Positions 1 to 64,000 of a stretch of DNA of 64,000 bases are shown here, one piece after another. The notes beneath the pieces were generated by a model, which was not told the origin of the DNA, did no database searches, and saw only the letters and a program-made list of their open reading frames with translations. A program made the position numbers and the translations under genes. The stretch spans positions 4,402,001 through 4,466,000 of the forward strand of contig NC_013216.1 in the NCBI RefSeq assembly GCF_000024205.1, in the 5' to 3' direction. This DNA is from Desulfofarcimen acetoxidans DSM 771. Its GTDB lineage: Bacteria > Bacillota > Desulfotomaculia > Desulfotomaculales > Desulfofarciminaceae. Each line of letters opens with the position of its first letter. Within the stretch, counting starts at the first letter, position 1.

Positions 1-1
1 G

Positions 2-1669
2 CAAGCTCTGCGGGAGGAAGCTGATAAGTTCCGTGACGGGTTAAGTGGTATATTAAAGCAGGATATAAAAGACGCAGTTGAAGCTGGCTCCGGTATGTCC
101 TCCGGACTTACTTTTAAGCTTTTGGAAGATGCCGGGATAAAAATTGATGATAATATTAGGGCGTCTTTTTTTCATGTCAACAAACGGGCTGTTGAGGCTA
201 TGTGGCATCACAATGTAAAAGGATTGAAGCTATCTGACCGCATATGGCAGAAAGGTGAAAAAGCCAGAGAGGATATCCAAGCCATACTTGAGGAGGCTGT
301 AGCCACCGGCCAGAGTGCTGTTGATACGGCCAAACTGCTGAAAAAGTACGTGCGTAAGGGTGCCCGCACTCTTGCCATTGATTACCCACAAATGATGGCC
401 AGGATGGAAGGCAGAATTCCTAATGATATGTGCTATGAGGCATTGCGATTGGCCAGGACAGAAACCAGCAAAGCATATTGGAATGGCACTATCGAATCAG
501 CCCGGGCTTCGCCAAGCTACCAAGGAATGAAATGGATTTTAAGCCGCTCTCATTCTTTGAATGATATCTGTAATGCCTACGCCGACCATGATGAGGGCCT
601 GGGCCGGGGGGTGTACGCCCCAGGAAATGAACCCAGCTATCCGCACCCAAACTGTATTTGCACTATCGTGGCTGTGCATGAGCAACCGGAGGAGTTTGTT
701 GCCAGGCTTAAACGGTGGCGGAATAATCCTAGCATTGATCCAAAATTGGAAAAGTGGTATAGTGAAACTTATAAAGTTGAATTAAAGTTGAATAACTCTC
801 AACAGGAAAATTGGCATGATAAGGTTAAGAATAGAATTGTACAAGGGGTAAAAAGCGATCTGGATGTTATTGACGTTGGCAGCATGATTAGCTCAGAGAT
901 TGAGGTAAGATTGGCTGAATATCGAAAGATTGATAAAGATTTACGTGATAAGGTGCTTAATCTTGAAGCAAAGCTAAAACGTGCAATGCGTGCCAAAGAG
1001 AAATGGTCACATATTGAGAACGAATTAATAGCTGCCGAAGAAGCATATTATAAGCAAAAAGAAAAGATGAAATTAAGAAATCTGGTAACCGAAGTATTAG
1101 GTGAGGTTAGGCCACTTGGCAATACAGGCAATCAGATGTGGGCAAAAGGAAGTAATAAGATGGCCAGAGAGGCTATAGCTGAAATAAGTAGGCATTTACC
1201 CTCTGATTGGCATAAAATGTCCAATGCTACAGAGTTATTGGCTAAAAAGGTTAGGCGCGGTTATCATAGAAGGGCCATTGGAAAACCAGGTGACAGTTGG
1301 TATAAGCCGACTGAGATAGCGTTGAGAGGTAATAGTGTAGCTGAAATGGAGCAGGTTGCTCTACATGAGATGGGACATAGGATGGAGACTGTTGTGCAGA
1401 GCATTCTTACTATGGAGCAACAGTTTTATGAGCGGCGCACAGCCGGATATTTATTGGAAAAATTGAAAGACCTAACAGCTTTAAATTATGGGCCTGACGA
1501 GGTTGCCAGAAGAGATAAATTTACTAACCCCTATATGGGCAAGGACTATAAGGGTAAAGCTTACGAGATATTATCAATGGGCCTTGAAGGTGTTTTTTTT
1601 GAAGCAAATAATCTTTGGTCGGACAAGGAGTATGTCAACTTTATCTTGGGGGTGATGGCAGCAATATGA
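2..1669 (+). CDS. MuF-type minor head protein with zincin-like C-terminal domain (5' end outside window)
   Basis: The reading frame is open to the left edge, so the true start lies upstream; the first internal ATG is at 95. The N-terminal part resembles phage Mu gpF / SPP1 gp7 minor head (head morphogenesis) proteins, with the typical Cys-containing HPNCIC motif near nt 643-660. These proteins join portal and capsid and can be ejected with DNA. After a charged helical linker (about nt 780-1080) comes an unrelated C-terminal domain with HEMGH at nt 1364-1378, the HExxH zinc-metallopeptidase signature, followed by a conserved-looking SMGLEGVFFE segment near nt 1575-1605. MuF proteins with variable C-terminal enzymatic domains are known as phage polymorphic toxins, and the overlapping small gene downstream fits that layout. 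The head role is well supported; toxin activity is inference. Confidence 0.8.
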   Translation, partial: QALREEADKFRDGLSGILKQDIKDAVEAGSGMSSGLTFKLLEDAGIKIDDNIRASFFHVNKRAVEAMWHHNVKGLKLSDRIWQKGEKAREDIQAILEEAVATGQSAVDTAKLLKKYVRKGARTLAIDYPQMMARMEGRIPNDMCYEALRLARTETSKAYWNGTIESARASPSYQGMKWILSRSHSLNDICNAYADHDEGLGRGVYAPGNEPSYPHPNCICTIVAVHEQPEEFVARLKRWRNNPSIDPKLEKWYSETYKVELKLNNSQQENWHDKVKNRIVQGVKSDLDVIDVGSMISSEIEVRLAEYRKIDKDLRDKVLNLEAKLKRAMRAKEKWSHIENELIAAEEAYYKQKEKMKLRNLVTEVLGEVRPLGNTGNQMWAKGSNKMAREAIAEISRHLPSDWHKMSNATELLAKKVRRGYHRRAIGKPGDSWYKPTEIALRGNSVAEMEQVALHEMGHRMETVVQSILTMEQQFYERRTAGYLLEKLKDLTALNYGPDEVARRDKFTNPYMGKDYKGKAYEILSMGLEGVFFEANNLWSDKEYVNFILGVMAAI

Positions 1670-1980
1670 TATTTACTATTACCGGCATACCTAAAAATGT
1701 GCCTGATGCAGGCAGGGTGAGTATTGTATGGAATAATGGTGAAATAACTGGTGATGAATTTGCTGTTGTGCTATTACGCATAGGAGCATCCATAAGAGAG
1801 AAATACCACATTCCAGTGGATGCAACTCCCACCGGTCCATCTTATTACCGGGATTTATTGAAAAATCCAATAGCACTTAAGTTATTGGCCTATGAATTAT
1901 TTAATGATTTAGAGTTTTCTGGTGATGAAATACTTTTTGAGGACGATGATGAGGATTTGCCGGAAGGAACTATTTATTAA
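1666..1980 (+). CDS. Small acidic protein, candidate immunity partner of the MuF protein
   Basis: 104 aa. The ATG at 1666 overlaps the stop of the preceding gene as ATGA and has GGGGGTG upstream; the longer frame from 1615 lacks a better ribosome site. No family is recognised. The C-terminus is strongly acidic (a run of Asp/Glu around FEDDDEDLPEG). Translational coupling to a MuF gene with a C-terminal enzymatic domain is the arrangement of immunity proteins in phage MuF toxin systems. Base composition here is more A+T-rich than the structural genes that follow, and a terminator-like hairpin closes the pair, which fits a cargo cassette. The immunity role is inference from context only. Confidence 0.65.
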   Translation: MIFTITGIPKNVPDAGRVSIVWNNGEITGDEFAVVLLRIGASIREKYHIPVDATPTGPSYYRDLLKNPIALKLLAYELFNDLEFSGDEILFEDDDEDLPEGTIY

Positions 1981-2029
1981 TTTTAAATAATAACAATCGT
2001 ATGTTTTAAAAGCTGTTTAAACAGTGAGT

Positions 2030-2059
2030 AAGAGCCTTTTAAAGGGCTTTTATTTTTTT
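2030..2059 (+). terminator. Hairpin plus T-tract after the MuF cassette
   Basis: AAGAGCC..GGGCTTTT pairing followed by a run of T residues at 2050-2057. Just upstream, CTGTTTAAACAG at 2013-2024 is a perfect 12-bp palindrome of unknown role. The terminator sits inside the structural operon, between the MuF pair and the capsid genes, so the MuF cassette may form its own transcript or the stop may be partial. Confidence 0.55.
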
Positions 2060-2084
2060 GTCAATTTTACAGGGGGGTGAATTT

Positions 2085-3206
2085 GTGCATGCATATTGGT
2101 TACCCCGGCCAGTGGGAGAAATGGCCGGCAATGATGATGCTGTGGTTTATCTCCAAGCCGGTATTTCCGGTGAAATAAAACCGGAGGACGTACCGCTGGC
2201 ATCTGGGGTGGATTTGACAACCCTTAAAAATGATGACGAAGATCCGCTGGAAGTAGTGGTTGAGGTTCCAACCGGCAGATCTAAACGTGGTTGGAACTAC
2301 AAACCGGAAGCTATACAAGCAATTGTTAAGCATGTTCAGGAAAAAACATTATCAGGTTTCTTGGGGCACCAGAAACCTGAAGACGTGGACAGCGAATTTA
2401 AGCCACCGGTAACCCACTGGGTGGGTGCAATTTGGAAGGATGGCAAGGGATATTTTCGTGGCGTAGTAGATGCTGCAGCCAATGACCTAAAACGTTGGAT
2501 CAGGTCAAAACGTGTGAACCAGGTTTCTATTTTCGGGGTCCCGAAGCTTGTGAAGGTCGCCGGGGAAACGCAAGTAGTTGATTATTTGCCCATGTCCATT
2601 GATTGGACACCCCTGGACAGGGCCGGGATGCCCACCCGCATTGTGGCTGTTGGAGAAATGGATCAAATTATTGGAGGTGGAGAAACCTTGAATTTTCAGG
2701 AACTGATTGCGATGTTGAAAAAAATGCTGCATGGCCGGGAGATTACCATGGGGCAGTTGGCCGGCGAAATGGGCTGGACAGTCTCTTCTCTGGCTGGTGA
2801 ATTGGATGCAAAATGGCTACAGTATATTAAAAATAACGAGGAATTGCTGGAAAAGGTCCGGGAGGCCCTGGGAATCACCGGTGAGATGGATATATTAGCA
2901 CGGGCTAAGGAAGCTTATGCATCCCTGGAGGAGAAGAAAAAAGCCAGTCAAGCTGAATTGATTGACCAGGTTGTAAAGGAAAAAGTCAGCGGAGAAATTG
3001 CTCAGTCTTTGGTTAGAAGAATACTAACTGTGCCGGAAGATGCTACTAAAGAACAGGTGGCCGGAGAAATTGACAAAGCATTGAATGATCCGGCGTTAAA
3101 AGATGCTATTAGCAAGCTGCGTACTGATCGTCCTGCTTATACCGGCAGCGTGCAAAGTACAAAAGATTCCGGCGGCATGCTGGTAACCAGGAAGGTGAAT
3201 ATATGA
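2085..3206 (+). CDS. Capsid maturation protease / scaffold protein
   Basis: 373 aa from the GTG at 2085, chosen because GGGGGGTGA lies just upstream; a TTG at 2058 is also in frame but has no ribosome site. The N-terminal two-thirds (to about residue 200) reads like a phage prohead protease, with a His in SGFLGHQ and a Ser in VNQVSIFG as likely catalytic residues. The C-terminal third is helical and Lys/Glu-rich (residues about 230-350), as expected of a fused scaffolding domain. It lies directly upstream of the decoration and major capsid genes. The protease would cleave scaffold and capsid N-termini during head maturation. Confidence 0.65.
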   Translation: MHAYWLPRPVGEMAGNDDAVVYLQAGISGEIKPEDVPLASGVDLTTLKNDDEDPLEVVVEVPTGRSKRGWNYKPEAIQAIVKHVQEKTLSGFLGHQKPEDVDSEFKPPVTHWVGAIWKDGKGYFRGVVDAAANDLKRWIRSKRVNQVSIFGVPKLVKVAGETQVVDYLPMSIDWTPLDRAGMPTRIVAVGEMDQIIGGGETLNFQELIAMLKKMLHGREITMGQLAGEMGWTVSSLAGELDAKWLQYIKNNEELLEKVREALGITGEMDILARAKEAYASLEEKKKASQAELIDQVVKEKVSGEIAQSLVRRILTVPEDATKEQVAGEIDKALNDPALKDAISKLRTDRPAYTGSVQSTKDSGGMLVTRKVNI

Positions 3207-3391
3207 GTTCTGTGGTCAGGTTTAATCCCCAATCCCAATCCTTTGTGAGTAATGGTACTGTCGGGAAATTTGAAAACCGCCCCGTCAGCCGCCAGGGCAT
3301 AGTCAAAAACTTGCCGGCGCAGCAGCCGGGGCCGCAGGTGCTATCAGCCGGCAAGCCGGTTTCACAGCCGGTGGTGCAAGTTATAAGCTAA
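3203..3391 (+). CDS. Small Pro/Gln-rich phage protein of unknown function
   Basis: 62 aa, overlapping the protease gene stop as ATGA, so translationally coupled. It is rich in Pro, Gln, Ser and Val and probably disordered, with no recognisable domain. Its position between protease/scaffold and capsid decoration genes suggests a head-assembly accessory, but nothing in the sequence proves it. Confidence 0.6.
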   Translation: MSSVVRFNPQSQSFVSNGTVGKFENRPVSRQGIVKNLPAQQPGPQVLSAGKPVSQPVVQVIS

Positions 3392-3404
3392 GGAGGTAAG
3401 AATC

Positions 3405-3827
3405 GTGGGTAGAAAAGTTAGTGGGGGTAAATCCGTGAAGATAAGTGTGCCGGTAAGCACGGTCATTATGCAGGGTAATTTCTATTTATTGGACGGTTTC
3501 TTTGGTTTGGCTGTACAGTCTATGGAAACTGATGCAGACGGCCAGGTAATTAGTTTTAAAGGTGCCACTGTTCCGGCTGGTATGGTGCCGGCGGAAGTGA
3601 TTCTGGATATTGAGACTGCGGAATATGAAACCAATCAGATTACTGAGGCAGATGCCTTTGCTATGGGTGACAAGATTTATTGGTTAAATACCGGTCTTTT
3701 AACCACAGCACCTAATAACGACGCCAGCGGAAACCCGCAAAACCGGCCCGTGGGTCGGGTGACCCAGGCAAAGGATGCTAATAATGTCATTTGGTTTAAG
3801 CTTGGGCCGCAGGTCCTGGCCCATTAA
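3405..3827 (+). CDS. DUF2190-type capsid decoration-like protein
   Basis: 140 aa from GTG, preceded by AAGGAGGTAAGAATC. The pattern of a beta-rich small protein with AFAMGDKIYWLNTGLLT and a terminal segment on vanishing/validity (NRPVGRVTQAKDANNVIWFKL) is typical of DUF2190 phage proteins encoded immediately before the major capsid protein. Such proteins are thought to be capsid-associated trimers or decoration proteins. Family assignment is by pattern and position. Confidence 0.65.
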   Translation: MGRKVSGGKSVKISVPVSTVIMQGNFYLLDGFFGLAVQSMETDADGQVISFKGATVPAGMVPAEVILDIETAEYETNQITEADAFAMGDKIYWLNTGLLTTAPNNDASGNPQNRPVGRVTQAKDANNVIWFKLGPQVLAH

Positions 3828-3842
3828 TGGAGGTGGAATGCT

Positions 3843-4889
3843 TTGAGGATTATAAGCAGTGATATTCTAAAGAATGAACGCCGCAAGCAGACCGTTGAGG
3901 TGGATGTACCGTATATTTCCCCCAGCGGTGAAATAAGGACGGTCAAAAAGAAGATTGTTAACGGTGAGATGGAAGTCTTTGGACTGACCAGGCCCATGGG
4001 TGAAATGCTCACCACCCCTACCGGTTTGGAAAACATTATACAGAAATCTGTTATTGACCTGGAGTTGGGCCGTGAGAGTATTCCCCTGCTCTACTCCCCT
4101 ATTTACCGTAAGGTTGAGGATGCAAATTTTACTCAGTTTGTTGATGTGGCACCTTTCACAGGTGTCCGGGTGGTTTTTTTGGAGCATATGGAACTTGAAG
4201 AAGTCAAGTTTGGTACCCGCAAAATCGGTACCAAGGATACGGTACCCATCATTACGCATGCTACCGGCCTGCAGTGGACCGAGGATATGGTGCTATACGA
4301 TAAAACTTGGGAAATGGCCGAAGCCAACCGGGCTTTCGGTGAGGCATATAATGCACTCTTGAACCATATTCACCTATATCCTGTTATTGAATTTGCTTAT
4401 GCCGCTAAGAACAAAACCGCAGCGGATACTACGGGTAGTACACTGTTGGAGAATTACCGCAACACCATAAAGGCCGGGTTGATTCATGCATCCCAGGACA
4501 AGAATACAGACACAGGAAGTCCGCGACGACCCAATATCCTGCTGGCTCATTCCAGCCGGCGGTGGGATATTGAGGAGTGCCTGCAGCGTATGCAGATTGG
4601 TGGGACAATTTATCCAGCCATTAGCCAAATTGATACACTCATATTCTATGATGGCTGGAGTACGGTGGTTGGAGGAAAAACCCACGAATATGCCGGGGTT
4701 AGTACAACTAAGGCATACCTTATTGAGGGGCAAAAGTATTTCCGGGAATTAGTTAAGCATGACCTGCGTGTCGATGCTTCCGGTGCTGATATAACGCGGT
4801 TAGTGGAAAACGCCATGGTGGGCAGGGCTCGCCGTGGTGTAATTGCCTCCCCCGCCAATGCCGTAGAAGAACTAACTTTACCGGCTTAA
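3843..4889 (+). CDS. Major capsid protein
   Basis: 348 aa starting at TTG 3843, with GGAGGTG seven bases upstream and no nearby ATG. It follows the protease and DUF2190 genes and precedes connector genes, the standard place for the major capsid protein. The sequence has the mixed alpha/beta composition and the IPLLYSPIYRKVEDANFTQF segment common in HK97-fold capsids of Bacillota myoviruses. It would form the icosahedral shell. Confidence 0.75.
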   Translation: MRIISSDILKNERRKQTVEVDVPYISPSGEIRTVKKKIVNGEMEVFGLTRPMGEMLTTPTGLENIIQKSVIDLELGRESIPLLYSPIYRKVEDANFTQFVDVAPFTGVRVVFLEHMELEEVKFGTRKIGTKDTVPIITHATGLQWTEDMVLYDKTWEMAEANRAFGEAYNALLNHIHLYPVIEFAYAAKNKTAADTTGSTLLENYRNTIKAGLIHASQDKNTDTGSPRRPNILLAHSSRRWDIEECLQRMQIGGTIYPAISQIDTLIFYDGWSTVVGGKTHEYAGVSTTKAYLIEGQKYFRELVKHDLRVDASGADITRLVENAMVGRARRGVIASPANAVEELTLPA

Positions 4890-4913
4890 GACTATAGAAA
4901 GGCGGTGCTGATA

Positions 4914-5273
4914 ATGACGCCTACCCCGGAACTGCTAACCAGGCTTAGAAAATATTTGAATGAGACTATTCCTGCCGGAGGTACAGACACCGACACCAGG
5001 TTTCTAAACTCGGAACTTGAGGAGCTACTAACCGAAGCCGACAATGTTTATCAGGCAGCCAGCAAGGGTTGGATTATTAAAGCCAGCCTGCTGCAAGGTG
5101 ATATCGAGAGCTACAGCGTGGGTCAAGAAAAGTATGATTTGACATCATTGAAAGATCAACTGTCCCATGCTGTAACCATGGCAAGCCAATATGCTTCTCT
5201 GGGCACAGCGACAGCCGGCGGCAAGGTTTTGTCCGGCGCTATTCTGAAACTGAGTAAACCGGAGGTCATCTAA
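4914..5273 (+). CDS. Head-tail connector (gp6-like) protein
   Basis: 119 aa from ATG 4914, with AAAGGCGGTG upstream; GTG 4905 is in frame but overlaps that ribosome site. The protein is short and mostly helical (TPELLTRLRKYLNET.., LEELLTEADNVYQAAS..), as in phage head-completion/adaptor proteins that bind the portal. It is followed by an overlapping TAATG start of the next connector gene. Assigned by size, helical content and gene order. Confidence 0.55.
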   Translation: MTPTPELLTRLRKYLNETIPAGGTDTDTRFLNSELEELLTEADNVYQAASKGWIIKASLLQGDIESYSVGQEKYDLTSLKDQLSHAVTMASQYASLGTATAGGKVLSGAILKLSKPEVI

Positions 5274-5656
5274 TGGACCTGGTGACGGTAAGGCGCAAAA
5301 ATACTATTTGGTCAATCAATCAGAATCCTGTAACCATCATCATCAACCGGACGGAAAAGGTCGAAGCGAATGGATATTTTAATGATATCCCATCTCAGGT
5401 AGGTTCTCTTGTCGTCCGGATTTTTCAGGTTAATGGAAATGGAAATAGGATTGAATCACATTTGGTAGGCACTAAGGAGCTTGTTCATGATTGGGCTTTG
5501 CTGGCAGATTGGCAGGCGGATCTGCGGGCAGGCTCCCATGTCCGGGATGAATTTGAAGTCCCGGACATGGGCTTTTTTGTTATCAAGTCGGTATATCCGC
5601 AAAGGGTCCAGGGGCAGGTGGTCGGGTACCAGGCAGAACTGGAGATGGTTATTTAA
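5273..5656 (+). CDS. Head-tail stopper / closure protein
   Basis: 127 aa; its ATG overlaps the previous stop (TAATG). The predominantly beta sequence with a terminal FFVIKSVYPQRVQGQVVGYQAELEMVI segment fits the head-closure (stopper) family found second after the capsid gene in contractile-tail phages, comparable in position to PBSX xkdH. The role would be to seal the connector channel after packaging. No catalytic motif is present or expected. Confidence 0.5.
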   Translation: MDLVTVRRKNTIWSINQNPVTIIINRTEKVEANGYFNDIPSQVGSLVVRIFQVNGNGNRIESHLVGTKELVHDWALLADWQADLRAGSHVRDEFEVPDMGFFVIKSVYPQRVQGQVVGYQAELEMVI

Positions 5657-5683
5657 AGGTCAATTAAAAGAGAGTTGATTCCT

Positions 5684-6115
5684 ATGGGGTTTGGTGATAA
5701 AGCAATCGAACATACCGAACGTAAAATAGTCGGCCTCTATGCCCTGCTGCAAAGTTTCACGGGGCTACTTGAAAGTTATGCCAAGGAACACGCTTCCTGG
5801 GTTGATCGTACCGGCCATGCACGTCAGGGCATCCACGCTGGGGTTGAAGATCATGGAGAAGAAATTGTCTTATATCTTGCCCATGGCAAGGAATATGGCT
5901 CATATCTTGAAACGGGTACCGGAATCCATGGTCCGCAAGGGAAACCTTATAAAATTGTTCCCAAAGATAAAAAAGCTTTGTTTTGGACCGGTGCTCCTCA
6001 CCCAGTTAATGAGGTCCTTCATCCAGGGATGAAAGCTCATCCGATCATAGCCCCTGCTATAGATGTTCATATACCTCGCATCCGGAAAAATATACTGGAT
6101 TACTGGGAGGACTAA
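5684..6115 (+). CDS. HK97 gp10-like minor tail/head-tail joining protein
   Basis: 143 aa from ATG 5684, with AGAGAG nine bases upstream; TTG 5675 is an alternative. The segment GKEYGSYLETGTGIHGPQGKPYKI resembles the conserved YxxxxExGT motif of the HK97 gp10 / XkdI family of tail-completion proteins. It lies between the stopper and tail terminator candidates, consistent with a neck position. Confidence 0.65.
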   Translation: MGFGDKAIEHTERKIVGLYALLQSFTGLLESYAKEHASWVDRTGHARQGIHAGVEDHGEEIVLYLAHGKEYGSYLETGTGIHGPQGKPYKIVPKDKKALFWTGAPHPVNEVLHPGMKAHPIIAPAIDVHIPRIRKNILDYWED

Positions 6116-6118
6116 ACA

Positions 6119-6961
6119 ATGCGGGCAGCAATCAGGCAGCAACTAATCAATAAAATATCCAAAATCCAGGAGCGTGTGTATGAGCCGCATGCGGCTAATG
6201 CTAAAACGCCAAAACCTTATCTGGTTATACGCCAGGGGGCGGAAGTTGAAGACACTCCATGGACTAACTTCCGGCGAATTATGGAGGTTTGGCCTTACCT
6301 CTCCCGCACATCATTCCAGGGTGTTGATGGGATGGTGTCTCTGGTGGTGGCTGCTTTAGATAAACAATTGCTAACCACAGAGAACGGTGAGGTTTTTTCC
6401 TGTGTATATCTTGGTAATGCCGGTGCTGATTTTGTTGATGATGGATGGGACGCTATCACCAGGGGCCTGCGATTTGCTGTCATGGCTCTGCAGCCGGTGT
6501 CCGTGGCCGAGGCAGAAAACGATCCCTGGCTGGAGACCTTGGCGATCTGGACAGAGGCTTTGCTGGGTGAAGCATGGACTGTTTACCGTAGCCGGTGGCC
6601 GCTGGGATATAAAAGGCCTGCGATTTTATGGAGGATAGCCGGTATTCAAGAGCCGGGGGAAAGTCTCGGTGCTGTAGCGCTAAAAGTGCGCAAGACTCTG
6701 GCAGGGCATGTATTAGGGACAAATTCCGGCCAAGAAATTAACGCGGTCGTTTCTATAGTGCAGGAAATGACCAAGGCTGTCAAAATACCGCTGGATCTCA
6801 CCACCAGGCAGTATATGACTGTGGATGATGTTAAGGGGGACTGCCAGAGTGATCCCCTGGCTAGAGGGCAAATAACCCTAACTCTGTCCAGAATAGTCAG
6901 AAGGCCAATTCGGGAAGCGCCAATTCTCAAGGAATTGCTTGGCACAGGGAATATTCAATAG
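6119..6961 (+). CDS. Tail terminator-like phage protein
   Basis: 280 aa, ATG three bases after the previous gene. The first about 120 residues (PKPYLVIRQG.., VYPLSRTSFQGVD.. type pattern, then a long helix VSLVVAALDKQLL) resemble DUF3168-type tail terminators that cap the tail tube. The remaining half contains a second beta-alpha segment of unknown type. It is about twice as long as usual terminators, so it may be a fusion. It precedes the sheath gene, as expected. Confidence 0.5.
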   Translation: MRAAIRQQLINKISKIQERVYEPHAANAKTPKPYLVIRQGAEVEDTPWTNFRRIMEVWPYLSRTSFQGVDGMVSLVVAALDKQLLTTENGEVFSCVYLGNAGADFVDDGWDAITRGLRFAVMALQPVSVAEAENDPWLETLAIWTEALLGEAWTVYRSRWPLGYKRPAILWRIAGIQEPGESLGAVALKVRKTLAGHVLGTNSGQEINAVVSIVQEMTKAVKIPLDLTTRQYMTVDDVKGDCQSDPLARGQITLTLSRIVRRPIREAPILKELLGTGNIQ

Positions 6962-6972
6962 GAGGTATGAAA

Positions 6973-7188
6973 ATGTTCGAATCCAAGGAAGAAATAATTT
7001 CAGCGGAAAAAGTACAACCACAAGAAGATAAGTACCCGCGTGATGAATTGATGGCTAATGCCATGACCATCTTTGGAGTCATGCCGGAAGTGGTTGCCGG
7101 TGCTTTGCACGGAAATGCAGCTGAAGAGTTAACTGTTGCTGAGGTTCAGGATGCTATTAATAATTTTTTAATAAGGAGTGTGAGGTAA
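6973..7188 (+). CDS. Small phage protein upstream of the sheath
   Basis: 71 aa from ATG 6973, where GGAGG at 6961 gives proper spacing; ATG 6967 would touch that site. Contains FGVMPEVVAGALHGNAAEELTVAEVQDAINNFL, a helical segment of the kind seen in small phage proteins before tail sheath genes. The C-terminal half resembles short helical domains of unknown role. It ends two bases before the sheath start, so co-translation is likely. Confidence 0.6.
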   Translation: MFESKEEIISAEKVQPQEDKYPRDELMANAMTIFGVMPEVVAGALHGNAAEELTVAEVQDAINNFLIRSVR

Positions 7189-7189
7189 T

Positions 7190-8638
7190 ATGGCGGGTGG
7201 CGCGTGGAGTTTGACAGAGGCCAAGGTAAGGCCAGGATTTTACGTTAATTTTGAGGCGGCAGCGCTGGCCTCTATCACTCCGGGTGCACGGGGAATTCTA
7301 GCCATGCCGGTAAAGGCGAACTGGGGTCCAAAGAAACAAGTTGTTGAGATTACCAGTGAAAAAGAGCTTATAGACACCTATGGTACTGCTGTGGCAGTGA
7401 ATCTTACGGCCTATACCTGCGTCCGGCTTGCTCTGCTGGGAGGGTGCAATACAGTCTTGGGATACCGCCTGGTGGACGGTAGCGAGGCAAAGGGTATTAT
7501 TACGCTCAAAGATACAACTGTGACTCCTGTAGATGTCATCGACTTGATTACTAGGTATGAGTCAGACTGGGCATTTAAGGTAACGGTGCGGGCCAATCCC
7601 GTTGATGCTAACAAGCAGGATATTGTCCTATACAAAAGCACCCAAATTTTATATACCTTTACTTTCACCAAGGGAGCCAGCGGCGTGGATAATGCCATTG
7701 CAGCCATAAACAATGACTCCGGCAACAAGTGGATTGATGCTGTAAAGAAAGCAGCAGGCAACGGGACTTTGGCAGCAATAGTTAGTCAACCTCTCACTGG
7801 CGGCAGTGCCGGAGTGGCCACTATAACAAATACTCATTATATTGATGCCCTGACGGCTTTTGAGGCCAGACAATTCAATGCCTTTGTCCTTGACGGGACT
7901 ACAGACGCTTCTCTTCAAACGTCAGTAAAAGCATGGGTGGAGCGCCTGCGCGGAGAAGGCAAAAAGACAGTATGTTGTATGGGCGGAAAGGCAGCAGATG
8001 ACGCTGATATTGCAACTGCCAACACCAGATCAGCGGGCTTTAATTATGAGGGCGTGCTAAACGTGGGCACCAGTGCCAATCTTGACGGGACCAATCTTTC
8101 CAGCGCGCAGGTGGCTTGCTGGGTGGCTGGTAAGGCTTGCGGCCAGCAAATGATGGAAAGCTTAACATACGCCGATTCTCCGTTTGATGATGTTATTCCC
8201 CGGCTGACGAACAACCAGATTATTTCAGCGATACAGTCCGGGACCATTGTGCTGGTGCATGACGGGGAAAAAGTGAAAATTGAGAAGGGTATCAATACCT
8301 TGACCAGCCTGCGTACCGGTCAAAACAACCAGTGGAAGAAAGTGAAAGCAATCCGGATCATGGATGCCATTGACACAGATTTACAGAAGGCCGGACGTAA
8401 TGACTATATTGGCAAGGTAATTAATGATGAGGATGGTAAGGTCGCGGTTATAGTTGCCATAAAGAAATATTTCGAAACGCTAAACAAGGGCCGGCTTATC
8501 AAGAATGACTTTGATGTATACGTTGACCCCGACCTGCAGTCTTTGGCCGGCGCAGACCAATTTTACTTCAAGTGGTACTGCTACATTGTTGACAACATGG
8601 AGCAGATCTTTGGCACCGGCATTATCATGAGTAATTAA
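7190..8638 (+). CDS. xkdK: Tail sheath protein
   Basis: 482 aa, in the usual size range for PBSX-type sheaths. The N-terminal handshake region (AGGAWSLTEAKVRPGFYVNFE) and the conserved C-terminal domain (RTGQNNQWKKVKAIRIMDAID.. IGKVINDEDGKVAV..) are typical of phage tail sheath proteins. Sheath subunits contract around the tube to drive injection. The tube gene follows after 15 bases, the standard pairing. This gene establishes that the element is a contractile (myovirus or tailocin) particle. Confidence 0.92.
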   Translation: MAGGAWSLTEAKVRPGFYVNFEAAALASITPGARGILAMPVKANWGPKKQVVEITSEKELIDTYGTAVAVNLTAYTCVRLALLGGCNTVLGYRLVDGSEAKGIITLKDTTVTPVDVIDLITRYESDWAFKVTVRANPVDANKQDIVLYKSTQILYTFTFTKGASGVDNAIAAINNDSGNKWIDAVKKAAGNGTLAAIVSQPLTGGSAGVATITNTHYIDALTAFEARQFNAFVLDGTTDASLQTSVKAWVERLRGEGKKTVCCMGGKAADDADIATANTRSAGFNYEGVLNVGTSANLDGTNLSSAQVACWVAGKACGQQMMESLTYADSPFDDVIPRLTNNQIISAIQSGTIVLVHDGEKVKIEKGINTLTSLRTGQNNQWKKVKAIRIMDAIDTDLQKAGRNDYIGKVINDEDGKVAVIVAIKKYFETLNKGRLIKNDFDVYVDPDLQSLAGADQFYFKWYCYIVDNMEQIFGTGIIMSN

Positions 8639-8653
8639 GGGGGTGAAGCTTAA

Positions 8654-9112
8654 ATGGCGGCTTTGGATAGTTTTCGCACCATAAATGGCTCTTATGGTGC
8701 AGTATATGAAAACGGCGAGTGGCTGACTAACTTTAATAAAATGTCGGCCAAGGTGGAAATCCAAAAGCAAGAATTAAAACTTTCAGGGGACAGATGGGTT
8801 CGCCACAAGGTAACTGGCTTAAAGGGTACAGGGACTATTTCTGGTTTTAAGGTAACCAGCCGGATGACTACTCTTAATCAGGCGGTTACTCTGGACAACC
8901 GGGCGGTAACGACCCGTACCGAGTTAATCAGCAAGACTGATGACCCTGAGGCGTTCGGATTTGAGCGAGTCCGGCTTAAAAATGTCATTTTTGACTTGTT
9001 GCAGCTTGTGGAGTGGGAGGCTGGCAATGTTTGCCCGGAAGAACTGGCTTTCACTTTTGAAGAGTGGGAACCGCTGGACCCAATTGCTAATGTATTTGAG
9101 AATAGGGGGTAA
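8654..9112 (+). CDS. xkdM: Tail tube protein
   Basis: 152 aa, preceded by AAGGGGGTG. The sequence (LDSFRTINGSYGAVYENGEWLTNFNKMSAKVEIQK split by beta strands, ending with FEEWEPLDPI) matches XkdM-like tube proteins (phage tail tube 2 family). It forms the inner hexameric tube within the sheath. Its place between sheath and tail-chaperone genes is canonical. Confidence 0.88.
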   Translation: MAALDSFRTINGSYGAVYENGEWLTNFNKMSAKVEIQKQELKLSGDRWVRHKVTGLKGTGTISGFKVTSRMTTLNQAVTLDNRAVTTRTELISKTDDPEAFGFERVRLKNVIFDLLQLVEWEAGNVCPEELAFTFEEWEPLDPIANVFENRG

Positions 9113-9118
9113 AAACTG

Positions 9119-9523
9119 ATGGATTTTGATCAACTAACTGAAGAGCAGATTCTCCAGAGAATGCTTGATGCTGAAGATGTGCCGGAAAAAGTATACCCGC
9201 TGAATAGGCTAGGTATTCCGGTTAAACTACGGGGTTTGAAGGGACAGAAGGTATTTGCCCTGCGTGAGGAATGTACTTTCCGGTCGGAAAAGCGTGGCAG
9301 GATTCAGGAGAGACTGGATGATGAGGCGTTCCAGTGTAAATTAATTACTGTGGCTACTATATCACCTAAATGGGATCACCCGAAACTGCTGGAGAAATAC
9401 CGGGCCAGCAGTGCGGAAGGTGTGCTTAAGAAGATGCTGCTGGCAGGTGAACTGGCGGCTTTGGGTGACGCGGTTCTGGATCTTTCCGGATTCGGAATTG
9501 AACTGGAAGAAGTAAAAAACTAA
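9119..9523 (+). CDS. xkdN: Tail assembly chaperone, zero-frame product
   Basis: 134 aa. XkdN-like: an N-terminal helix (TEEQILQRMLDAEDVPEKVYPLNRLGIPVKLRGL) and a compact domain. In most long-tailed phages this protein coats the tape measure during assembly and is made in two forms by frameshifting. The last codons are GTA AAA AAC TAA, so the heptamer A_AAA_AAC lies in the zero frame right before the stop, and a -1 frame continues from it (separate entry). Confidence 0.82.
   Translation: MDFDQLTEEQILQRMLDAEDVPEKVYPLNRLGIPVKLRGLKGQKVFALREECTFRSEKRGRIQERLDDEAFQCKLITVATISPKWDHPKLLEKYRASSAEGVLKKMLLAGELAALGDAVLDLSGFGIELEEVKN
9514..9520 (+). promoter_or_regulatory. -1 ribosomal frameshift slippery heptamer A_AAA_AAC
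   Basis: The seven bases at 9514-9520 split as A AAA AAC in the xkdN frame, the classical X_XXY_YYZ form in which both tRNAs can re-pair after a -1 slip. The zero-frame stop TAA follows at once. After slipping, the frame reads CTA ATA AAG CGT and stays open to 9696. Frameshifting at this gene position is a conserved feature of dsDNA phage tail chaperones (gpG/gpGT of lambda). Confidence 0.7.
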
Positions 9524-9696
9524 TAAAGCGTGGAGGGTTGGCCTACCTGCTGCATTTTATGTTCCAAAGGCAGGGGCTGACCCCCGGCCAGTTCTGGCAA
9601 AAGCCCCGCGGGGAGCAAATCTTTCTTATTGAGTCCACGAAACTGGCTATCGAAGAAGAAAACCGGCGCAGAAAGGAGGGGCAGCAAGATGGCTGA
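9520..9696 (+). CDS. -1 frame extension of the tail chaperone (gpGT-like)
   Basis: The -1 frame is open from 9502 to the stop at 9694-9696 and would add 58 residues after the slip, giving a fusion of about 192 aa. It contains LLHFMFQRQGLTPGQFWQKPRGE, the kind of sequence found in second chaperone ORFs of PBSX-like phages. The only possible independent starts, TTG 9538 and ATG 9559, lack well-spaced ribosome sites. It overlaps the tape measure start by 8 bases. Expressed as a fusion is the preferred reading; independent translation is the alternative. Confidence 0.68.
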   Translation, partial: LIKRGGLAYLLHFMFQRQGLTPGQFWQKPRGEQIFLIESTKLAIEEENRRRKEGQQDG

Positions 9697-12600
9697 GCAA
9701 GAGTATTACCGATTAAACCTGGTGGTGGAAATGCAGGACCGAATGAGGTCAGCTCTGGGTAGAACAAGGGGAACTGTAGAAAAGTTTGGGCAGAGCCTGC
9801 AGCGCACCCGCCAATCAGCCCAGTCTCTGAATCAGGCAAAAATTGAGCCGATGATGCGGGTAAGGGACAATCTGACTAGCCAGGTCCTTAAAGCTGATTC
9901 GCTGATTAAGAGGCTGAGCCTAGAGACGGCTGCCCCTGTTATTTCTGCACAGGACAAGGTATCTTCCGTAGTTAGCCGCATGAATACGGCACTCAATGCT
10001 TTAGATAAGGGTAAGTTTGAGGCAGTGGCCAGTATGAAGGGGCCTCTGATTGACGAGATTGTTAAGGCAAAGGCGTCCCTAGCCGCCCTGAACGGTGTGC
10101 GGGCCGGACCTGTTGCAGAACTTCGTGGTGAGCTTTTCGGGCAGCTTACTAGGGCTATGAGTGAGGCCAGGAAGCTGGATAACTTTGCGGCCGAGCCGAA
10201 GGTTACGCTGATGGATATGGTTACTTGGAAAGCCAGGCAGGTAGGCAGTACCCTCCGGAATATGACGTCCAGAGCCTGGACGGTTACGATACAGGCAAAA
10301 GATGAGGTAAGTAAGGTTGTAAATCGTATAACTGGTACTCTGAGTAGCCCTCTTGGTATGGTTGGTTTAGGTGCGGCAACCCTGGGTCCGGGTATACTGG
10401 CTGCAAATTCACTCAGTAAAGCCATTAGCTTTGAGGCGCAAATGTCAAGCATTAAAGCACTATCTGGATTGTCAGCTAAAGAAATGGCGGAAATGCAAAC
10501 TCTAGCTATGAAAATGGGTGCCGATACAAAATATAACGCACTGGAGGCAGCCCAGGGTATTGAGGAGCTTTTAAAATCAGGTTTAACCCCGGCTGCAGTA
10601 AGGGCCGGTGGTTTGGAGGCTGCGCTTAATCTCGCCACTGCCGGAGAACTGGGGCTGGCGGATGCAGCTGAAATTATGTCTACAGCTCTCAATGCTTTCA
10701 AAGACGATGCAATAAAGCCTGCTGAGGCAGCAAACATATTGGCAGGTACGGCAAATAGGTCTGCCACAACAGTAGCAGAACTGCGCTATTCGCTGGCTGC
10801 GGTTTCTTCTGTTGCTGCAGGAATAGGTATGATATTTAGGGACACGAATAGCGCGCTGGGCCTATTTGCGCTAAACGGCTTAAAAGGATCGGATGCCGGG
10901 ACATCTTTAAAAACTATGCTCTCGAATCTACAGCCGAGGACTAAGGAACAGATAGAACTATTTAGAAAGCTTGGCATGTTGACCGCAGATGGTGCAAATC
11001 AGTTTTTTACCGCCGAAGGAAAGCTAAAATCTTTAGATAGTATTGCGGGCACTTTGCGCAACTCTATGAAGGATTTGACGGATCAGCAGCGCATGGCATA
11101 TTTGGAAACTATGTTTGGCTCAGATGCTATTAGAGCAGCCAATATCCTCTATAAAGAGGGTGCTGATGGAGTCAAAAAGTTCAATGAGGAAATGAGTAAA
11201 GTAACTGCTCTTGATGTAGCTAAAGAGAAGATGAACAATGCTGCGGGAGCGATCGAACAGTTTCAAGGCGCTATTGAAACCTTACAAATATCTGCAATGC
11301 TACCGTTTTTGCCTACAATTAAGAGACTTGCAGAAGGCGCAGCTGAATTTTCCGAAAAGATGATGCCTAAAATTACCAAGGCGACGGATAATGCTGCTAA
11401 AAAGGTTGAAGGCTTTATTAATCGTCTCTCTGAGGATAAGGCATTCCAGAAAATGAATTGGGGCGACAAGATTGTTTACGTGCTTGACCAGATGATGGCG
11501 GGTATGGATGAGTGGGTTTCTGGTGACGGCGGTAAGCAGGCTGAAAAGGTATTTACCAAGCTTGCCGAGATTGCAATGAGAGCGTGGATAACTGCCCTGG
11601 GCGGAATGGCGAAAGGTTCTGTGGATGCGCTTTTGCATGGTAATGTTACCGGAGCTGCCGGTCTTGCTATGGGTGCCAGTCTACTTGGCGGGGGCATGGT
11701 ATTACGCACCGGCCTGGGTACTGGCAAGGCCGCTTATAAGGGAGTTAAATTGGCAGTCGGGAAAATTAATGCAAGAAGAGCAACAGGTGCAATGGAGTCA
11801 GTAGCGGCGACCGAAGGCAGAGTTGCTGCAATTGGAACAATAACTGGCAAGTCGGCTACAGCAACCGAAAATTTATTCAATGCAAGTGTTCCTGCGCATG
11901 TGCCTGCGGGATATAAGCCTGCAGGCAAGCGATTCTGGGATAATATCGATCTGACTAGGGTTGAGAGCCGGGATAAGGTAGTATCTCTGCAAAACACCGG
12001 AAGGTTGCGACAATACAATGAGTTAGAGAAAGTTTTTAGCAAACTACCCGGGCCTGGGACTGGTATTTTAAGCAAGATTAAGGAATCGGGACAGAGAGCG
12101 CTGCAAGGCGTTGGGGCTGTCAAGGAAACGCTGACGGCAGGGATGGGCGATATTCGAGGTCGCTTTGGCCTGCCACGTCTGGGAGATAATAAGGCGGCGA
12201 TAAGTACGACGGAGGCTGTTATTTCTTCTAATGCTGCTGCGAAGGCTGCCCCTGCTGCAGTTGAGACAGCATCGGCCATGGCGAAGGCTGGTAAGGTATT
12301 TTCCGGGATTGGCAAAATGGCTAGCAAAGCCGCCTTACCCCTTACCCTAGCTGTAGAAGCATATGGTATATCCAAAGCAGATGACAAGGTAAAAGCTACT
12401 GCCCAGGCTGGCGGGGGGATGGCCGGCGCCTGGGCTGGTGGCGCTACTGGGGCAAAGATAGGGGCTGCCATTGGAACTGTCATTGCCCCCGGCATAGGGA
12501 CGGCAATAGGTGGAGCACTTGGCGGCATTGTTGGCGGCATAGGCGGCTATGCTGTAGGAAAATGGGCCGGTGGTAAGACAGTTGATGCCGCAAGACCGGC

Positions 12601-14125
12601 ACCTGCTGCAGCCAGTACCGGAGTGTCTACAGGACAGGGCATGAATACTGGCGCATATCTGGAAAGTCAGGTTTATCAGCCGTTCGCAGACATTGTTAAC
12701 CGGGCAGACTCTTGGGGCCGTAATTTGATGATTAATTTTGCCAACGGCAGGGACAGTGCCGGGATGAGTATGTCTGGTTGGTTAGATAGTCAGGTTTACA
12801 GTCCATTTGCAGGTATTGTGGACCGGGCAACATCCTGGGGTGCAACGCTGATGAATAACTTCGCTGTCGGTATGCAGTCTGTAAAGATTGCCCAGCCAAC
12901 TATTCCAACGCCAAGCATCGCAGCGGCACCTGTAACCGCACATGCTGCCGGGGGCATTCTCATGCGACCTCACTTAGGATTGGTAGCAGAGGCTGGGCCA
13001 GAAGCAATTATTCCGCTATCACCTGCAAGGAGAGGCCCTGCGCTGCAGTTATGGCGTCAGGCTGGAGAATATTTAGGGGTTAGCGCTCATGCGGATGGCG
13101 GATTTTTCGGGAGTATGAAAAATATTGCAATAGGTTCCTGGGGCAAGGTAAAAAGTTTCTTTAGTAACGACAGCGTACAAGGTGTTGGTAATAATGCAGA
13201 ATATGCGGCTGTGGGTCTTGAGTCCACAAGAAGTGGGTATGAAAAATCTGTTCATAAAATTCACAAGAACTATGAGAAAAAAATAGCTAAAACCAGCACG
13301 ATAGAAGATGCGGAAAGGGTCCGCAGAATAGCTCATGAGGCAAAAAACCTATCCATAAGGTTTAGCACAATAACTAAAACTTTATCTAGGGTAGCCGTAC
13401 CTTTAGCTTTATTCGCTTCCGCAGCTGAAGTAGTTGGGTCAAGCGATAAAAAGCAAACACTAATAAAAGAGCTAGGCTCTACATTGGGCTCTATAGCAGG
13501 TGGAGCATTAGCCGGGGCAGCAGGTGGAGCACTTGTTGGGGCCGGACTCTTAACTCCTGTGACAGCACTTGTTGGTGCCGCAGTAGGTGCGGGATTGGGG
13601 GCGTTTGCTGGTCAGGCAGCTGCAAATAATATGTATGGTCGTTTTACAAAACATGCTGCCGGGGGCATTCTCACGCGACCTCATTTAGGATTGGTAGCAG
13701 AGGATGGGCCAGAAGCAATTATTCCGCTGTCACCTGCAAGGAGAGGCCCTGCGCTGCAGTTATGGCGTCAGGCTGGAGAATATTTAGGGGTTAGCGCTCA
13801 TGCGGATGGCGGATTTTTCGGTGCCGTAAAGAGATTTATCAGCAATGACCATGTGCAAAGTGCCGGTAATTATGCACAGAACACTGCACTTGTAGGTAGG
13901 GCTAATGGCTTCGACGGATTTGCAGGGATTACACCGGTACCCGCCCCTATAGATTATTCTGCTCCCCCCCCTTCTGCTGTTAACGCAAAAGGGGATATTA
14001 ATATAACGGTTAACGACATTACTGTAAACTTAACAACAAATGATTTAGACGAAGAAGCAGTTGCCTTGAAAATAGGTTGGCGCGTTCTGAACGAAGTTAA
14101 AAAAGCATATGAAAACAAGGCATAG
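9689..14125 (+). CDS. xkdO: Tail tape measure protein
   Basis: 1478 aa from ATG 9689 (ribosome site AAAGGAGGGG); the frame opens at 9629 but that TTG has no site. Helical and Ala-rich throughout, it sets tail length. Residues about 190-520 carry the conserved TP901-type tape measure region (SFEAQMSSIKALSG.., ALNLATAGELGLADAAEIMSTALNAF). Two Gly/Ala-rich hydrophobic segments (about nt 12410-12580 and 13490-13625) are likely membrane-inserting. A 170-bp segment occurs twice (separate entries), and SQVYxPFAxIVxRAxSWG is also repeated at about nt 12664 and 12790. The size exceeds PBSX XkdO, partly through these duplications. Confidence 0.9.
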   Translation: MAEQEYYRLNLVVEMQDRMRSALGRTRGTVEKFGQSLQRTRQSAQSLNQAKIEPMMRVRDNLTSQVLKADSLIKRLSLETAAPVISAQDKVSSVVSRMNTALNALDKGKFEAVASMKGPLIDEIVKAKASLAALNGVRAGPVAELRGELFGQLTRAMSEARKLDNFAAEPKVTLMDMVTWKARQVGSTLRNMTSRAWTVTIQAKDEVSKVVNRITGTLSSPLGMVGLGAATLGPGILAANSLSKAISFEAQMSSIKALSGLSAKEMAEMQTLAMKMGADTKYNALEAAQGIEELLKSGLTPAAVRAGGLEAALNLATAGELGLADAAEIMSTALNAFKDDAIKPAEAANILAGTANRSATTVAELRYSLAAVSSVAAGIGMIFRDTNSALGLFALNGLKGSDAGTSLKTMLSNLQPRTKEQIELFRKLGMLTADGANQFFTAEGKLKSLDSIAGTLRNSMKDLTDQQRMAYLETMFGSDAIRAANILYKEGADGVKKFNEEMSKVTALDVAKEKMNNAAGAIEQFQGAIETLQISAMLPFLPTIKRLAEGAAEFSEKMMPKITKATDNAAKKVEGFINRLSEDKAFQKMNWGDKIVYVLDQMMAGMDEWVSGDGGKQAEKVFTKLAEIAMRAWITALGGMAKGSVDALLHGNVTGAAGLAMGASLLGGGMVLRTGLGTGKAAYKGVKLAVGKINARRATGAMESVAATEGRVAAIGTITGKSATATENLFNASVPAHVPAGYKPAGKRFWDNIDLTRVESRDKVVSLQNTGRLRQYNELEKVFSKLPGPGTGILSKIKESGQRALQGVGAVKETLTAGMGDIRGRFGLPRLGDNKAAISTTEAVISSNAAAKAAPAAVETASAMAKAGKVFSGIGKMASKAALPLTLAVEAYGISKADDKVKATAQAGGGMAGAWAGGATGAKIGAAIGTVIAPGIGTAIGGALGGIVGGIGGYAVGKWAGGKTVDAARPAPAAASTGVSTGQGMNTGAYLESQVYQPFADIVNRADSWGRNLMINFANGRDSAGMSMSGWLDSQVYSPFAGIVDRATSWGATLMNNFAVGMQSVKIAQPTIPTPSIAAAPVTAHAAGGILMRPHLGLVAEAGPEAIIPLSPARRGPALQLWRQAGEYLGVSAHADGGFFGSMKNIAIGSWGKVKSFFSNDSVQGVGNNAEYAAVGLESTRSGYEKSVHKIHKNYEKKIAKTSTIEDAERVRRIAHEAKNLSIRFSTITKTLSRVAVPLALFASAAEVVGSSDKKQTLIKELGSTLGSIAGGALAGAAGGALVGAGLLTPVTALVGAAVGAGLGAFAGQAAANNMYGRFTKHAAGGILTRPHLGLVAEDGPEAIIPLSPARRGPALQLWRQAGEYLGVSAHADGGFFGAVKRFISNDHVQSAGNYAQNTALVGRANGFDGFAGITPVPAPIDYSAPPPSAVNAKGDINITVNDITVNLTTNDLDEEAVALKIGWRVLNEVKKAYENKA
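12941..13110 (+). repeat. Tape measure internal duplication, copy 1
   Basis: 170 bp encoding HAAGGILMRPHLGLVAEAGP and on to ADGGFFG. It matches 13652-13821 with only four differences by eye. In both copies it follows a Gly-rich hydrophobic segment and precedes a similar SND.VQ..GN.A sequence, so the original duplicated unit was longer. Confidence 0.9.
13652..13821 (+). repeat. Tape measure internal duplication, copy 2
   Basis: Second copy of the 170-bp segment in the tape measure gene, about 98% identical to copy 1. The four changes are single bases (T/C, C/T, C/A, A/G). Such near identity over protein-coding DNA points to a recent duplication or gene conversion. Confidence 0.9.
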
Positions 14126-14136
14126 AGGTGATGCCC

Positions 14137-14790
14137 ATGGACTTCTACCTCATAGACCCCGGCGGGCCGCAGCTCCAACTACCGGTTAATCCGGGAGAAG
14201 TAACCATTCGGCGGGAAAAGCAATACGAAACGACTAATATAATCAACCTGGGAGAAGTAGATTTTCCCACGGGTGAAAAAGTGAAGGAGATTTCCTTCTC
14301 TTCTTTTTTTCCTGTCTATTATGATTCTTCATATTGCAGCTACCAGGATATCCCTGACCCCCAGGAAGCTATGAACCAGTTAACTTCCTGGGCTATGGGA
14401 CGCAGTCCTGTCAGGCTTATTATTACCAATACCATTATTAACGTGCTGATACTTGTGGCTGCTCATATTAGCACTTTCAAAGGCGGAGAACCCGGGGACG
14501 TGTACTATGACCTAACCTGCCGTACCTGGCGGGAAATCAAAGTAAGGACAACAGCAGAAGCAGCTGCCCCCGCAGATATCGGAGGTGTGGCCGCAAATGA
14601 GTCAAGACCAGACCTGAAGCCGGTACCAATGAAAATAAAAGTCAAGCCAGGTGATTCGTTATGGGCAATTGCAAAACTTCAATATGGTGACGGTGGGCGT
14701 TGGCGAGAAATCTATGAGGCAAATAAAGATATCATCGGACCAGATCCAACCTTAATAGCTTCTGGTATACAACTGGTGGTGCCGGCATGA
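14137..14790 (+). CDS. xkdP: LysM-domain baseplate/tail protein
   Basis: 217 aa from ATG 14137, spaced from GAGGTG; GTG 14128 and ATG 14131 are within the ribosome site. The N-terminal part (FYLIDPGGPQLQLPVNPGEVTIRREKQYETTNIINLGEVDF) is the conserved XkdP/gp53-type domain. The C-terminal about 50 residues form a LysM module (KVKPGDSLWAIAKLQYGDGGRW.. EIYEANKDIIG..) that binds peptidoglycan. It connects tube and baseplate hub. Confidence 0.88.
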   Translation: MDFYLIDPGGPQLQLPVNPGEVTIRREKQYETTNIINLGEVDFPTGEKVKEISFSSFFPVYYDSSYCSYQDIPDPQEAMNQLTSWAMGRSPVRLIITNTIINVLILVAAHISTFKGGEPGDVYYDLTCRTWREIKVRTTAEAAAPADIGGVAANESRPDLKPVPMKIKVKPGDSLWAIAKLQYGDGGRWREIYEANKDIIGPDPTLIASGIQLVVPA

Positions 14791-15785
14791 TTAATCCCGG
14801 CCTTAATAAATACGAGTTCGTCCTGGACAATAAATATTTCCTTCGGGAATTGTTAGAGAATGTCACCATGGAGGACTCACTTGATGAGATTGCTTACCGA
14901 GCCACAGTGAAAATGATAATTACATCAGATTTTCCCGGCATTGCGCCGGGGCAGGAAGCCCGAGTTTCCGGGGTTCCATTTGGCGGCAGTAGCATGATCT
15001 ATCTACTGCATCCTGGAGTTGTATGGGAGTGTAATAGCCAAACCAAGGGTCAAAAACACCTCCCTGTCACAATATATGATCGTATGATCTATATTGCAAA
15101 AAGCGAAGATGAGTACCTCTTCTCTGCGGGTCAAACGGCTAGCCAACGGCTGCGGCAATACGCTTCAGATTGGGGAATCCCACTGGGCCAGATAACAGAT
15201 ACAGGCATACCCTTAGCAAAAGCAATATACCGGGCGCAGCCTATTTGGTCAATGATTATGTCAGATTTAAAAGAGACAGTTACTAAAGGTGGCAAAATGT
15301 ATCGGCCTCGAATGACACCTGAAGGCCTTGAACTGCTCGCATTAGGTAGCAATGAAACGGTCTGGGTACTGGAGAAAGAGCAAAATATTGAAGAAATTGG
15401 CCAACTCCGGACATTGGAAGGAGCGGTTACACAGGTTAAGGTTTTAGGTAATGCACCGGAGGACCAGCGGTCCCCGGTTCTTGCCTTAGTTAAAGGTGAG
15501 ACGGATAAGTATGGCACCCTGCAAAAAGTGCTATCCGACAGCAAGCTCACCGATTCCGGTGCTGCCAAGTCTGCAGGTGAAGATTTATTATCGGGAGTAC
15601 AAGAGACATTTACCGTTACAGGTATTGATATAAACGCCATCCGGGCCGGAGATAAGGTGCAATTCAACTCCATGGAACTGCTGGTCGCATCAATTAAGCA
15701 TGAACTGGGAAGTCCCGGGCATATGACAGCAGTATTGGCATCGGAAGATTACATCAGGAGGCGGTACTATGCCCGATCCTTTTAA
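14787..15785 (+). CDS. xkdQ: Baseplate hub protein (gpD/gp27-like)
   Basis: 332 aa, starting four bases inside the previous gene. It resembles XkdQ, the hub protein family related to phage late control D: an N-terminal beta barrel, RLRQYASDWGIPLGQITDTGIPL in the middle, and a second barrel near the end (GIDINAIRAGDKVQFNS). It would form the trimeric hub below the tube. Order P-Q-R-S-T-U is preserved. Confidence 0.85.
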   Translation: MINPGLNKYEFVLDNKYFLRELLENVTMEDSLDEIAYRATVKMIITSDFPGIAPGQEARVSGVPFGGSSMIYLLHPGVVWECNSQTKGQKHLPVTIYDRMIYIAKSEDEYLFSAGQTASQRLRQYASDWGIPLGQITDTGIPLAKAIYRAQPIWSMIMSDLKETVTKGGKMYRPRMTPEGLELLALGSNETVWVLEKEQNIEEIGQLRTLEGAVTQVKVLGNAPEDQRSPVLALVKGETDKYGTLQKVLSDSKLTDSGAAKSAGEDLLSGVQETFTVTGIDINAIRAGDKVQFNSMELLVASIKHELGSPGHMTAVLASEDYIRRRYYARSF

Positions 15786-16185
15786 ACAATTGGCATCTAT
15801 TTTGGAAATGCGCATGGCTGGTCACGTTGCACGGTCCGTCTCCGGAGTGCTGTGCGAGCTTGGAACAATAACAGCTTCAGGGCTTAAGCTTGATAGCTTT
15901 AAACACGAAATCCAGGATTACCTTGTAGCCGACTGGCTGGTGAAGATACACTTCCCGGTTTTTTCTCTTGTTGGCACAGCAACAAGCCCGGTGAATGACC
16001 AGGGTATCGACCTTCCTGGTGCTAAAACTACATCCTTAACCCGCTATGACTTCCTTACCCGTGAGGTGGACGAAGTTCACCTGGAACTTAAAGCGGATAT
16101 TAAACCCGGCGATCGCGTACTGGCAGTACCGGTAAACGGTGGCCAGGACGCAGTTGTTATTGCGAAGGTGATAGCTAATGCCTAA
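15769..16185 (+). CDS. xkdR: DUF2577 baseplate protein
   Basis: 138 aa, overlapping xkdQ by 17 bases. The pattern PFKQLASILEMRMAGHV.., ..VADWLVKIHFP.., ..DIKPGDRVLAVPVNGGQDAVVIAKV is that of XkdR/DUF2577, a small beta-rich baseplate protein that may replace the spike/lysozyme component. No lysozyme domain is present. Confidence 0.82.
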   Translation: MPDPFKQLASILEMRMAGHVARSVSGVLCELGTITASGLKLDSFKHEIQDYLVADWLVKIHFPVFSLVGTATSPVNDQGIDLPGAKTTSLTRYDFLTREVDEVHLELKADIKPGDRVLAVPVNGGQDAVVIAKVIANA

Positions 16186-16636
16186 TTTATTCCCAACAAC
16201 CCAAGTTGAAACAACAACATCAGAATTATCTGAAACCCAATCCAGCCAGGTTAAATTTGGTAAAAGTTGGCGCTTTGATTTTGAAGCCGGTGAATTTGTT
16301 TTAACCCCTACCGGTAAAGTGACAGAAAACCAGGGCATTGAGGCTTGGTTGGAGTGGTGTAATAAAGCGCTGATGACTGTAAGATATCGTTTCTTGATAT
16401 ACAGTCGTAATCATGGCCAGGAGTTCGAAGAACTTATTTCCCGGCAGCTGTCGCAACCTGCTAATGAAAGCGAGATTACACGGATTGCCACCGAGTGCCT
16501 CAAGGTTGATCCCAGGACAAAATTAGTGGGCAATTTTAAGTTCAACTGGGTAGAAGATCGGTGTTATTTCACCTGTGAAGTAACCAATATCCTGGGCGAA
16601 TCCGGTACTGTTAACGGAAACGTGGTGATTAACTGA
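16178..16636 (+). CDS. xkdS: DUF2634 baseplate wedge protein
   Basis: 152 aa. It has the gp25-like fold pattern expected for XkdS/DUF2634: GKSWRFDFEAGEFVLTPTGKV near the N-terminus, ALMTVRYRFLIYSRNHGQEF in the middle, and a C-terminal beta hairpin. Starts eight bases inside xkdR and ends on the first base of xkdT, so translation of R-S-T is coupled. Confidence 0.85.
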   Translation: MPNLFPTTQVETTTSELSETQSSQVKFGKSWRFDFEAGEFVLTPTGKVTENQGIEAWLEWCNKALMTVRYRFLIYSRNHGQEFEELISRQLSQPANESEITRIATECLKVDPRTKLVGNFKFNWVEDRCYFTCEVTNILGESGTVNGNVVIN

Positions 16637-17766
16637 TGGCTACCCTACCCGATTTTTTAACAGATCAAACTGAGGAAGTTATTTTGCAACGCATGTTAAG
16701 CAATGTCCCAGCCGATTTGGATACAAGCGAAGGCAGTTATATTTGGGACTCATTAAGTCCCGTTGCTATTGAGCTTGCTCTTGCCTACATCCAGGCGCAA
16801 GAAATCCTAAAAAGAGGTTTTATTGCAACAACATACGGGGAATACCTGAAGCTTAAGGCTGCTGAAGATGGTATTGAGACTCGATCTGCCGTTAGTGCTA
16901 CGGGCACAATAGAAAAAGGAAATCCACTTAAGATTGTAGGTACCCCTGGAGCTAATTTCTCAGTAGGCATTGCTGTGGCTACGCCGGCAGATCTTGCTAC
17001 CGGTACGGTATCAATAGAGTTTACAACTATTGGTGAGGTAACCTTAGATGTAAACGGGATAGGTTATGCTGATATTAAAGCAGTGGTGCCTGGTAAATCC
17101 GGTAACGTTTCGGTTGGTGCCATTAGTATTTTAACAAAACCAATATCAGGCATTAAAAGTGTTACCAATGAAAAACCTACAACAGGTGGTTTAGATGAGG
17201 AAGATAAAGAGTTGCTGAGAGAGCGCATCTTAAAAGAATGCCAAAAAGACGAAGGAGACGGCAACTCAGCTGATTATGAAATATGGGCTAAAGAAGTGGC
17301 TGGCGTTGGCAATGTATTAGTTGAGCCACTCTGGCAGGGAGAGGGCACTGTTAGGGTTGTAATATTGGACCCTGATGGAAGAGATGCGCCCAAAGCTACC
17401 GTTGACGCAGTGCAAAATCACCTTGATCCCGGCAGTCTAGGACTGGGCGAAGGAAAAGCCCCTATCGGTGCACGCGTCACAGTTGTGACAGCTGAAGTAA
17501 TAACCATAAACGCCACAATTCCAGGGTTAACAGTTGGAGCCGGGTATACACTCGATCAAGGAAAAACCAATGCAGAAATTTCCCTTAGTAACTATTTTAA
17601 AAAGATTAATCCAGGTGGAATCATCAGAACGAAGAAGGCCGAGGCGGAAATTACAAACGCTCTGGGAGTGCTTGACATGGGCGATCTATTACTTGACGGA
17701 AAAAGAGATAATATTGTTCTTGGAATTACCCAATTAGCCGCCCTGGGGAGTGTGATTTATGTATGA
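16636..17766 (+). CDS. xkdT: Baseplate J family protein
   Basis: 376 aa. The sequence has the BaseplateJ/gp47 layout: N-terminal helices with LDTSEGSYIWDSLSPVAIELA, a Gly-rich beta domain (AVVPGKSGNVSVGAISILTKPISGI), and TGGLDEEDKELLRERIL. Baseplate J proteins form the inner wedge ring. Overlaps the next gene by four bases. Confidence 0.92.
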   Translation: MATLPDFLTDQTEEVILQRMLSNVPADLDTSEGSYIWDSLSPVAIELALAYIQAQEILKRGFIATTYGEYLKLKAAEDGIETRSAVSATGTIEKGNPLKIVGTPGANFSVGIAVATPADLATGTVSIEFTTIGEVTLDVNGIGYADIKAVVPGKSGNVSVGAISILTKPISGIKSVTNEKPTTGGLDEEDKELLRERILKECQKDEGDGNSADYEIWAKEVAGVGNVLVEPLWQGEGTVRVVILDPDGRDAPKATVDAVQNHLDPGSLGLGEGKAPIGARVTVVTAEVITINATIPGLTVGAGYTLDQGKTNAEISLSNYFKKINPGGIIRTKKAEAEITNALGVLDMGDLLLDGKRDNIVLGITQLAALGSVIYV

Positions 17767-18704
17767 TAGCTAAAGATAGGATGTTAACCTACCTACCTCC
17801 CTACTATGGGGAATCCCGTATTATGAACACCATCATAGAAGCTCAGGGCATAGAAATTGATAAATTTAACTATGCTCTTAATGAGACATTAAATCAATTT
17901 TTTACATTAACTGCTACCTGGGGATTAACTTTTTATGAGGAGAAGTATGGCTTACCTGTTAATGAAAGCCTTAATTTGCAGACAAGAAGACAATTGGTTT
18001 TAGCTAAAAAGCGTAGTGGAAGAACCAGTCTATTAACAATGTTACAGGCGGTTGAGCCAACGATTACACTTATTCGGGGTGGGCTGAGATTACCTTTTAT
18101 AGTCTATTCGGAGGAAGATATTTATAATTTTGGTCCCTTGATTGTTCTTTTGGAACGTCACAGACCGGCGCACCTTGGCTATCTATTTCACCTCATCCCC
18201 GATATTGAAGAATCCGGATATTACGTTTATGCCAACCACAAGATTAGAGGCAAGGTTGACTTAGAACTTAAAGTTGGTACGGCTATGACTGGGCGCTGGC
18301 CCCGATGGAACACGCCCGGTCAACTGAAAGCGGGCCATGTGTTCACCCGGGCAGCTGCCCTTACTGGCCTTTACATTTTTCCCCATATCGGAGTGAGCGT
18401 TGGCAGTGTGGCCAGGGCGGCAGTTGTCCCCGTAGCTGGGCATCGTGTCGGCGTCTGCGTCTTCCCTCGGTCTGGCCCGAATACTACCGGTATAATACCG
18501 ACAGTCAGCAGCCCTGGTGCCCTGGCGCGGGCCGCAGCAAAGGCCGGATGCGCGGCTCACACCGGCGCCTGCCTGTTCCCGCTGGCTGGGGTGAGTGTGG
18601 GCGGTGTGGCATCGCAGCCGACAACACTGGCCGGTAGCATCACAACCGGCCATGGCCACATGTATCCCTGCGGCACTATCCACGCAGGAGAGGAGGCAGC
18701 ATAA
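17763..18704 (+). CDS. xkdU: XkdU-like baseplate protein fused to a fibre-like tail
   Basis: 313 aa. Residues 1 to about 165 resemble DUF2313/XkdU (tail protein I), including MLTYLPPYYGESRIMNTIIEAQGIEID. The rest is unlike XkdU: Ala/Gly/His/Pro-rich with repeating ..FP..GVSVG.VA.. elements (FPHIGVSVGSVA, FPLAGVSVGGVA) and a final PCGTIHAGEEAA. The last motif recurs at the end of the next protein as PCGTVHAGEEVK. The C-terminal part therefore looks like a repeat-built fibre or adhesin extension added to the wedge protein. Local base composition is clearly more G+C-rich. Confidence 0.72.
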   Translation: MIAKDRMLTYLPPYYGESRIMNTIIEAQGIEIDKFNYALNETLNQFFTLTATWGLTFYEEKYGLPVNESLNLQTRRQLVLAKKRSGRTSLLTMLQAVEPTITLIRGGLRLPFIVYSEEDIYNFGPLIVLLERHRPAHLGYLFHLIPDIEESGYYVYANHKIRGKVDLELKVGTAMTGRWPRWNTPGQLKAGHVFTRAAALTGLYIFPHIGVSVGSVARAAVVPVAGHRVGVCVFPRSGPNTTGIIPTVSSPGALARAAAKAGCAAHTGACLFPLAGVSVGGVASQPTTLAGSITTGHGHMYPCGTIHAGEEAA

Positions 18705-18958
18705 TGTTTATACATGCCCTTTATGCCGGTACAGTACCTTGGAACACCAGTACCGGCAGCTTGTTTTCGGCGACCATCAGGGCATCCCCTGTCTTGCTGG
18801 CCGGAGAAGCTGATCCACCCATGACGGGGACATTTCCTTTTGTTTCCATAGCTGGCAGCTTAGCGCGGAAAAACGTGGATTCCTCCGGCTCTGCTTCATC
18901 CGGTTATTGCCAAACAGTTCCGTGTGGCACTGTCCATGCGGGAGAGGAGGTAAAATAA
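18704..18958 (+). CDS. Small fibre-associated protein sharing a C-terminal motif with the upstream gene
   Basis: 84 aa. Start overlaps the previous stop (TAATG). No domain family recognised. The C-terminus PCGTVHAGEEVK copies the end of the preceding protein (PCGTIHAGEEAA), and FVSIAGSLARKN resembles the GVSVGSVARAA repeat there. It is probably a duplicated and diverged part of the same fibre repeat system. Confidence 0.6.
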   Translation: MFIHALYAGTVPWNTSTGSLFSATIRASPVLLAGEADPPMTGTFPFVSIAGSLARKNVDSSGSASSGYCQTVPCGTVHAGEEVK

Positions 18959-19257
18959 TGTTCACAAACTACACATTGCAAACGCTGGCTAATACCTTGG
19001 ACAAACTTGCCGTCAGCGCCGACTACACCATCGGCGGAGTGACAAGGCCGGCGAAGATCAGGCGCTCCATTGTATCCGGCACAACGGTGAGAAAGCATAT
19101 ATATCTCACCCAGAATGACCCCACCGGCACCGTGACAAGGGCAAGGTTGTTGGGCAGCGATGGCCAGGTGGTGGCCCAGAGAACGGATCCCCAGCTGCAC
19201 GAGGCCGGGAAAGGACTGCTACTGGAGTTTCGATTCACTATTACAGAGGAGGTGTAA
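18958..19257 (+). CDS. Phage tail/fibre accessory protein of unknown function
   Basis: 99 aa from ATG 18958, which overlaps the previous stop and follows GAGAGGAGG; the longer frame from 18907 is antisense to nothing useful and lacks a site. The sequence has strands such as HIYLTQNDPTGTVTRARLLGSDGQVV and ends with LLLEFRFTITEEV, suggesting a beta-sandwich. Tail-fibre region context only. Confidence 0.6.
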   Translation: MFTNYTLQTLANTLDKLAVSADYTIGGVTRPAKIRRSIVSGTTVRKHIYLTQNDPTGTVTRARLLGSDGQVVAQRTDPQLHEAGKGLLLEFRFTITEEV

Positions 19258-19260
19258 GTT

Positions 19261-19770
19261 TTGTCAATAGCAGACTTGAGAAATCAATCATATGAGCCCC
19301 TGGAATGGGAGGATCGGGTAGTGGATTCCCAAACCGGTGAGGTGCTTGTCGAAGGCACGCCGGTGAATGAGGTCAACCTAAATAACATGGAAGCCGGCAT
19401 CCTTCGTGCTCTCTATGATTTAGGTATTGCCAATGCCGAAAGTATGCAAGCTGTCCATGCTGTTGCCGGTGAACTGGATAGGTACAGAAATCAACGCCTG
19501 CTGCAGGGACAAGCTACCATAACCGGTACTGGTGAAAAGTATTTCACAAGTGAGTACCCATACGTGTTAGTGAGTATGCCAGTTAAATCATATGCACAGC
19601 TAAATTCGCCAAACTACGATGTTCAGCTGACTATTTTAAACGGTGACATGGGAGCTGCGGGATATTTAATCGCTTATGACAAGGCGCAAAATGGCTTTAA
19701 GGTAAAAATGACTGGCTCAGCTGGGTTCGTTACTTTTATGTGGACGTTAATTAATCCAACAATTATGTAG
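19261..19770 (+). CDS. Tail fibre-like protein
   Basis: 169 aa from TTG 19261 with GAGGAGGTG upstream. The first part (LRNQSYEPLEWEDRVVDSQ.., NEVNLNNMEAGILRALYDLGIANAESM) resembles N-terminal attachment regions of Bacillota phage fibre proteins, with a helix that could trimerise. The second part is beta-rich and ends LINPTIM. It lies between baseplate genes and the DGR target, where receptor-binding structures are encoded. Confidence 0.55.
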   Translation: MSIADLRNQSYEPLEWEDRVVDSQTGEVLVEGTPVNEVNLNNMEAGILRALYDLGIANAESMQAVHAVAGELDRYRNQRLLQGQATITGTGEKYFTSEYPYVLVSMPVKSYAQLNSPNYDVQLTILNGDMGAAGYLIAYDKAQNGFKVKMTGSAGFVTFMWTLINPTIM

Positions 19771-19782
19771 GAGGTTAAAAAT

Positions 19783-20160
19783 ATGATTGTATGTAATGTT
19801 AATTCTGGACCCAAGGCCGATTATTCTTTGTTAGGCACTGTTTTAACTTTAAGTGTGCCAGAGGTAGGTAGTGTATCGGTAGATTTGCAGGAACGTCAGG
19901 GAGAAAAAAAGCGCACAGTAGATTTTTGCCTGGACAAGGACTATCAGCGAGTAGCGGAAGGTGTCGGCAGTTGGTACGTGGCCACTGTGATGGTGCCAGC
20001 TTCAGAAAAAGAAATGCAAGACACGGATCAGGTCGATGAAGAGGGTAACCAGGTCCAGGAATTAGTAGTTCTACCATTAAACATGTCAAAAGTGGAACTG
20101 CATCTATGGGGCTTACCCGGCACCATTAGCGATAGGCTAGAACAGGAAGGTGGTATATAA
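19783..20160 (+). CDS. Phage protein of unknown function before the DGR target
   Basis: 125 aa, with GGAGG upstream and stop overlapping the next start (TAATG), so tightly coupled to the DGR target gene. Contains strands and an acidic loop (MQDTDQVDEEGNQVQELVVLPL). No known family. Coupling suggests an attachment or chaperone partner for the variable protein; this is inference. Confidence 0.6.
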   Translation: MIVCNVNSGPKADYSLLGTVLTLSVPEVGSVSVDLQERQGEKKRTVDFCLDKDYQRVAEGVGSWYVATVMVPASEKEMQDTDQVDEEGNQVQELVVLPLNMSKVELHLWGLPGTISDRLEQEGGI

Positions 20161-21152
20161 TGTCATTCGTATTTTCGATCAAGGACACATACAGGCAGGC
20201 TGTAGAGGCAATGACTGGCGGCAAAAATACGGTAATGTATGATGATAAAGGCAACCCCAGCATTATGGTTTGCATTCCAAAAGGTAAAATCAGTGACGTA
20301 ATCAGCGGTGGCCCGAATGTGGTGCACCCAGCATTCCTGGTAGATGGCGCAGAGAAGTCAGAAATATGGGTAAGTAAGTATCTCAACATAATCCATGACG
20401 GTCGGGCGTACAGCATCCCTGGACAAAAGGCAGCGCACAGCATGAGTTTTGATTCTGCCAGAGCAGCTTGCTTTGCGAAAGGTCCAGGTTGGCATCTATT
20501 TACCAATGCGGAATGGTCATACATCGCTCATTGGTGCATAGCAAATAATTATCAGCCTCGCGGCAACGATAATTATGGCGCATCTTATGAAGCCCCATGG
20601 GAGCACGGAGTGAAAGAAAGCGATGATAAAACGTTGGTAGGTACGGGCCCGGTGACGTGGAACCACGACTCTTCGCATGGAGGAATAGCGGATTTGAGGG
20701 GAAATTTAATCGAGTGGGTTGACGGCCTAAAGCTTATTGATGGCCGCATCTATGTTCATAACAACAATAATTTTAATACCGGAAATGCAGAAGGGAACAT
20801 AATTGGGTGGGTAGACGCAGGTAAATACATGGATATTATTGGTAATACAATAACATTAAATGACCAGTTAACCGCAGCTAGTGGAACAAAATACCATGCA
20901 TTTAAGAGTATGGCTGTGGCAAATGGGGTAACCGTACCCGATCTTTTGCGATATCTAGCAATTTATCCCCCTGTGGATGTTTCTAAAATAAAAGATGACC
21001 GAATTTATGTGGATGTAACCGGAGAGCGGTTGCCGTTTCGTGGTGGCGCTCGGTCGCTTGGGGCCGGTGCTGGCCTACTGTGCTTGGACCTGAACAGCAC
21101 CCGTACGACCGCGTACACGTTTCGTGGCTTCCGCTCCGCTTATGTTTTGTAA
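20160..21152 (+). CDS. DGR variable target protein (C-type-lectin / FGE-like fold)
   Basis: 330 aa. Residues about 60-330 show features of the formylglycine-generating-enzyme-like C-type lectin fold used by DGR targets: FTNAEWSYIAHWC, HGGIADLRGNLIEWVDG, and a terminal GERLPFRGGARS..FRGFRSAYVL. The last about 39 residues lie in the variable repeat. Positions that correspond to Asn codons in the template read F, A, L, D, S, T, Y and F here, and a template Tyr reads Cys, as expected after adenine mutagenesis. The protein sits at the end of the tail operon, so it is probably the receptor-binding tip. Conserved residues between variable sites are unchanged. Confidence 0.88.
   Translation: MSFVFSIKDTYRQAVEAMTGGKNTVMYDDKGNPSIMVCIPKGKISDVISGGPNVVHPAFLVDGAEKSEIWVSKYLNIIHDGRAYSIPGQKAAHSMSFDSARAACFAKGPGWHLFTNAEWSYIAHWCIANNYQPRGNDNYGASYEAPWEHGVKESDDKTLVGTGPVTWNHDSSHGGIADLRGNLIEWVDGLKLIDGRIYVHNNNNFNTGNAEGNIIGWVDAGKYMDIIGNTITLNDQLTAASGTKYHAFKSMAVANGVTVPDLLRYLAIYPPVDVSKIKDDRIYVDVTGERLPFRGGARSLGAGAGLLCLDLNSTRTTAYTFRGFRSAYVL
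21026..21141 (+). repeat. DGR variable repeat (VR)
   Basis: 116 bp at the 3' end of the target gene, co-linear without gaps with the template at 21585-21700. I count 16 mismatches, and every one is an adenine in the template (A to T, G or C). The final 20 bases, with no template adenine, are identical. This adenine-only pattern is diagnostic of DGR mutagenic retrohoming. Confidence 0.96.
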
Positions 21153-21178
21153 TCTGAATTCTGATTTCTGGATATCTG

Positions 21179-21202
21179 ACGTGTGCCCGATAGGGCACAC
21201 GT
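21179..21202 (+). promoter_or_regulatory. DGR hairpin/cruciform downstream of VR, GATA loop
   Basis: ACGTGTGCCC-GATA-GGGCACACGT: a perfect 10-bp stem with a 4-base loop, 37 bp after VR. Similar stem-loops with short conserved tetraloops just 3' of VR are known to stimulate target recognition in several phage DGRs. It could also act as a terminator, but no T-tract follows (GTAAACCC). Confidence 0.85.
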
Positions 21203-21220
21203 AAACCCAACGGAGGTACC

Positions 21221-21562
21221 ATGGAAGATTTAAAGATTTTGCAAAAGACTCACGATATGATTTTGTATGGTAATATTTGTTTAAAACAGTTCCCCAGATA
21301 TGAAAAGCATGTCATGGCCGCTAATATCAGGGAAAGTATGTATAGGATGCTAAGCTTAATCATTCAAGCTAATAAAAAATACTACAAGAAAACGACATTA
21401 CAGGATATAGACGTTGAGCTGGATATATTAAGAACTTTTATCCGGCTCGCAGTCGATAAGGAACTTAAATATCTATCAGTAAGTAAATATGAAAACTGGA
21501 GTAAGATGCTCAACGAGATTGGTCGCATGTTAGGCGGTTGGATAAAATCAGCAAAGAAATAA
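21221..21562 (+). CDS. avd: DGR accessory variability determinant (Avd)
   Basis: 113 aa, start ATG after ACGGAGGTACC. The size, high Lys/Arg content and four helical segments (LQKTHDMILYGNICLKQFPRYEK.., ANIRESMYRMLSLIIQAN.., DIDVELDILRTFIRLAVDKELKYLS.., WSKMLNEIGRMLGGWIKS) match Avd, a pentameric four-helix bundle that binds template RNA and the reverse transcriptase and is needed for retrohoming. It lies between VR hairpin and TR, as in the Bordetella phage DGR order. Confidence 0.92.
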   Translation: MEDLKILQKTHDMILYGNICLKQFPRYEKHVMAANIRESMYRMLSLIIQANKKYYKKTTLQDIDVELDILRTFIRLAVDKELKYLSVSKYENWSKMLNEIGRMLGGWIKSAKK

Positions 21563-21584
21563 TTTTTACGGGGATAGGCCGTTC

Positions 21585-21700
21585 GCGGTTGCCGAATCGT
21601 GGTGGCAATCGGTCGAATGGGGCCGATGCTGGCCTACTGTACTTGAACCTGAACAACACCCGAACGAACACGAACACGAATCGTGGCTTCCGCTCCGCTT
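21585..21700 (+). repeat. DGR template repeat (TR)
   Basis: 116-bp non-coding template. Read in the target's frame it is rich in AAT/AAC codons (about eight Asn), which places adenines at first and second codon positions for maximal amino-acid change. About 26 adenines by hand count, 16 of them altered in VR. TR-RNA presumably extends through the 21563-21879 region between avd and the RT gene; the remainder of that stretch contains no open gene on either strand that I would support. Confidence 0.96.
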
Positions 21701-21879
21701 CGCCCCCATAGTCAGAAGTTACTGCCTCAAGGGGTGGTATCCAGTACCGGGGGACAAAGGGGCCTATCTCCCTGCCGCGATCTATTTTGGACCGGCAAAA
21801 AACTATATTGCCGGGAAGACAGTTAGTAGCCATTGGGCGAAGAGTGTTACGCCCGGCCCCTCCTTAGGGGGTAGAAAAG

Positions 21880-22989
21880 GTGAAGCATTATAGTAATTTA
21901 TACTCCAGTATTTGTAGTTTTGAGGGCTTATACCAATCCTACTTAAAGGCAAGAAAAAGAAAGAGATATAGAAATGAAGTTTTAAAGTATACCGCTAATC
22001 TTGGAGAAAACTTAATTCAAGCCGAAGAAGAGTTAATATCTAAATCTTACAGAGTTAGTCCGTATCGGAAATCCTTTGTGTACGAACCTAAGAAACGACT
22101 TGTTATGGCGTTGCCTTTTGGGGATCGGATAGTGCAATGGTCTGTATATAGGACACTAAACCCGCTGCTAAATAAACGCTATATAAGCCACTCTTATGCT
22201 TGTCGTACGGGCTATGGTTCTCATAGGGCTGTTAAGCAACTTCAATATTGGCTGAGATACCTGGAAAGACGCCATGGGAGAATTTATGTCCTCAAAGCAG
22301 ACATGACAAAGTATTTTTACCGAGTGGATCATGACATTATAATGAATATTCTGGAGCGCATTATAGGGGATTATGATTTGATATGGCTTTTAGAAGAAAT
22401 TGTCCGGTGTGAACATACCTGGTTTGGTCTCCCATTGGATGCGGAGGGCTTTGAATGTGAACTGACAGGTGAGGTCGGTATACCGATTGGGAATTTAACC
22501 AGTCAGATGATTGCTAATCTATATTTGAATGAGCTGGATCAGTATGCCAAGCATAACCTGCAAATTAAATACTATATGCGCTACATGGACGACGTCTTAA
22601 TACTTCACAATGATAAAAAGTATCTTTGGCATATCAAGGAAGAGATTGAGGAGTTTCTAGATCGCAACCTAAGGCTTAAGTTAAATAATAAAACCTGCGT
22701 CAGAACCAATACCCAAGGAATTGACTGGATTGGGTACCGAGTTTGGCCTACTCACGTTAAGCTAAGAAAATCTACAGCCCAAAGAATGAAGGCACGTTTA
22801 AAGTACCTGCAGGGGCTTTATGCTGTAGGTGAAGCTGATTTTAAGGAAGTTAACGCCACTGTGCAAAGTTATTTGGGTATTCTGAAGCACTGTGATAGTT
22901 ATAATTTACGAGAAAAGTTATTTGGTGATCTGACTTGGGCGCGTGATAGCACGCAGCAGTCACAATTACAAGGAGAGATTTTGTTATGA
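21880..22989 (+). CDS. DGR reverse transcriptase
   Basis: 369 aa. RT domain with YMDD at residues 235-238, a catalytic Asp in YVLKADMTKYF (about 141), and IGNLTSQ at about 203-209. The last motif (IGxxxSQ instead of QGxxxSP) separates DGR RTs from retron and group II intron RTs. It makes error-prone cDNA from TR RNA, mis-incorporating opposite adenines, together with Avd. The preceding GGGGGTAGAAAAGGTGAAGC region supplies the ribosome site. No maturase or other fused domain. Confidence 0.96.
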   Translation: MKHYSNLYSSICSFEGLYQSYLKARKRKRYRNEVLKYTANLGENLIQAEEELISKSYRVSPYRKSFVYEPKKRLVMALPFGDRIVQWSVYRTLNPLLNKRYISHSYACRTGYGSHRAVKQLQYWLRYLERRHGRIYVLKADMTKYFYRVDHDIIMNILERIIGDYDLIWLLEEIVRCEHTWFGLPLDAEGFECELTGEVGIPIGNLTSQMIANLYLNELDQYAKHNLQIKYYMRYMDDVLILHNDKKYLWHIKEEIEEFLDRNLRLKLNNKTCVRTNTQGIDWIGYRVWPTHVKLRKSTAQRMKARLKYLQGLYAVGEADFKEVNATVQSYLGILKHCDSYNLREKLFGDLTWARDSTQQSQLQGEILL

Positions 22990-23144
22990 ATAATAAACTA
23001 AAAAACTTATTGGATTTGTTGGAGTTAATAAACCAGCAGGAAAGGATAATTATAAAGCAAAACGAAGTTATAGCAAAACTTATTAACGATACTATGGAAC
23101 AAGAGAATATGATTAATGAATTGATGCGAGATGCTGTGAGTTAG
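22986..23144 (+). CDS. 52-aa coiled-coil protein coupled to the DGR RT
   Basis: The ATG at 22986 overlaps the RT stop (ATGA), so it is translationally coupled. The sequence begins MNNKLKNLLDLLELINQQE and is a single amphipathic helix rich in Leu, Ile, Asn, Gln and Glu. No family recognised. It could be a fibre-associated or trimerisation peptide or an RT accessory. It is the last gene before the terminator. Confidence 0.65.
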   Translation: MNNKLKNLLDLLELINQQERIIIKQNEVIAKLINDTMEQENMINELMRDAVS

Positions 23145-23181
23145 TATTTGTAAAGTGATGGATTTGAGACGCTGCACCGGG

Positions 23182-23214
23182 AAAGACCGTTTAAAACATA
23201 TTTAAACGGTCTTT
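23182..23214. terminator. Bidirectional terminator between prophage and hsdS
   Basis: Perfect 14-bp inverted repeat AAAGACCGTTTAAA / TTTAAACGGTCTTT with a 5-base loop, followed on the + side by a T-run at 23221-23226. It lies between converging genes: the DGR module on + and hsdS on -. Confidence 0.8.
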
Positions 23215-23224
23215 AAACCATTTT

Positions 23225-24073
23225 TTAAAAAATTTTTCGCAGTCTATCCGCAAATTTTTCGCAGTCTATCCGCAACGCCACAACGTCAATACATAACTTA
23301 TTTGATTTATGAATGTCACCATAATGAAGATAACAGATACCTTCGTCCATATGTAATTCATTTCTTGACGCTGAAAGTCCCCCTTCAAATTTAAATACAT
23401 CTCCCAACCGCACTTCTTGCCACTCATCTGTGAAGCTGGAAAGGCGTTTTTTGCCTGTAAGCAGGTTCTGCATCAGCCACTTTTTCTGGTTCTTTTTCTC
23501 TAAGATAAGCTTTTCTTTTAATTCGATAGCCTTATCCCAAGTAGTGAAAATTTTAACTATTTTTTGTTGTTCTTCAATGTTTGAAGGTATGCAGACCAAA
23601 ATTTTATTAAATTCATCCTGTCCAAGTGTTTTATTTCTCCCTGCTCCACCAGGTGAGGCTAATTCAAGAAGATTTTTACCAAACGGAGTTAAAAAAAACT
23701 TGAGTAAATAATTTAGTTCTATATTTCCTTTTGACTTCCACATCGGAAATCTGTGCGAAGCAATCATTCCTTTTTCTCGGGCGGTAGTAATGGCAACGGC
23801 TTGCTCCCATGCAAAAACAATATTAATAATTAAGCAGTCCGCCTCAATCCAAAAAACGGATTTGTTCCCCAAATCGCTTCCTTTAATGGGTTCTTTATAA
23901 AATAGTCCTTTGCCATGAGAACGAATACCAATTTCTTGATACTCACAATTAGCAATAACCTTAACAGGCATTCTAACTCTTTCAAGCAAATTACCTAATT
24001 TTGCAATTACCCAATCGTTCGGGTATTTTTCACATCTTTCTCTTATTATGGAAAACCTACTATTCCTTTTCAC
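23225..24073 (-). CDS. hsdS: Type I restriction specificity subunit HsdS, 3'-truncated
   Basis: About 282 aa from GTG 24073 (AGGTGAGAG upstream); a TTG at 24088 is an alternative. HsdS proteins have two target-recognition domains (TRDs) and are usually about 400 aa. Here TRD1 and the central conserved helix (IEEQQKIVKIFTTWDKAIELKEKLI..) are complete and the second repeat begins normally (DEWQEVRLGDVFKFEGGLSASRNELH.. LHYGDIHK). It then runs into unrelated residues encoded by a 22-bp tandem repeat and stops. Most of TRD2 and the C-terminal helix are lost. One-and-a-bit TRDs can still work as dimers in rare cases, but this is more likely an element-edge truncation. Confidence 0.82.
   Translation of the reverse strand: MKRNSRFSIIRERCEKYPNDWVIAKLGNLLERVRMPVKVIANCEYQEIGIRSHGKGLFYKEPIKGSDLGNKSVFWIEADCLIINIVFAWEQAVAITTAREKGMIASHRFPMWKSKGNIELNYLLKFFLTPFGKNLLELASPGGAGRNKTLGQDEFNKILVCIPSNIEEQQKIVKIFTTWDKAIELKEKLILEKKNQKKWLMQNLLTGKKRLSSFTDEWQEVRLGDVFKFEGGLSASRNELHMDEGICYLHYGDIHKSNKLCIDVVALRIDCEKFADRLRKIF
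23230..23273. repeat. Perfect 22-bp tandem duplication at the hsdS truncation point
   Basis: Two adjacent identical 22-bp copies (23230-23251 and 23252-23273), each beginning AAATTTTTCGCAGTC. They encode the aberrant last residues of the truncated HsdS, at the boundary with prophage-side DNA. Could be an attachment-site remnant or a repair scar. Confidence 0.85.
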
Positions 24074-24203
24074 AACTCTCACCTGCAATCAATGTTTCCT
24101 GCCCCTCTTCTTAGACCAAACTTTGACAATAATTGTAAATTTTTTAAAACCAAACGGTGAGCCAAGCACCCCGGCTAAAATCATTCTTTATCGCTTGCTT
24201 CTT

Positions 24204-24314
24204 TTATTTTTTATTGCTTACTGGATGAATCGCCGGGTGGCAAGAATAAATAGGTGATTCCTCTTTTAAACATATACCCAACAAATCATCATGGAAAATT
24301 TTTAAATTGCTCAT
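24204..24314 (-). CDS. 36-aa ORF coupled to hsdM, possible gene remnant
   Basis: The start overlaps the hsdM stop (ATGA). The first residues MSNLKIFHDDLLG resemble the beginning of phage Bro-N/antirepressor or Fic-type accessory genes inserted in type I RM loci, but the frame stops after 36 codons. From there to the hsdS start (24074) I see no gene. Most likely the stub of a decayed accessory gene. Confidence 0.35.
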   Translation of the reverse strand: MSNLKIFHDDLLGICLKEESPIYSCHPAIHPVSNKK

Positions 24315-25894
24315 AGTCCCAACTCCTTAAGATATTCGGCCATCTGTGCTTCCACTTCGGCAAGCTCCTTTTGGATATTGGCTATATTGTTTTTTACCTC
24401 TTCTATATTCACCAGGTCTTCTTCCTCAAAAGTATCAACATACCGAGGGATATTAAGATTATATTCGTTGGCTTTTATCTCATCCAAGGTTGCCACATGA
24501 GCTAGTTTTATAATATCCGAACGAGTCTCATAAGCTTTTACAATATCCTCTATGTGTTTTGTTTCCAACCTGTTCTGATTTTTATCCTTCCTGTAGCGAA
24601 GATGGCCCTTTTCATCTTTGCCGGACGCGTCAATAAAAAGCACATCATTACGGTTGCGGTTTTTCTTAAAAACCAGGATACAGGCCGGAATACCGGTACC
24701 GTAAAACAGGTTGGCAGGAAGACCAATAACTGCGTCCAATAGATTTCTCTCAATTACAGCCTGCCTTATCCTTCCTTCGGACGCACCTCTAAACAAAACA
24801 CCATGGGGAGCAACGGCGGCAATCCTGCCACCGCTTTTAAGACTGGCTATCATATGCAGCAAAAATGCCCAATCACCTTTGCTGGCAGGGGGAACTCCCC
24901 AGTCAAAGCGGTGAAATTTATCAAGGGATGCTTCCATTTTAAATTGTTTGCCTTTGCCGGTCATTTCGCCACCGGTATTAAATCCCGCCGCCCATTTATC
25001 CTGAGAAAAAGGCATATTGGCTACGATAACATCAAACTGCATAAGATTTCCATCGGGATCCAAATGCATGGGGTTAGCCAGTGAGTCACCCCAGGCAATC
25101 CTGGCATCCATTATTTCATGAAGAAACATATTCATTTTGGCCATAGACCAGGAAGACCCGTTCATTTCCTGCCCATAGAGGGCCAGGGTCTTTATATTGC
25201 CATTTTCCTTTTCAATGGCTTTTTTTCCGGTTCTGATGAGCAGAGATCCGGAACCGCACGTCGGATCGTACATGGTATCGCTTATTTTGGGATTGACGAT
25301 GCGTGCTATCAGCTCGGATACCTCAGACGGGGTAAAAAAAGATCCGGCTTTTTTACCTGCCTGTCTGGCAAACTCTCCGATCATATATTCATATGCATCG
25401 CCTATGGTATCAGCCGCCACCTTGCCTTCCTCGGGCTCAATAGCGGAAGGACGCAAATCAAGAGGTTCAAAATCCTCAAGCAATTCCCTTAACCTGGTGT
25501 TTTTTTGATTATGATTGCCCAGCATGGCTTCGCTGTTAAAATCAATATTTCTAAATACCCCGGTAAACAGTGAGGGATTATCGTCTTCTATCCCACGTAA
25601 AGCAATATTGATGAGTTCCCCCAGGTTGTCGTTATACCTGTTTTGATAAAGCCAGGAAAACCTGTGTTTTTCCTTAATGGCAAAGGGAAGTCTGTTTATC
25701 GCTCTTTCTGCCCTCACCGGGTCATTATATTTTTGCTCTAGCTTTTCTACTTTTTCCAGATAAGAATCACTCAGATACTTTACAAAAAGCATAGGCAAAA
25801 TATAGTCTTTATAATTGGCCGCATCTATAGCTCCTCTGAAAGTATTAGCACCTCTCCAAATAGCTGCCTCGATGTCTTTCCTCGTAGTTGCCAT
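24311..25894 (-). CDS. hsdM: Type I restriction-modification DNA methyltransferase HsdM
   Basis: 527 aa, the normal HsdM length. N-terminal HsdM_N helices (RGAIDAANYKDYILPMLFVKYLSD) and an N6-adenine methylase domain with GSFFTPSEV, the SAM-binding DPTCGSGSLLI and the catalytic NPPF-type motif present as ANMPFS. The Met in place of Pro in this motif (N-M-P-F) is within the accepted range for type I enzymes. C-terminal coiled coil for HsdS contact. Start follows GGAGGAAGTATA. Intact, but no hsdR is in the window, so at best it acts as a modification enzyme here. Confidence 0.93.
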   Translation of the reverse strand: MATTRKDIEAAIWRGANTFRGAIDAANYKDYILPMLFVKYLSDSYLEKVEKLEQKYNDPVRAERAINRLPFAIKEKHRFSWLYQNRYNDNLGELINIALRGIEDDNPSLFTGVFRNIDFNSEAMLGNHNQKNTRLRELLEDFEPLDLRPSAIEPEEGKVAADTIGDAYEYMIGEFARQAGKKAGSFFTPSEVSELIARIVNPKISDTMYDPTCGSGSLLIRTGKKAIEKENGNIKTLALYGQEMNGSSWSMAKMNMFLHEIMDARIAWGDSLANPMHLDPDGNLMQFDVIVANMPFSQDKWAAGFNTGGEMTGKGKQFKMEASLDKFHRFDWGVPPASKGDWAFLLHMIASLKSGGRIAAVAPHGVLFRGASEGRIRQAVIERNLLDAVIGLPANLFYGTGIPACILVFKKNRNRNDVLFIDASGKDEKGHLRYRKDKNQNRLETKHIEDIVKAYETRSDIIKLAHVATLDEIKANEYNLNIPRYVDTFEEEDLVNIEEVKNNIANIQKELAEVEAQMAEYLKELGL

Positions 25895-26496
25895 TATACT
25901 TCCTCCTTAGTACCGACCGCAATACTGTTTATTATTGCGACCATAAGCCTTTGATCTTCTTCAATCATATTTGCAAGCAGTTTTCTTCGTTTTTTATACA
26001 GCAGCCACATCCGACCAATTGCCTTTTGCTTATCGTATTCTATGGAGGAAATATCTAAATCCGCCAATGACTTTGCAGAAACTGATCTAATGGCTGCAAC
26101 AGAGCCGACAATATTGCTGTTCAGCCAATTCAAACCATGGCTCTCCAGCAGGCAGGCTATATAGGCAGGGCAATAGTCATTACGCACACGTATAACAAAG
26201 AGATTGCTTGAAAAGACCGTGTTTATCATATCCTCCATTATAAGCGTTGCAATATCCGGATTCAGGCGTTTCAGTAAAATATCATTCTTTCTCACGAAAT
26301 AGTTTTCATCAACAGAAACATATCTTCTTATTTCCGAGACACTATATATATCATTAAATATTCCTAAATGGTTCGGCTGAATAAAGTTATATCTTAACGC
26401 ACCCACGGCTTTTGCTTTTTCCGGCAGCCTGGTATCAGGCATACCATTTAATATATTGGCTATCTCCTTAAGTTTTACCTTTCTTGTTGTCGTCAC
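25894..26496 (-). CDS. Half-size type I specificity-like subunit (single TRD)
   Basis: 200 aa from GTG 26496 with AAGGGAGTG upstream; the stop touches the hsdM start. The pattern (VKLKEIANILNGMPDTRLPEK.., an IRRYVSVDENYFVRKNDILLKR strand region, and a terminal helix pair with KQKAIGRMWLLYKKRRKLLANMI) is that of one HsdS TRD plus one conserved spacer. Single-TRD subunits upstream of hsdM occur in some type I loci. It might pair with the truncated HsdS or act as a homodimer. Confidence 0.7.
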   Translation of the reverse strand: MTTTRKVKLKEIANILNGMPDTRLPEKAKAVGALRYNFIQPNHLGIFNDIYSVSEIRRYVSVDENYFVRKNDILLKRLNPDIATLIMEDMINTVFSSNLFVIRVRNDYCPAYIACLLESHGLNWLNSNIVGSVAAIRSVSAKSLADLDISSIEYDKQKAIGRMWLLYKKRRKLLANMIEEDQRLMVAIINSIAVGTKEEV

Positions 26497-26557
26497 TTTT
26501 TCACTCCCTTCAGCGAAATATAGGAGAACACACTAAGCCGGTTTAAATAAACGGAAA

Positions 26558-26590
26558 CCAAAGCCACTGCTATTTTAAGAGTGGCTTTGG
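26558..26590 (-). terminator. Terminator after the HNH gene
   Basis: CCAAAGCCACT / AGTGGCTTTGG, 11-bp perfect stem with an 11-base loop, followed in the - direction by TTTCCGTTTATTT. It separates the HNH gene from the RM operon. Confidence 0.6.
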
Positions 26591-26694
26591 CATTTAGACA
26601 AATTAACTTTTTAAAAAATAGATTACTAAAATAAATATCTTTTTGTTCTGTTGTTGTTTTCCGCAGCAGCTGCGAGGGCGGCGCGGCAGACTAA

Positions 26695-27009
26695 CTACCT
26701 GGCCGGATGTGAACAATTCCAATCCGGCCAGCTATCGCTTTTACCCCGATTATTGCGCCAGTGCAACGGCTGGAGGTTATCTAAGTCATCTGTTCCGCCC
26801 CTGGCTACCGGCTTCTCGTGGTCAATTTCCCAGCCGAAAATAGAATTGACATTGTCGTAATCGGCAAACCGCATCAATGCACCACACCTGTCTTTCCTGA
26901 ACTCGCTCTGGTTGCATTCGGGGACAACGGCGGCCTTGTTCCACACGGCTAAGATCGTCCGCGGATTAAATGGCTCATTCACTAACGTCCGATTTGGTTG
27001 ATGTCCCAT
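26695..27009 (-). CDS. HNH-family endonuclease-like protein
   Basis: 104 aa from ATG 27009, with AAGGAG upstream; a start at 27030 lacks one. The C-terminal half has the HNH pattern: WEIDHEKPVARGGTDDLDNLQPLHWRNNRGKSD, with Cys residues upstream (PECNQ, DRCGAL) that could bind zinc. HNH proteins of this size occur as phage packaging helpers or stand-alone nucleases. It is solitary here, with its own promoter, next to a restriction locus. Function beyond nuclease family is unknown. Confidence 0.75.
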   Translation of the reverse strand: MGHQPNRTLVNEPFNPRTILAVWNKAAVVPECNQSEFRKDRCGALMRFADYDNVNSIFGWEIDHEKPVARGGTDDLDNLQPLHWRNNRGKSDSWPDWNCSHPAR

Positions 27010-27125
27010 AGTTTCTCCTTTCCGAGACAAAACGCCTTCACCAGTAAGCCAGAAATACCATTGCCTTTACCGGTATTTTACGATATTATGTGATTACCTA
27101 AAAAACATGAGCTGATTTTCAGCGC

Positions 27126-27162
27126 CAAGTCCAAGAATGGCCTGTTCCTGGACTTGTTTTTT
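27126..27162 (+). terminator. + strand intrinsic terminator without an upstream gene
   Basis: CAAGTCCAAGAA / TTCCTGGACTTG (one mismatch) followed by TTTTTTG at 27157-27162. It points in the + direction, though no + strand gene lies upstream. It lies within the 5' leader of the HNH transcript. The rest of 27010-27327 holds the promoter and the siaD terminator listed separately. Confidence 0.5.
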
Positions 27163-27218
27163 GTCCCTGTTTCTGTTGCTTCAGCCATCTCTAGAAAAGG
27201 GCTAAAACCAATAATTAT

Positions 27219-27246
27219 ATTGTAACAAAACATTTTCCTCTGTCAA
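27219..27246 (-). promoter_or_regulatory. Sigma-A-type promoter for the HNH gene
   Basis: On the - strand TTGACA, 16-bp spacer, TACAAT. The leader to the HNH start would be about 200 nt. Confidence 0.6.
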
Positions 27247-27280
27247 CATTTTTTTATTTGTTACTGCTTAACATGAATAA

Positions 27281-27318
27281 TTAAGGCATTATCGCTGATT
27301 GAAACGATAATGCCTTAA
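27281..27318 (-). terminator. Terminator of the sia operon
   Basis: TTAAGGCATTATCG / CGATAATGCCTTAA, a perfect 14-bp stem with a 10-base loop, ten bases after the last gene of the sia operon. Confidence 0.7.
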
Positions 27319-27327
27319 TTTAAATCT

Positions 27328-28980
27328 TTAAAAATTATCAATAAACATCCTTGTAATTATCGGATCAAATTGGCTTCCGGTACCTTTTTTAAGTTCTCCG
27401 AGCGCCTCCTCTTTACTCATGGCTTGACGGTAGGGCTGGTCATGAGTCATTACGTCAAAGGCAACTACTATCGCCATTATACGTGATATTAGAGGGATTT
27501 GTTGTCCCTGGATACCTAAAGGATAACCCTGCCCGTCCCAACGCTCATGAAGCGCCAAAATAGCTTCTCCCACTGCTATTTCTCCTATGCATTGAGCAAC
27601 ACGAAAGCCAGTTTCACTATGACCGCGAACTATTTTGTACTCGCCGGGCAGCAAGGCACCCGGTTTCCCTAATATCTCCTGAGGTATAGCAACCTTACCT
27701 ACATCATGTAAATCGGCAAGCAGCATTAAATTTTGCATTTCGCTTGACTCCGCATTAAATCCTAATATTTGCGCAAAACCGGCTGCTGAAGCTTTGAGTC
27801 TTTCTATATGTTCATCATCTTCGTAACACCTGGTGCGAAGAATCTCATTCATTGCTAAAATAATTTTGCGTCTCGTTTCCTTATTCTCTAAAAGCTTGTT
27901 CCTGTACATTCTTTTTTCCGCCACACCAAACAAATGCACGACACTGCTGCCGGGCTGTTCTTGTGCGGCTATTCCCAAGGCAACGCTAAGCTCAAGAGGC
28001 AGTCCCTCTTCCCGTTTACAAGCCATCTTAATATGCTCGCAAACTTTAGCGCACCCTTCCATATCCGTTTCGGGCAATAATATTAAAAACTCGTCACCAC
28101 CCCAGCGGGCTACAATATCCTTTTCCCGGCAACAATACAGCAAGACCTGTGCCATTTTCAGCAACAGCTGATCTCCCTGAGCATGCCCAAACACATCGTT
28201 TGTTAATTTCATTCCATTCATATCAGCAAATATAATACCGAGAGGAAAATTATCGCGTGGCTGAGAATTTTCCAGCCACGCATCAATATAGGCACGGTTA
28301 AAAAGGCCTGTCAATTTATCATGATAATTTAAATATTCCACCTGCTCCTGAGCCTTGTATTTTTCGGTAATATCGGTGAGAATAAGCATTACAAGAGGCT
28401 GATTCGTTCTTTTATTATCGTTTGAATAAATAAGTTTAGGTTGAAGAGTCAGGTATAGGCTATTTATTTTAATCATTTCAGGCAACTGATTAAGGGATTC
28501 CGAATGCAGGACAGGATCAGCGGTTTCCCATATATTCCTAAAATTTTTTGCAAAAATTTCATTTTGATTGGAATCCTCACTCTTTAAGAGACTTAGAATA
28601 TTACAATTGCCTATCTTTTTTCCAAAAATACGAATACACTCAGCGCTATATTCTCTATCAACTGTCAAATCCTTTCCAAAGGTTAGAAATCCCTGACCGG
28701 CGTTATCCAGCAGGCTTTTTATTTCATTTTCACGCTTTATTAGATTCTCTCCCTGAATATCGCTGATCTTAAAAATTTTCCTGGTTAAGTTAAGTAATTT
28801 TTCATAATGGGATACCATTGTTTTATAATCTAAAAGGAGTTTATTATCAATATTATTGAATATGTCTGATTCTATATCCGCTCTGGCTTTTTCTAAAATT
28901 TCAAACTCCTTTTCAAATAGCTTGCGATCAAAATCAGGATTTATCATTACAATACAATTCCTCTCCATAGTATCGAGCAC
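27328..28980 (-). CDS. SiaD-like GGDEF + HD-GYP c-di-GMP enzyme
   Basis: 550 aa. N-terminal coiled coil, a PAS-like region (about residues 90-205, introduced by LLDNAGQGFLTFGKDL), a GGDEF diguanylate cyclase domain (signature GGDEF at 294-298) with a product-inhibition I-site RxxD at 285-288, then an HD-GYP phosphodiesterase (HDVGK at 425-429, HSETGFR, ERWDGQGYP at 479-487). It could both make and degrade c-di-GMP. The gene is last in an operon with siaB, siaC and siaA homologues. In Pseudomonas aeruginosa the GGDEF partner SiaD is switched on by unphosphorylated SiaC; here the output enzyme has an added HD-GYP domain. Five bases separate it from the phosphatase gene. Confidence 0.88.
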   Translation of the reverse strand: MLDTMERNCIVMINPDFDRKLFEKEFEILEKARADIESDIFNNIDNKLLLDYKTMVSHYEKLLNLTRKIFKISDIQGENLIKRENEIKSLLDNAGQGFLTFGKDLTVDREYSAECIRIFGKKIGNCNILSLLKSEDSNQNEIFAKNFRNIWETADPVLHSESLNQLPEMIKINSLYLTLQPKLIYSNDNKRTNQPLVMLILTDITEKYKAQEQVEYLNYHDKLTGLFNRAYIDAWLENSQPRDNFPLGIIFADMNGMKLTNDVFGHAQGDQLLLKMAQVLLYCCREKDIVARWGGDEFLILLPETDMEGCAKVCEHIKMACKREEGLPLELSVALGIAAQEQPGSSVVHLFGVAEKRMYRNKLLENKETRRKIILAMNEILRTRCYEDDEHIERLKASAAGFAQILGFNAESSEMQNLMLLADLHDVGKVAIPQEILGKPGALLPGEYKIVRGHSETGFRVAQCIGEIAVGEAILALHERWDGQGYPLGIQGQQIPLISRIMAIVVAFDVMTHDQPYRQAMSKEEALGELKKGTGSQFDPIITRMFIDNF

Positions 28981-28985
28981 CTGGC

Positions 28986-30830
28986 TTAAATCTGAAAGCC
29001 AATCACGGTAATATCATCTCGCTGCAGTTCTTCTTGCCTATAATCAGCTAAAGCCTGTATAAAAATTTGTTTCTGCCCGGTTAATGAAAGGTGTGCATAT
29101 TCATTAATCAGAGCAGCAAAACGTTTTTTCCCAAAGGGATAGTCTTTAGGCCCTCCATTTTGATCGATATAACCGTCAGTGGTCATATAAAATTTATCGC
29201 CTTTTTCCACAGCTACACAAACCTTCTTAAAATTGAAATCGTCTTTTGATTTTTGATAACCGATACTCTGTTTATCACCCTGCACAATCTCTAAGCCGCC
29301 CGCCCTCATTATATAGAGGGCAATCCTGGCACCTGCAAAGGTCAAAAGTTTACCGTCTTTAATGTGGCATATCCCGATATCCGCGCCATCATCTGTAACA
29401 TGATTGGCCTTTTTATGTAAGGTCGATTTCACCCGAGCATTTAATTCTTTAAAAATTACTGCCGGATCATCGAAACATATTTCATCTACAATATGATTCA
29501 AAATTGAAGAAACCGCCATGGTCATCAACGCTCCCGGCACACCATGGCCCGTACAGTCGACAATCGCCAGTACATAATCATTACCTTTCTTTTTAAACCA
29601 ATAAAAATCTCCCCCTACCAAATCACGCGGCTGCCATAATACAAAATAACTGCTAAAAGCTTCTGCCATTTCTTGATCATCAGGAATAATCGTTTCCTGT
29701 ATTCGTTTCGCGTAGTCAATACTATCCATAATTTTTGCATTCTTTTCCTGCAATTCTCCGGTTCTTTCCTGGACCTGCCGTTCCAGTTCATGACTTAATA
29801 TTACGGCTCTTTTCAGGGGATTGGCAATTTTGTCAACTATCAGATAAAAAATAAAGACAACCAATATAAGACAAAATACACTGGCAAGCAGCGTATTAAT
29901 TTCAATAGACTTTAAAAAGCCGGTGCTTTCAATTCTCGGAATCTGCAAAATCAACCGCCAATCGGTTGACTGCATGGTCCGGTATACCAGATCTGTTAAC
30001 TCCCCCCTGGCATCTTTATATTCCAGAACACCAAAAGCGATAGACTGATTAGATGTTTGCAGAACTTTATTACTGACAGCTTCAGGAATGACATCACTGA
30101 TATTCTTGCCCCGATCCTCCAAATCCTCCGCCAGGTGGATTTGTCCCTCTCTATCAATAAGCCAGAGCCTGCTTTTTTCACCAAACTTATAGCCCGCAAA
30201 TTCCCTGGCAATATCTTTTAAGTTAAAACCGACTCCGGTTACTGCTATGGGTCGGTTGCAATCACCCATGAGAGCATTAACAAAAACAAAGGTGTCATCA
30301 CGTTCTTTATTGTAGTCAATACTTATTGAAACAGGTGTTTTTGAGGCAATAGTCTCAAAAAACCAGGAATCATCGGCATCATATTTAGACATAGTATCAA
30401 TTAATTTACCCTTCTCAGTCCAATAATGACCTGTTATCGTACTGACAATAAACGAATTGTCATAGTTATGGTTCCTGGTTATATTGGCAATTTGCCGCAG
30501 GGCTAATTGCCCCAATCTATCATCTTTTTCCTTTCCCTCTACCCACTCAATAAGTAACGGGTCTTCAGCCAATATGAGCGATAATTCCTCCGCCATGGCG
30601 ATTCGGGCATCAATTTTCGCGTCAATAGACTTAATAATGAAGAGCAGATCTTTTGATTTTAATTTATTCAGTACGGCTCTCTCAGTAATGAAGTAACTTA
30701 GCCCTCCCATAATAAATACTGCTAAGGCGATACACAGACAAGCCATGACTATCACTTTCATCGTACCCAAGTTATATATACTGCCATAACTTGCCGCAGC
30801 TTTATGCCATTTATTTAATTTAGCAAACAT
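28986..30830 (-). CDS. SiaA-like membrane PP2C/SpoIIE phosphatase with Cache sensor
   Basis: 614 aa. A transmembrane helix near residues 25-47 and another at about 313-337 flank an extracytoplasmic double-Cache-like sensor; a coiled coil follows and then a SpoIIE/PP2C phosphatase domain (LVGGDFYWFKKKG.., VDCTGHGVPGALMTMAVS, with metal-binding Asp in both). In the Sia system this protein dephosphorylates SiaC in response to an outside signal, opposing the kinase SiaB. Order siaB-siaC-siaA-siaD and close spacing support the assignment. The ligand of the Cache domain cannot be read from sequence. Confidence 0.87.
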   Translation of the reverse strand: MFAKLNKWHKAAASYGSIYNLGTMKVIVMACLCIALAVFIMGGLSYFITERAVLNKLKSKDLLFIIKSIDAKIDARIAMAEELSLILAEDPLLIEWVEGKEKDDRLGQLALRQIANITRNHNYDNSFIVSTITGHYWTEKGKLIDTMSKYDADDSWFFETIASKTPVSISIDYNKERDDTFVFVNALMGDCNRPIAVTGVGFNLKDIAREFAGYKFGEKSRLWLIDREGQIHLAEDLEDRGKNISDVIPEAVSNKVLQTSNQSIAFGVLEYKDARGELTDLVYRTMQSTDWRLILQIPRIESTGFLKSIEINTLLASVFCLILVVFIFYLIVDKIANPLKRAVILSHELERQVQERTGELQEKNAKIMDSIDYAKRIQETIIPDDQEMAEAFSSYFVLWQPRDLVGGDFYWFKKKGNDYVLAIVDCTGHGVPGALMTMAVSSILNHIVDEICFDDPAVIFKELNARVKSTLHKKANHVTDDGADIGICHIKDGKLLTFAGARIALYIMRAGGLEIVQGDKQSIGYQKSKDDFNFKKVCVAVEKGDKFYMTTDGYIDQNGGPKDYPFGKKRFAALINEYAHLSLTGQKQIFIQALADYRQEELQRDDITVIGFQI

Positions 30831-30843
30831 ATCTCACCATCAT

Positions 30844-31233
30844 CTATACTTCTTCTTGCAGTGGAATAATATTAAACGTAAAATTCACATCTTCTTTAAA
30901 CTCTTCCGCACACTCTAATTCACTTTCATTTTCTTCATCATAATACCAATTCAATCTTACTTCCAAACCCTTCTGAAATTCCTCTTCAAACTTTTCCAAC
31001 AGCATCATTATACATTTTGAGCTGCTGGTATTTATGTAAGAAAGCTTAATCTCCACAAAAACCGGCGAATTACACTGAACAAAATATTGGTTAATCCATT
31101 CCAATACGGGCTCATAAAATTTAAAAGCGTTTTCCGGGTAAGACTGTCCTCTCAAAATCAAAGTATTTTGTTCCGGATCGAACACTACCTCAGGGGTTCC
31201 TCTGGTTTTTTCAATATATAATTTATGCAGCAA
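30844..31233 (-). CDS. SiaC-like phospho-switch protein (DUF1987)
   Basis: 129 aa, typical DUF1987 size. Contains IEKTRGTPEVVFDPEQNTLILRG, the family opening, and YINTSSSKCIMMLLEKF, where the Thr/Ser cluster is the expected phosphorylation site. STAS-like partner-switch proteins of this kind bind and activate the diguanylate cyclase when dephosphorylated. It lies 13 bases from siaB and directly upstream of the phosphatase gene. Confidence 0.88.
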   Translation of the reverse strand: MLHKLYIEKTRGTPEVVFDPEQNTLILRGQSYPENAFKFYEPVLEWINQYFVQCNSPVFVEIKLSYINTSSSKCIMMLLEKFEEEFQKGLEVRLNWYYDEENESELECAEEFKEDVNFTFNIIPLQEEV

Positions 31234-31245
31234 AGCAACAACCCC

Positions 31246-31794
31246 CTAAACTTGTACTTTTATAGAAAAAAACGAGAGATTATCATCGAGCTTCAATATT
31301 GAGTATTCAATCCGTTGGCTTGTTTTTCTGGCAATATCAATTAAGCCTACCCCCGCTCCTTTACTGCCGGGAGGGAGATCCTTCTTAATTTCTTCTTTAT
31401 ATAATTTTTTTAATTCATTTTTATCCAAGTCAATTAGCTTATCAATTCTGGAAGAAAGGATACCCGCATCTTTGTGCTGAATTAAATTACCCGAACATAC
31501 ATAATATCTGTTATCAGTCTTACCAATAGTGATAATTCCTGAATTGGCAATTTGTTCATAATATGGGCTACACTCCTGTTCGGCCACATAGTTCTTAATA
31601 TTATGTGTTTGTTCCACAAAAACAGCAAAAACATTATATATGCTATTCCTCGGCTTGTCCTCTACCTCCATATATTTCCTAATGGCATCACCTAATTCTT
31701 CGATAATGCCCTGGGAAAATCGGCCTGAAAAACTAATCAGAACCCTATAGGCTCTGAGATTATTTTGGAGATCAAGCAGCATATTTTTCAACAT
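31246..31794 (-). CDS. SiaB-like protein kinase (HATPase fold)
   Basis: 182 aa. The family DUF6272/SiaB pattern is clear: ISFSGRFSQGIIEELGDAI at the N-terminus and the glycine-rich ATP-lid region PPGSKGAGVGLIDIARKTSQ near residues 140-160. It would phosphorylate SiaC. First gene of the four-gene operon. Upstream (31795-31996) is an A+T-rich region that should hold the promoter; no convincing -35/-10 pair was chosen. Confidence 0.87.
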   Translation of the reverse strand: MLKNMLLDLQNNLRAYRVLISFSGRFSQGIIEELGDAIRKYMEVEDKPRNSIYNVFAVFVEQTHNIKNYVAEQECSPYYEQIANSGIITIGKTDNRYYVCSGNLIQHKDAGILSSRIDKLIDLDKNELKKLYKEEIKKDLPPGSKGAGVGLIDIARKTSQRIEYSILKLDDNLSFFSIKVQV

Positions 31795-31996
31795 TTTTCA
31801 CTCCCAGGCTCATATATTTTAATTCATTCCAGTAAATGAAATATATTTTTTATGAATTATTCTTTATAGGTTTCGATATAACCACTAATTTTTCCTGCAT
31901 TTTTTGTGTTCTTCGCCAATATTCAATTTATCCTCACCACATACAAATTATTGAAATATTTTTTTTAAGAGGAAAAAGAAGCTGTCAGCATGAAAT

Positions 31997-32038
31997 AATT
32001 TGGGCCAGACCCTTATTTACAGGAGTCTGACCCAAATT
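31997..32038 (-). terminator. Terminator of the mycofactocin operon
   Basis: AATTTGGGCCAGAC / GTCTGACCCAAATT, 14-bp stem with one mismatch and a 14-base loop, 26 bases past the last gene. The following T-tract is weak on the - strand. Confidence 0.6.
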
Positions 32039-32063
32039 CCATATTGCCGCAGCCCGACATGAA

Positions 32064-33554
32064 CTATTTAAGAATTGCATACCAGGGCTTAACCGGCTGC
32101 CCAATGAGGTCCAGGTATATGTGCTTAATTTTTGTATATTCATCAAGAACCATCGTGGAGAGGTCTTTACCCCAGCCTGATTCCTTACATCCACCCCATG
32201 GCGTTTCACAGAAAATAATAAGGTGTTCATTTACCCAAACAGTGCCGGCATGAATTTGTGAAGCAAGTTGAAGACCCATTCTTAAATCCCTGGTCCAAAT
32301 TGATGCGCAAAGACCGAATCTTGTATCATTTGCCAGAGCAATTGCCTCGTCATTTGTCTTGAACTTGCAAAGAGCCGTTACCGGACCAAAAATCTCATCG
32401 CGCATAATCTCCATATCATTGCTGCAGTTGCCAAAAACGGTAGGGGCTACAAAAAAGCCATCCTTCGTGTCAGGTGTATTGGGCCGCTCGCCACCGAGCA
32501 GCAGCACCGCCCCGGCCTCTTTCGCTCTCGCAACATATTCCTCGATCCTGTCTCGATGAGCGGCATAGGCAACCGGCCCCAGTACGGTCGCCATGTCCAT
32601 GGGGTCACCATATTTGAGAGACATTGAGGCTTTTACATACTTCTCTTCAAACTGCCCGTAAAGAGATTCATGGATAAAAAACCGGCTGGCAGCCGCACAT
32701 ACCTGGCCTGTGTTAAAATACGCGCCAAAGATCGCACCCTCAACGGCGGCATCAACATCGGCATCCGATAAGACTATAAACGCATTCTTGCCGCCCAGCT
32801 CCAGTCCAACCTGTTTAACCGAATTGCTGGCCAGGCTCATTATACGTTTACCCGTAGCAGTATCGCCGGTAAAACCGATCTTAGCCACATCCGGGTGCTG
32901 CACCAGGGCTTCACCGACTATATCCCCGGGGCCTGTCACAACATTGATGACTCCGGCAGGAGCGCCCGCCTCCAGAGCCAGTTCAGCTAATCTTATGGTG
33001 GTTAACGGAGTGATCGAGGGTGGTTTAATGACCACAGTATTGCCAGTGATCAATGCCGCACCCAATTTCCAGACAACCATCAGCGCAGGAAAATTCCATG
33101 GCGTAATCAAACCGACAACACCCAGCGGCTCCCGTACAGCCATGGAGGCACACCAGGGACCAACAGGTAAAGTCTCCCCTTTCATGGCCCTGCCCACACC
33201 GGCAAAGTACTCAAGCTGCTCGGCACACAACGGGATATCAAAATTCATTGTTTTTCTGATCGGAGAACCATGTTCCATAGTCTCCAGCTTAGCAAGCTCT
33301 TCCAAATTGGCCATAATTAATTGAGATAATTTAAGCAGGATCTTGGAGCGTTCGCCTACGGTCTTAGCTGCCCATCCGGGCGCTGCCTTTACCGCCGCGG
33401 CAACCGCACTGTTTACCTCACTGATTCCGCACTTGGGCACCTTCGCTATCACCAACCCGTTAGCCGGATTGACTATGTCCATGGTTTCTCCGGTAGAAGC
33501 GTTTACTTTTTCACCGTCAATAACGGTTTTATATTCTTCAATTTGAGTAAACAT
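32064..33554 (-). CDS. Aldehyde dehydrogenase of the mycofactocin operon
   Basis: 496 aa, full-length ALDH superfamily. NAD-binding region GFTGDTATGKRI, general base Glu252 in LELGGKNAF and nucleophile Cys286 in NTGQVCAAASR. It oxidises an aldehyde to the acid, likely the product of the adjacent alcohol dehydrogenase. It is the last gene of the operon, 30 bases after the alcohol dehydrogenase. ALDHs linked to mycofactocin loci are often nicotinoproteins that keep NAD bound and pass electrons to the peptide cofactor; this is inference here. Substrate unknown. Confidence 0.9.
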   Translation of the reverse strand: MFTQIEEYKTVIDGEKVNASTGETMDIVNPANGLVIAKVPKCGISEVNSAVAAAVKAAPGWAAKTVGERSKILLKLSQLIMANLEELAKLETMEHGSPIRKTMNFDIPLCAEQLEYFAGVGRAMKGETLPVGPWCASMAVREPLGVVGLITPWNFPALMVVWKLGAALITGNTVVIKPPSITPLTTIRLAELALEAGAPAGVINVVTGPGDIVGEALVQHPDVAKIGFTGDTATGKRIMSLASNSVKQVGLELGGKNAFIVLSDADVDAAVEGAIFGAYFNTGQVCAAASRFFIHESLYGQFEEKYVKASMSLKYGDPMDMATVLGPVAYAAHRDRIEEYVARAKEAGAVLLLGGERPNTPDTKDGFFVAPTVFGNCSNDMEIMRDEIFGPVTALCKFKTNDEAIALANDTRFGLCASIWTRDLRMGLQLASQIHAGTVWVNEHLIIFCETPWGGCKESGWGKDLSTMVLDEYTKIKHIYLDLIGQPVKPWYAILK

Positions 33555-33584
33555 GCAATCATCTTCCTCTCTTTTATCAACAAT

Positions 33585-34766
33585 TTACATACATTGCCTC
33601 AAAAGATCATCAATAGCCTTTTTGGTTAAATTCCTGGGATTAGCTACACTGCAGAAATCTTTCAGAGCAAACTCAGTCACCTGATCTATATTGTCTTCTT
33701 TTAAGCCCAAGTCACTGAAGGTTTCTGTAACTTCCAGGTCGTTGATTAAACTTTCCATCTCGTCAACAGCAGCTTCAGCCGCCTGCATAACAGTCATCCC
33801 GGCGGTATCCACTCCTAATGCTTTAGCTATGTTAGCAAATTTTTCAGGACAGGCTACCAGGTTATATCTTTGTGAGGGTACCAAAGCAATAGAGTTGCAC
33901 ATGCCGTGAGGAGAATCCAACAACCCACCCAGGGAATGGGCTATTGAATGCACGACCCCGGCCCCGCCGCTGTTGATAGCATGTCCGCCGCCATATTGAG
34001 CCCAGGCCATAGCTTCTCTGGCCTCTGCATTATTGCCGTTGCCAAAAGCTTCTCTTAAGTGCTTTCCAATTAATTCGATTGAATGCAGGGCGATCCCATA
34101 GGAAGTAAGAATGTTCAATCTTGAGGTGTAGGCCTCCACTGCGTGAGTCAGGGCGTCTATACCTGTAAAGGCGGTTAATTTCGGCGGCAGTGTTCTTATT
34201 AGAGCAGGATCAACTATAGATCTTGACGCATAAGCACTGTATTCAAATATGAGCATTTTAAATTTCTTTTCTGTATTCGTAATAACAGTTGCGTAAGTTG
34301 CTTCAGAACCGGTTCCACAAGTTGTGGTAATAGCCACATGGGGTATATTTACCTCTATGTCAAAATCACATACACCGTTAAAATCTCTTATTGAGCGCCC
34401 GTTATGTGTTTCTACAATTCTCACTGCTTTTGCACAATCGTGCGAACTGCCTCCGCCAACAGAAACTAACCCGTCGCAATTGGCTTCTTTATATACTTTA
34501 TGGGCCTCATGAACTTCATAATCCTTCGGATTGGATGTGACTTTATCAAAAACTGTCACTTCAACGCCAGCATATTGTAAAACACCTTTAATCTCATCCA
34601 CAATACCGGTACCCTTTAAGCCTGTGGTTACCAACAAGGCATGCTTAATACCAACTTTTTTGGCCTCAACCCCTGCCATCTGATAAGCACCCCAGCCAAT
34701 AATGCCCCTTGGAGTCGCATGGAAAGTTTTCAACGGAAATTCAGAACCTACGATATTAATAGCCAT
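33585..34766 (-). CDS. Iron-containing alcohol dehydrogenase, Mno/Mdo-like nicotinoprotein
   Basis: 393 aa from ATG 34766, with AGGGGGAAT upstream; the frame extends to 34844 but without a ribosome site. Type III (Fe-dependent) alcohol dehydrogenase: NAD-binding GGGSSHD at 104-110 and metal ligands Asp204, His208, His273 and His287 with exactly the canonical spacing. Members related to NDMA-dependent methanol dehydrogenase (Mno) bind NAD tightly and need mycofactocin to re-oxidise it. Placement directly after mftF supports that type. Substrate probably a small primary alcohol; not provable from sequence. Confidence 0.9.
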   Translation of the reverse strand: MAINIVGSEFPLKTFHATPRGIIGWGAYQMAGVEAKKVGIKHALLVTTGLKGTGIVDEIKGVLQYAGVEVTVFDKVTSNPKDYEVHEAHKVYKEANCDGLVSVGGGSSHDCAKAVRIVETHNGRSIRDFNGVCDFDIEVNIPHVAITTTCGTGSEATYATVITNTEKKFKMLIFEYSAYASRSIVDPALIRTLPPKLTAFTGIDALTHAVEAYTSRLNILTSYGIALHSIELIGKHLREAFGNGNNAEAREAMAWAQYGGGHAINSGGAGVVHSIAHSLGGLLDSPHGMCNSIALVPSQRYNLVACPEKFANIAKALGVDTAGMTVMQAAEAAVDEMESLINDLEVTETFSDLGLKEDNIDQVTEFALKDFCSVANPRNLTKKAIDDLLRQCM

Positions 34767-34907
34767 TTTAATTCCCCCTGTTTTAAATTTTTTAAACTTG
34801 CCGGTTACATATAAACCGACTTTCAGCCAACATTTTTTTGACAACCTTCAAAGCTCTGAAAATAAGGGCTTCAGGGACATTCGAAATCTACACTACAAAC
34901 AGCATTT

Positions 34908-36494
34908 TCAGAGTAAAATCTTTATTTTCAGCTTATAGCATTTAAAACTCTTTTGTTTTAAACACCCGCCCAATACACCTGTTTGATAAGCCAAATGCTC
35001 AAGTACATAAAAATATAAGAAAGCAGCAAATGATATATTAGGTTTTTTAACAGAATAGTCAACTATTGAAGAGATTACTAAACTAATGGCAGCCAAATGC
35101 CATACAGGTGAATAAACAACTCCGGCTGCGAGCATTAACAGCAAATAATAACGCATTAAGTGAAACAAGATGAAGTAATATACAGACAATGTACTTCTCA
35201 AGAACGATTTCAATAACGACATATATCCAAATTCGGATCTGTACTCAGATATTTTCTTTGCTTTAGCAAATACGCCTAAAGGAAGCAGTGGAGCATTCAC
35301 CGCCAGCAGCAGCGGCTTTGTCATACATATTGCCAGTAAGAAACTCAAAAAAGACAATCCTTCATAAACCGGAACAGGAAACACCTTTTCTTTGTCACTG
35401 TGTTTTTTATATAGATCAGCTTCGGAAGTACCGTATTCCATGCGTCTTTTCAGCATTTTTGCCAATATATTTCTGTGTTTATGGGCTATAACACCCTGCG
35501 GAACATATAATAGAAAGTACCCCAGTTTTCTCATTCTCCAGCAAAAATCAACATCTTCACCTACATGCATGGACTCTTTAAAGCCGCCGGTTTGATTAAA
35601 AGCGTCTTTTTTTACAAATAAATTGCAGGAAGGAACATAAAAGTTTGTTTTTGCATCCCTTTCAAATAAAACGCGTTTCCCCATATTGAGCGAAGAACAC
35701 GCGGCCTCATATTTATCGAGACAGGAACTATTATAATAACTGTTTACAAAACCGCCTACAGCTCCGACACCCTCAAATGCAAAATAAGGAAGCAATTCTT
35801 TAATCCAACCGGGACTTACAGTACAATCACTGTCCAAAAAGGCTATTATTTCTCCTTTAGCTTCTTTAACCCCAATATTCCTGCAGGCGGAAGCGCCTTT
35901 TGATTTAGGCAGGCTAATCAGTTTTACATTATAAGAAGCAATAATATCTCCGGTACTGTCCGTAGAACCATCATCAACAACAATTATTTCCATTTTTTCT
36001 TTTGGGTAATTAAGGACCTTTAAGGAATCCAAGCAATCACGAATTTCCCCCGGCCTGTTTTTAACCGGGATAACCACAGTTACAGTGGGTAAAATTTCGT
36101 CATAACCGGAAGCACTTATAGAATTCTTGAAAGAACCGTTTTGGCCATGCGGCAAGTGGCCGTTACATTGCTTTAGAGCATCGCAATGTTCTAAGCGCCC
36201 AGGGTTATTACTTAAATATTCATTACATCTTTTATATTGAATGGAGAGGTAGCCCTTAGCAACAAGAGTTAACAGAATACTAGTTACAGATTTCCTTTCA
36301 GATACCGGCTTATCCTTAATAAGTTCAAAAAGGTCTTGTCCCTCACTGATTTTTTTTATAAGCCCATACAAAGCCGGGCTTATACGCAGAACCCGTACCG
36401 GTGTTTCAGATATCAAAGAAAACGCGTTATCATTTGTTCTTAATAACACTCCTTTAGCTAAGCTAAAGTTTAAAGAGTTTAACAAAGAAATCAT
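34908..36494 (-). CDS. mftF: Mycofactocin glycosyltransferase MftF
   Basis: 528 aa from ATG 36494, preceded by CCGGAGATATAGGA; a longer start at 36530 would overlap mftC and lacks a site. An N-terminal about 100-residue region (LNSLNFSLAKGVLLRTND..) is characteristic of MftF. A GT2 domain follows (TVVIPVKNRPGEIRDCLDSL.., VVDDGSTDSTGDII, FLDSDCTVSPGW with the DxD motif, and GEDVDFCWRMRKLG), then three to four membrane helices. MftF adds a glucose chain to the peptide-derived cofactor. The C-terminus is Cys/Lys-rich. Located directly downstream of mftC. Confidence 0.9.
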   Translation of the reverse strand: MISLLNSLNFSLAKGVLLRTNDNAFSLISETPVRVLRISPALYGLIKKISEGQDLFELIKDKPVSERKSVTSILLTLVAKGYLSIQYKRCNEYLSNNPGRLEHCDALKQCNGHLPHGQNGSFKNSISASGYDEILPTVTVVIPVKNRPGEIRDCLDSLKVLNYPKEKMEIIVVDDGSTDSTGDIIASYNVKLISLPKSKGASACRNIGVKEAKGEIIAFLDSDCTVSPGWIKELLPYFAFEGVGAVGGFVNSYYNSSCLDKYEAACSSLNMGKRVLFERDAKTNFYVPSCNLFVKKDAFNQTGGFKESMHVGEDVDFCWRMRKLGYFLLYVPQGVIAHKHRNILAKMLKRRMEYGTSEADLYKKHSDKEKVFPVPVYEGLSFLSFLLAICMTKPLLLAVNAPLLPLGVFAKAKKISEYRSEFGYMSLLKSFLRSTLSVYYFILFHLMRYYLLLMLAAGVVYSPVWHLAAISLVISSIVDYSVKKPNISFAAFLYFYVLEHLAYQTGVLGGCLKQKSFKCYKLKIKILL

Positions 36495-36508
36495 TCCTAT
36501 ATCTCCGG

Positions 36509-37522
36509 TTATTGTATTTGCTGAATACATTCCGGGTCACTGCAATTTAAACTGTTTCTCAGGAAAAAGGCAACCGCCGGACAACCCCCATGACAAGTAT
36601 TAAATCTCGGACAGGTTTGACAGGATTCAATCCTTAAATCTCTTAAAGTTTTGAATATAGCGGCATTTTTCCATATTTCCCCTAAAGATTGTTTTATAAT
36701 ATTGCCGGCATAAAAATATTCCTCCTGGAGAAACGCGCAGGGATAAACATTTCCGTCCGGAGTGACACTGCAGGTCATTTTTGCAGCCCCGCACATATTC
36801 AGTCCTAAATTTTTTCTTTCCCCGGCTGTGATGGAGAAAAATGAATCACCGGTCAAAACGTCTTTATTATTTCCTAAAAATTCTGACAGTTCTATGATCT
36901 GTTCCCTGGTTAAGTAATAATCCTCCCAGACATCTTTCGCCCGGCCGGAAGGTCTGAATCTGGACAGTCTGGTTTTAGCCTTGTAATATTTGCCCATTTT
37001 ATAGATATCAAGCATCTCTTTAAAATTAAGCCTGGTAACCACAGTATTGATACTCAAGTTTTTAAAATTATACTTATTCAATAAATCTATCCCGTGAACG
37101 GCTTTTTTAAAGACACCTTCTCCGCGGATTCTGTCATTTGTTTCCGGACAGGCTCCGTCAACGCTAACTTGAATATAAGTCAAATCCATTTGAGCTAATC
37201 TGGAGGCCAAATAATCGTCAATTAAGGTACCGTTTGTACTTACACAGGTGACAATACCCTTCTTGTGGCAATAATCAAGTATGTCCATGATGTCTTCCCG
37301 CCAAAAGGGTTCTCCACCACCCAGGTTTACTTGAAAAACTTTTATATTATCCAAATCATCAATGAATTGCTTACACTGAGTTAAATTCATATCATTATCA
37401 CAGTCAGTCAGTATGTTGGCTGACAAACAATGGCAGCAGGATAAATTACAGCGGCGGGTTATCTCCCAAGTTACATTAACAGGTGCGGAAAGATTCTTTT
37501 TATACAGGTAATCTTCTTTCAA
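36509..37522 (-). CDS. mftC: Mycofactocin radical SAM maturase MftC
   Basis: 337 aa. Radical SAM cluster motif CX3CX2C at Cys25, Cys29 and Cys32 (WEITRRCNLSCCHC), followed by GGEPFWRED. C-terminal SPASM domain with Cys residues at CGAAKMTCSV.., YPCAF, ESCQTCPRFNTCHGGCPAV and a final NCSDPEC for two auxiliary Fe-S clusters. MftC decarboxylates and cyclises the C-terminal Val-Tyr of MftA, guided by MftB. Overlaps mftB by 23 bases. Confidence 0.93.
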   Translation of the reverse strand: MKEDYLYKKNLSAPVNVTWEITRRCNLSCCHCLSANILTDCDNDMNLTQCKQFIDDLDNIKVFQVNLGGGEPFWREDIMDILDYCHKKGIVTCVSTNGTLIDDYLASRLAQMDLTYIQVSVDGACPETNDRIRGEGVFKKAVHGIDLLNKYNFKNLSINTVVTRLNFKEMLDIYKMGKYYKAKTRLSRFRPSGRAKDVWEDYYLTREQIIELSEFLGNNKDVLTGDSFFSITAGERKNLGLNMCGAAKMTCSVTPDGNVYPCAFLQEEYFYAGNIIKQSLGEIWKNAAIFKTLRDLRIESCQTCPRFNTCHGGCPAVAFFLRNSLNCSDPECIQQIQ

Positions 37523-37754
37523 GAAGAAACCCCCTCTTTACCAGTGTTTTCAATACAGTTTCTGTATTTTGTTTTGCAGAATTCTCACCGGGGAACTCAA
37601 ACACACCGTTTTTGTTTATAATAAACTCCTGCTCAAGCAATCCTTTAGCTTTCACGAAATTCAACTTGGTGGTTTTTGTATTGTAAAAAAGCAGGCCAAA
37701 GGATTCTTTTCTTGCGTTATAGCCGGGGGCCAAGCAATAACAAACTTTATCCAT
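37500..37754 (-). CDS. mftB: Mycofactocin peptide chaperone MftB (RRE/PqqD-like)
   Basis: 84 aa, ribosome site AGGTGATT. PqqD-like winged-helix recognition element: YCLAPGYNARKESFGLLFYN, two beta strands, then a helix ending LKTLVKRGFLLERRLPV. It binds the MftA leader and presents it to MftC, whose gene overlaps its end. Short length and position between Etf and mftC genes match MftB. Confidence 0.9.
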   Translation of the reverse strand: MDKVCYCLAPGYNARKESFGLLFYNTKTTKLNFVKAKGLLEQEFIINKNGVFEFPGENSAKQNTETVLKTLVKRGFLLERRLPV

Positions 37755-37773
37755 GCATAATCACCTGATTTTC

Positions 37774-38655
37774 CTAAATGTTTCGTATAAATAAATCTTT
37801 CTTTACCAAAAAGTCTAATATGCTTTCAGCCGCTTCTGCCGGATTCTTGCTTTTAACAACAGAAACTTTTTTTTCAGCCATTCCTCCGGAAATCATCTGA
37901 GAAACTCTTTCGTGAGCAGGCAATGAATTATCCGGGGTAAAAATTACGCGTTGATCAGGTCGCAGCGGCTTAATCTCGAAACCGGAGCCGGATTCTTGAT
38001 TACAGGCCGGCAGCATACGAAAAGCTTCCGGTGGGATATCCGCGGTATTTATACTGCTTTGATGCGCACTTATCCAGGAAGCAAGGGAACATTCCCGTGG
38101 TTCGTTAATTGAAACATCAACTGTTGCTATAGAAGGAGCATTACATTCCAAAGACTGCCTTTTGCCTTTTTCCAGCCTGCGCTGTGCCGTTATCTTTCGC
38201 GCTTCATCTACCCGCAGGTTTGTTACAGCTGTGATGAGAGGCAAAGCCAGATATTCGGCGATCCAAGCCGGAACCTGATCTATTTCAAAAGAACTTCCGG
38301 TATCACCGCAAAGTACCAGGTCATATTTATTTGCCTTAATATATTGCGCCAACACATGGGCGGTTATCGACGGCGGGACTTCCTCCGCCTGATTACTGCT
38401 CCTGATTCTATATACCCGGTCAACACCCATGCCAAGGCACTCACGCAGTGTATCTTCAACAGAAATGTCACCTACGCTAAATACCGTTACCCGCCCTTTC
38501 ATTGCCTCCCGGATACGCAAAGCTTCTTCAACAGCTCGCAAAGCAGCAGGATCAGTAATGTAAACCAATCGTTTTTTGTCCACTTGTCCGGTTAAGGCAT
38601 TGACCTCTACTGACGCAAGATCAGGAACCCGTTTTACATAGACCGCTATGTTCAT
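37774..38655 (-). CDS. etfB: Electron transfer flavoprotein beta subunit (FixA-like)
   Basis: 293 aa, longer than the usual about 260. Opens IAVYVKRVPDLASVEVNALTG, with ITDPAALRAVEEALRIRE and an adenine-nucleotide pocket region (YDLVLCGDTGSSFEIDQVPAWIAEYL). The canonical recognition loop of EtfB, normally EPRYPSL, reads EPRECSL here, so the partner-docking surface may be altered. Forms the Etf heterodimer with the EtfA encoded upstream. It precedes mftB by 19 bases, inside the mycofactocin operon. Confidence 0.88.
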   Translation of the reverse strand: MNIAVYVKRVPDLASVEVNALTGQVDKKRLVYITDPAALRAVEEALRIREAMKGRVTVFSVGDISVEDTLRECLGMGVDRVYRIRSSNQAEEVPPSITAHVLAQYIKANKYDLVLCGDTGSSFEIDQVPAWIAEYLALPLITAVTNLRVDEARKITAQRRLEKGKRQSLECNAPSIATVDVSINEPRECSLASWISAHQSSINTADIPPEAFRMLPACNQESGSGFEIKPLRPDQRVIFTPDNSLPAHERVSQMISGGMAEKKVSVVKSKNPAEAAESILDFLVKKDLFIRNI

Positions 38656-38673
38656 TTGATAGCCTCCTGGAAT

Positions 38674-38946
38674 TCAAGACTGCCGGAAGCAGACCCCAAA
38701 ACCGCCTCTGGGATAATTCCAATTAATTGCTTTTTGTTCACAGGAAATATAGCAGGTACCGCATTCCAAACAACCTTCATGATTGTGAAAAAGCTCAGCT
38801 TCTAACAGCAAGAATAATCCCGCCGGACATAAAAACAGGCACGCTCTGCTTTGACATTTGACGCACTTGCTTTTGTCTATGCTAATATGGGAATTTTTAT
38901 CTATCTTAAATCTTAGCCGGTTTAATTTTTCCTGAACATTTACCAT
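38674..38946 (-). CDS. fixX: FixX-type ferredoxin-like protein
   Basis: 90 aa. Two Cys clusters, KCVKCQSRACLFLCPAG and CLECGTCYISCEQ, fit a ferredoxin-like Fe-S domain of the FixX family that serves Etf:quinone oxidoreductase. Starts seven bases inside fixC, so it is coupled to it. Passes electrons between the flavin of FixC and quinone or another acceptor. Confidence 0.88.
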   Translation of the reverse strand: MVNVQEKLNRLRFKIDKNSHISIDKSKCVKCQSRACLFLCPAGLFLLLEAELFHNHEGCLECGTCYISCEQKAINWNYPRGGFGVCFRQS

Positions 38947-40259
38947 CCCAGAGCCCTGCCTCCTTCAAACAAGTCCAAAGCAATCTTCAACCAGCTTGCT
39001 TTAGAATCTTTGACTTGTGAAGAAAGATTCCCCACCAGCTTTTGTTTTGAGCTTTCACCGTGTGCAAATAATTTTTCCATAGAGCAGCAGATAATTTCCG
39101 GATATAGGTTTTGAAAACGACGGTTGTTTAAAATGTCAGTTGCATTTTGAAAATTCTTAAAATCAGTTAAAACATGTTTTTCTTTTAACAAGAGCTCATA
39201 TTTCGCTAATGTGGAAACGGAATACTCCTTCTTTTTAATAGCTTCTATCGCTGTCTCAGCAGCAGCCTCACCCGAAATCATGGCATAATTTATTCCCTGC
39301 AGATAGTATCCGGTTGCCAGAACCATACCTGCCGCATCACCGGCAACCAGCAAACCCGGCGCGAATAACTTGGGAAACATCTTCCATCCACCTTCCGGGA
39401 TCATGTGAGCAGAATATTCTTTAGCTAAACCGCCTCGCACCAGGGGTCTGACAGAAGGATGACTTTTAAGCTTCTCCAATAATTCATAAGGCCTGATCCT
39501 ATTTTCCAGCATAGAGGATACTTGCATTATTACGCCAATTGAAAGACTGTCTTCATTGGTATATAAAAAACCGCCTCCGGTCGCTTCTCCGGTTACACTG
39601 CCAACAAATTCGTGGGTTACTCCCTCATTGCCGCTCAGTTGAAACCTCTCTTCAATAGTCTGCCTGTCCAGAGCAATGATTTCTTTAATCCCTAAAGATA
39701 ATTCATTGGCCTTTAATTCACGTTGCAATCCTGCCTCTCTGGCTAAGAAAGAATTCACACCGTCAGCTGCAATAACAATATCGGCATATAGCTCACCCTT
39801 GTCCCGACGTGTCCGCACACCTTTAATTACACCGTTTTCTTTGATAAGACCGTCTACAACGGTACCAGAAATGATTAAAGCTCCCGCTTCTTCAGCTTTT
39901 AGAGCCAGCCAGCGATCGAACTTGGGCCGTATAACGGTAAAGGCATTATAGGGAGGCAATCCCATATTTTCGCTTTTGAAATCAATAGAAGTTAAGGCAT
40001 GCTCGGACATAAACCCGAGCACCTTGCGTGTAATATAACGTTCAATCGGCGCATCAAGCCAAAAACCGGGATGCAATCGTTCCAATAACCGCGTGCCGTA
40101 TAAAGCGGCACCGGAGACATTTTTAGCACCCGGGTATTCACCTCGCTCCAGCACAACAACTCTCATACCGGCCCTGGCTAATACCAGGGCGGCTGTTGTT
40201 CCCGCCGGCCCGCCGCCAACTACAATTGCATCAAATTGCTTCACTGGCTTCACTCTCAA
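38940..40259 (-). CDS. fixC: FixC-type Etf:quinone oxidoreductase
   Basis: 439 aa. FAD-binding GGGPAGTTAALVLARAG at residue about 15 and a GDAAGMV motif in the C-terminal half (LLVAGDAAGMVLATGYYLQGINYAMISGE), standard for the geranylgeranyl-reductase/FixC family. FixC takes electrons from EtfAB and, with FixX, reduces membrane quinone. In this operon it probably drains electrons from the mycofactocin redox pool. Overlaps the etfA stop region by 29 bases. Confidence 0.9.
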   Translation of the reverse strand: MRVKPVKQFDAIVVGGGPAGTTAALVLARAGMRVVVLERGEYPGAKNVSGAALYGTRLLERLHPGFWLDAPIERYITRKVLGFMSEHALTSIDFKSENMGLPPYNAFTVIRPKFDRWLALKAEEAGALIISGTVVDGLIKENGVIKGVRTRRDKGELYADIVIAADGVNSFLAREAGLQRELKANELSLGIKEIIALDRQTIEERFQLSGNEGVTHEFVGSVTGEATGGGFLYTNEDSLSIGVIMQVSSMLENRIRPYELLEKLKSHPSVRPLVRGGLAKEYSAHMIPEGGWKMFPKLFAPGLLVAGDAAGMVLATGYYLQGINYAMISGEAAAETAIEAIKKKEYSVSTLAKYELLLKEKHVLTDFKNFQNATDILNNRRFQNLYPEIICCSMEKLFAHGESSKQKLVGNLSSQVKDSKASWLKIALDLFEGGRALGW

Positions 40260-41259
40260 TCAGCCTTGTTTTTGATAAAGCAAAGGCTTTTATTTTTTCA
40301 ATCAAAGCTGGCAAAACTTCAAGTACATCTCCCATAACAGCCAAATCCGCTATCTGCATGATTGGTGCCTGGGCGTCCTTGTTAATGGCAACAATATATT
40401 TAGAATCCTTAATACCCATGATGTGCTGGACAGCACCGGAAATACCAAAGGCCAGGTATAATTCGGGACTGACCGTTTTTCCGGTCATTCCAATCATGCG
40501 TTCAGCCGGCAGCCAGCCTTTGTCCACGGTAGGCCTGGAGCCTCCGACGGTTGCTCCTAAAATCTCTGCCAGCTGCCAAATTAAATGAAATGAGTTTTTA
40601 TTGCACATACCATGACCACAGGACATAACAAAATCTGACTCAGTTAAATCAATTTCACGAAAATCAGCAGCTACCGTCTCAATATGACGAGGATAACGGT
40701 CTCCCGGCAATATCGTTTCAATTTTTATCAATTCTGCATCACGGGCGTCATCCGGGCTTTCCAATCCTCTGATTTTGGGCAGAAAGCCAAGTATCGCAGT
40801 TTCATCTATTCCAACTATCCTGCTTGACATAGCTAACCCGTTATACACCAGACCTGTCACTTCAAAGCGATTGTTATCCGTGGGCTTTAATGCCGCACAA
40901 GCAGAAAACAAATGAGTTTTTAAGCGGGCGGCCAGCCGCGCAGACAGATCCTTCCCGTTAAAAGTCATTCCGCAAATAATGAATAAAGGTCTGTGCTTTT
41001 TTGCCAATTCTGAAATTGTATCCACACAGGCTTTTGCATTATAATGTTCTAATTCTTTATGATCGGCTATGTAGACACGCTCCGCACCATAAGAAGCCAG
41101 TGACTTTTCCAGGCCTTCTGTTTTATAGCCAGCTAAAACAGCACACACCTTAATTCCGTCTCTTTGTGCCGCTGTTTTGGCAACACCCAGCAACTCCTTC
41201 GTTAAATCAGTCATGTCAGCATGGTTTTGTTCAGCAACAACCCAAATTTCCTGCCCCAT
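40231..41259 (-). CDS. etfA: Electron transfer flavoprotein alpha subunit (FixB-like)
   Basis: 342 aa. C-terminal FAD domain intact: SRPTVDKGWLPAERMIGMTGKTVSPELY.., LAFGISGAVQHIMGIKDSKYIVAINKDAQAPIM. N-terminal domain begins IWVVAEQNHADMTDLTKELLG. Carries the electron-transferring FAD and pairs with the EtfB encoded four genes downstream; splitting of etfA and etfB by fixC and fixX is the fix-type arrangement in altered order. Starts on the last base of the OYE gene. Confidence 0.9.
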   Translation of the reverse strand: MGQEIWVVAEQNHADMTDLTKELLGVAKTAAQRDGIKVCAVLAGYKTEGLEKSLASYGAERVYIADHKELEHYNAKACVDTISELAKKHRPLFIICGMTFNGKDLSARLAARLKTHLFSACAALKPTDNNRFEVTGLVYNGLAMSSRIVGIDETAILGFLPKIRGLESPDDARDAELIKIETILPGDRYPRHIETVAADFREIDLTESDFVMSCGHGMCNKNSFHLIWQLAEILGATVGGSRPTVDKGWLPAERMIGMTGKTVSPELYLAFGISGAVQHIMGIKDSKYIVAINKDAQAPIMQIADLAVMGDVLEVLPALIEKIKAFALSKTRLIESEASEAI

Positions 41260-43244
41260 TACGGCCTCCTTCTTAAACCCGGCTCATATAAGTTCCTGGC
41301 CACTCTGTGTCCCTCTGAAATTGCGGCATCAACACGCCGGGGAGCCAGACAATCGCCTATGCGGTACAATTTTGCCACCCTGCCTTTCAGGGAAAAATAC
41401 AGATCATCATTGACCCGGTGTGCAGCGGCTAATATTATATTATCAACTTCCTGCCACACTGCCACTTGACCGGAATAATTGTGGATTGCCTGCACAGTGT
41501 TGCCGTCAATAGCAATAACCGACACGTTGGGAGTCAAGGCAATACCTTTTTTCCTCGCCCGGCGATACCACAATTCAAGGTCCAGACTACGACCCAAACC
41601 TTGCCCCGCATAGAGAGAGGGAGTTAATATCTCCACCTTTTTCCCCCTGTCGGCCAAAAGCTCCGCCGCCCCTGAAGCCTGGTGAAAACCAAGCTGATCC
41701 ACCATAATGATCCTGCCACCCAAAACCAAATCTTCTGTGAGCAACTGCCAAACAGTAAATACATTTTCCTGATTAAAACCCGGCATGGGAGGACGCTGCG
41801 GCAGAGAACCTGTTGCAACTATAACACAATCAGGCTTCTCATTCAGAATGTACTCCGCATCTGCCTCGCTGCCCAGTCTTAAATCCACCCCGCTTGTTTT
41901 TAAGTCGTTTAACAGATTCCTAATTACATCTCCAAATTCCGCCCTGTAAGGAAGTTTGGCGGCAAATCTAACCTGACCGCCCGGTTCGGCTTCCTTTTCC
42001 AAAAGAATTACCTCATGACCAAGCAAAGCCGCGGTTTTAGCTGCTTCCATACCTGCCGGACCGGCACCGACAACTATAACCCGCTTACTCTTTACAGCAG
42101 GTTTCAGGGTACCTGCGCCCCAGAATTTTTCCTTACCAACGGACGGGTTCTGCAAACAGCCTATTTCCCTGTTAAGGCCAACTCTGCCAATGCAATCCTG
42201 ATTGCAGGAAAGACACATGCGAATGCTTTGAGCTTTTCCGTTAAAGGCTTTATTGGCAAACTCGGGATCGGCTATCTGAGCTCGCACCATACCGATCATA
42301 TCCGCGTGACCGTCCCGCAAAATTTGCTCGGCCTGTGCCGGGTCTTTAATCCGCCCTACCGCGATAACCGGTATTTTGACGGCTTGTCTGACGGCGGAAG
42401 ACATGTATACGCTGTAACCGGGCGGCATACACATATTGCCTTCCACCAGGTACAGATTACGTGTTGCGATGCCCACACTGGTATTTATATAATCGAAAAA
42501 TCCTGTCTCATCAATCCCGCGGGCGATTTCCACCGTATCCGCCAGCGTAAGCCCCCCGTCAACAAATTCGTCTCCGGACAAGCGCAAACCCATGATAAAA
42601 TCTTTCCCCACCACTTTACGCACAGCCTCCGCAGTTTCACAAAGCAAGCGCATTCTGTTTTCCAGGCTGCCGCCATATTCGTCCCTGCGATGGTTGGTCA
42701 GGGGAGACAAAAACTGTCGCAAGATTGACGAGTGAGATCCCTGAAACTCTAAGCCGTCAAACCCACCGGCTTTAACAAACCCGGCTGATTTTGCATAACC
42801 CTCGACTAAACTATTAATGTCATATTTATCCATTTCCTTCGGCACTTCTCTGAAAAGAGGATCGGGCAGCGGTGAAGGTGCCCAAACCGGCAGCTTAGTA
42901 TGCATACTGCAGCCCTGGTTCCCGTTATGGTTAAGCTGGGCAAATATTTTTGTTCCGTAACGGTGAACCAGGCCGGTAACAAAACGATATCTCGGAATCG
43001 CCTTTTCTTCAAAAGCATCAATCAGTTTTTCGTAAGCACGATCCGTCGGGTGAACAGACAGTTCCTCCGTGATTATTAATCCGGCCCCGCCTTTAGCCCT
43101 CTCAGCGTAATAATACGCCTGCTTTTCACCCGGAAGATTGTTCTCTGTCAAATTCGTCAGATGCGCGGTGAACACTACCCTGTTGGGCATCACTACATTG
43201 CCGATTTTTATTGGGGAAAATAAAAGCTGATATTGTTTTGACAT
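41259..43244 (-). CDS. FadH/OYE-family Fe-S flavoenzyme, mycofactocin-associated (second copy)
   Basis: 661 aa. N-terminal Old Yellow Enzyme TIM barrel (LLFSPIKIGNVVMPNRV..), Fe-S Cys set CLSCNQDCIG..IGC, and C-terminal FAD/NAD domain (VVGAGPAGMEAAKTAALLG..). Same layout as 2,4-dienoyl-CoA reductase and trimethylamine dehydrogenase. OYE-type oxidoreductases are recurrent partners in mycofactocin loci of anaerobes. They might reduce or re-oxidise the cofactor or act on a substrate; which is unknown. The gene lies 12 bases after its paralogue and touches etfA. Confidence 0.88.
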   Translation of the reverse strand: MSKQYQLLFSPIKIGNVVMPNRVVFTAHLTNLTENNLPGEKQAYYYAERAKGGAGLIITEELSVHPTDRAYEKLIDAFEEKAIPRYRFVTGLVHRYGTKIFAQLNHNGNQGCSMHTKLPVWAPSPLPDPLFREVPKEMDKYDINSLVEGYAKSAGFVKAGGFDGLEFQGSHSSILRQFLSPLTNHRRDEYGGSLENRMRLLCETAEAVRKVVGKDFIMGLRLSGDEFVDGGLTLADTVEIARGIDETGFFDYINTSVGIATRNLYLVEGNMCMPPGYSVYMSSAVRQAVKIPVIAVGRIKDPAQAEQILRDGHADMIGMVRAQIADPEFANKAFNGKAQSIRMCLSCNQDCIGRVGLNREIGCLQNPSVGKEKFWGAGTLKPAVKSKRVIVVGAGPAGMEAAKTAALLGHEVILLEKEAEPGGQVRFAAKLPYRAEFGDVIRNLLNDLKTSGVDLRLGSEADAEYILNEKPDCVIVATGSLPQRPPMPGFNQENVFTVWQLLTEDLVLGGRIIMVDQLGFHQASGAAELLADRGKKVEILTPSLYAGQGLGRSLDLELWYRRARKKGIALTPNVSVIAIDGNTVQAIHNYSGQVAVWQEVDNIILAAAHRVNDDLYFSLKGRVAKLYRIGDCLAPRRVDAAISEGHRVARNLYEPGLRRRP

Positions 43245-43256
43245 ATATACGGCTCC

Positions 43257-45200
43257 TCAGATCGTTAAGCCAATATTTCGGCCTTCTCTTATCGCGGCAC
43301 CCAAATTGCGCGGAGCCACACAGTCTCCAGCGACCCATACCTGTATCCCCGTTTTCAGCAAACGAAGATAAAGACTCTGGTCGGGATAAGCAGGGATAAC
43401 CGGCACTATCGTATCAATTTGATTAAACATACGTTTTTCCCGGCTAAACCTGTCAACAGCTTCCAAACAGCTGCCGCTCACCCTGATTACCTCAGTTTGC
43501 GGTATAAATTCAATATTCTTTTGAAATGCCTGTTGGTACCAATATAAGAACTCCCCATTTTTAGCCAATTCAGGAGAAACAAACATTTCAGGTGTTATAA
43601 TGCTGATCTTCTCGACTTCTCCCGCCAGAGACAAAGCCACTCCCGGAGCCTGCCATGCTCCTTCCAAATCTATAATCATAACCCTGGAACCGACTTTCCG
43701 GTTGCCTGCCAGCAGTTCTTCCGGTCTTATAAACGTTATGCCTGCACCTACTGCAAAGGGAACCGGAGAAGGCCTGCTCCCTGTGGCTACAACCACAGCG
43801 TCAGGAGACTCGGCTGCAATTACACTGTCATCTGCATTGCTGCCCAGATGGATTTCAATTCCTATCTCCCGCACACACCGGTATAAATAATCTATAATAC
43901 TTTGAAACTTTCCGCAGCCCGGAATTCTTGCAGCCAACTTCAACCGTCCACCCGGTTCAGAATCACGTTCATACAATACTACCCTGTGCCCGCGTCTTGC
44001 AGCAGTTATTGCCGCTTCCAGACCGGCAGGCCCGGCACCGGCTACCAAAACTTTTTTAAATCCGGCCGGACTTACAGTGTAAGTTTCTTTTAATTCCTCA
44101 CCGGCAAACGGGTTAACCGCGCACGACAAAACAGGATTCATAACCGAGTTAACATAACAATCCTGATTGCATAGAATACATGGCCTTATATTAGTTTCAT
44201 CTTCTTTGGCTCTAGCCGGCAAGTCAGGGTCTGCTATGAGCGCCCTGGTCATCTCTGCTAACTGGACGCCTTCATTTAATAACTTCTCCGCAAGTTTAAC
44301 ACTTACTATACTGCCTGTGGCACAGACCGGTATATCAACAGCCTCAGCAATAAGACAAGCCGGTTGTGCCGCGTAATCTTCAGGATGGCGCATTGAAGCA
44401 GACGTCATGTGCAGGCTGTAAATACTGCCTGTTTCTACAGTAAACCAATCAACTAAGCCGCCTTTACATAAATGCCGTGCAATGTCCCGGCAATCTTCAG
44501 GATTCAACCCTCCCCAGGGTGCATACTCATCACCGCACAAGCGCAGACCGATTAAAAAATCAGAACCGGTTGCCCGGCGAACCTCCTGCAGTACTTCCCG
44601 GCAAAAACGCACTCTGTTTTCCAGTGATCCGCCGTAATCATCGGAACGATAATTTGTTAACGGGGATAAAAACTGGCGCAATAAAGAAAATTGCCCGGCA
44701 TTTATTTCTATGCCGTCCAAACCGGAGTTTTTCAGTCTCCAAGCCGCATTAACAAACCCCTCAATTACTTCCTTTATATCTTCCCTTTCCATAATCTTAG
44801 GCACTTCTCCGGAACTTATTTCAGGCACTGCCGAAGGAGCCCATGTTTCTCTGCGGGATAAGCTGCTGTCCGCCTGACCGCCGGAATGATTCAATTGTGC
44901 CACTGCAAGACAACCGTGTTTGTGTACTGCTTCGGCTATTTGCCCGTAGCCATCTGTCACAGCTTTTCGATAAGCAAATATAGCTCTTTCGTAAGGGTAA
45001 TCCGAAGGATGAATACAGCCTCCTTCTATTATTGTTAATCCAACCCCGCCTTTAGCTCTCCGCTCATAATAATTAACATGTTGTTTAGAGGGTAAGTTTT
45101 GAACAGCAAAATTTGTTCTGTGCGGGCCAAATATAATTCGATTGTTTAATATATGCTTGCCTATTTTCAATGGAGAAAATAATTTTGCACAAACTGTCAC
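43257..45200 (-). CDS. FadH/OYE-family Fe-S flavoenzyme, mycofactocin-associated (first copy)
   Basis: 647 aa from GTG 45200, which has AGGAGGAAAGGCTGC upstream; the frame extends to 45242 but that would overlap mftA. Same three-part layout as the next gene: OYE barrel (LFSPLKIGKHILNNRIIFGPHR), Cys set CILCNQDCYV..LSC, and FAD/NAD domain (VLVAGAGPAGLEAAITAARRG). The two paralogues are clearly diverged. First enzyme gene after the precursor peptide, so likely highly expressed with it. Confidence 0.88.
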   Translation of the reverse strand: MTVCAKLFSPLKIGKHILNNRIIFGPHRTNFAVQNLPSKQHVNYYERRAKGGVGLTIIEGGCIHPSDYPYERAIFAYRKAVTDGYGQIAEAVHKHGCLAVAQLNHSGGQADSSLSRRETWAPSAVPEISSGEVPKIMEREDIKEVIEGFVNAAWRLKNSGLDGIEINAGQFSLLRQFLSPLTNYRSDDYGGSLENRVRFCREVLQEVRRATGSDFLIGLRLCGDEYAPWGGLNPEDCRDIARHLCKGGLVDWFTVETGSIYSLHMTSASMRHPEDYAAQPACLIAEAVDIPVCATGSIVSVKLAEKLLNEGVQLAEMTRALIADPDLPARAKEDETNIRPCILCNQDCYVNSVMNPVLSCAVNPFAGEELKETYTVSPAGFKKVLVAGAGPAGLEAAITAARRGHRVVLYERDSEPGGRLKLAARIPGCGKFQSIIDYLYRCVREIGIEIHLGSNADDSVIAAESPDAVVVATGSRPSPVPFAVGAGITFIRPEELLAGNRKVGSRVMIIDLEGAWQAPGVALSLAGEVEKISIITPEMFVSPELAKNGEFLYWYQQAFQKNIEFIPQTEVIRVSGSCLEAVDRFSREKRMFNQIDTIVPVIPAYPDQSLYLRLLKTGIQVWVAGDCVAPRNLGAAIREGRNIGLTI

Positions 45201-45226
45201 GCAGCCTTTCCTCCTAAACACATAAA

Positions 45227-45352
45227 CTAATACACGCCGCAAATCCCGTCTATTGATAATTCTTCTATTTGTATTTCTTCAATAATCTCAATATCTTGTT
45301 TGCCCTCTTTTTCATCGACGTTTTTAACTGCTTCATTATTATTCTTTTTCAT
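45227..45352 (-). CDS. mftA: Mycofactocin precursor peptide MftA
   Basis: 41 aa starting at ATG 45352 (GGGGGT upstream). An acidic leader with a run of Glu/Ile (IEIIEEIQIEE) leads into LSIDGICGVY at the C-terminus. IDGxCGVY is the invariant core of mycofactocin precursors, whose final Val-Tyr becomes the redox cofactor. First gene of the operon, followed by OYE genes and later mftB, mftC and mftF. Too short for standard gene calling. Confidence 0.96.
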   Translation of the reverse strand: MKKNNNEAVKNVDEKEGKQDIEIIEEIQIEELSIDGICGVY

Positions 45353-45403
45353 ATGGAAATACCCCCTTACATTATTTTCTGTATGGAATGAAGGACAAAA
45401 TAA

Positions 45404-45427
45404 AAAACACTCTGGTAAGAGTGTTTT
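45404..45427 (-). promoter_or_regulatory. Hairpin in the mftA leader, possible attenuator
   Basis: AAAACACTCT / AGAGTGTTTT with a 4-base loop, 52 bases upstream of mftA, followed in the - direction by TTTATTTTGTCC. It looks like an intrinsic terminator placed before mftA and so may attenuate the operon or simply end transcription from the upstream gene. Confidence 0.5.
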
Positions 45428-45535
45428 GGAAATAGCTAATCAGAATAAGGAACCAACCATAAGTCGGTTTATATTAATATTACCTTAATCGCTATGACCC
45501 TACCGTCCTACCATTCTACATAAAACCATACCTGA

Positions 45536-45565
45536 ATTATATTATAACCGGGCCAATCATTACAA
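45536..45565 (-). promoter_or_regulatory. Possible mycofactocin operon promoter
   Basis: On the - strand TTGTAA, 18-bp spacer, TATAAT. The transcript would carry the hairpin at 45404-45427 in its leader of about 180 nt. Otherwise 45428-45691 holds no gene that I can support. Confidence 0.35.
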
Positions 45566-45691
45566 CTAAAAAATATAAATATGTGATTAGTTGTTTTTAG
45601 TAACTAATTTCATCTTTTATTTTGTAGGACAGTATCTTTAATAATCACAATAACAGAATTTCATGAGATTGAACGAAAGAAAATTAATTGC

Positions 45692-46921
45692 TTATTCTTC
45701 CTCTGTGGTAAAGGACCACTCAATCTCATCATTAGTGTCACTGGAATCTTCAGCTTGGATTACACCGCTATCGATAGTTACAGTATATTCCTCATTATAA
45801 TCCAGTTCATCATCCAGTTTTATGGTCAGCGTATCATCATCTATCTCTACTGTATTTACATCGATATTGTTACTGATAGTAATAGCATCATATACATTGC
45901 TCAAACTGGTTTTTGCTTCAATATCTCTGTTAAATTTCACTTCTAACTCATCAGTATACCGGCTCACATTATCAGCATCATCAGATGGGCTTAAGCTTTC
46001 TACCTCCAACTCATTTTGATTATTAACATAAAGATAAGCAACTTCGCCGCTGCTATTTACGAAAATTACTGCGCTATCGCCTTCTGAAATATCATCCCAG
46101 TCAGCGCTTTTTTGGTCAAGGTAAATTTTTGTATCATCATTTATCTGATACGTGTTATCATTAATTGTAATGCTGTCACTGTCCATATTGGAAATTGTCC
46201 CTTTTTCCACATCATAGCCGGAAGAGCAGTTATAATCTCCCGCCAACCCCGGCAACTCATTTTGATGATTAGAAAATTTCCCGTTAAACTGCTGCTGTGT
46301 ATTGTATTCTATTAGATTTTGCAGCCTTTCAGTTAACTTATCCTTTAACTCATCCGCTTGCTCATCAGTAATGGTGCCCGCACTAACCGCATTATTAATC
46401 GCAGTTGTTTGGGACTCTACAAGTTCTTCCAGCAGTTCATCTTCATCTACACCATTGTCCTCGGCAATTTCTACCAAGGTTTTTCCTCCCTGAAGAGTTT
46501 CAATTATACTCTTTTCCTCAACACCCAAAATATCAGCTATTTGCGATAAAATATTTCCTGCTTCAGAATCAAATATTTGACATTTGCGCCCAAGAGCTTC
46601 GCCACTCGACTGTTGCTGCATATTGTTCTGCTGCATATCGTTTTGCCGCATTTTGTTTTGCCGCATTTTGTTTTGCCGCATATTGTTTTGCTGCATATTG
46701 TTTTGCTGCATGTTCTTCTGCTGCATATCTAAAAAATGCATCATAAACTGAGGCTGCGTCATCTGCGACTGGTTCTGGTTAAGCACTTTTGCTTGAAGAC
46801 CTGTGGTTTGCAGATAGTTTCCCCGACCGGTATCCGCATTTGCGTTTGAAATATTCATTCCTATTCCAACCGCTAATAAACCTATAGTCATAGTGCTAAT
46901 AAATAATTTCTTTTTCCACAT
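45692..46921 (-). CDS. Secreted protein with Met/Gln pentapeptide repeats and C-terminal Ig-like domain
   Basis: 409 aa. A signal peptide (residues 1-29, ending ANADTG) is followed at about 66-103 by some eight pentapeptide units of type M-[QR]-Q-x-[NKD], then a helical acidic region with ILSQIADILGVEEKSIIETLQGGKTLVEIAEDNGVDEDEL. A beta-rich region follows (SITINDNTYQINDDTKIYL..) and ends in a Big_5-like Ig domain (EVESLSPSDDADNVSRYTDELEVKFNRDI to EIEWSFTTEEE). It is probably an exported cell-surface or metal-interacting protein. Not linked by operon structure to its neighbours. Function unknown. Confidence 0.8.
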   Translation of the reverse strand: MWKKKLFISTMTIGLLAVGIGMNISNANADTGRGNYLQTTGLQAKVLNQNQSQMTQPQFMMHFLDMQQKNMQQNNMQQNNMRQNKMRQNKMRQNDMQQNNMQQQSSGEALGRKCQIFDSEAGNILSQIADILGVEEKSIIETLQGGKTLVEIAEDNGVDEDELLEELVESQTTAINNAVSAGTITDEQADELKDKLTERLQNLIEYNTQQQFNGKFSNHQNELPGLAGDYNCSSGYDVEKGTISNMDSDSITINDNTYQINDDTKIYLDQKSADWDDISEGDSAVIFVNSSGEVAYLYVNNQNELEVESLSPSDDADNVSRYTDELEVKFNRDIEAKTSLSNVYDAITISNNIDVNTVEIDDDTLTIKLDDELDYNEEYTVTIDSGVIQAEDSSDTNDEIEWSFTTEEE

Positions 46922-47124
46922 AGGCTGTTTGCCCCCTTTTTTAATAAATAATTTTTCCAGCCAAGTACAGCTATAACGCTAAAACAAACTCTGGTGCCCC
47001 CTTCTTTTATTAAGTTAAGTCCGTATATAAATTATTACAGTTTATTGTGAAGCGGCTGTGAACAGGAAGTGAAATACCAAAGAAGAATGACAATTCCAGA
47101 AAATCATTATAAAGAAAAAGATAA

Positions 47125-47149
47125 CGGGAGGTACATATGATACCCCCCG
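47125..47149 (-). terminator. Terminator of the arsR-permease operon
   Basis: CGGGGGGTAT / GTACCTCCCG (imperfect stem) then TTATCTTTTTC in the - direction, just past the thioredoxin-like gene. Between 46922 and 47124 I see no gene. Confidence 0.5.
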
Positions 47150-47154
47150 AAATA

Positions 47155-47505
47155 TTATTTGACCTTTTGGAGAATCTTGATAACTTCCTCGGTTTTAAGA
47201 ACCTTGCCGCAAGAAACTACTTTTCCGTCTACAACGAGGGCGGGTGTTGTCAGTACCCCATAGGCCGCGATCTGTGAAAAATCGGTTACATGGTCGATAA
47301 CAGTATCCATCCCCAATTGCTCCAGCGCAGCTTTTGTCGCCGCTTCAAGCTGATTGCATTTCGCACAGCCGCTTCCCAGTACCTTAACGATTGCGCCTTG
47401 AGTCTTTGCGTTTTCAGCCTTTGCCATGCTTTCAGCGTCACAACTGCCGCCACAGCAACAGCTTGAGGCTTCTTTCTTTTTCTTACCAAAGTTAAACAAT
47501 GACAT
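47155..47505 (-). CDS. Thioredoxin-like redox-active disulfide protein
   Basis: 116 aa from ATG 47505 (GGGAGGAATC upstream). A Cys-rich N-terminus (SSCCCGGSCDAES) is followed by a small thioredoxin-like domain with the active site GSGCAKCNQ and cis-Pro in TTPALVVDG. Members of this MTH895-like family are often encoded beside ArsP-type permeases and may deliver reductant or metal. Extra Cys residues suggest metal or arsenite binding. Confidence 0.85.
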   Translation of the reverse strand: MSLFNFGKKKKEASSCCCGGSCDAESMAKAENAKTQGAIVKVLGSGCAKCNQLEAATKAALEQLGMDTVIDHVTDFSQIAAYGVLTTPALVVDGKVVSCGKVLKTEEVIKILQKVK

Positions 47506-47519
47506 AATTAGATTCCTCC

Positions 47520-48533
47520 CTATACTATCAATGCTATAAGAACATTGAATAGATAACCGACAATTATAATGCCTACAATACAAATACCAATAAATAAAGC
47601 CAGCAGTTTAGGTTTTACAGCCTTACGCAGCATGATTATTGACGGCAGGGACAGCGTGGTGACAGCCATCATAAATGACAGAATAACGCCGAGCTGCGCG
47701 CCCTTATACCAAAGCGCCTCCGCAACGGGAATGGTACCGAATATGTCGGCGTACATCGGGACACCAATCAATGTTGCCAGTACTACTCCGAAGGGATTTT
47801 TACTCCCAAGCGCAGTTGTTACCCATTCCTCGGGAATCCAGTTATGGATGACTGCGCCAATACCTACGCCAAGCAAGATATAAGGGAATACCTTTTTGAA
47901 GGTGGAGAGCACCTGTTCCTTGGCATAAATTAAACGATCTTTTTTGGACAGGTCGGGCAATGTTATATCCACACCGCCAGCCGTCAATATAAAACTTTCA
48001 ATATGCTTTTCCATATGCAGTTTCTCAATGAGCGTGCCACCGGTTACCGCAATGATAAGACCAAGGACAACATAGATAATCGCTATTTTCGCGCCAAAAA
48101 TGCTCATCAGCAGGAATAGGGAGCCGAGATCTACCATCGGGGAAGATATAAGAAACGAGAAAGTAACGCCCAGCGATAGACCCGCAGATGTGAAACCTAT
48201 GAACAGAGGAATAGAAGAGCAGGAACAAAAAGGCGTCACCGTACCTAAAAGAGCCGCAACACAGTTAGCCCCAATGCCATGAAAGTGTCCGAGTATTTTT
48301 TTGCTGCGTTCCGGAGGAAAGTAGCTTTGTATATAACTGATAAAAAAAATCAGGAAGCACAACAAAACCGTAATTTTGATAACATCATAGATAAAAAACT
48401 GAAGGCCTCCGACCCAGCGATTGGCGTTGTCAAGCCCCAAGGCTGACAGCCCTTCGCCGATTAGGCTGTTCAACCACTTCATACCGAGAATCTGACCCTG
48501 GAAAAAGTCCCAGATTGCTTTTATTATTTGCAT
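47520..48533 (-). CDS. ArsP_1/UPF0718-family permease
   Basis: 337 aa with about eight membrane helices and the family motif GTVTPFCSCSSIPLF, then GLSLGVTFSFLISSPMVDL. Such permeases export organoarsenicals or other thiol-reactive substrates. It is preceded by an ArsR-type repressor and a second ArsR-like operator, and followed by the thioredoxin-like gene. Confidence 0.87.
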   Translation of the reverse strand: MQIIKAIWDFFQGQILGMKWLNSLIGEGLSALGLDNANRWVGGLQFFIYDVIKITVLLCFLIFFISYIQSYFPPERSKKILGHFHGIGANCVAALLGTVTPFCSCSSIPLFIGFTSAGLSLGVTFSFLISSPMVDLGSLFLLMSIFGAKIAIIYVVLGLIIAVTGGTLIEKLHMEKHIESFILTAGGVDITLPDLSKKDRLIYAKEQVLSTFKKVFPYILLGVGIGAVIHNWIPEEWVTTALGSKNPFGVVLATLIGVPMYADIFGTIPVAEALWYKGAQLGVILSFMMAVTTLSLPSIIMLRKAVKPKLLALFIGICIVGIIIVGYLFNVLIALIV

Positions 48534-48571
48534 AGCAGATGAAACCCCACTTTCTGTATACGGATATTCAT

Positions 48572-48587
48572 ATCAAATATTTTTGAT
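48572..48587 (-). promoter_or_regulatory. ArsR-type operator before the permease
   Basis: ATCAAATATTTTTGAT inverted repeat, matching the repeat upstream of arsR. It lies between arsR and the permease gene, so the permease may have its own controlled promoter. Confidence 0.6.
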
Positions 48588-48600
48588 GTATTGTGCTTTT

Positions 48601-48627
48601 AAAAAGCCATCGTCCGGATGGCTTTTT
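48601..48627 (-). terminator. Terminator after arsR
   Basis: AAAAAGCCATC / GATGGCTTTTT with a 5-base loop, overlapping the arsR stop. Followed by the second operator, so arsR and permease are likely separate or partly read-through transcripts. Confidence 0.75.
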
Positions 48628-48940
48628 AATTTTTACAACAATTATCATCTTCAACAACCGTATTCGGCGTTGTCAGCTTCTTAAGCAGATTTACGGCACA
48701 AGCGCCACCTTTTTCGCTGATTTTGTAATGCGTCCATTTGCCTTCCTGCCTGCTTTCCACAACACCCGACTCAACCAATATTTTCATGTGATAAGATAGC
48801 GCTGACTGTCCCATGTCCATCTGTTCTATCAAAACACAGGCGCATTTTTCGCCGCCGCGCAGCAGTTCAAGTATCCGCAGGCGTTTGTCGTCACAAAACG
48901 CCTTGAACACTTTTGCGTGTTCCTCATAAACCGTTGCCAA
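48626..48940 (-). CDS. ArsR-family metalloregulatory repressor
   Basis: 104 aa from TTG 48940 (GAGGTGG upstream). Winged helix with ERGGEKCACVLIEQMDMGQSALSYHMKIL; the CAC pair matches the ELCVCDL-type arsenic/antimony site in ArsR. C-terminus NCCKN supplies further thiols. It presumably represses itself and the permease through the two repeats listed. Confidence 0.9.
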   Translation of the reverse strand: MATVYEEHAKVFKAFCDDKRLRILELLRGGEKCACVLIEQMDMGQSALSYHMKILVESGVVESRQEGKWTHYKISEKGGACAVNLLKKLTTPNTVVEDDNCCKN

Positions 48941-48953
48941 ATTACCACCTCAT

Positions 48954-48969
48954 ATCAAAAATATTTGAT
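48954..48969 (-). promoter_or_regulatory. ArsR-type operator before arsR
   Basis: ATCAAAAATATTTGAT, same half-sites as at 48572-48587, located between the arsR promoter and start codon. Confidence 0.65.
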
Positions 48970-48977
48970 GTGTCATC

Positions 48978-49006
48978 ATTATATGCGTCAAATCAAATTT
49001 TGTCAA
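48978..49006 (-). promoter_or_regulatory. Consensus sigma-A promoter of arsR
   Basis: On the - strand TTGACA, 17-bp spacer, TATAAT, a perfect match to the consensus. Transcription would start at the operator. Confidence 0.85.
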
Positions 49007-49139
49007 TATGAAACCAATCGACTCAGAAGGGTGGTGCGGAATATTATTGGGGCAGTTTGAACGATAGTAGAGTAATTTTTAATTATTATTGAACCACAAA
49101 TCGGCATGGCAATACTGATGAATGGGACGGGGTTACCTA

Positions 49140-50435
49140 ATTTCAATTCCTCATAGGTAGGCTAAAAACCGAGATAGAATTGGCTGAGGAGATAGATGAA
49201 CTAAATTTCAATTCCTCATAGGTAGGCTAAAAACGTCCGGTGGGGGATTCGTTTTTCTTTACATAGTTTACGATTTCAATTCCTCATAGGTAGGCTAAAA
49301 ACTTCGCCTTTTAAGGTATTGGCTAGTGGGTGATCTGCATATTTCAATTCCTCATAGGTAGGCTAAAAACATGAAAAGGTTAAGCAGTTTATGCAGTTTT
49401 TGGGAAATTTCAATTCCTCATAGGTAGGCTAAAAACTCGTGAAAAAGGATTGTTACCTACATCAGTTATCGAATTTCAATTCCTCATAGGTAGGCTAAAA
49501 ACCCACCTATTCCTGAATATATTCCACAACCTACCATTAATTTCAATTCCTCATAGATAGGCTAAAAACCTTTTTTAGCCCAGCACCTACGGGCAAAAAA
49601 CTCAAATTTCAATTCCTCATAGATAGGCTAAAAACGGTTGAAGCAGTTACTAATATTATCAAGCAGTTCAAATTTCAATTCCTCATAGATAGGCTAAAAA
49701 CCACAATTAGACCAATTTGAGAAGGGACGGGATAGGAATTTCAATTCCTCATAGATAGGCTAAAAACGCTGCTTGCGTAGTTTACTTACCCTGTCCTCTG
49801 TCATTTCAATTCCTCATAGATAGGCTAAAAACTACAAGAGCTAAAGCTCGTTTAATAGCTCGTACTGAGGATTTCAATTCCTCATAGATAGGCTAAAAAC
49901 GTATTTAGGCCAAAGCTTGCTTTTTACTAAATTAGCATTTCAATTCCTCATAGATAGGCTAAAAACAAACTACTTCTTACTTTTTCTGGTGTGTTATCAG
50001 AATTTCAATTCCTCATAGATAGGCTAAAAACTAAAGATTGATCACGATGGTGAAGCAATTATAAAGTTATTTCAATTCCTCATAGATAGGCTAAAAACCG
50101 CACCGGACGGGAGTATGCGTGCTTATAGGGTGATTTATTTCAATTCCTCATAGATAGGCTAAAAACGGATTTGGGCCTAATAGTGAAGGCACTTATGTTG
50201 TACCATATTTCAATTCCTCATAGATAGGCTAAAAACAAAGTTATCGGAATTCTTACCCCCGTATTTAATACAGATTTCAATTCCTCATAGATAGGCTAAA
50301 AACCGATAAAGCCCGTGAACGTGGAGAAGAAAAACCTAATTTCAATTCCTCATAGATAGGCTAAAAACGGCGGAGGAGTGTATGTGAGAGTAACGGCCAA
50401 TGAGTATTTCAATTCCTCATAGATAGGCTAAAAAC
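49140..50435 (-). CRISPR. Type I-B CRISPR array, 20 repeats, two repeat versions
   Basis: 20 repeats of 30 bp and 19 spacers of 35-40 bp. In transcribed orientation (- strand) repeats begin GTTTTTAGCC and end GAATTGAAAT, the type I-B style 8-nt handle ATTGAAAT. Repeats 1-6 (49140-49502, farthest from cas2) have ..ATAGGTAGG..; repeats 7-20 have ..ATAGATAGG.. on the + strand. Leader side is taken as the cas2 end. No spacer match inside the window was noticed. Confidence 0.97.
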
Positions 50436-50617
50436 CCCACTAAAACCTTAGAATACCTGCTTTTTAGTCTACCTTAAATAAGCGTTTAAAACAAGTATTT
50501 TACTAAGCATTATCCACAAAAGTCAGATATATTAATACTTAAAGGGCATAAATTAATATCGTCGATCCCCCGGAAAATTCTCACTACCGGGGATCGACGA
50601 CAATACTCAGCAATGAG
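50436..50617 (-). promoter_or_regulatory. CRISPR leader with a 12-bp stem-loop
   Basis: A+T-rich region between cas2 and the first leader-side repeat. It contains TCGTCGATCCCC / GGGGATCGACGA (50559-50600), a perfect 12-bp stem with an 18-base loop, starting 17 bases past the cas2 stop. It may end cas transcription or be a leader element; no strong T-run follows. Confidence 0.6.
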
Positions 50618-50881
50618 TTAAAAAATATTTTCTTCTCCCCCTTTTTTAATACCTAACGTCTCACGCGAGTTGTATCTGGGTAACCTAAACGTATATATAA
50701 CTACTGAGTCTTCTTTAGTATTTATAATCTTGCTTAATTCAGCTTTTAATTTTATATAATTAGACTCGGTAATATCTCCTTCCAACACAGAATTCTGTAC
50801 CCAATGCAGATACGCTCTGCATTTTTTTAAAACTTTATTTACCCGCTTAACACCCACATCATAAACTAAAATTACAAACAT
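50618..50881 (-). CDS. cas2: CRISPR adaptation endonuclease Cas2
   Basis: 87 aa from ATG 50881, with GTGAGGG upstream; a TTG one codon earlier is possible. Ferredoxin-like fold with the opening MFVILVYDVGVKRVNK and the Asp of the DVG motif. Forms the integrase complex with Cas1. The last gene of the cas operon before the leader. Confidence 0.93.
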   Translation of the reverse strand: MFVILVYDVGVKRVNKVLKKCRAYLHWVQNSVLEGDITESNYIKLKAELSKIINTKEDSVVIYTFRLPRYNSRETLGIKKGGEENIF

Positions 50882-50914
50882 CAATATCCCTCACAAAACT
50901 ATTTAATCAGTATA

Positions 50915-51907
50915 TCACCAATTAGCAATAAATGGTTCGTATTTTTTTTCGTCGATTAAATGCTTGGCTAACTTATACAATTCCAGCCTGATTAGCCTAC
51001 GATAAGAAACATGCCTGCCTAACTCACGATGCTTTATTGTAACTTTCAATTTTTCGTCCATTTGCTGAACAAAGACTTGTTTTGCCTTGTCCTTTAACAT
51101 TATTCCTTCTGTATTTTTATCAAAGTCCTTTTTAGTTACCATATTCTTACGGATTAAGCTAAAAATAAGCCTATCTATAATAATGGGCTTAAATATCTCC
51201 GCTACATCAAGATTTAAACTAAAACGGCGAAAATTTGTTGCATGCAAAAAACCAATTCTAGGATCCAGATGGGTTTTATAAATTTCGCTTAATACCGTAG
51301 TATACATCAAAGTGTTACCGAAGCTAACCAGAGTATTCATATAATTCCGGGGTGGTCGGCGACTGCGCTCCTCAAATACAAAGTCCTGATTTTGGGTAAT
51401 AGTATCAAAACACTTGTAATACTGCTCCCGCATATTACCTTCGAGAGCCATTAACTGGTTAATTGTAATTATTTCCGGCATAGATGTGAAAATTTCTTCA
51501 ATTCTCTTTAGTCCATCCTCCAAATCACAATCCCGGTTGTTATAGTATTTTAATACCTGTCTGATGTTTTTACCCGCACCTATCACGAATTGACGTGCCA
51601 GTTCGAGCCTTTTCTTCTCATCCATATAATATTCAGACTGTTTCAAAATCATATACCCCGAATTAAGGTGCTCCCGGGGATAGAAGGTACCCATATAATA
51701 ACCGTTATAATTAAAATAGTGCATTAATATTTCTTTTTGAGATAGAAACTCCAGGAGTTTTTTATTAATATCAACTTCCCCGAAAATCATTATTTCCCCG
51801 GTATCTTCTACCGGAATATATTTTCTATTTTCTTCCGTTTCAAAATATAACGTGTTCCCTTTTCGCTTCAATTCCCCGCTGGAAAAAATATATATTGTCT
51901 TCTCCAT
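50915..51907 (-). CDS. cas1: CRISPR adaptation integrase Cas1
   Basis: 330 aa. N-terminal beta domain (TIYIFSSGELKRKGNTLYFE) and helical catalytic domain with Glu in MALEGNMREQYY, His in GFLHATN and Asp/Glu in SLNLDVAEIFKPIIID, the conserved E-H-D/E set. Type I-B variety by sequence style and context. Spacing 33 bases to cas2 and 15 to cas4. Confidence 0.96.
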   Translation of the reverse strand: MEKTIYIFSSGELKRKGNTLYFETEENRKYIPVEDTGEIMIFGEVDINKKLLEFLSQKEILMHYFNYNGYYMGTFYPREHLNSGYMILKQSEYYMDEKKRLELARQFVIGAGKNIRQVLKYYNNRDCDLEDGLKRIEEIFTSMPEIITINQLMALEGNMREQYYKCFDTITQNQDFVFEERSRRPPRNYMNTLVSFGNTLMYTTVLSEIYKTHLDPRIGFLHATNFRRFSLNLDVAEIFKPIIIDRLIFSLIRKNMVTKKDFDKNTEGIMLKDKAKQVFVQQMDEKLKVTIKHRELGRHVSYRRLIRLELYKLAKHLIDEKKYEPFIANW

Positions 51908-51922
51908 TTCTATTCACCCCAC

Positions 51923-52432
51923 CTAAGCCCAACATAATTCCGCATAAGCACAATTCTTGCACAGGCTTTTCTTTTGTGCCGGCGGCGGCACCGGCAGATA
52001 CATAATCCGCAGGATATCACGCCTGGCCTGCTCAAGATGAGCACGCAGTTTATCGTCCAATACAATTGTTTCCTTACGCTTTTCTTCGGGAAACAGCAAT
52101 TCACCGCGAGCGGTTATACCTAGGGTTTCCAGTTCACTTAAGTAAAATGCCAGTTGCATCCGGGCACTATCTTTAAACTTAGATGATTTTTTGATTTCCG
52201 ATATTACAAGATGGCCTTCTTTATTTCTTATAATATCAAACCTGCTGTTTCCCACAGCAATTTCCTTTTTACTCTCCCGAGAATAAGCGTTTTCCCCGAT
52301 AAACCTGCCTATGTCAATATTGGGGTTATCCTGATCGGGAACAATTTGCCGGCCCATGAACCATACCTCCCTGTGGCAAATATAATAATACCATACCAAG
52401 GTTCCGGTAATATGAATTTCTTTATTCTGCAT
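51923..52432 (-). CDS. cas4: CRISPR adaptation nuclease Cas4
   Basis: 169 aa from ATG 52432 (GAGGAATAACTAAA upstream); ATG 52450 is in frame but lacks a site. RecB-like nuclease with LVWYYYICHREVWFM, DIIRNKEGHLVISEIKKSSKF, and Fe-S cysteines: the first in ICHRE and three at the end in LCKNCAYAELC. Trims pre-spacers and reads the PAM with Cas1-Cas2. Confidence 0.93.
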   Translation of the reverse strand: MQNKEIHITGTLVWYYYICHREVWFMGRQIVPDQDNPNIDIGRFIGENAYSRESKKEIAVGNSRFDIIRNKEGHLVISEIKKSSKFKDSARMQLAFYLSELETLGITARGELLFPEEKRKETIVLDDKLRAHLEQARRDILRIMYLPVPPPAQKKSLCKNCAYAELCWA

Positions 52433-52486
52433 TTTAGTTATTCCTCGCATAATATTAATAATTTAATTTCAGAATATTATAAAATT

Positions 52487-54997
52487 TTATAAAATAAATG
52501 CTTCCCCTGTTTCACTGATAAAACCGGTTTCGTCATCATAATATTCTTTTTTTTGGCCCGGCGGAATCCAATACATTGAGGATTCGACATCTCCCCGTAC
52601 TCTAAATTCAACAGGTCTGTTCTCCTTTAACCTGGAAACCCTAACTTGAATGATAAAATCACTCACTTTGGCCAGAATTAAACGTAGAATAGCTTTTCTC
52701 TCAAAAACACTTAACTTACCGTTACAATTTGGTATAACGCCCTTATCAATAACTTTCGATAAAGCACCTGACTCGCAACTCAAATCATACTCTTTATATC
52801 GCAATAATTCCTCATAAGCATTGGCCAATTGAGTAGCTTTCAAACAATCTTCCACAAAAACATCAACAACTTCCCCGGTATTTTGAATCAATTGAAACTC
52901 TTTCAACTTTTCAAAGTTTAGCTTCATAATACCTTCTTGCCATAGTTCTTTAGACCTGTCTGATATACCCCTTGCCAAAGCCAAAGTATAATATTCATCC
53001 GCCAACCTTCCATACTGGGGCTCCTTAATTTCATCCGCTGCTTGCAGCAATTTCATTGTAGAGTGACGGTGCGTCAATTCATAAACATAATGGTTGTCAG
53101 ATTCCAACTGAACAATATAAACCGGCAGATACTCTCCCTTTCGCCCTTCCCGGTTGACCCGCCCGGCCGTTTGAATTAATGAGTCAATAGGCGCAAAATC
53201 ACGAAAAGCCATATCAAAATCCAAATCAACACCGGCTTCAATAGTTTGTGTAGAAACAAGAATTACAGTTTCCTTATTCTCAAGCTTATCCTTTACATTC
53301 TTAATAACCTCTCTTCTTTGCCGGGGCATTATATTTGTTGATAGGTAGCAAACGGGAATATTGCATGCCTGATCTTTTAACAGCTTTTTTATTTCGCGAT
53401 AAACCTCAATGCTTCTCTTTATTGTATTAACAACAATCAATACCGATTTTTTTCCGTCCCACTTTTCCTGAAACAATTCAAGAAAGGCTCCGGTATCCAA
53501 CCTATTTTTTTTCAATAAAGATACAAATTTGGTTCTTGTCAGTTTTTCAAAATATCCCTCAAAATCAGGCAGTAACGGCACTGCCTTAGCCTTACCGCCT
53601 GAAGACCCCAGCAATAAGTTACCGAATTCTAAAATTTTTGGTTGTGTCGCTGTCATTAAGATAAATCTGGTGCCTAAAAATTCGGTCATTTTTTGCAATA
53701 CCGCCCCTATTAGCGGCATGTAGTATTCCGGAACGGCCTGGGCTTCATCAAGAATAACTATACTGCAGGCCAACTTGTTAAACTTTTTCAGCAAGCGGTT
53801 GTTTCCTGTAATGATAGATTGAAATAATTGAACAAAGGTAGTTAAAATAACATCCCCTTCCCAGGACTCCACTTCTAAAAGCGCCTGATCAACAGAAATC
53901 TCTTCCCTGGAAGAAGCTTGTACCGAAAAATCTCCGAGCCTGTGATGCACGATCAGCTTTAACTCTTTTCCAAAAACCTGCTCATACTCTTTTTTATTTT
54001 GTTCAATGATATTTATGAAAGGAATGGCAGCAATAATGCGGGGCGTATATTTTTCCAATACCTTTATCCGCTCCTGCAAACACAGAGCACACTGCAGAGA
54101 TGAAAGGGTTTTTCCGATACCCGTGGGGGCAGTTATAGTGAAAAATCCGGTACCTTTAATCTCTTCATCACTCAAGCCTTCTATAATTCCCAGCATGGTC
54201 TTACGGGCATTGTTCCTTCGTTCCCATAAAGATACATTTCTTTTATCCTTTAACTGCTCCAACTTTTTGTTTAGATATTTACTCACCTGATCGGATGGAC
54301 AGCTTTTTACCTCTCCGGGCTTCAATCCACCGGAATCCAGTTTATCCGAATCAATCAGCAGTGAAAATAAATAAATGGCTAAAAAAAACCATCTTTCATC
54401 CTCTCCTCTGCCACTGTTAAGATATTGCCCCGTTCGTGCCAGAGATTTACTTTTTATCAATACATCTACCGATAAATATTTTTTGAGTTCCACCCCGGAA
54501 ATCCGGTCTGATAAACCGGCATCCTGTAAAATCACCGGTAATTTTTCCAGCAAATTATATTCTGCAGCCTGCAGGAGCTTCCATATTTCTTTTTCCCGGG
54601 AGATTGAAAATAAACCTTCCAAACTCAGGGTTCCATGATGTTTACGTGAACATAAATAGATAAGAAAAGCGGTTATTTTCTTCTGCCAGTCGTCAGAAAA
54701 ATCAATCACCCGATCCAGCAAGAAAGAATATACACAGCAGGCGGATATATGAGCATGTTCTTTAAATTTTGATTTTTTATTTTTTGTTAAATAGTCCTGG
54801 AAGTAATCTGTATATTTCCCCAAATCGTGAAAATAACCCATCCAATAAGCCAGTTCTTTAACTATGGAAGAAGGTATGTCCTTAAATTGCACACCGGGAG
54901 AAACTCGATCCCGCGCCATGGCAGCCACGGAACTCAGGTGCTCCTTTAATGTTTGCTTAATTTCCTTTTCCTGATCATAATGAGCCCAATATGGCAC
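52487..54997 (-). CDS. cas3: CRISPR effector nuclease-helicase Cas3
   Basis: 836 aa. N-terminal HD nuclease (YFHDLGKYTDYF, His57-Asp58) fused to an SF2 helicase: Walker A TAPTGIGKTLS, DEAQ box VILDEAQAVPEYY, and motif VI QTAGRVNREG. It is recruited by Cascade to degrade target DNA. Both catalytic centres look intact. Overlaps nothing; located between cas5 and cas4. Confidence 0.95.
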   Translation of the reverse strand: MPYWAHYDQEKEIKQTLKEHLSSVAAMARDRVSPGVQFKDIPSSIVKELAYWMGYFHDLGKYTDYFQDYLTKNKKSKFKEHAHISACCVYSFLLDRVIDFSDDWQKKITAFLIYLCSRKHHGTLSLEGLFSISREKEIWKLLQAAEYNLLEKLPVILQDAGLSDRISGVELKKYLSVDVLIKSKSLARTGQYLNSGRGEDERWFFLAIYLFSLLIDSDKLDSGGLKPGEVKSCPSDQVSKYLNKKLEQLKDKRNVSLWERRNNARKTMLGIIEGLSDEEIKGTGFFTITAPTGIGKTLSSLQCALCLQERIKVLEKYTPRIIAAIPFINIIEQNKKEYEQVFGKELKLIVHHRLGDFSVQASSREEISVDQALLEVESWEGDVILTTFVQLFQSIITGNNRLLKKFNKLACSIVILDEAQAVPEYYMPLIGAVLQKMTEFLGTRFILMTATQPKILEFGNLLLGSSGGKAKAVPLLPDFEGYFEKLTRTKFVSLLKKNRLDTGAFLELFQEKWDGKKSVLIVVNTIKRSIEVYREIKKLLKDQACNIPVCYLSTNIMPRQRREVIKNVKDKLENKETVILVSTQTIEAGVDLDFDMAFRDFAPIDSLIQTAGRVNREGRKGEYLPVYIVQLESDNHYVYELTHRHSTMKLLQAADEIKEPQYGRLADEYYTLALARGISDRSKELWQEGIMKLNFEKLKEFQLIQNTGEVVDVFVEDCLKATQLANAYEELLRYKEYDLSCESGALSKVIDKGVIPNCNGKLSVFERKAILRLILAKVSDFIIQVRVSRLKENRPVEFRVRGDVESSMYWIPPGQKKEYYDDETGFISETGEAFIL

Positions 54998-55065
54998 GCA
55001 AATTCCCCCCTAAAAGCACCGCAGCAGAATCTTAACAATGAGAATACCACGGTGCCCTTATGTTT

Positions 55066-55827
55066 TTACTCCATCCACATGATACACTTTCCGTTCTCCA
55101 ATTGGACATAAGACTCAACCCCGGCGGGTATGGGACTACTGTTTAAATTTATCATCATATTTCCCAGCCCTCTCTCGGTAATATGCCTTTGGGAATCAAA
55201 TTCCAACGGTATTTCCTCTTTAACCAACCTGTATTCATCGGCACCCATTCGCTCTGTTTGAATGCCAATTAATTTCTTAACCGGTATAACAGAAGCAATG
55301 GATAAATCATTACTCTTCTCTTTTTCTACACCCTCGATAATACAACCGTCATCCACCCATCCTAAATTAAATACCGTTCCCAACGCCAGAGAAATACCAA
55401 GACTCTTATAACCCCGGCCCTCTAATTGCAAAAGCTTCCCCAACATGTCCATTATTTTATTATCCCGGTGGTGCAGCCAAACCTGATAATCAATTATTCC
55501 GGTGCGAATATTCTGAGGAATAATAAGTTCTGTGGCTGTCTGACTGTGATGCTCGGCAGAACCGTTTAAATCTCCGGCTTTTTTTATCATTAATAAATTT
55601 AGCTTCTGCATACATTTTTTTACCGGTGCACAGGAAGCCACGGCTACTTTGCACGAGTTAAGAGAAAAAATCTCATAATATTTATCTCTTTCCCACCCCA
55701 AAAGACCCGCTACAATGCCAATTAATGTAGTCCTGGGAGGAATGGAATAGGAAAGGGCGGAGGAATTTGCATAATATCTTCTGAAATGGGCCATTTTCCC
55801 CCTAAGGTGAAATGAAATAATCTTCAT
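55066..55827 (-). CDS. cas5: Cascade subunit Cas5 (type I-B)
   Basis: 253 aa. Opens with the Cas5 signature (MKIISFHLRGKMAHFRRYYANSSALSYSIPPRTTLIGIVAGLLG). Holds the 5' handle of crRNA at the foot of Cascade. Three bases after cas7; followed by about 70 bases and cas3. Confidence 0.93.
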   Translation of the reverse strand: MKIISFHLRGKMAHFRRYYANSSALSYSIPPRTTLIGIVAGLLGWERDKYYEIFSLNSCKVAVASCAPVKKCMQKLNLLMIKKAGDLNGSAEHHSQTATELIIPQNIRTGIIDYQVWLHHRDNKIMDMLGKLLQLEGRGYKSLGISLALGTVFNLGWVDDGCIIEGVEKEKSNDLSIASVIPVKKLIGIQTERMGADEYRLVKEEIPLEFDSQRHITERGLGNMMINLNSSPIPAGVESYVQLENGKCIMWME

Positions 55828-55830
55828 AAG

Positions 55831-56901
55831 CTACTCCCTCACCGGAATGGGAGACCATAAATCAACCACCTCATATTCCGGCATGTTAACAAATTGCTCG
55901 TTTCGGGCAAAGGGATGGCGCCAACCCACAACTTTTTCCACATAACCTTTCTTTTTCATATCCCCCAGGGCATCGGTCAATTTGTTAAAATCAACAGTTA
56001 AATTCTCTACCTTTCTAATCGGCTCTTTACCTGTCACATCTAAAAACCTCCGCAAATCTCCCAGATAACCATCAAACTCCGGCTTATAAACTATCTCCAA
56101 ATAGAACATCGGCTCCTGCCCTTGCTTACTGTCCGTTTGATTACTCATTAAACCCTGCACCAGTGATTTGCGAAGCAATTCCCGGTCATCTTCCGTCATA
56201 CCTGTCAATTTAGCGCTATATTTATTTATAGTACCGTAATGAGCAACCAGGGCATAATACAGTTTGTGTTTTTTACCAAAGGTGGAATTGTCATCATTCA
56301 TGATAGAAGTTATAGTGTTGGATTTAACCAACTCCACGGCATGCAAGGAGTAACCCCAGGCAATTTGCACCGGACCGGTATATGTGCGGCTCACTCCTTC
56401 AACGGCCATAGCACTCCCGAAAAGACGTATATCAATCAAAGAACGTTTTATAATCTCTGTCAGCAGAATATTGTTAAATTCAATAAAATCCTTTGAGTCT
56501 TTATTTTTCTTGGCCTTAATATCTTTTAATTTAGTATGATAAGCATTCTTATAACCGGCCTCATCCTCCTCGAAGACCATATGCCATTTTTCAGACAAGT
56601 TTTGGTTTTCAGAAAAAAGCAACTCCATTTCCTTACTGTCTGCCAACCAGGAATCCCTGACATGTTCAAACATTTTATCCATAGGTACCTTTCGGTCAGC
56701 CAGTGTATCGACAAAAATGGGATATCCTTTATTTTTCAAAAAATCCCGCACATCTCTTTTTCTTCTACCGTCACTTACCAACACTGTGGAGGTCTCATAA
56801 TCCATCCTGGGTTTATTTTCTTGATCGGGATCACCATTGCAATTAGTCATGCTGGCCTGAAAAACAAACAAAAAGTCGCTGTTTTGATTTATAACTGCCA
56901 T
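55831..56901 (-). CDS. cas7: Cascade backbone subunit Cas7 (Csh2)
   Basis: 356 aa. Csh2-type Cas7: NSDFLFVFQASMTNCNGDPDQENKPRMDYETSTVLVSD at the N-terminus and the RAMP-like core DIRLFGSAMAVEGVSRTYTGPVQIAWG. Several copies bind along the crRNA. Encoded 15 bases after cas8b. Confidence 0.95.
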   Translation of the reverse strand: MAVINQNSDFLFVFQASMTNCNGDPDQENKPRMDYETSTVLVSDGRRKRDVRDFLKNKGYPIFVDTLADRKVPMDKMFEHVRDSWLADSKEMELLFSENQNLSEKWHMVFEEDEAGYKNAYHTKLKDIKAKKNKDSKDFIEFNNILLTEIIKRSLIDIRLFGSAMAVEGVSRTYTGPVQIAWGYSLHAVELVKSNTITSIMNDDNSTFGKKHKLYYALVAHYGTINKYSAKLTGMTEDDRELLRKSLVQGLMSNQTDSKQGQEPMFYLEIVYKPEFDGYLGDLRRFLDVTGKEPIRKVENLTVDFNKLTDALGDMKKKGYVEKVVGWRHPFARNEQFVNMPEYEVVDLWSPIPVRE

Positions 56902-56916
56902 TATACATCGCCCTCC

Positions 56917-58983
56917 TTAACTGATTGGAGTTTCATTATGATCAGATTCTTCAATACTGTCCGCCATTATGTCTTCTTCGCCCTTAGTAATATCCGGAGT
57001 CTTTGTTCCCACCAGATAAGCGTACCCTGACATTATGAAAAAGACATTTTCCCGCTCGCCAAGCATCTCTGTATGATTAAAAGAACCATAGTAATGTAAA
57101 CGGTTTAACACAGCTTCAGCAAAAAGTGAAAACCTATCATACTGCTGCAGTTTTTCCAGCACATCCAGATATAACCGGTAAACTTCTTTGCTTTTCATTC
57201 CTTGAAACTGTATTTTCTTTAATACCGGTTTTTTCTTATGCTCCTTTTCTAACTGCGCAATTGCTACACGGTTAATCAATACCCCCAGGTAAAATAATGC
57301 TCTTGCTTCTTTATCAAATTTTCTATCATCAAGAAATTTTTCCATTGCTTCGATAGACGAATTAACTTTCTCCGATGCAGTATTAATTTTATCCAAGTGG
57401 TTTGCCCCCTCCCCATTAAAATCAAAAACCGGCTTATCCAGAATATTAAGCTGTTGACAGGTCTCAATCAAAACCAGGTAACTCATGATTATTCTTTTAA
57501 TAAAGAAGTCTTCCCGTCCCCCGGCATAATACCTTAAACCCATATTTTGATAATTGTCAGCTTTATCCTTACTTAACTGGCGCATTCCCTTATCCAGAGC
57601 ATCGGCAGCGTAGTTAATTAAAGCCGCACTTCTGATCTGCTCGCCTAACAAAAGGGCTTTATACAGAGACAATACATTGCCGATATCCAACTGTTCACCT
57701 TTTTTATTCGTTCGCACAGGTATTATTCGGTATATCTGACCAATGGAAAATTCCCTTAATTGATGTTCCATGTCGAATGTTTTTTCTGCCAAAATTCGCA
57801 TCACTTTAACAAAACGTAAGGTCGGTACATCCTCAATGGTTTCCAAAATGGAAACGGAATTTCCGTCAGTGCGGTAAAACAAAAAATTTAACGAATATAA
57901 TTGCACCTGATCAAAATCAAGCGCACCTTCCAAATCATCTAACCACTTATTTGCAATATTAGTATTGAAAGCAAGATCCACTCCATTTTTCAACCTGAAT
58001 AAAAAGTTATAATTAAATGAAGCGGTCAAACCCTCGGGGATAATGAAGACATCTTCACCGGCTATTCTACTGCGGAATTGTTCCGTGATTATTTTTTCAC
58101 CATGCAATATTTTTTGGTAACAACTTGTACACATCGAATAGATTTGATCATAATTATTGTTTTGCAGGTAGGGGGATGTGTTGATGGTAGTAGTAGTGAA
58201 TATTTTATTGATTCCTGAACGGCTGAATTTTGCAGAGTAATCACTGGAAACACCGGACTTTTTGCTGCCACAAACATAGCAAACGCGCCCGCCGTCTTTT
58301 CCGGTTTGAGGCTCGTCCCCTAAATTATTGGCCTGCCGAACAAGCTCTAAATACTCCGGGTGGGTAGAAAGAATTATTTCCTCACCGTTCTCCAGCTTTA
58401 CCACAGGAATTACCAGAACATACCGGTTCTTTTTATTATCATCATTAATAAACAACCGGATAACCGCTTCAAAACCATAATTGTGCCCATCGATAGTTAA
58501 AGCTTTATTATCAAAGGCTACGTTTAATTTGTCGTTCCCCTTAACTATTGAAAACTCACCCAAATTAACCCTACCATCTCCTTTTTTGGGAGCTAACTGT
58601 ATTAAGCCGGAGGATTCCATTCTCTTTATGATTGAGGCTAATTCACCGATTGGCATATTGTATTTACCAAGCATTGAGTAGAGATCACTGAGAACAGATG
58701 TAAGCAGGTAATTAAGGGATTTCGTCTCGCGAGCAAGATAGTATTGAGATGAGGCCGCCGAGTTATTGCCAAAATAGAAGTACTTATCAACGCAGCTTTC
58801 TGAAAGCTCCTTGTTCAGACAAAAGCGTATTTCCCTCGCTTCTAAATCAAAAATTAAAAAAACGGAATAAGCAGTTTCCGTTTCTTTAACTTTTTTTAGC
58901 CTTTTAATTAATGAAGTTAATAAATTATGATTTGCATTTTTAAGAGAGTCACCTATGCAGGCGGTAAGTTGGGGCAAGTTCAC
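56917..58983 (-). CDS. cas8b: Cascade large subunit Cas8b (Csh1)
   Basis: 688 aa from GTG 58983 (AGGAGG upstream). Csh1-type Cas8b with a zinc-finger-like pair CYVCGSKKSG .. CTSCYQK in the middle. It recognises the PAM and recruits Cas3. Csh1 plus Csh2 defines subtype I-B. Upstream of it lies a remnant gene and then cas6. Confidence 0.9.
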   Translation of the reverse strand: MNLPQLTACIGDSLKNANHNLLTSLIKRLKKVKETETAYSVFLIFDLEAREIRFCLNKELSESCVDKYFYFGNNSAASSQYYLARETKSLNYLLTSVLSDLYSMLGKYNMPIGELASIIKRMESSGLIQLAPKKGDGRVNLGEFSIVKGNDKLNVAFDNKALTIDGHNYGFEAVIRLFINDDNKKNRYVLVIPVVKLENGEEIILSTHPEYLELVRQANNLGDEPQTGKDGGRVCYVCGSKKSGVSSDYSAKFSRSGINKIFTTTTINTSPYLQNNNYDQIYSMCTSCYQKILHGEKIITEQFRSRIAGEDVFIIPEGLTASFNYNFLFRLKNGVDLAFNTNIANKWLDDLEGALDFDQVQLYSLNFLFYRTDGNSVSILETIEDVPTLRFVKVMRILAEKTFDMEHQLREFSIGQIYRIIPVRTNKKGEQLDIGNVLSLYKALLLGEQIRSAALINYAADALDKGMRQLSKDKADNYQNMGLRYYAGGREDFFIKRIIMSYLVLIETCQQLNILDKPVFDFNGEGANHLDKINTASEKVNSSIEAMEKFLDDRKFDKEARALFYLGVLINRVAIAQLEKEHKKKPVLKKIQFQGMKSKEVYRLYLDVLEKLQQYDRFSLFAEAVLNRLHYYGSFNHTEMLGERENVFFIMSGYAYLVGTKTPDITKGEEDIMADSIEESDHNETPIS

Positions 58984-59134
58984 CAGACATACCTCCTCTT
59001 TTAAATTTTTTGTATATAAAAAAATTGTCTTTCGCGTTTCTGTTTAATTTGCCATTGTTGTATTATGAAAGATTTAATATTAGAATGGGAGGCTCTTAAA
59101 TAACCCGGCCCCTAAAATAAAGGTGGTTAATAAA

Positions 59135-59300
59135 ATGAAATATGTTTATCCTGCTGTATTTACTCTGTTGCCAGATGATGAATATGATACGCATTCCGGA
59201 TTTACCCTGTTGCATTACATGCGGCAAAAACATGATAGACGCTATCGAAATGGCCGGGAGATGCTGCTTCTATGTGGTTTATGTGATGCATTGCCCTTCA
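59135..59300 (+). pseudogene. Decayed hicB-type antitoxin gene between cas6 and cas8b
   Basis: From ATG 59135 (AAGGTGGT upstream) the frame reads MKYVYPAVFTLLPDDEYD, the start of HicB antitoxins. The continuation is in the next frame from 59190: RIPDLPCCITCGKNMIDAIEMAG, matching HicB's FPDLPGC.T.G....EAIEMA region. After that the frame changes again. So at least two frameshifts. It is on the + strand, opposite to the cas operon, and no hicA toxin frame is seen. The rest of 58984-59310 is A+T-rich without a gene. Confidence 0.72.
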
Positions 59301-59310
59301 CTCACCTAAC

Positions 59311-60045
59311 TCAAACAATTTCCACACAACCAAACCCCTGGCTGTTTTTACTGCCCAAACCGCTGTCTACAGCCATTTGCAACAATTCCCGCGGCCCGGT
59401 TACCTGAAGTTTTCCCGAGTAACCCTTAATGATAGTATCTTTATAATTAATAACCGCCAACCTGGACTGTCCTAATACCCTGACTTTTACTTCACCCTCC
59501 GGAGCATCTTTTTTATAAAATGCGTTATATTTTTTCCTCAAATTTCTTTCCAGCAATCTCTCAAAATCCGATTCCCCGGGCTGAAAATAACAAGTATACT
59601 TTCGCCCGTCCGACCGCAGCAAGGTACTGTATGCTACAACCGGCGATAAAGTTCTAAAGCTGACTTCATTTTCTTTAACAATTACTTTTTTACTCCGCAC
59701 TTCCATCACCTGCAATTGATTTTTTCCTATCCTTACCTTCCCCTGAATTATAAATTGATTAATCAAGGAATTACAAAATTCAACCATTGGTGATGATATG
59801 ATTATTTTTACCGGCCCGTTAAAATATATTCTCTGCCCATCCTCCATTATTTGATATTTACCCATTACTCTGGAGAAGGTAAACATTTTAAAAGACCTTT
59901 TTTCTTCTATAAAACCGAAATCATGTAAAAACGATGATAATTCATCTCCTATAGTGTCATATATGAGAGACTGAATCATGTAATTATAATGAATAGGAAG
60001 ATTCAGAGCAGCATCCAGCGATTCTAAATATAAATCTATTTTAAT
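59311..60045 (-). CDS. cas6: CRISPR pre-crRNA endoribonuclease Cas6, apparent ATT start
   Basis: 244 aa if begun at ATT 60045; the first ATG (59979) gives only 222 aa and would remove the conserved N-terminus. Translation upstream of that ATG continues as IKIDLYLESLDAALNLPIHYNYM, the standard Cas6 opening, with ATT replacing the usual Met and GGGAGGT seven bases before it. C-terminal Gly-rich loop GLGSKNSQGFGCVEIV present. Cleaves repeats to leave the 8-nt handle. First gene of the operon. Confidence 0.88.
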   Translation of the reverse strand: MKIDLYLESLDAALNLPIHYNYMIQSLIYDTIGDELSSFLHDFGFIEEKRSFKMFTFSRVMGKYQIMEDGQRIYFNGPVKIIISSPMVEFCNSLINQFIIQGKVRIGKNQLQVMEVRSKKVIVKENEVSFRTLSPVVAYSTLLRSDGRKYTCYFQPGESDFERLLERNLRKKYNAFYKKDAPEGEVKVRVLGQSRLAVINYKDTIIKGYSGKLQVTGPRELLQMAVDSGLGSKNSQGFGCVEIV

Positions 60046-60369
60046 ATTCTTTACCTCCCTCGCAGCTTTTGTGACGCTTCATTATCCCAACATTTTTCAC
60101 AAAACGAATCTTGCTTATAAATTTAATGATTTTTGTTATTATCTTAACCTTTTAATACATATCAACCCATAAGTTAATTTTCAATATAAAATCCTCCTAT
60201 TACCTTTAGTACTCTTTATTATATTTTTCTACAACAATATACATAATCCTTTGTCCAATTATAATTATTTATTTAAAAATAATATAATTTTGCATATGAT
60301 TGGTTCTAAATCAAAAATAACTGCCGTATACACTTCAGTGTTTTCAACTATTTTCATCCATTATGACAA
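60046..60369. other. A+T-rich intergenic region upstream of cas6
   Basis: No gene. Likely contains the cas promoter: a TATAAT -10 candidate lies on the - strand at 60218-60223, without a clear -35 element. Confidence 0.4.
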
Positions 60370-60730
60370 TTAAATGGTAGCTCCTTCGACTAAATCCTCG
60401 CCTGCATACCGGATATTGCCGGATGCTTTTTTATGCACCTCTGTGCGAAATTTTTGCACTATCAATTCCTCCCTGCCCAAGTCTTTTGAACGTGCCCCAC
60501 CGTCACGTCCGTTCCTGTTTTCCGGGCACGCGAAAAGTGCGCACAAAAAGGCCAACGGATTTGTTTTTCCATTGGCCTCCGGTTTCTTTGTAGAGTTTCC
60601 CCTTTGCCGCTCGCGAAGCTTAAGTAGCGGCAATTGCGCCACTGGCGCTTCTGCCGCTACTTTTGGCACACTCAAGGTGTGGGATTGGCTGCAGAATTAT
60701 GATTATGCAGCCGTCTACTGCACATAATAG
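60370..60730. other. GC-rich structured island, probably non-coding
   Basis: A sharply G+C-richer block between two A+T-rich regions. Frames are open on both strands (about 100-117 codons) without ribosome sites or known domains. It contains a long hairpin at 60622-60662: AAGTAGCGGCA / TGCCGCTACTT with an inner GCGCC / GGCGC stem. Could be a dispersed repeat, a structured RNA, or a foreign fragment. Confidence 0.5.
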
Positions 60731-60752
60731 ATGCTTAGATGGAGGATAAAAA

Positions 60753-60790
60753 TAAAGCGGACCCCAACATATAAGCCAGGTATCCGCTTC
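60753..60790 (-). terminator. Weak terminator after the ferritin-like gene
   Basis: AAGCGGA / TCCGCTT stem with a long loop, close to the stop of the ferritin-like gene, followed by TTATTTTTATCC on the - strand. Confidence 0.45.
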
Positions 60791-60794
60791 ACAA

Positions 60795-61103
60795 TCAACT
60801 ATTTTTCATAGACTCAATAATTTCTTCAACCTCTTCGGCCCCATCCTCATAGAATCTCACTTCATCAGGTGCTAATTCGTAAAGAAGCCTTAAAAATTCA
60901 CCGGCATGAACCCGCTCCTCATCAGCTATATCTTTTAACACTTCCTGAGCCAGCTTATTATCAGTAGATTCCGCCAACTGCATGTATAACTGGATGGCTT
61001 CATACTCAGCAGCTACCATAAATCGGATAGCCCGGACCAATTCATTATCGGTCAGTTTACGCCCCGCTGTAAGGCCGGCAAATGGATTGCCAAAGTCAGG
61101 CAT
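60795..61103 (-). CDS. Ferritin-like encapsulin cargo-type protein
   Basis: 102 aa, start after AAGGAGGTTTTTTAA. Two-helix half-ferritin pattern: FMVAAEYEAIQLYMQLAE and DIADEERVHAGEFLRLLYELAPDE give the ExxY/E and ExxH metal ligands of encapsulated ferritins (rubrerythrin-like). Such proteins dimerise to complete a ferroxidase site and are usually loaded into an encapsulin shell encoded next door. No encapsulin gene lies in the flanking sequence. It oxidises and stores iron. Confidence 0.85.
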   Translation of the reverse strand: MPDFGNPFAGLTAGRKLTDNELVRAIRFMVAAEYEAIQLYMQLAESTDNKLAQEVLKDIADEERVHAGEFLRLLYELAPDEVRFYEDGAEEVEEIIESMKNS

Positions 61104-61624
61104 TTAAAAAACCTCCTTGTATCTTATTTTGATATAAATTTATAAAACGATGTACTCCAGTCAAACCTCACTTATAAATATGCTCTCGTATGGAAATATC
61201 CATAAACCTACATCTCTTCCATGTTAAATGAGTAAAATTTGTGTACTTGTATTTTATTGTAACACCTCCTAAGATACCTGTCCAGCCAAATATGGCACCA
61301 TTTCAGAAGATGTCCTTTATATTCCTAATAATCATTTATTAGTATTAAAATTAGAAACGTACTTAGCAGTAGATCTGTTAATGGGGTTGTTATTTGAATA
61401 TAGATATAGTTTAAGATAAATTTATATGATATATACATAAATTCTATATAGAGCCGATAAGGTGAATATTTTTGAAATATCGACTAATAACAAGAATAAT
61501 AGCTTGAACTCTAAGGTTGTGAGATGAATGCGGCCTTGTTTTGTATGCTAATAAAATAACGGTTGCCAAAGCTTCTATGATATGGCAGAATATAATCAGT
61601 AGCAATAAGGAAAGGTGGTTATCA
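61104..61624. other. Intergenic region with the left end of an IS200-type element
   Basis: No supported gene. The distal part (about 61440-61624) is likely the left end of the IS200-like element; short inverted segments such as CGATA..TATCG are visible near 61455, but exact ends cannot be set by eye. Confidence 0.4.
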
Positions 61625-62029
61625 TTGAGCAAACTTGATACAAATAGTCACTCAGTCTTCTTACTTACATATCATCTGGTTTTGGTAGTAAAATACCGCA
61701 GAAAGGTTATAAACGATACAATAGCAAACCGTATCAAGGAAATTGGTGAGTATATTGCCCCCAAATATAATATTAGCTTCATGGAATACAACCATGACAA
61801 AGACCATGTACACATATTGTTCAGGGCTCACCCAAATACGGAAATTTCCAAGTATATCAATGCTTTCAAAAGTGCATCATCCAGACTTATTAAAAAAGAG
61901 TTTCCGGAAGTTAAAAAGCAGCTATGGCAAGAATATTTTTGGTCGAAAAGTTTTTGTTTATTAACCACAGGTGGTGAACCTGTCGAAGTAATTAATAAGT
62001 ACATTGAAACCCAGGGGGAAAAGAGGTGA
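61625..62029 (+). mobile_element. tnpA: IS200/IS605-family Y1 transposase TnpA
   Basis: 134 aa from TTG 61625 (AAGGTGG upstream). The HUH motif is HVHILF (in NHDKDHVHILFRAH) and the catalytic Tyr is in VINKYIETQ. Only tnpA is present, no tnpB, so IS200-like. The length is normal and the frame intact. The element's ends would be imperfect palindromes near 61.45 and 62.1 kb. Family members move by single-strand peel-and-paste. Confidence 0.9.
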
Positions 62030-62219
62030 ATTATTTGCAAATTGTCTACCGATTTGAAATTAATTATATTTCACACCTTATAGTCGTAGCTGCTAATAGT
62101 AGATAAATAGAAATTCTAATAAGCTATTTATTAAAGGTTTTTGGCATTGCAGTTAGCATGATATTAAAATATATTAAAAGCCAATTGAGAAAGATAAATT
62201 TTACAGGAGGAAATCTAAT

Positions 62220-62651
62220 ATGAAACTGGCCTGCGACGTGGGTAACTGCTTTAAAGATGGCTTTGCCTGTTCCCAAATAGTGCTTTCAGCCTTTAGCACG
62301 GAATTTGGCTTGGATCGTGAAACAGCATTGAAAGTATCCGCTGCTTTTGGAGGGGGTATGGGCGGTTTAGGTGAAAACTGTGGAGCGGTCAGTGGAGCGT
62401 TGATGGCTATAGGCCTGAAATATGGCAATTCAAAGGCAAAAGATTATCAAGCAAAAGAAAAAACCTATAGACTGTCAAAGGAGTTTGTAAAGCAATTTAA
62501 AGCTCTTAATGGCTCTATTACTTGCAATGAATTACTAAATTGTGACATTAGCACTCCTGAAGGGTATCAATATGCAAAGGAAAATCTCTTTATTAAAATA
62601 TGTCCCAAATTAGTAAATGATGCAGTGCAAATCGTTGGACAAATACTATAG
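62220..62651 (+). CDS. C_GCAxxG_C_C family redox protein
   Basis: 143 aa with ACAGGAGGAAATCTAAT upstream. The Cys pattern DVGNCFKDGFACSQ, GGMGGLGENCGAVSGALMAIG, ITCNELLNCD and a last IKICPKL fits the C-GCAxxG-C-C family (TIGR01909), short proteins of anaerobes presumed redox-active, possibly metal-binding. No operon partner. Function unproven. Confidence 0.88.
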   Translation: MKLACDVGNCFKDGFACSQIVLSAFSTEFGLDRETALKVSAAFGGGMGGLGENCGAVSGALMAIGLKYGNSKAKDYQAKEKTYRLSKEFVKQFKALNGSITCNELLNCDISTPEGYQYAKENLFIKICPKLVNDAVQIVGQIL

Positions 62652-62839
62652 AAAAATTTTAATCAAAAGTTCCGCTAATCAGTACCTTGCACAATGGTAT
62701 TCAGCATGGCATTTTACTGTTCATTTAGATAATTAAGCTAAAATAAGATTAATGAACAGCAATGCAGAAGATTTAGACGGTAAGTGTTTCTATAGCAAAG
62801 CAATATTAAACTATTACCGCATAAAAGGAGCATGCTTTT

Positions 62840-63355
62840 ATGATTCGCCCTTGTATCAATAAAGACTTAGATACGATTCACGAAATAATAAATGATGCAT
62901 CAAGAGCTTACAAAACAGTTATCCCCGAAGACCGATTTAAAGAACCATACATGACAAAAGAAGAGCTTCAACATGAAATAGATGATGGAGTTATTTTCTG
63001 GGGATATGAAGAAAATGGCAAACTAATTGGTGTAATGGGAATTCAACGTGTTAAGGATGTAACACTTATTAGGCACGCCTATGTTCAAACAATCAATCGA
63101 AGAAAGGGGATAGGGAAGAAATTACTCTCTTTTCTGGTTGACCAAACAACAACTAATCGCCCTATTTTAATTGGTACCTGGGCTGAAGCAAAATGGGCAA
63201 TAAGTTTTTATGAAAAACATGGTTTCCGCTTAGTATCACCAGAAACCAAAAACAAGTTATTAAGGACATACTGGTCAATACCCGAACGTCAAATAGAAAC
63301 ATCCGTAGTCCTTGCTAATCAAACATGGTTTGAAACAACCGGTGTGAAGCAATAA
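62840..63355 (+). CDS. GNAT-family N-acetyltransferase
   Basis: 171 aa, AAAAGGAGCATG upstream. GNAT fold with the acetyl-CoA-binding motif RRKGIGKKLLSFL and a terminal FYEKHGFRLVSPETK. Substrate unknown; no gene partner suggests one. The spacer before it holds CTGTTCAT / ATGAACAG (about 62718-62757) as a possible stem. Confidence 0.9.
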   Translation: MIRPCINKDLDTIHEIINDASRAYKTVIPEDRFKEPYMTKEELQHEIDDGVIFWGYEENGKLIGVMGIQRVKDVTLIRHAYVQTINRRKGIGKKLLSFLVDQTTTNRPILIGTWAEAKWAISFYEKHGFRLVSPETKNKLLRTYWSIPERQIETSVVLANQTWFETTGVKQ

Positions 63356-63400
63356 AAATTGCTGCATTGTATTACTGAAAAAATACAGGGGGTAAATTTA

Positions 63401-64000
63401 TTGAAACGCAAAAAAAGTATCTTTATTTTACTCATAGTGGGAATGTTATTAGTTCTAACAGCACCGGCCATGGCTGCTCCAAAGGTTATACTGGATGGCA
63501 GCCAGCTATCCTTTGATGTATCCCCTACTATTGATAATGGGAGAACCCTGGTACCGCTCAGAGCAATATTTGAAGCACTCGGAGCTGATATTGAGTGGAA
63601 TGGGGAAACAAAAACTGTTACCGCAAACAAAGAAAATACCAAGATCATACTGCAAATAGGAAAACAAACTGCTTACAAAAATGGCACTCCGGTTACTCTA
63701 GATGTGCCGGCAAAAATTATCAATGATCGCACCATGGTACCATTGCGGTTTGTAAGTGAAGCGCTTGGAGCTGACGTTAAGTGGGATGAAAATACACAAA
63801 CCATAATTGTTTCATCTAACGAAACAACATCTTCGGCTAACATTGATGGAAGCGGTGTTGTTAAAGAAAAACCCGCTGAAGAAAAACCTACTGAAGAAAC
63901 ATCTAATCCAATAGCACCTTCTGAGCCACCTATATCTGAATCACCTATAGATGAAGCAACTTTTAACAAAGTAATTCAATCCCTGGCAGCTTATAAATCA
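63401..64000 (+). CDS. Secreted protein with copper amine oxidase N-terminal domains (3' end outside window)
   Basis: From TTG 63401, with AGGGGGTAAATT upstream; frame open to the window edge (200 codons). Signal peptide (IFILLIVGMLLVLTAPAMAA), then a full copper-amine-oxidase-N domain repeat (LDGSQLSFDVSPTIDNGRTLVPLRAIFEALGADIEW.. and ..DRTMVPLRFVSEALGADVKWDE), then a Pro/Glu/Ser-rich linker. In Bacillota this domain acts as a cell-surface module, unrelated to amine oxidase catalysis. The C-terminal domain that would define function is cut off. Confidence 0.88.
   Translation, partial: MKRKKSIFILLIVGMLLVLTAPAMAAPKVILDGSQLSFDVSPTIDNGRTLVPLRAIFEALGADIEWNGETKTVTANKENTKIILQIGKQTAYKNGTPVTLDVPAKIINDRTMVPLRFVSEALGADVKWDENTQTIIVSSNETTSSANIDGSGVVKEKPAEEKPTEETSNPIAPSEPPISESPIDEATFNKVIQSLAAYKS

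Follow-up and report, generated by a model that had tools for sequence, protein, structure and literature searches.

An Avd-type diversity-generating retroelement with an RT-14 spacer RNA at the right end of a Mu-like prophage of Desulfofarcimen acetoxidans DSM 771

The diversity-generating retroelement (DGR) of Desulfofarcimen acetoxidans DSM 771 is already known. Figure 5 of Guo et al. 2011 (PMC3240598) includes this strain among the phage-related DGRs with GRNA hairpins, the hairpin being placed after VR; the passages on it show the hairpin only and do not describe the Mu-like prophage, the hsdS insertion, the RNA, or the target fold. Since we found only one DGR copy in the genome, the entry in that figure can be equated with the element analyzed here.

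Four described systems are close to this element. (i) The DGR of Bordetella phage BPP-1 has the same order (target-avd-TR-spacer-RT, where RT is the reverse transcriptase), adenine mutagenesis, a GRNA hairpin, a C-type-lectin-fold (CLec) target that ends the tail operon, and a structured spacer RNA. However, its target Mtd has only a distantly related fold (TM 0.33-0.37), its spacer matches the Rfam family Phage_DGR (RF03022) and not RT-14, the family of the DSM 771 spacer, and its att site lies at a tRNA gene, whereas the DSM 771 prophage has Mu-type ends. (ii) TaqVP, from a prophage DGR of Thermus aquaticus (PDB 5vf4; PMC6328139), is homologous to the DSM 771 target over its full length at about 35% identity, and both proteins carry VR at the extreme C terminus; TaqVP has 385 residues and the target 330, with shorter insert regions. 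(iii) In Bacillus phage BalMu-1 (NC_030945), which is Mu-type by name, target, avd, TR, and RT lie near the right end, as in DSM 771; its RT is 51% identical to that of DSM 771, and both elements contain an RT-14 RNA. In BalMu-1, a holin and an endolysin gene follow RT, whereas the DSM 771 prophage ends 138 bp past an open reading frame (ORF) of 52 codons. (iv) The Hankyphage of Bacteroides (PMC6199706, PMC12135933) is, like the phage described here, a Mu-like transposable DGR phage with 5-bp duplications, and some of its lysogens differ in VR alone. It belongs to another phylum, and its target has no similarity to characterized proteins; the same survey reported homology to the T. aquaticus protein for 57 targets (PMC6199706).

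The genome of DSM 771, published under the name Desulfotomaculum (now Desulfofarcimen) acetoxidans (PMC3035247), is a single contig of 4,545,624 bp, and the stretch that we analyzed, called the window, comprises 64,000 nucleotides (positions 4402001-4466000). An earlier note, made from the letters of the window alone, had described a complete DGR at positions 20160-23144, with a target gene containing VR, a hairpin, avd, TR, and RT in this order. We recovered this arrangement in full, and all its ORFs were confirmed (Table 1). We are highly confident that the locus is a standard Avd-type DGR that ends a 41.5-kb Mu-like prophage at its right end and is predicted to rewrite a putative receptor-binding-type tail protein with the TaqVP fold.

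Table 1. Features of the DGR and of its carrier. Positions are those of the window; those marked L055 are numbered in a separate stretch of the same genome.
Feature	Position	Strand	Remarks
hsdR	L055:6163-9267		neighbor of the interrupted hsdS
hsdS, 3' part	L055:9267-9773		Methylase_S match
Target-site duplication, left copy	L055:9769-9773		ACGTC, 5 bp
Prophage left end	L055:9774		genome position 4383773; TGTGATC...
MuA	L055:15034-17055		upstream of the window; DDE_2, Mu-transpos_C
MuB-like ATPase	L055:17245-18183		upstream of the window
Contractile-tail operon	7190-20160	+	5' of target; sheath, tube, tape measure, baseplate J, Gp48, small tail genes; PHROG and Pfam
Target gene	20160-21152	+	330 aa; TaqVP-type C-type-lectin-fold variable protein; phrog_2889, E = 1.9e-107
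VR	21026-21141	+	encodes target residues 290-327; gapless match to TR
IMH-like VR 3' end	21122-21141	+	TCGTGGCTTCCGCTCCGCTT; identical to TR; putative role, after BPP-1
Hairpin/cruciform	21179-21202	+	ACGTGTGCCC-GATA-GGGCACACGT; 10-bp stem, GATA (GRNA) loop
avd	21221-21562	+	113 aa; accessory variability determinant; Pfam bAvd PF22296, E = 2.1e-34; PHROG Avd, E = 2.3e-44
TR	21585-21700	+	gapless match to VR
Structured spacer RNA	21699-21856	+	Rfam RT-14, RF02921; 71.6 bits, cutoff 48.1
DGR reverse transcriptase	21880-22989	+	369 aa; GTG start; RVT_1, E = 1.7e-20; phrog_1423, E = 2.1e-130
52-aa ORF	22986-23144	+	coiled-coil-like; no family in Pfam or PHROG; 4-bp overlap with RT stop
Tandem 22-bp repeats (two)	23230-23273		transposase-end-like; prophage right end
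Prophage last base	23282		...CGCCACA
Target-site duplication, right copy	23283-23287		ACGTC, 5 bp
hsdS, 5' part	23283-24088	-	split by prophage; Methylase_S match
hsdM	24311-25894		neighbor of the interrupted hsdS; type I restriction system

The two repeats align over 116 bp without gaps, and, as had been noted before, their differences are confined to adenines of TR: TR has 26 adenines among its 116 bases, and all 16 mismatches fall on them (hypergeometric P = 3.1e-13), with 7 A>T, 6 A>G, and 3 A>C changes. At the other ten TR adenines, VR has A as well, and the repeats are identical at all 90 non-A sites. The impression that mainly Asn codons are replaced was likewise borne out, with eight of the nine AAY codons of TR altered in VR (N293F, N297A, N300L, N310D, N313S, N317T, N319Y, and N321F); the further changes are D303G, Y308C, T318A, and a silent one at R315. 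No substitution of a TR adenine can create a stop codon, and the repeat could encode about 10^14 different proteins. The GC-rich hairpin lies 37 nt 3' of VR and folds, as DNA, with a z score of -4.2 relative to shuffled sequences. Elsewhere in the genome we found no further DGR copy, second VR, or other target, and the repertoire is thus one TR and one VR.

Both proteins of the core are readily recognized. In addition to the Avd accessory protein, a DGR-type RT adjoins TR; it contains the motifs IGNLTSQ and YMDD, in agreement with the earlier reading, and matches PDB 8ub7 (E = 2.1e-43), which we take to be the BPP-1 bRT-Avd-RNA complex. The earlier note had also counted the 52-aa ORF as a component of the DGR, and this we reject. 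It probably lies outside the DGR core, because only two homologues were found among the related loci fetched, one after RT (L116) and one as the tail of a fused RT-ORF (L046), and none was found in phage records. In the other relatives, the position after RT is occupied, by eye, by holin-like or XhlA-like genes or by nothing, and the most plausible reading of the ORF is a small gene located where the tail and lysis regions meet.

The target was expected to adopt a lectin fold, and its structure prediction bears this out. The protein matches TaqVP with E values of 7.6e-58 (phmmer) and 8.7e-100 (profile), and an AlphaFold2 model based on a 60-sequence alignment (pLDDT 94.3) superimposes on TaqVP with a TM score of 0.94 in Foldseek, Mtd and TvpA being far behind. 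VR thus falls in the C-terminal ligand-binding region of a TaqVP-type CLec protein. Among 60 homologues, the residues encoded by codons with TR adenines have a mean column entropy of 2.7 bits; the value is 0.7 bits for the remaining VR residues and 1.1 bits for residues 1-189. By analogy with TaqVP, up to 15 variable residues would be surface exposed on the ligand-binding face. No tail-attachment domain was recognized in the target, and its operon position suggests a putative location at the tail tip or in the virion. Homology points to a putative receptor-binding protein, and its diversification may switch the host range of the phage.

The gap between TR and RT, for which the earlier note gave no feature, is filled by an RNA of the Rfam family RT-14, a name that conveys no function. 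An alignment of 17 spacers contains 31 consensus pairs, 22 of which show compensatory changes, and the DGR thus possesses a structured template-RNA spacer 3' of TR. The start of RT-14 coincides with the TR 3' end in the loci L007 and L046, in BalMu-1, and in genomes from the class and the phylum, mostly to within 1 to 2 nt and to within a few nucleotides wherever TR is located. All 20 matches of the genome search were ≤3 kb from avd and a DGR RT, and the 10 RT-14-bearing genomes of the class were all among the top 12 by strength of the Avd match. Two genomes (G067 and G095) have the gene order avd-RT-RT-14; since TR of G067 is found between RT and RT-14, so that both TR and RT-14 are 3' of RT, the RNA follows TR and not RT. 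Because it starts at the TR 3' end in every DGR checked, RT-14 almost certainly forms the 3' spacer of the template RNA of DGRs in Bacillota phages and is the counterpart of the Phage_DGR RNA of BPP-1. By eye, the models of both families finish with a hairpin that contains an AGUA/GAA internal loop. The BPP-1 spacer recruits RT-Avd and supplies the adenine that primes the cDNA (PMC12875486); RT-14 would by analogy do the same here. We found no literature that names RF02921 or that mentions RT-14 together with diversity-generating elements, the defining paper of the RT-n RNAs lying outside the coverage of this search, and we see about even chances that the identification of RT-14 as a DGR template-RNA spacer has not been stated before.

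Evidence on activity came from relatives, 79 further viral contigs having been found to encode homologues of the target. In 47 distinct TR/VR pairs, 578 of 1,129 TR-A sites differed as compared to 25 of 4,220 other sites, a ratio that is not unbiased, since the detector favors adenine differences. The hairpin loop is GRNA in 32 of the 34 relatives with a detectable hairpin. Pairwise comparison of near-identical phages is free of the adenine bias of the detector. (i) L169 and L172, 99.5% identical over 9 kb, differ at 12 of 24 TR-A sites of VR and at 0 of its 83 remaining sites; the counts are 0 of 107 for TR and 32 of 8,868 elsewhere. (ii) For L166 and L167, the corresponding numbers are 13/22, 2/91, 0/113, and 1/5,440. 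(iii) For L134 and L140, they are 20/26, 0/90, 0/116, and 375/8,685. In phages with 99.5 to 99.7% overall identity, about half of the adenine sites of VR thus differ and TR is invariant; this is adenine-specific polymorphism of the kind that the earlier note had proposed to look for. RT-14 is also present in L169, L172, and L167. In more diverged pairs, the non-A sites of VR drift jointly with TR, as repeated copying from TR to VR predicts. Because near-identical phages differ at the TR-A sites of VR and not in TR, the DGR family is active, with recent mutagenic homing in close relatives that carry the same cassette; the DSM 771 copy itself can, from its sequence, simply be called intact. A search for a second isolate of the same phage in the databases returned only the DSM 771 genome. 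One might suppose that the cassette is a fossil that no longer works in DSM 771 and is retained in a resident prophage, given that only one strain of the species was found sequenced and that VR retains ten of the TR adenines. We consider this unlikely: the ORFs are all open, the RT motifs, the RNA, and the hairpin are intact, and a long-dead element would have gathered differences at the non-A sites, where VR and TR agree throughout.

The carrier of the standard Avd-type DGR is an apparently intact Mu-like transposable prophage of 41,510 bp, although it may have defects that are invisible in the sequence. It has TG...CA ends, and the 5-bp duplication is found on both sides within one hsdS frame; when the prophage was removed in silico and the flanks were joined, a single uninterrupted HsdS frame resulted, and we conclude that the phage inserted in hsdS, with hsdM on one side and hsdR on the other, in a type I restriction system. 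A MuA-type transposase and a MuB-type ATPase (PF02914, PF09299, and AAA_22) are present. The left part, upstream of the window, contains, in order, a repressor-like gene, MuA, the MuB-like ATPase, an amidase, a terminase-like gene, and a portal gene; head morphogenesis, decoration, contractile-tail, and baseplate genes follow within the window, and the prophage also has an endolysin gene. The terminase-like protein has no Pfam match and was assigned by position, size, and synteny. No real match to the prophage was found among the spacers of the CRISPR array at 49140-50435. The earlier note had left open a tailocin, and the contractile-tail genes directly 5' of the DGR would suit a host-domesticated tailocin with a diversified fiber. 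Such an element would have tail genes but no head, packaging, or replication genes, and this is not what we found; we regard it as very improbable, because terminase-like, portal, head morphogenesis, head decoration, endolysin, MuA, MuB, and repressor-like genes are present, together with both exact transposon-type ends and the 5-bp duplication. Although two-copy repeats of such a length arise by chance duplication, the idea that the TR/VR pair is an ordinary degenerate duplication unconnected to reverse transcription has a negligible probability and is refuted by the adenine pattern (P = 3e-13), which recurs in 47 relatives, with avd, RT, and the spacer RNA flanking the repeats.

The biochemical steps of the Avd-type DGR can be proposed by analogy with BPP-1. 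A transcript through avd, TR, and the RT-14 spacer would be bound by the RT-Avd complex. Priming within the spacer would start cDNA synthesis on the TR template, with random bases incorporated opposite adenines. The cDNA would then replace VR, the 3'-terminal repeat of the target gene, presumably guided by the identical VR 3' end and the downstream hairpin. The predicted outcome is a receptor-binding-type tail protein with the TaqVP fold, whose ligand-binding face has up to 15 variable residues.

The DSM 771 element is thus a sound, previously catalogued case of a mechanism that is well understood and represents a known route to new hosts rather than a new type of system. Added to prior knowledge are the ends of the prophage, its insertion into hsdS, the assignment of the target to the TaqVP type, and the link between RT-14 and DGRs. 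(i) With the prophage boundaries known to the base, the DGR can be assigned clearly to a Mu-like phage whose insertion disrupted a restriction system of its host. (ii) The putative receptor-binding protein now has a solved homologue, TaqVP. (iii) The RT-14 covariance model offers a direct route to the template RNA, and hence to TR and its 3' boundary, in this clade of DGRs.

The structured spacer RNA RT-14 (Rfam RF02921), whose Rfam name carries no DGR label, was found, across the window and the loci L061 to L068 and L091 to L100, at the 3' end of the DGR template repeat in every case in which a TR could be located. Another Rfam family, RT-18, lies immediately upstream of the RT of a second DGR type, in which TR and VR are spaced by 218 bp.

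Several relatives had unusual layouts. At L101 (G326:C59), two tandem TR-like/RT-14 units are located between avd and the RT; the second TR has few AAY codons and a VR-like appearance, as if homing had occurred into a duplicated TR. The RT-14 DGRs at L060 and L059 (genomes G067 and G095) are ordered avd-RT-TR-spacer, with the RNA 3' of the RT. Since 17 TR/VR mismatches in G067 are at non-A positions versus 10 at A, this VR may be decayed. In L046, the RT ORF is extended at its C-terminus by a segment that shares homology with the window's 52-aa ORF, suggesting either a fusion or a frameshift.

Features in the window and at related loci
Feature	Location	Strand
RT-14	window 21699-21856	
RT-18	L049 8908-8989	
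RT ORF with tail	L046 4618-5841	
Tandem TR-like/RT-14 units	L101 7286-7395 and about 7870-7989	
hsdS, type I restriction-modification, two parts	window 23283-24088 and L055 9267-9773	- (both)
200-aa ORF between hsdM and HNH-like gene	window 25894-26496	-
CRISPR array, 20 repeats, two variants	window 49140-50435	

The CRISPR repeats contain GGTAGG in the first six and GATAGG in the last fourteen copies, and comparison of the array's spacers with the Mu-like prophage gave no genuine match.

This prophage lies between the two parts of hsdS (L055 is the stretch upstream of the window). The flanking hsdM and hsdR both have open reading frames. The host has probably lost the type I specificity of the split hsdS upon lysogeny. 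The 200-aa ORF reads like a half specificity subunit.
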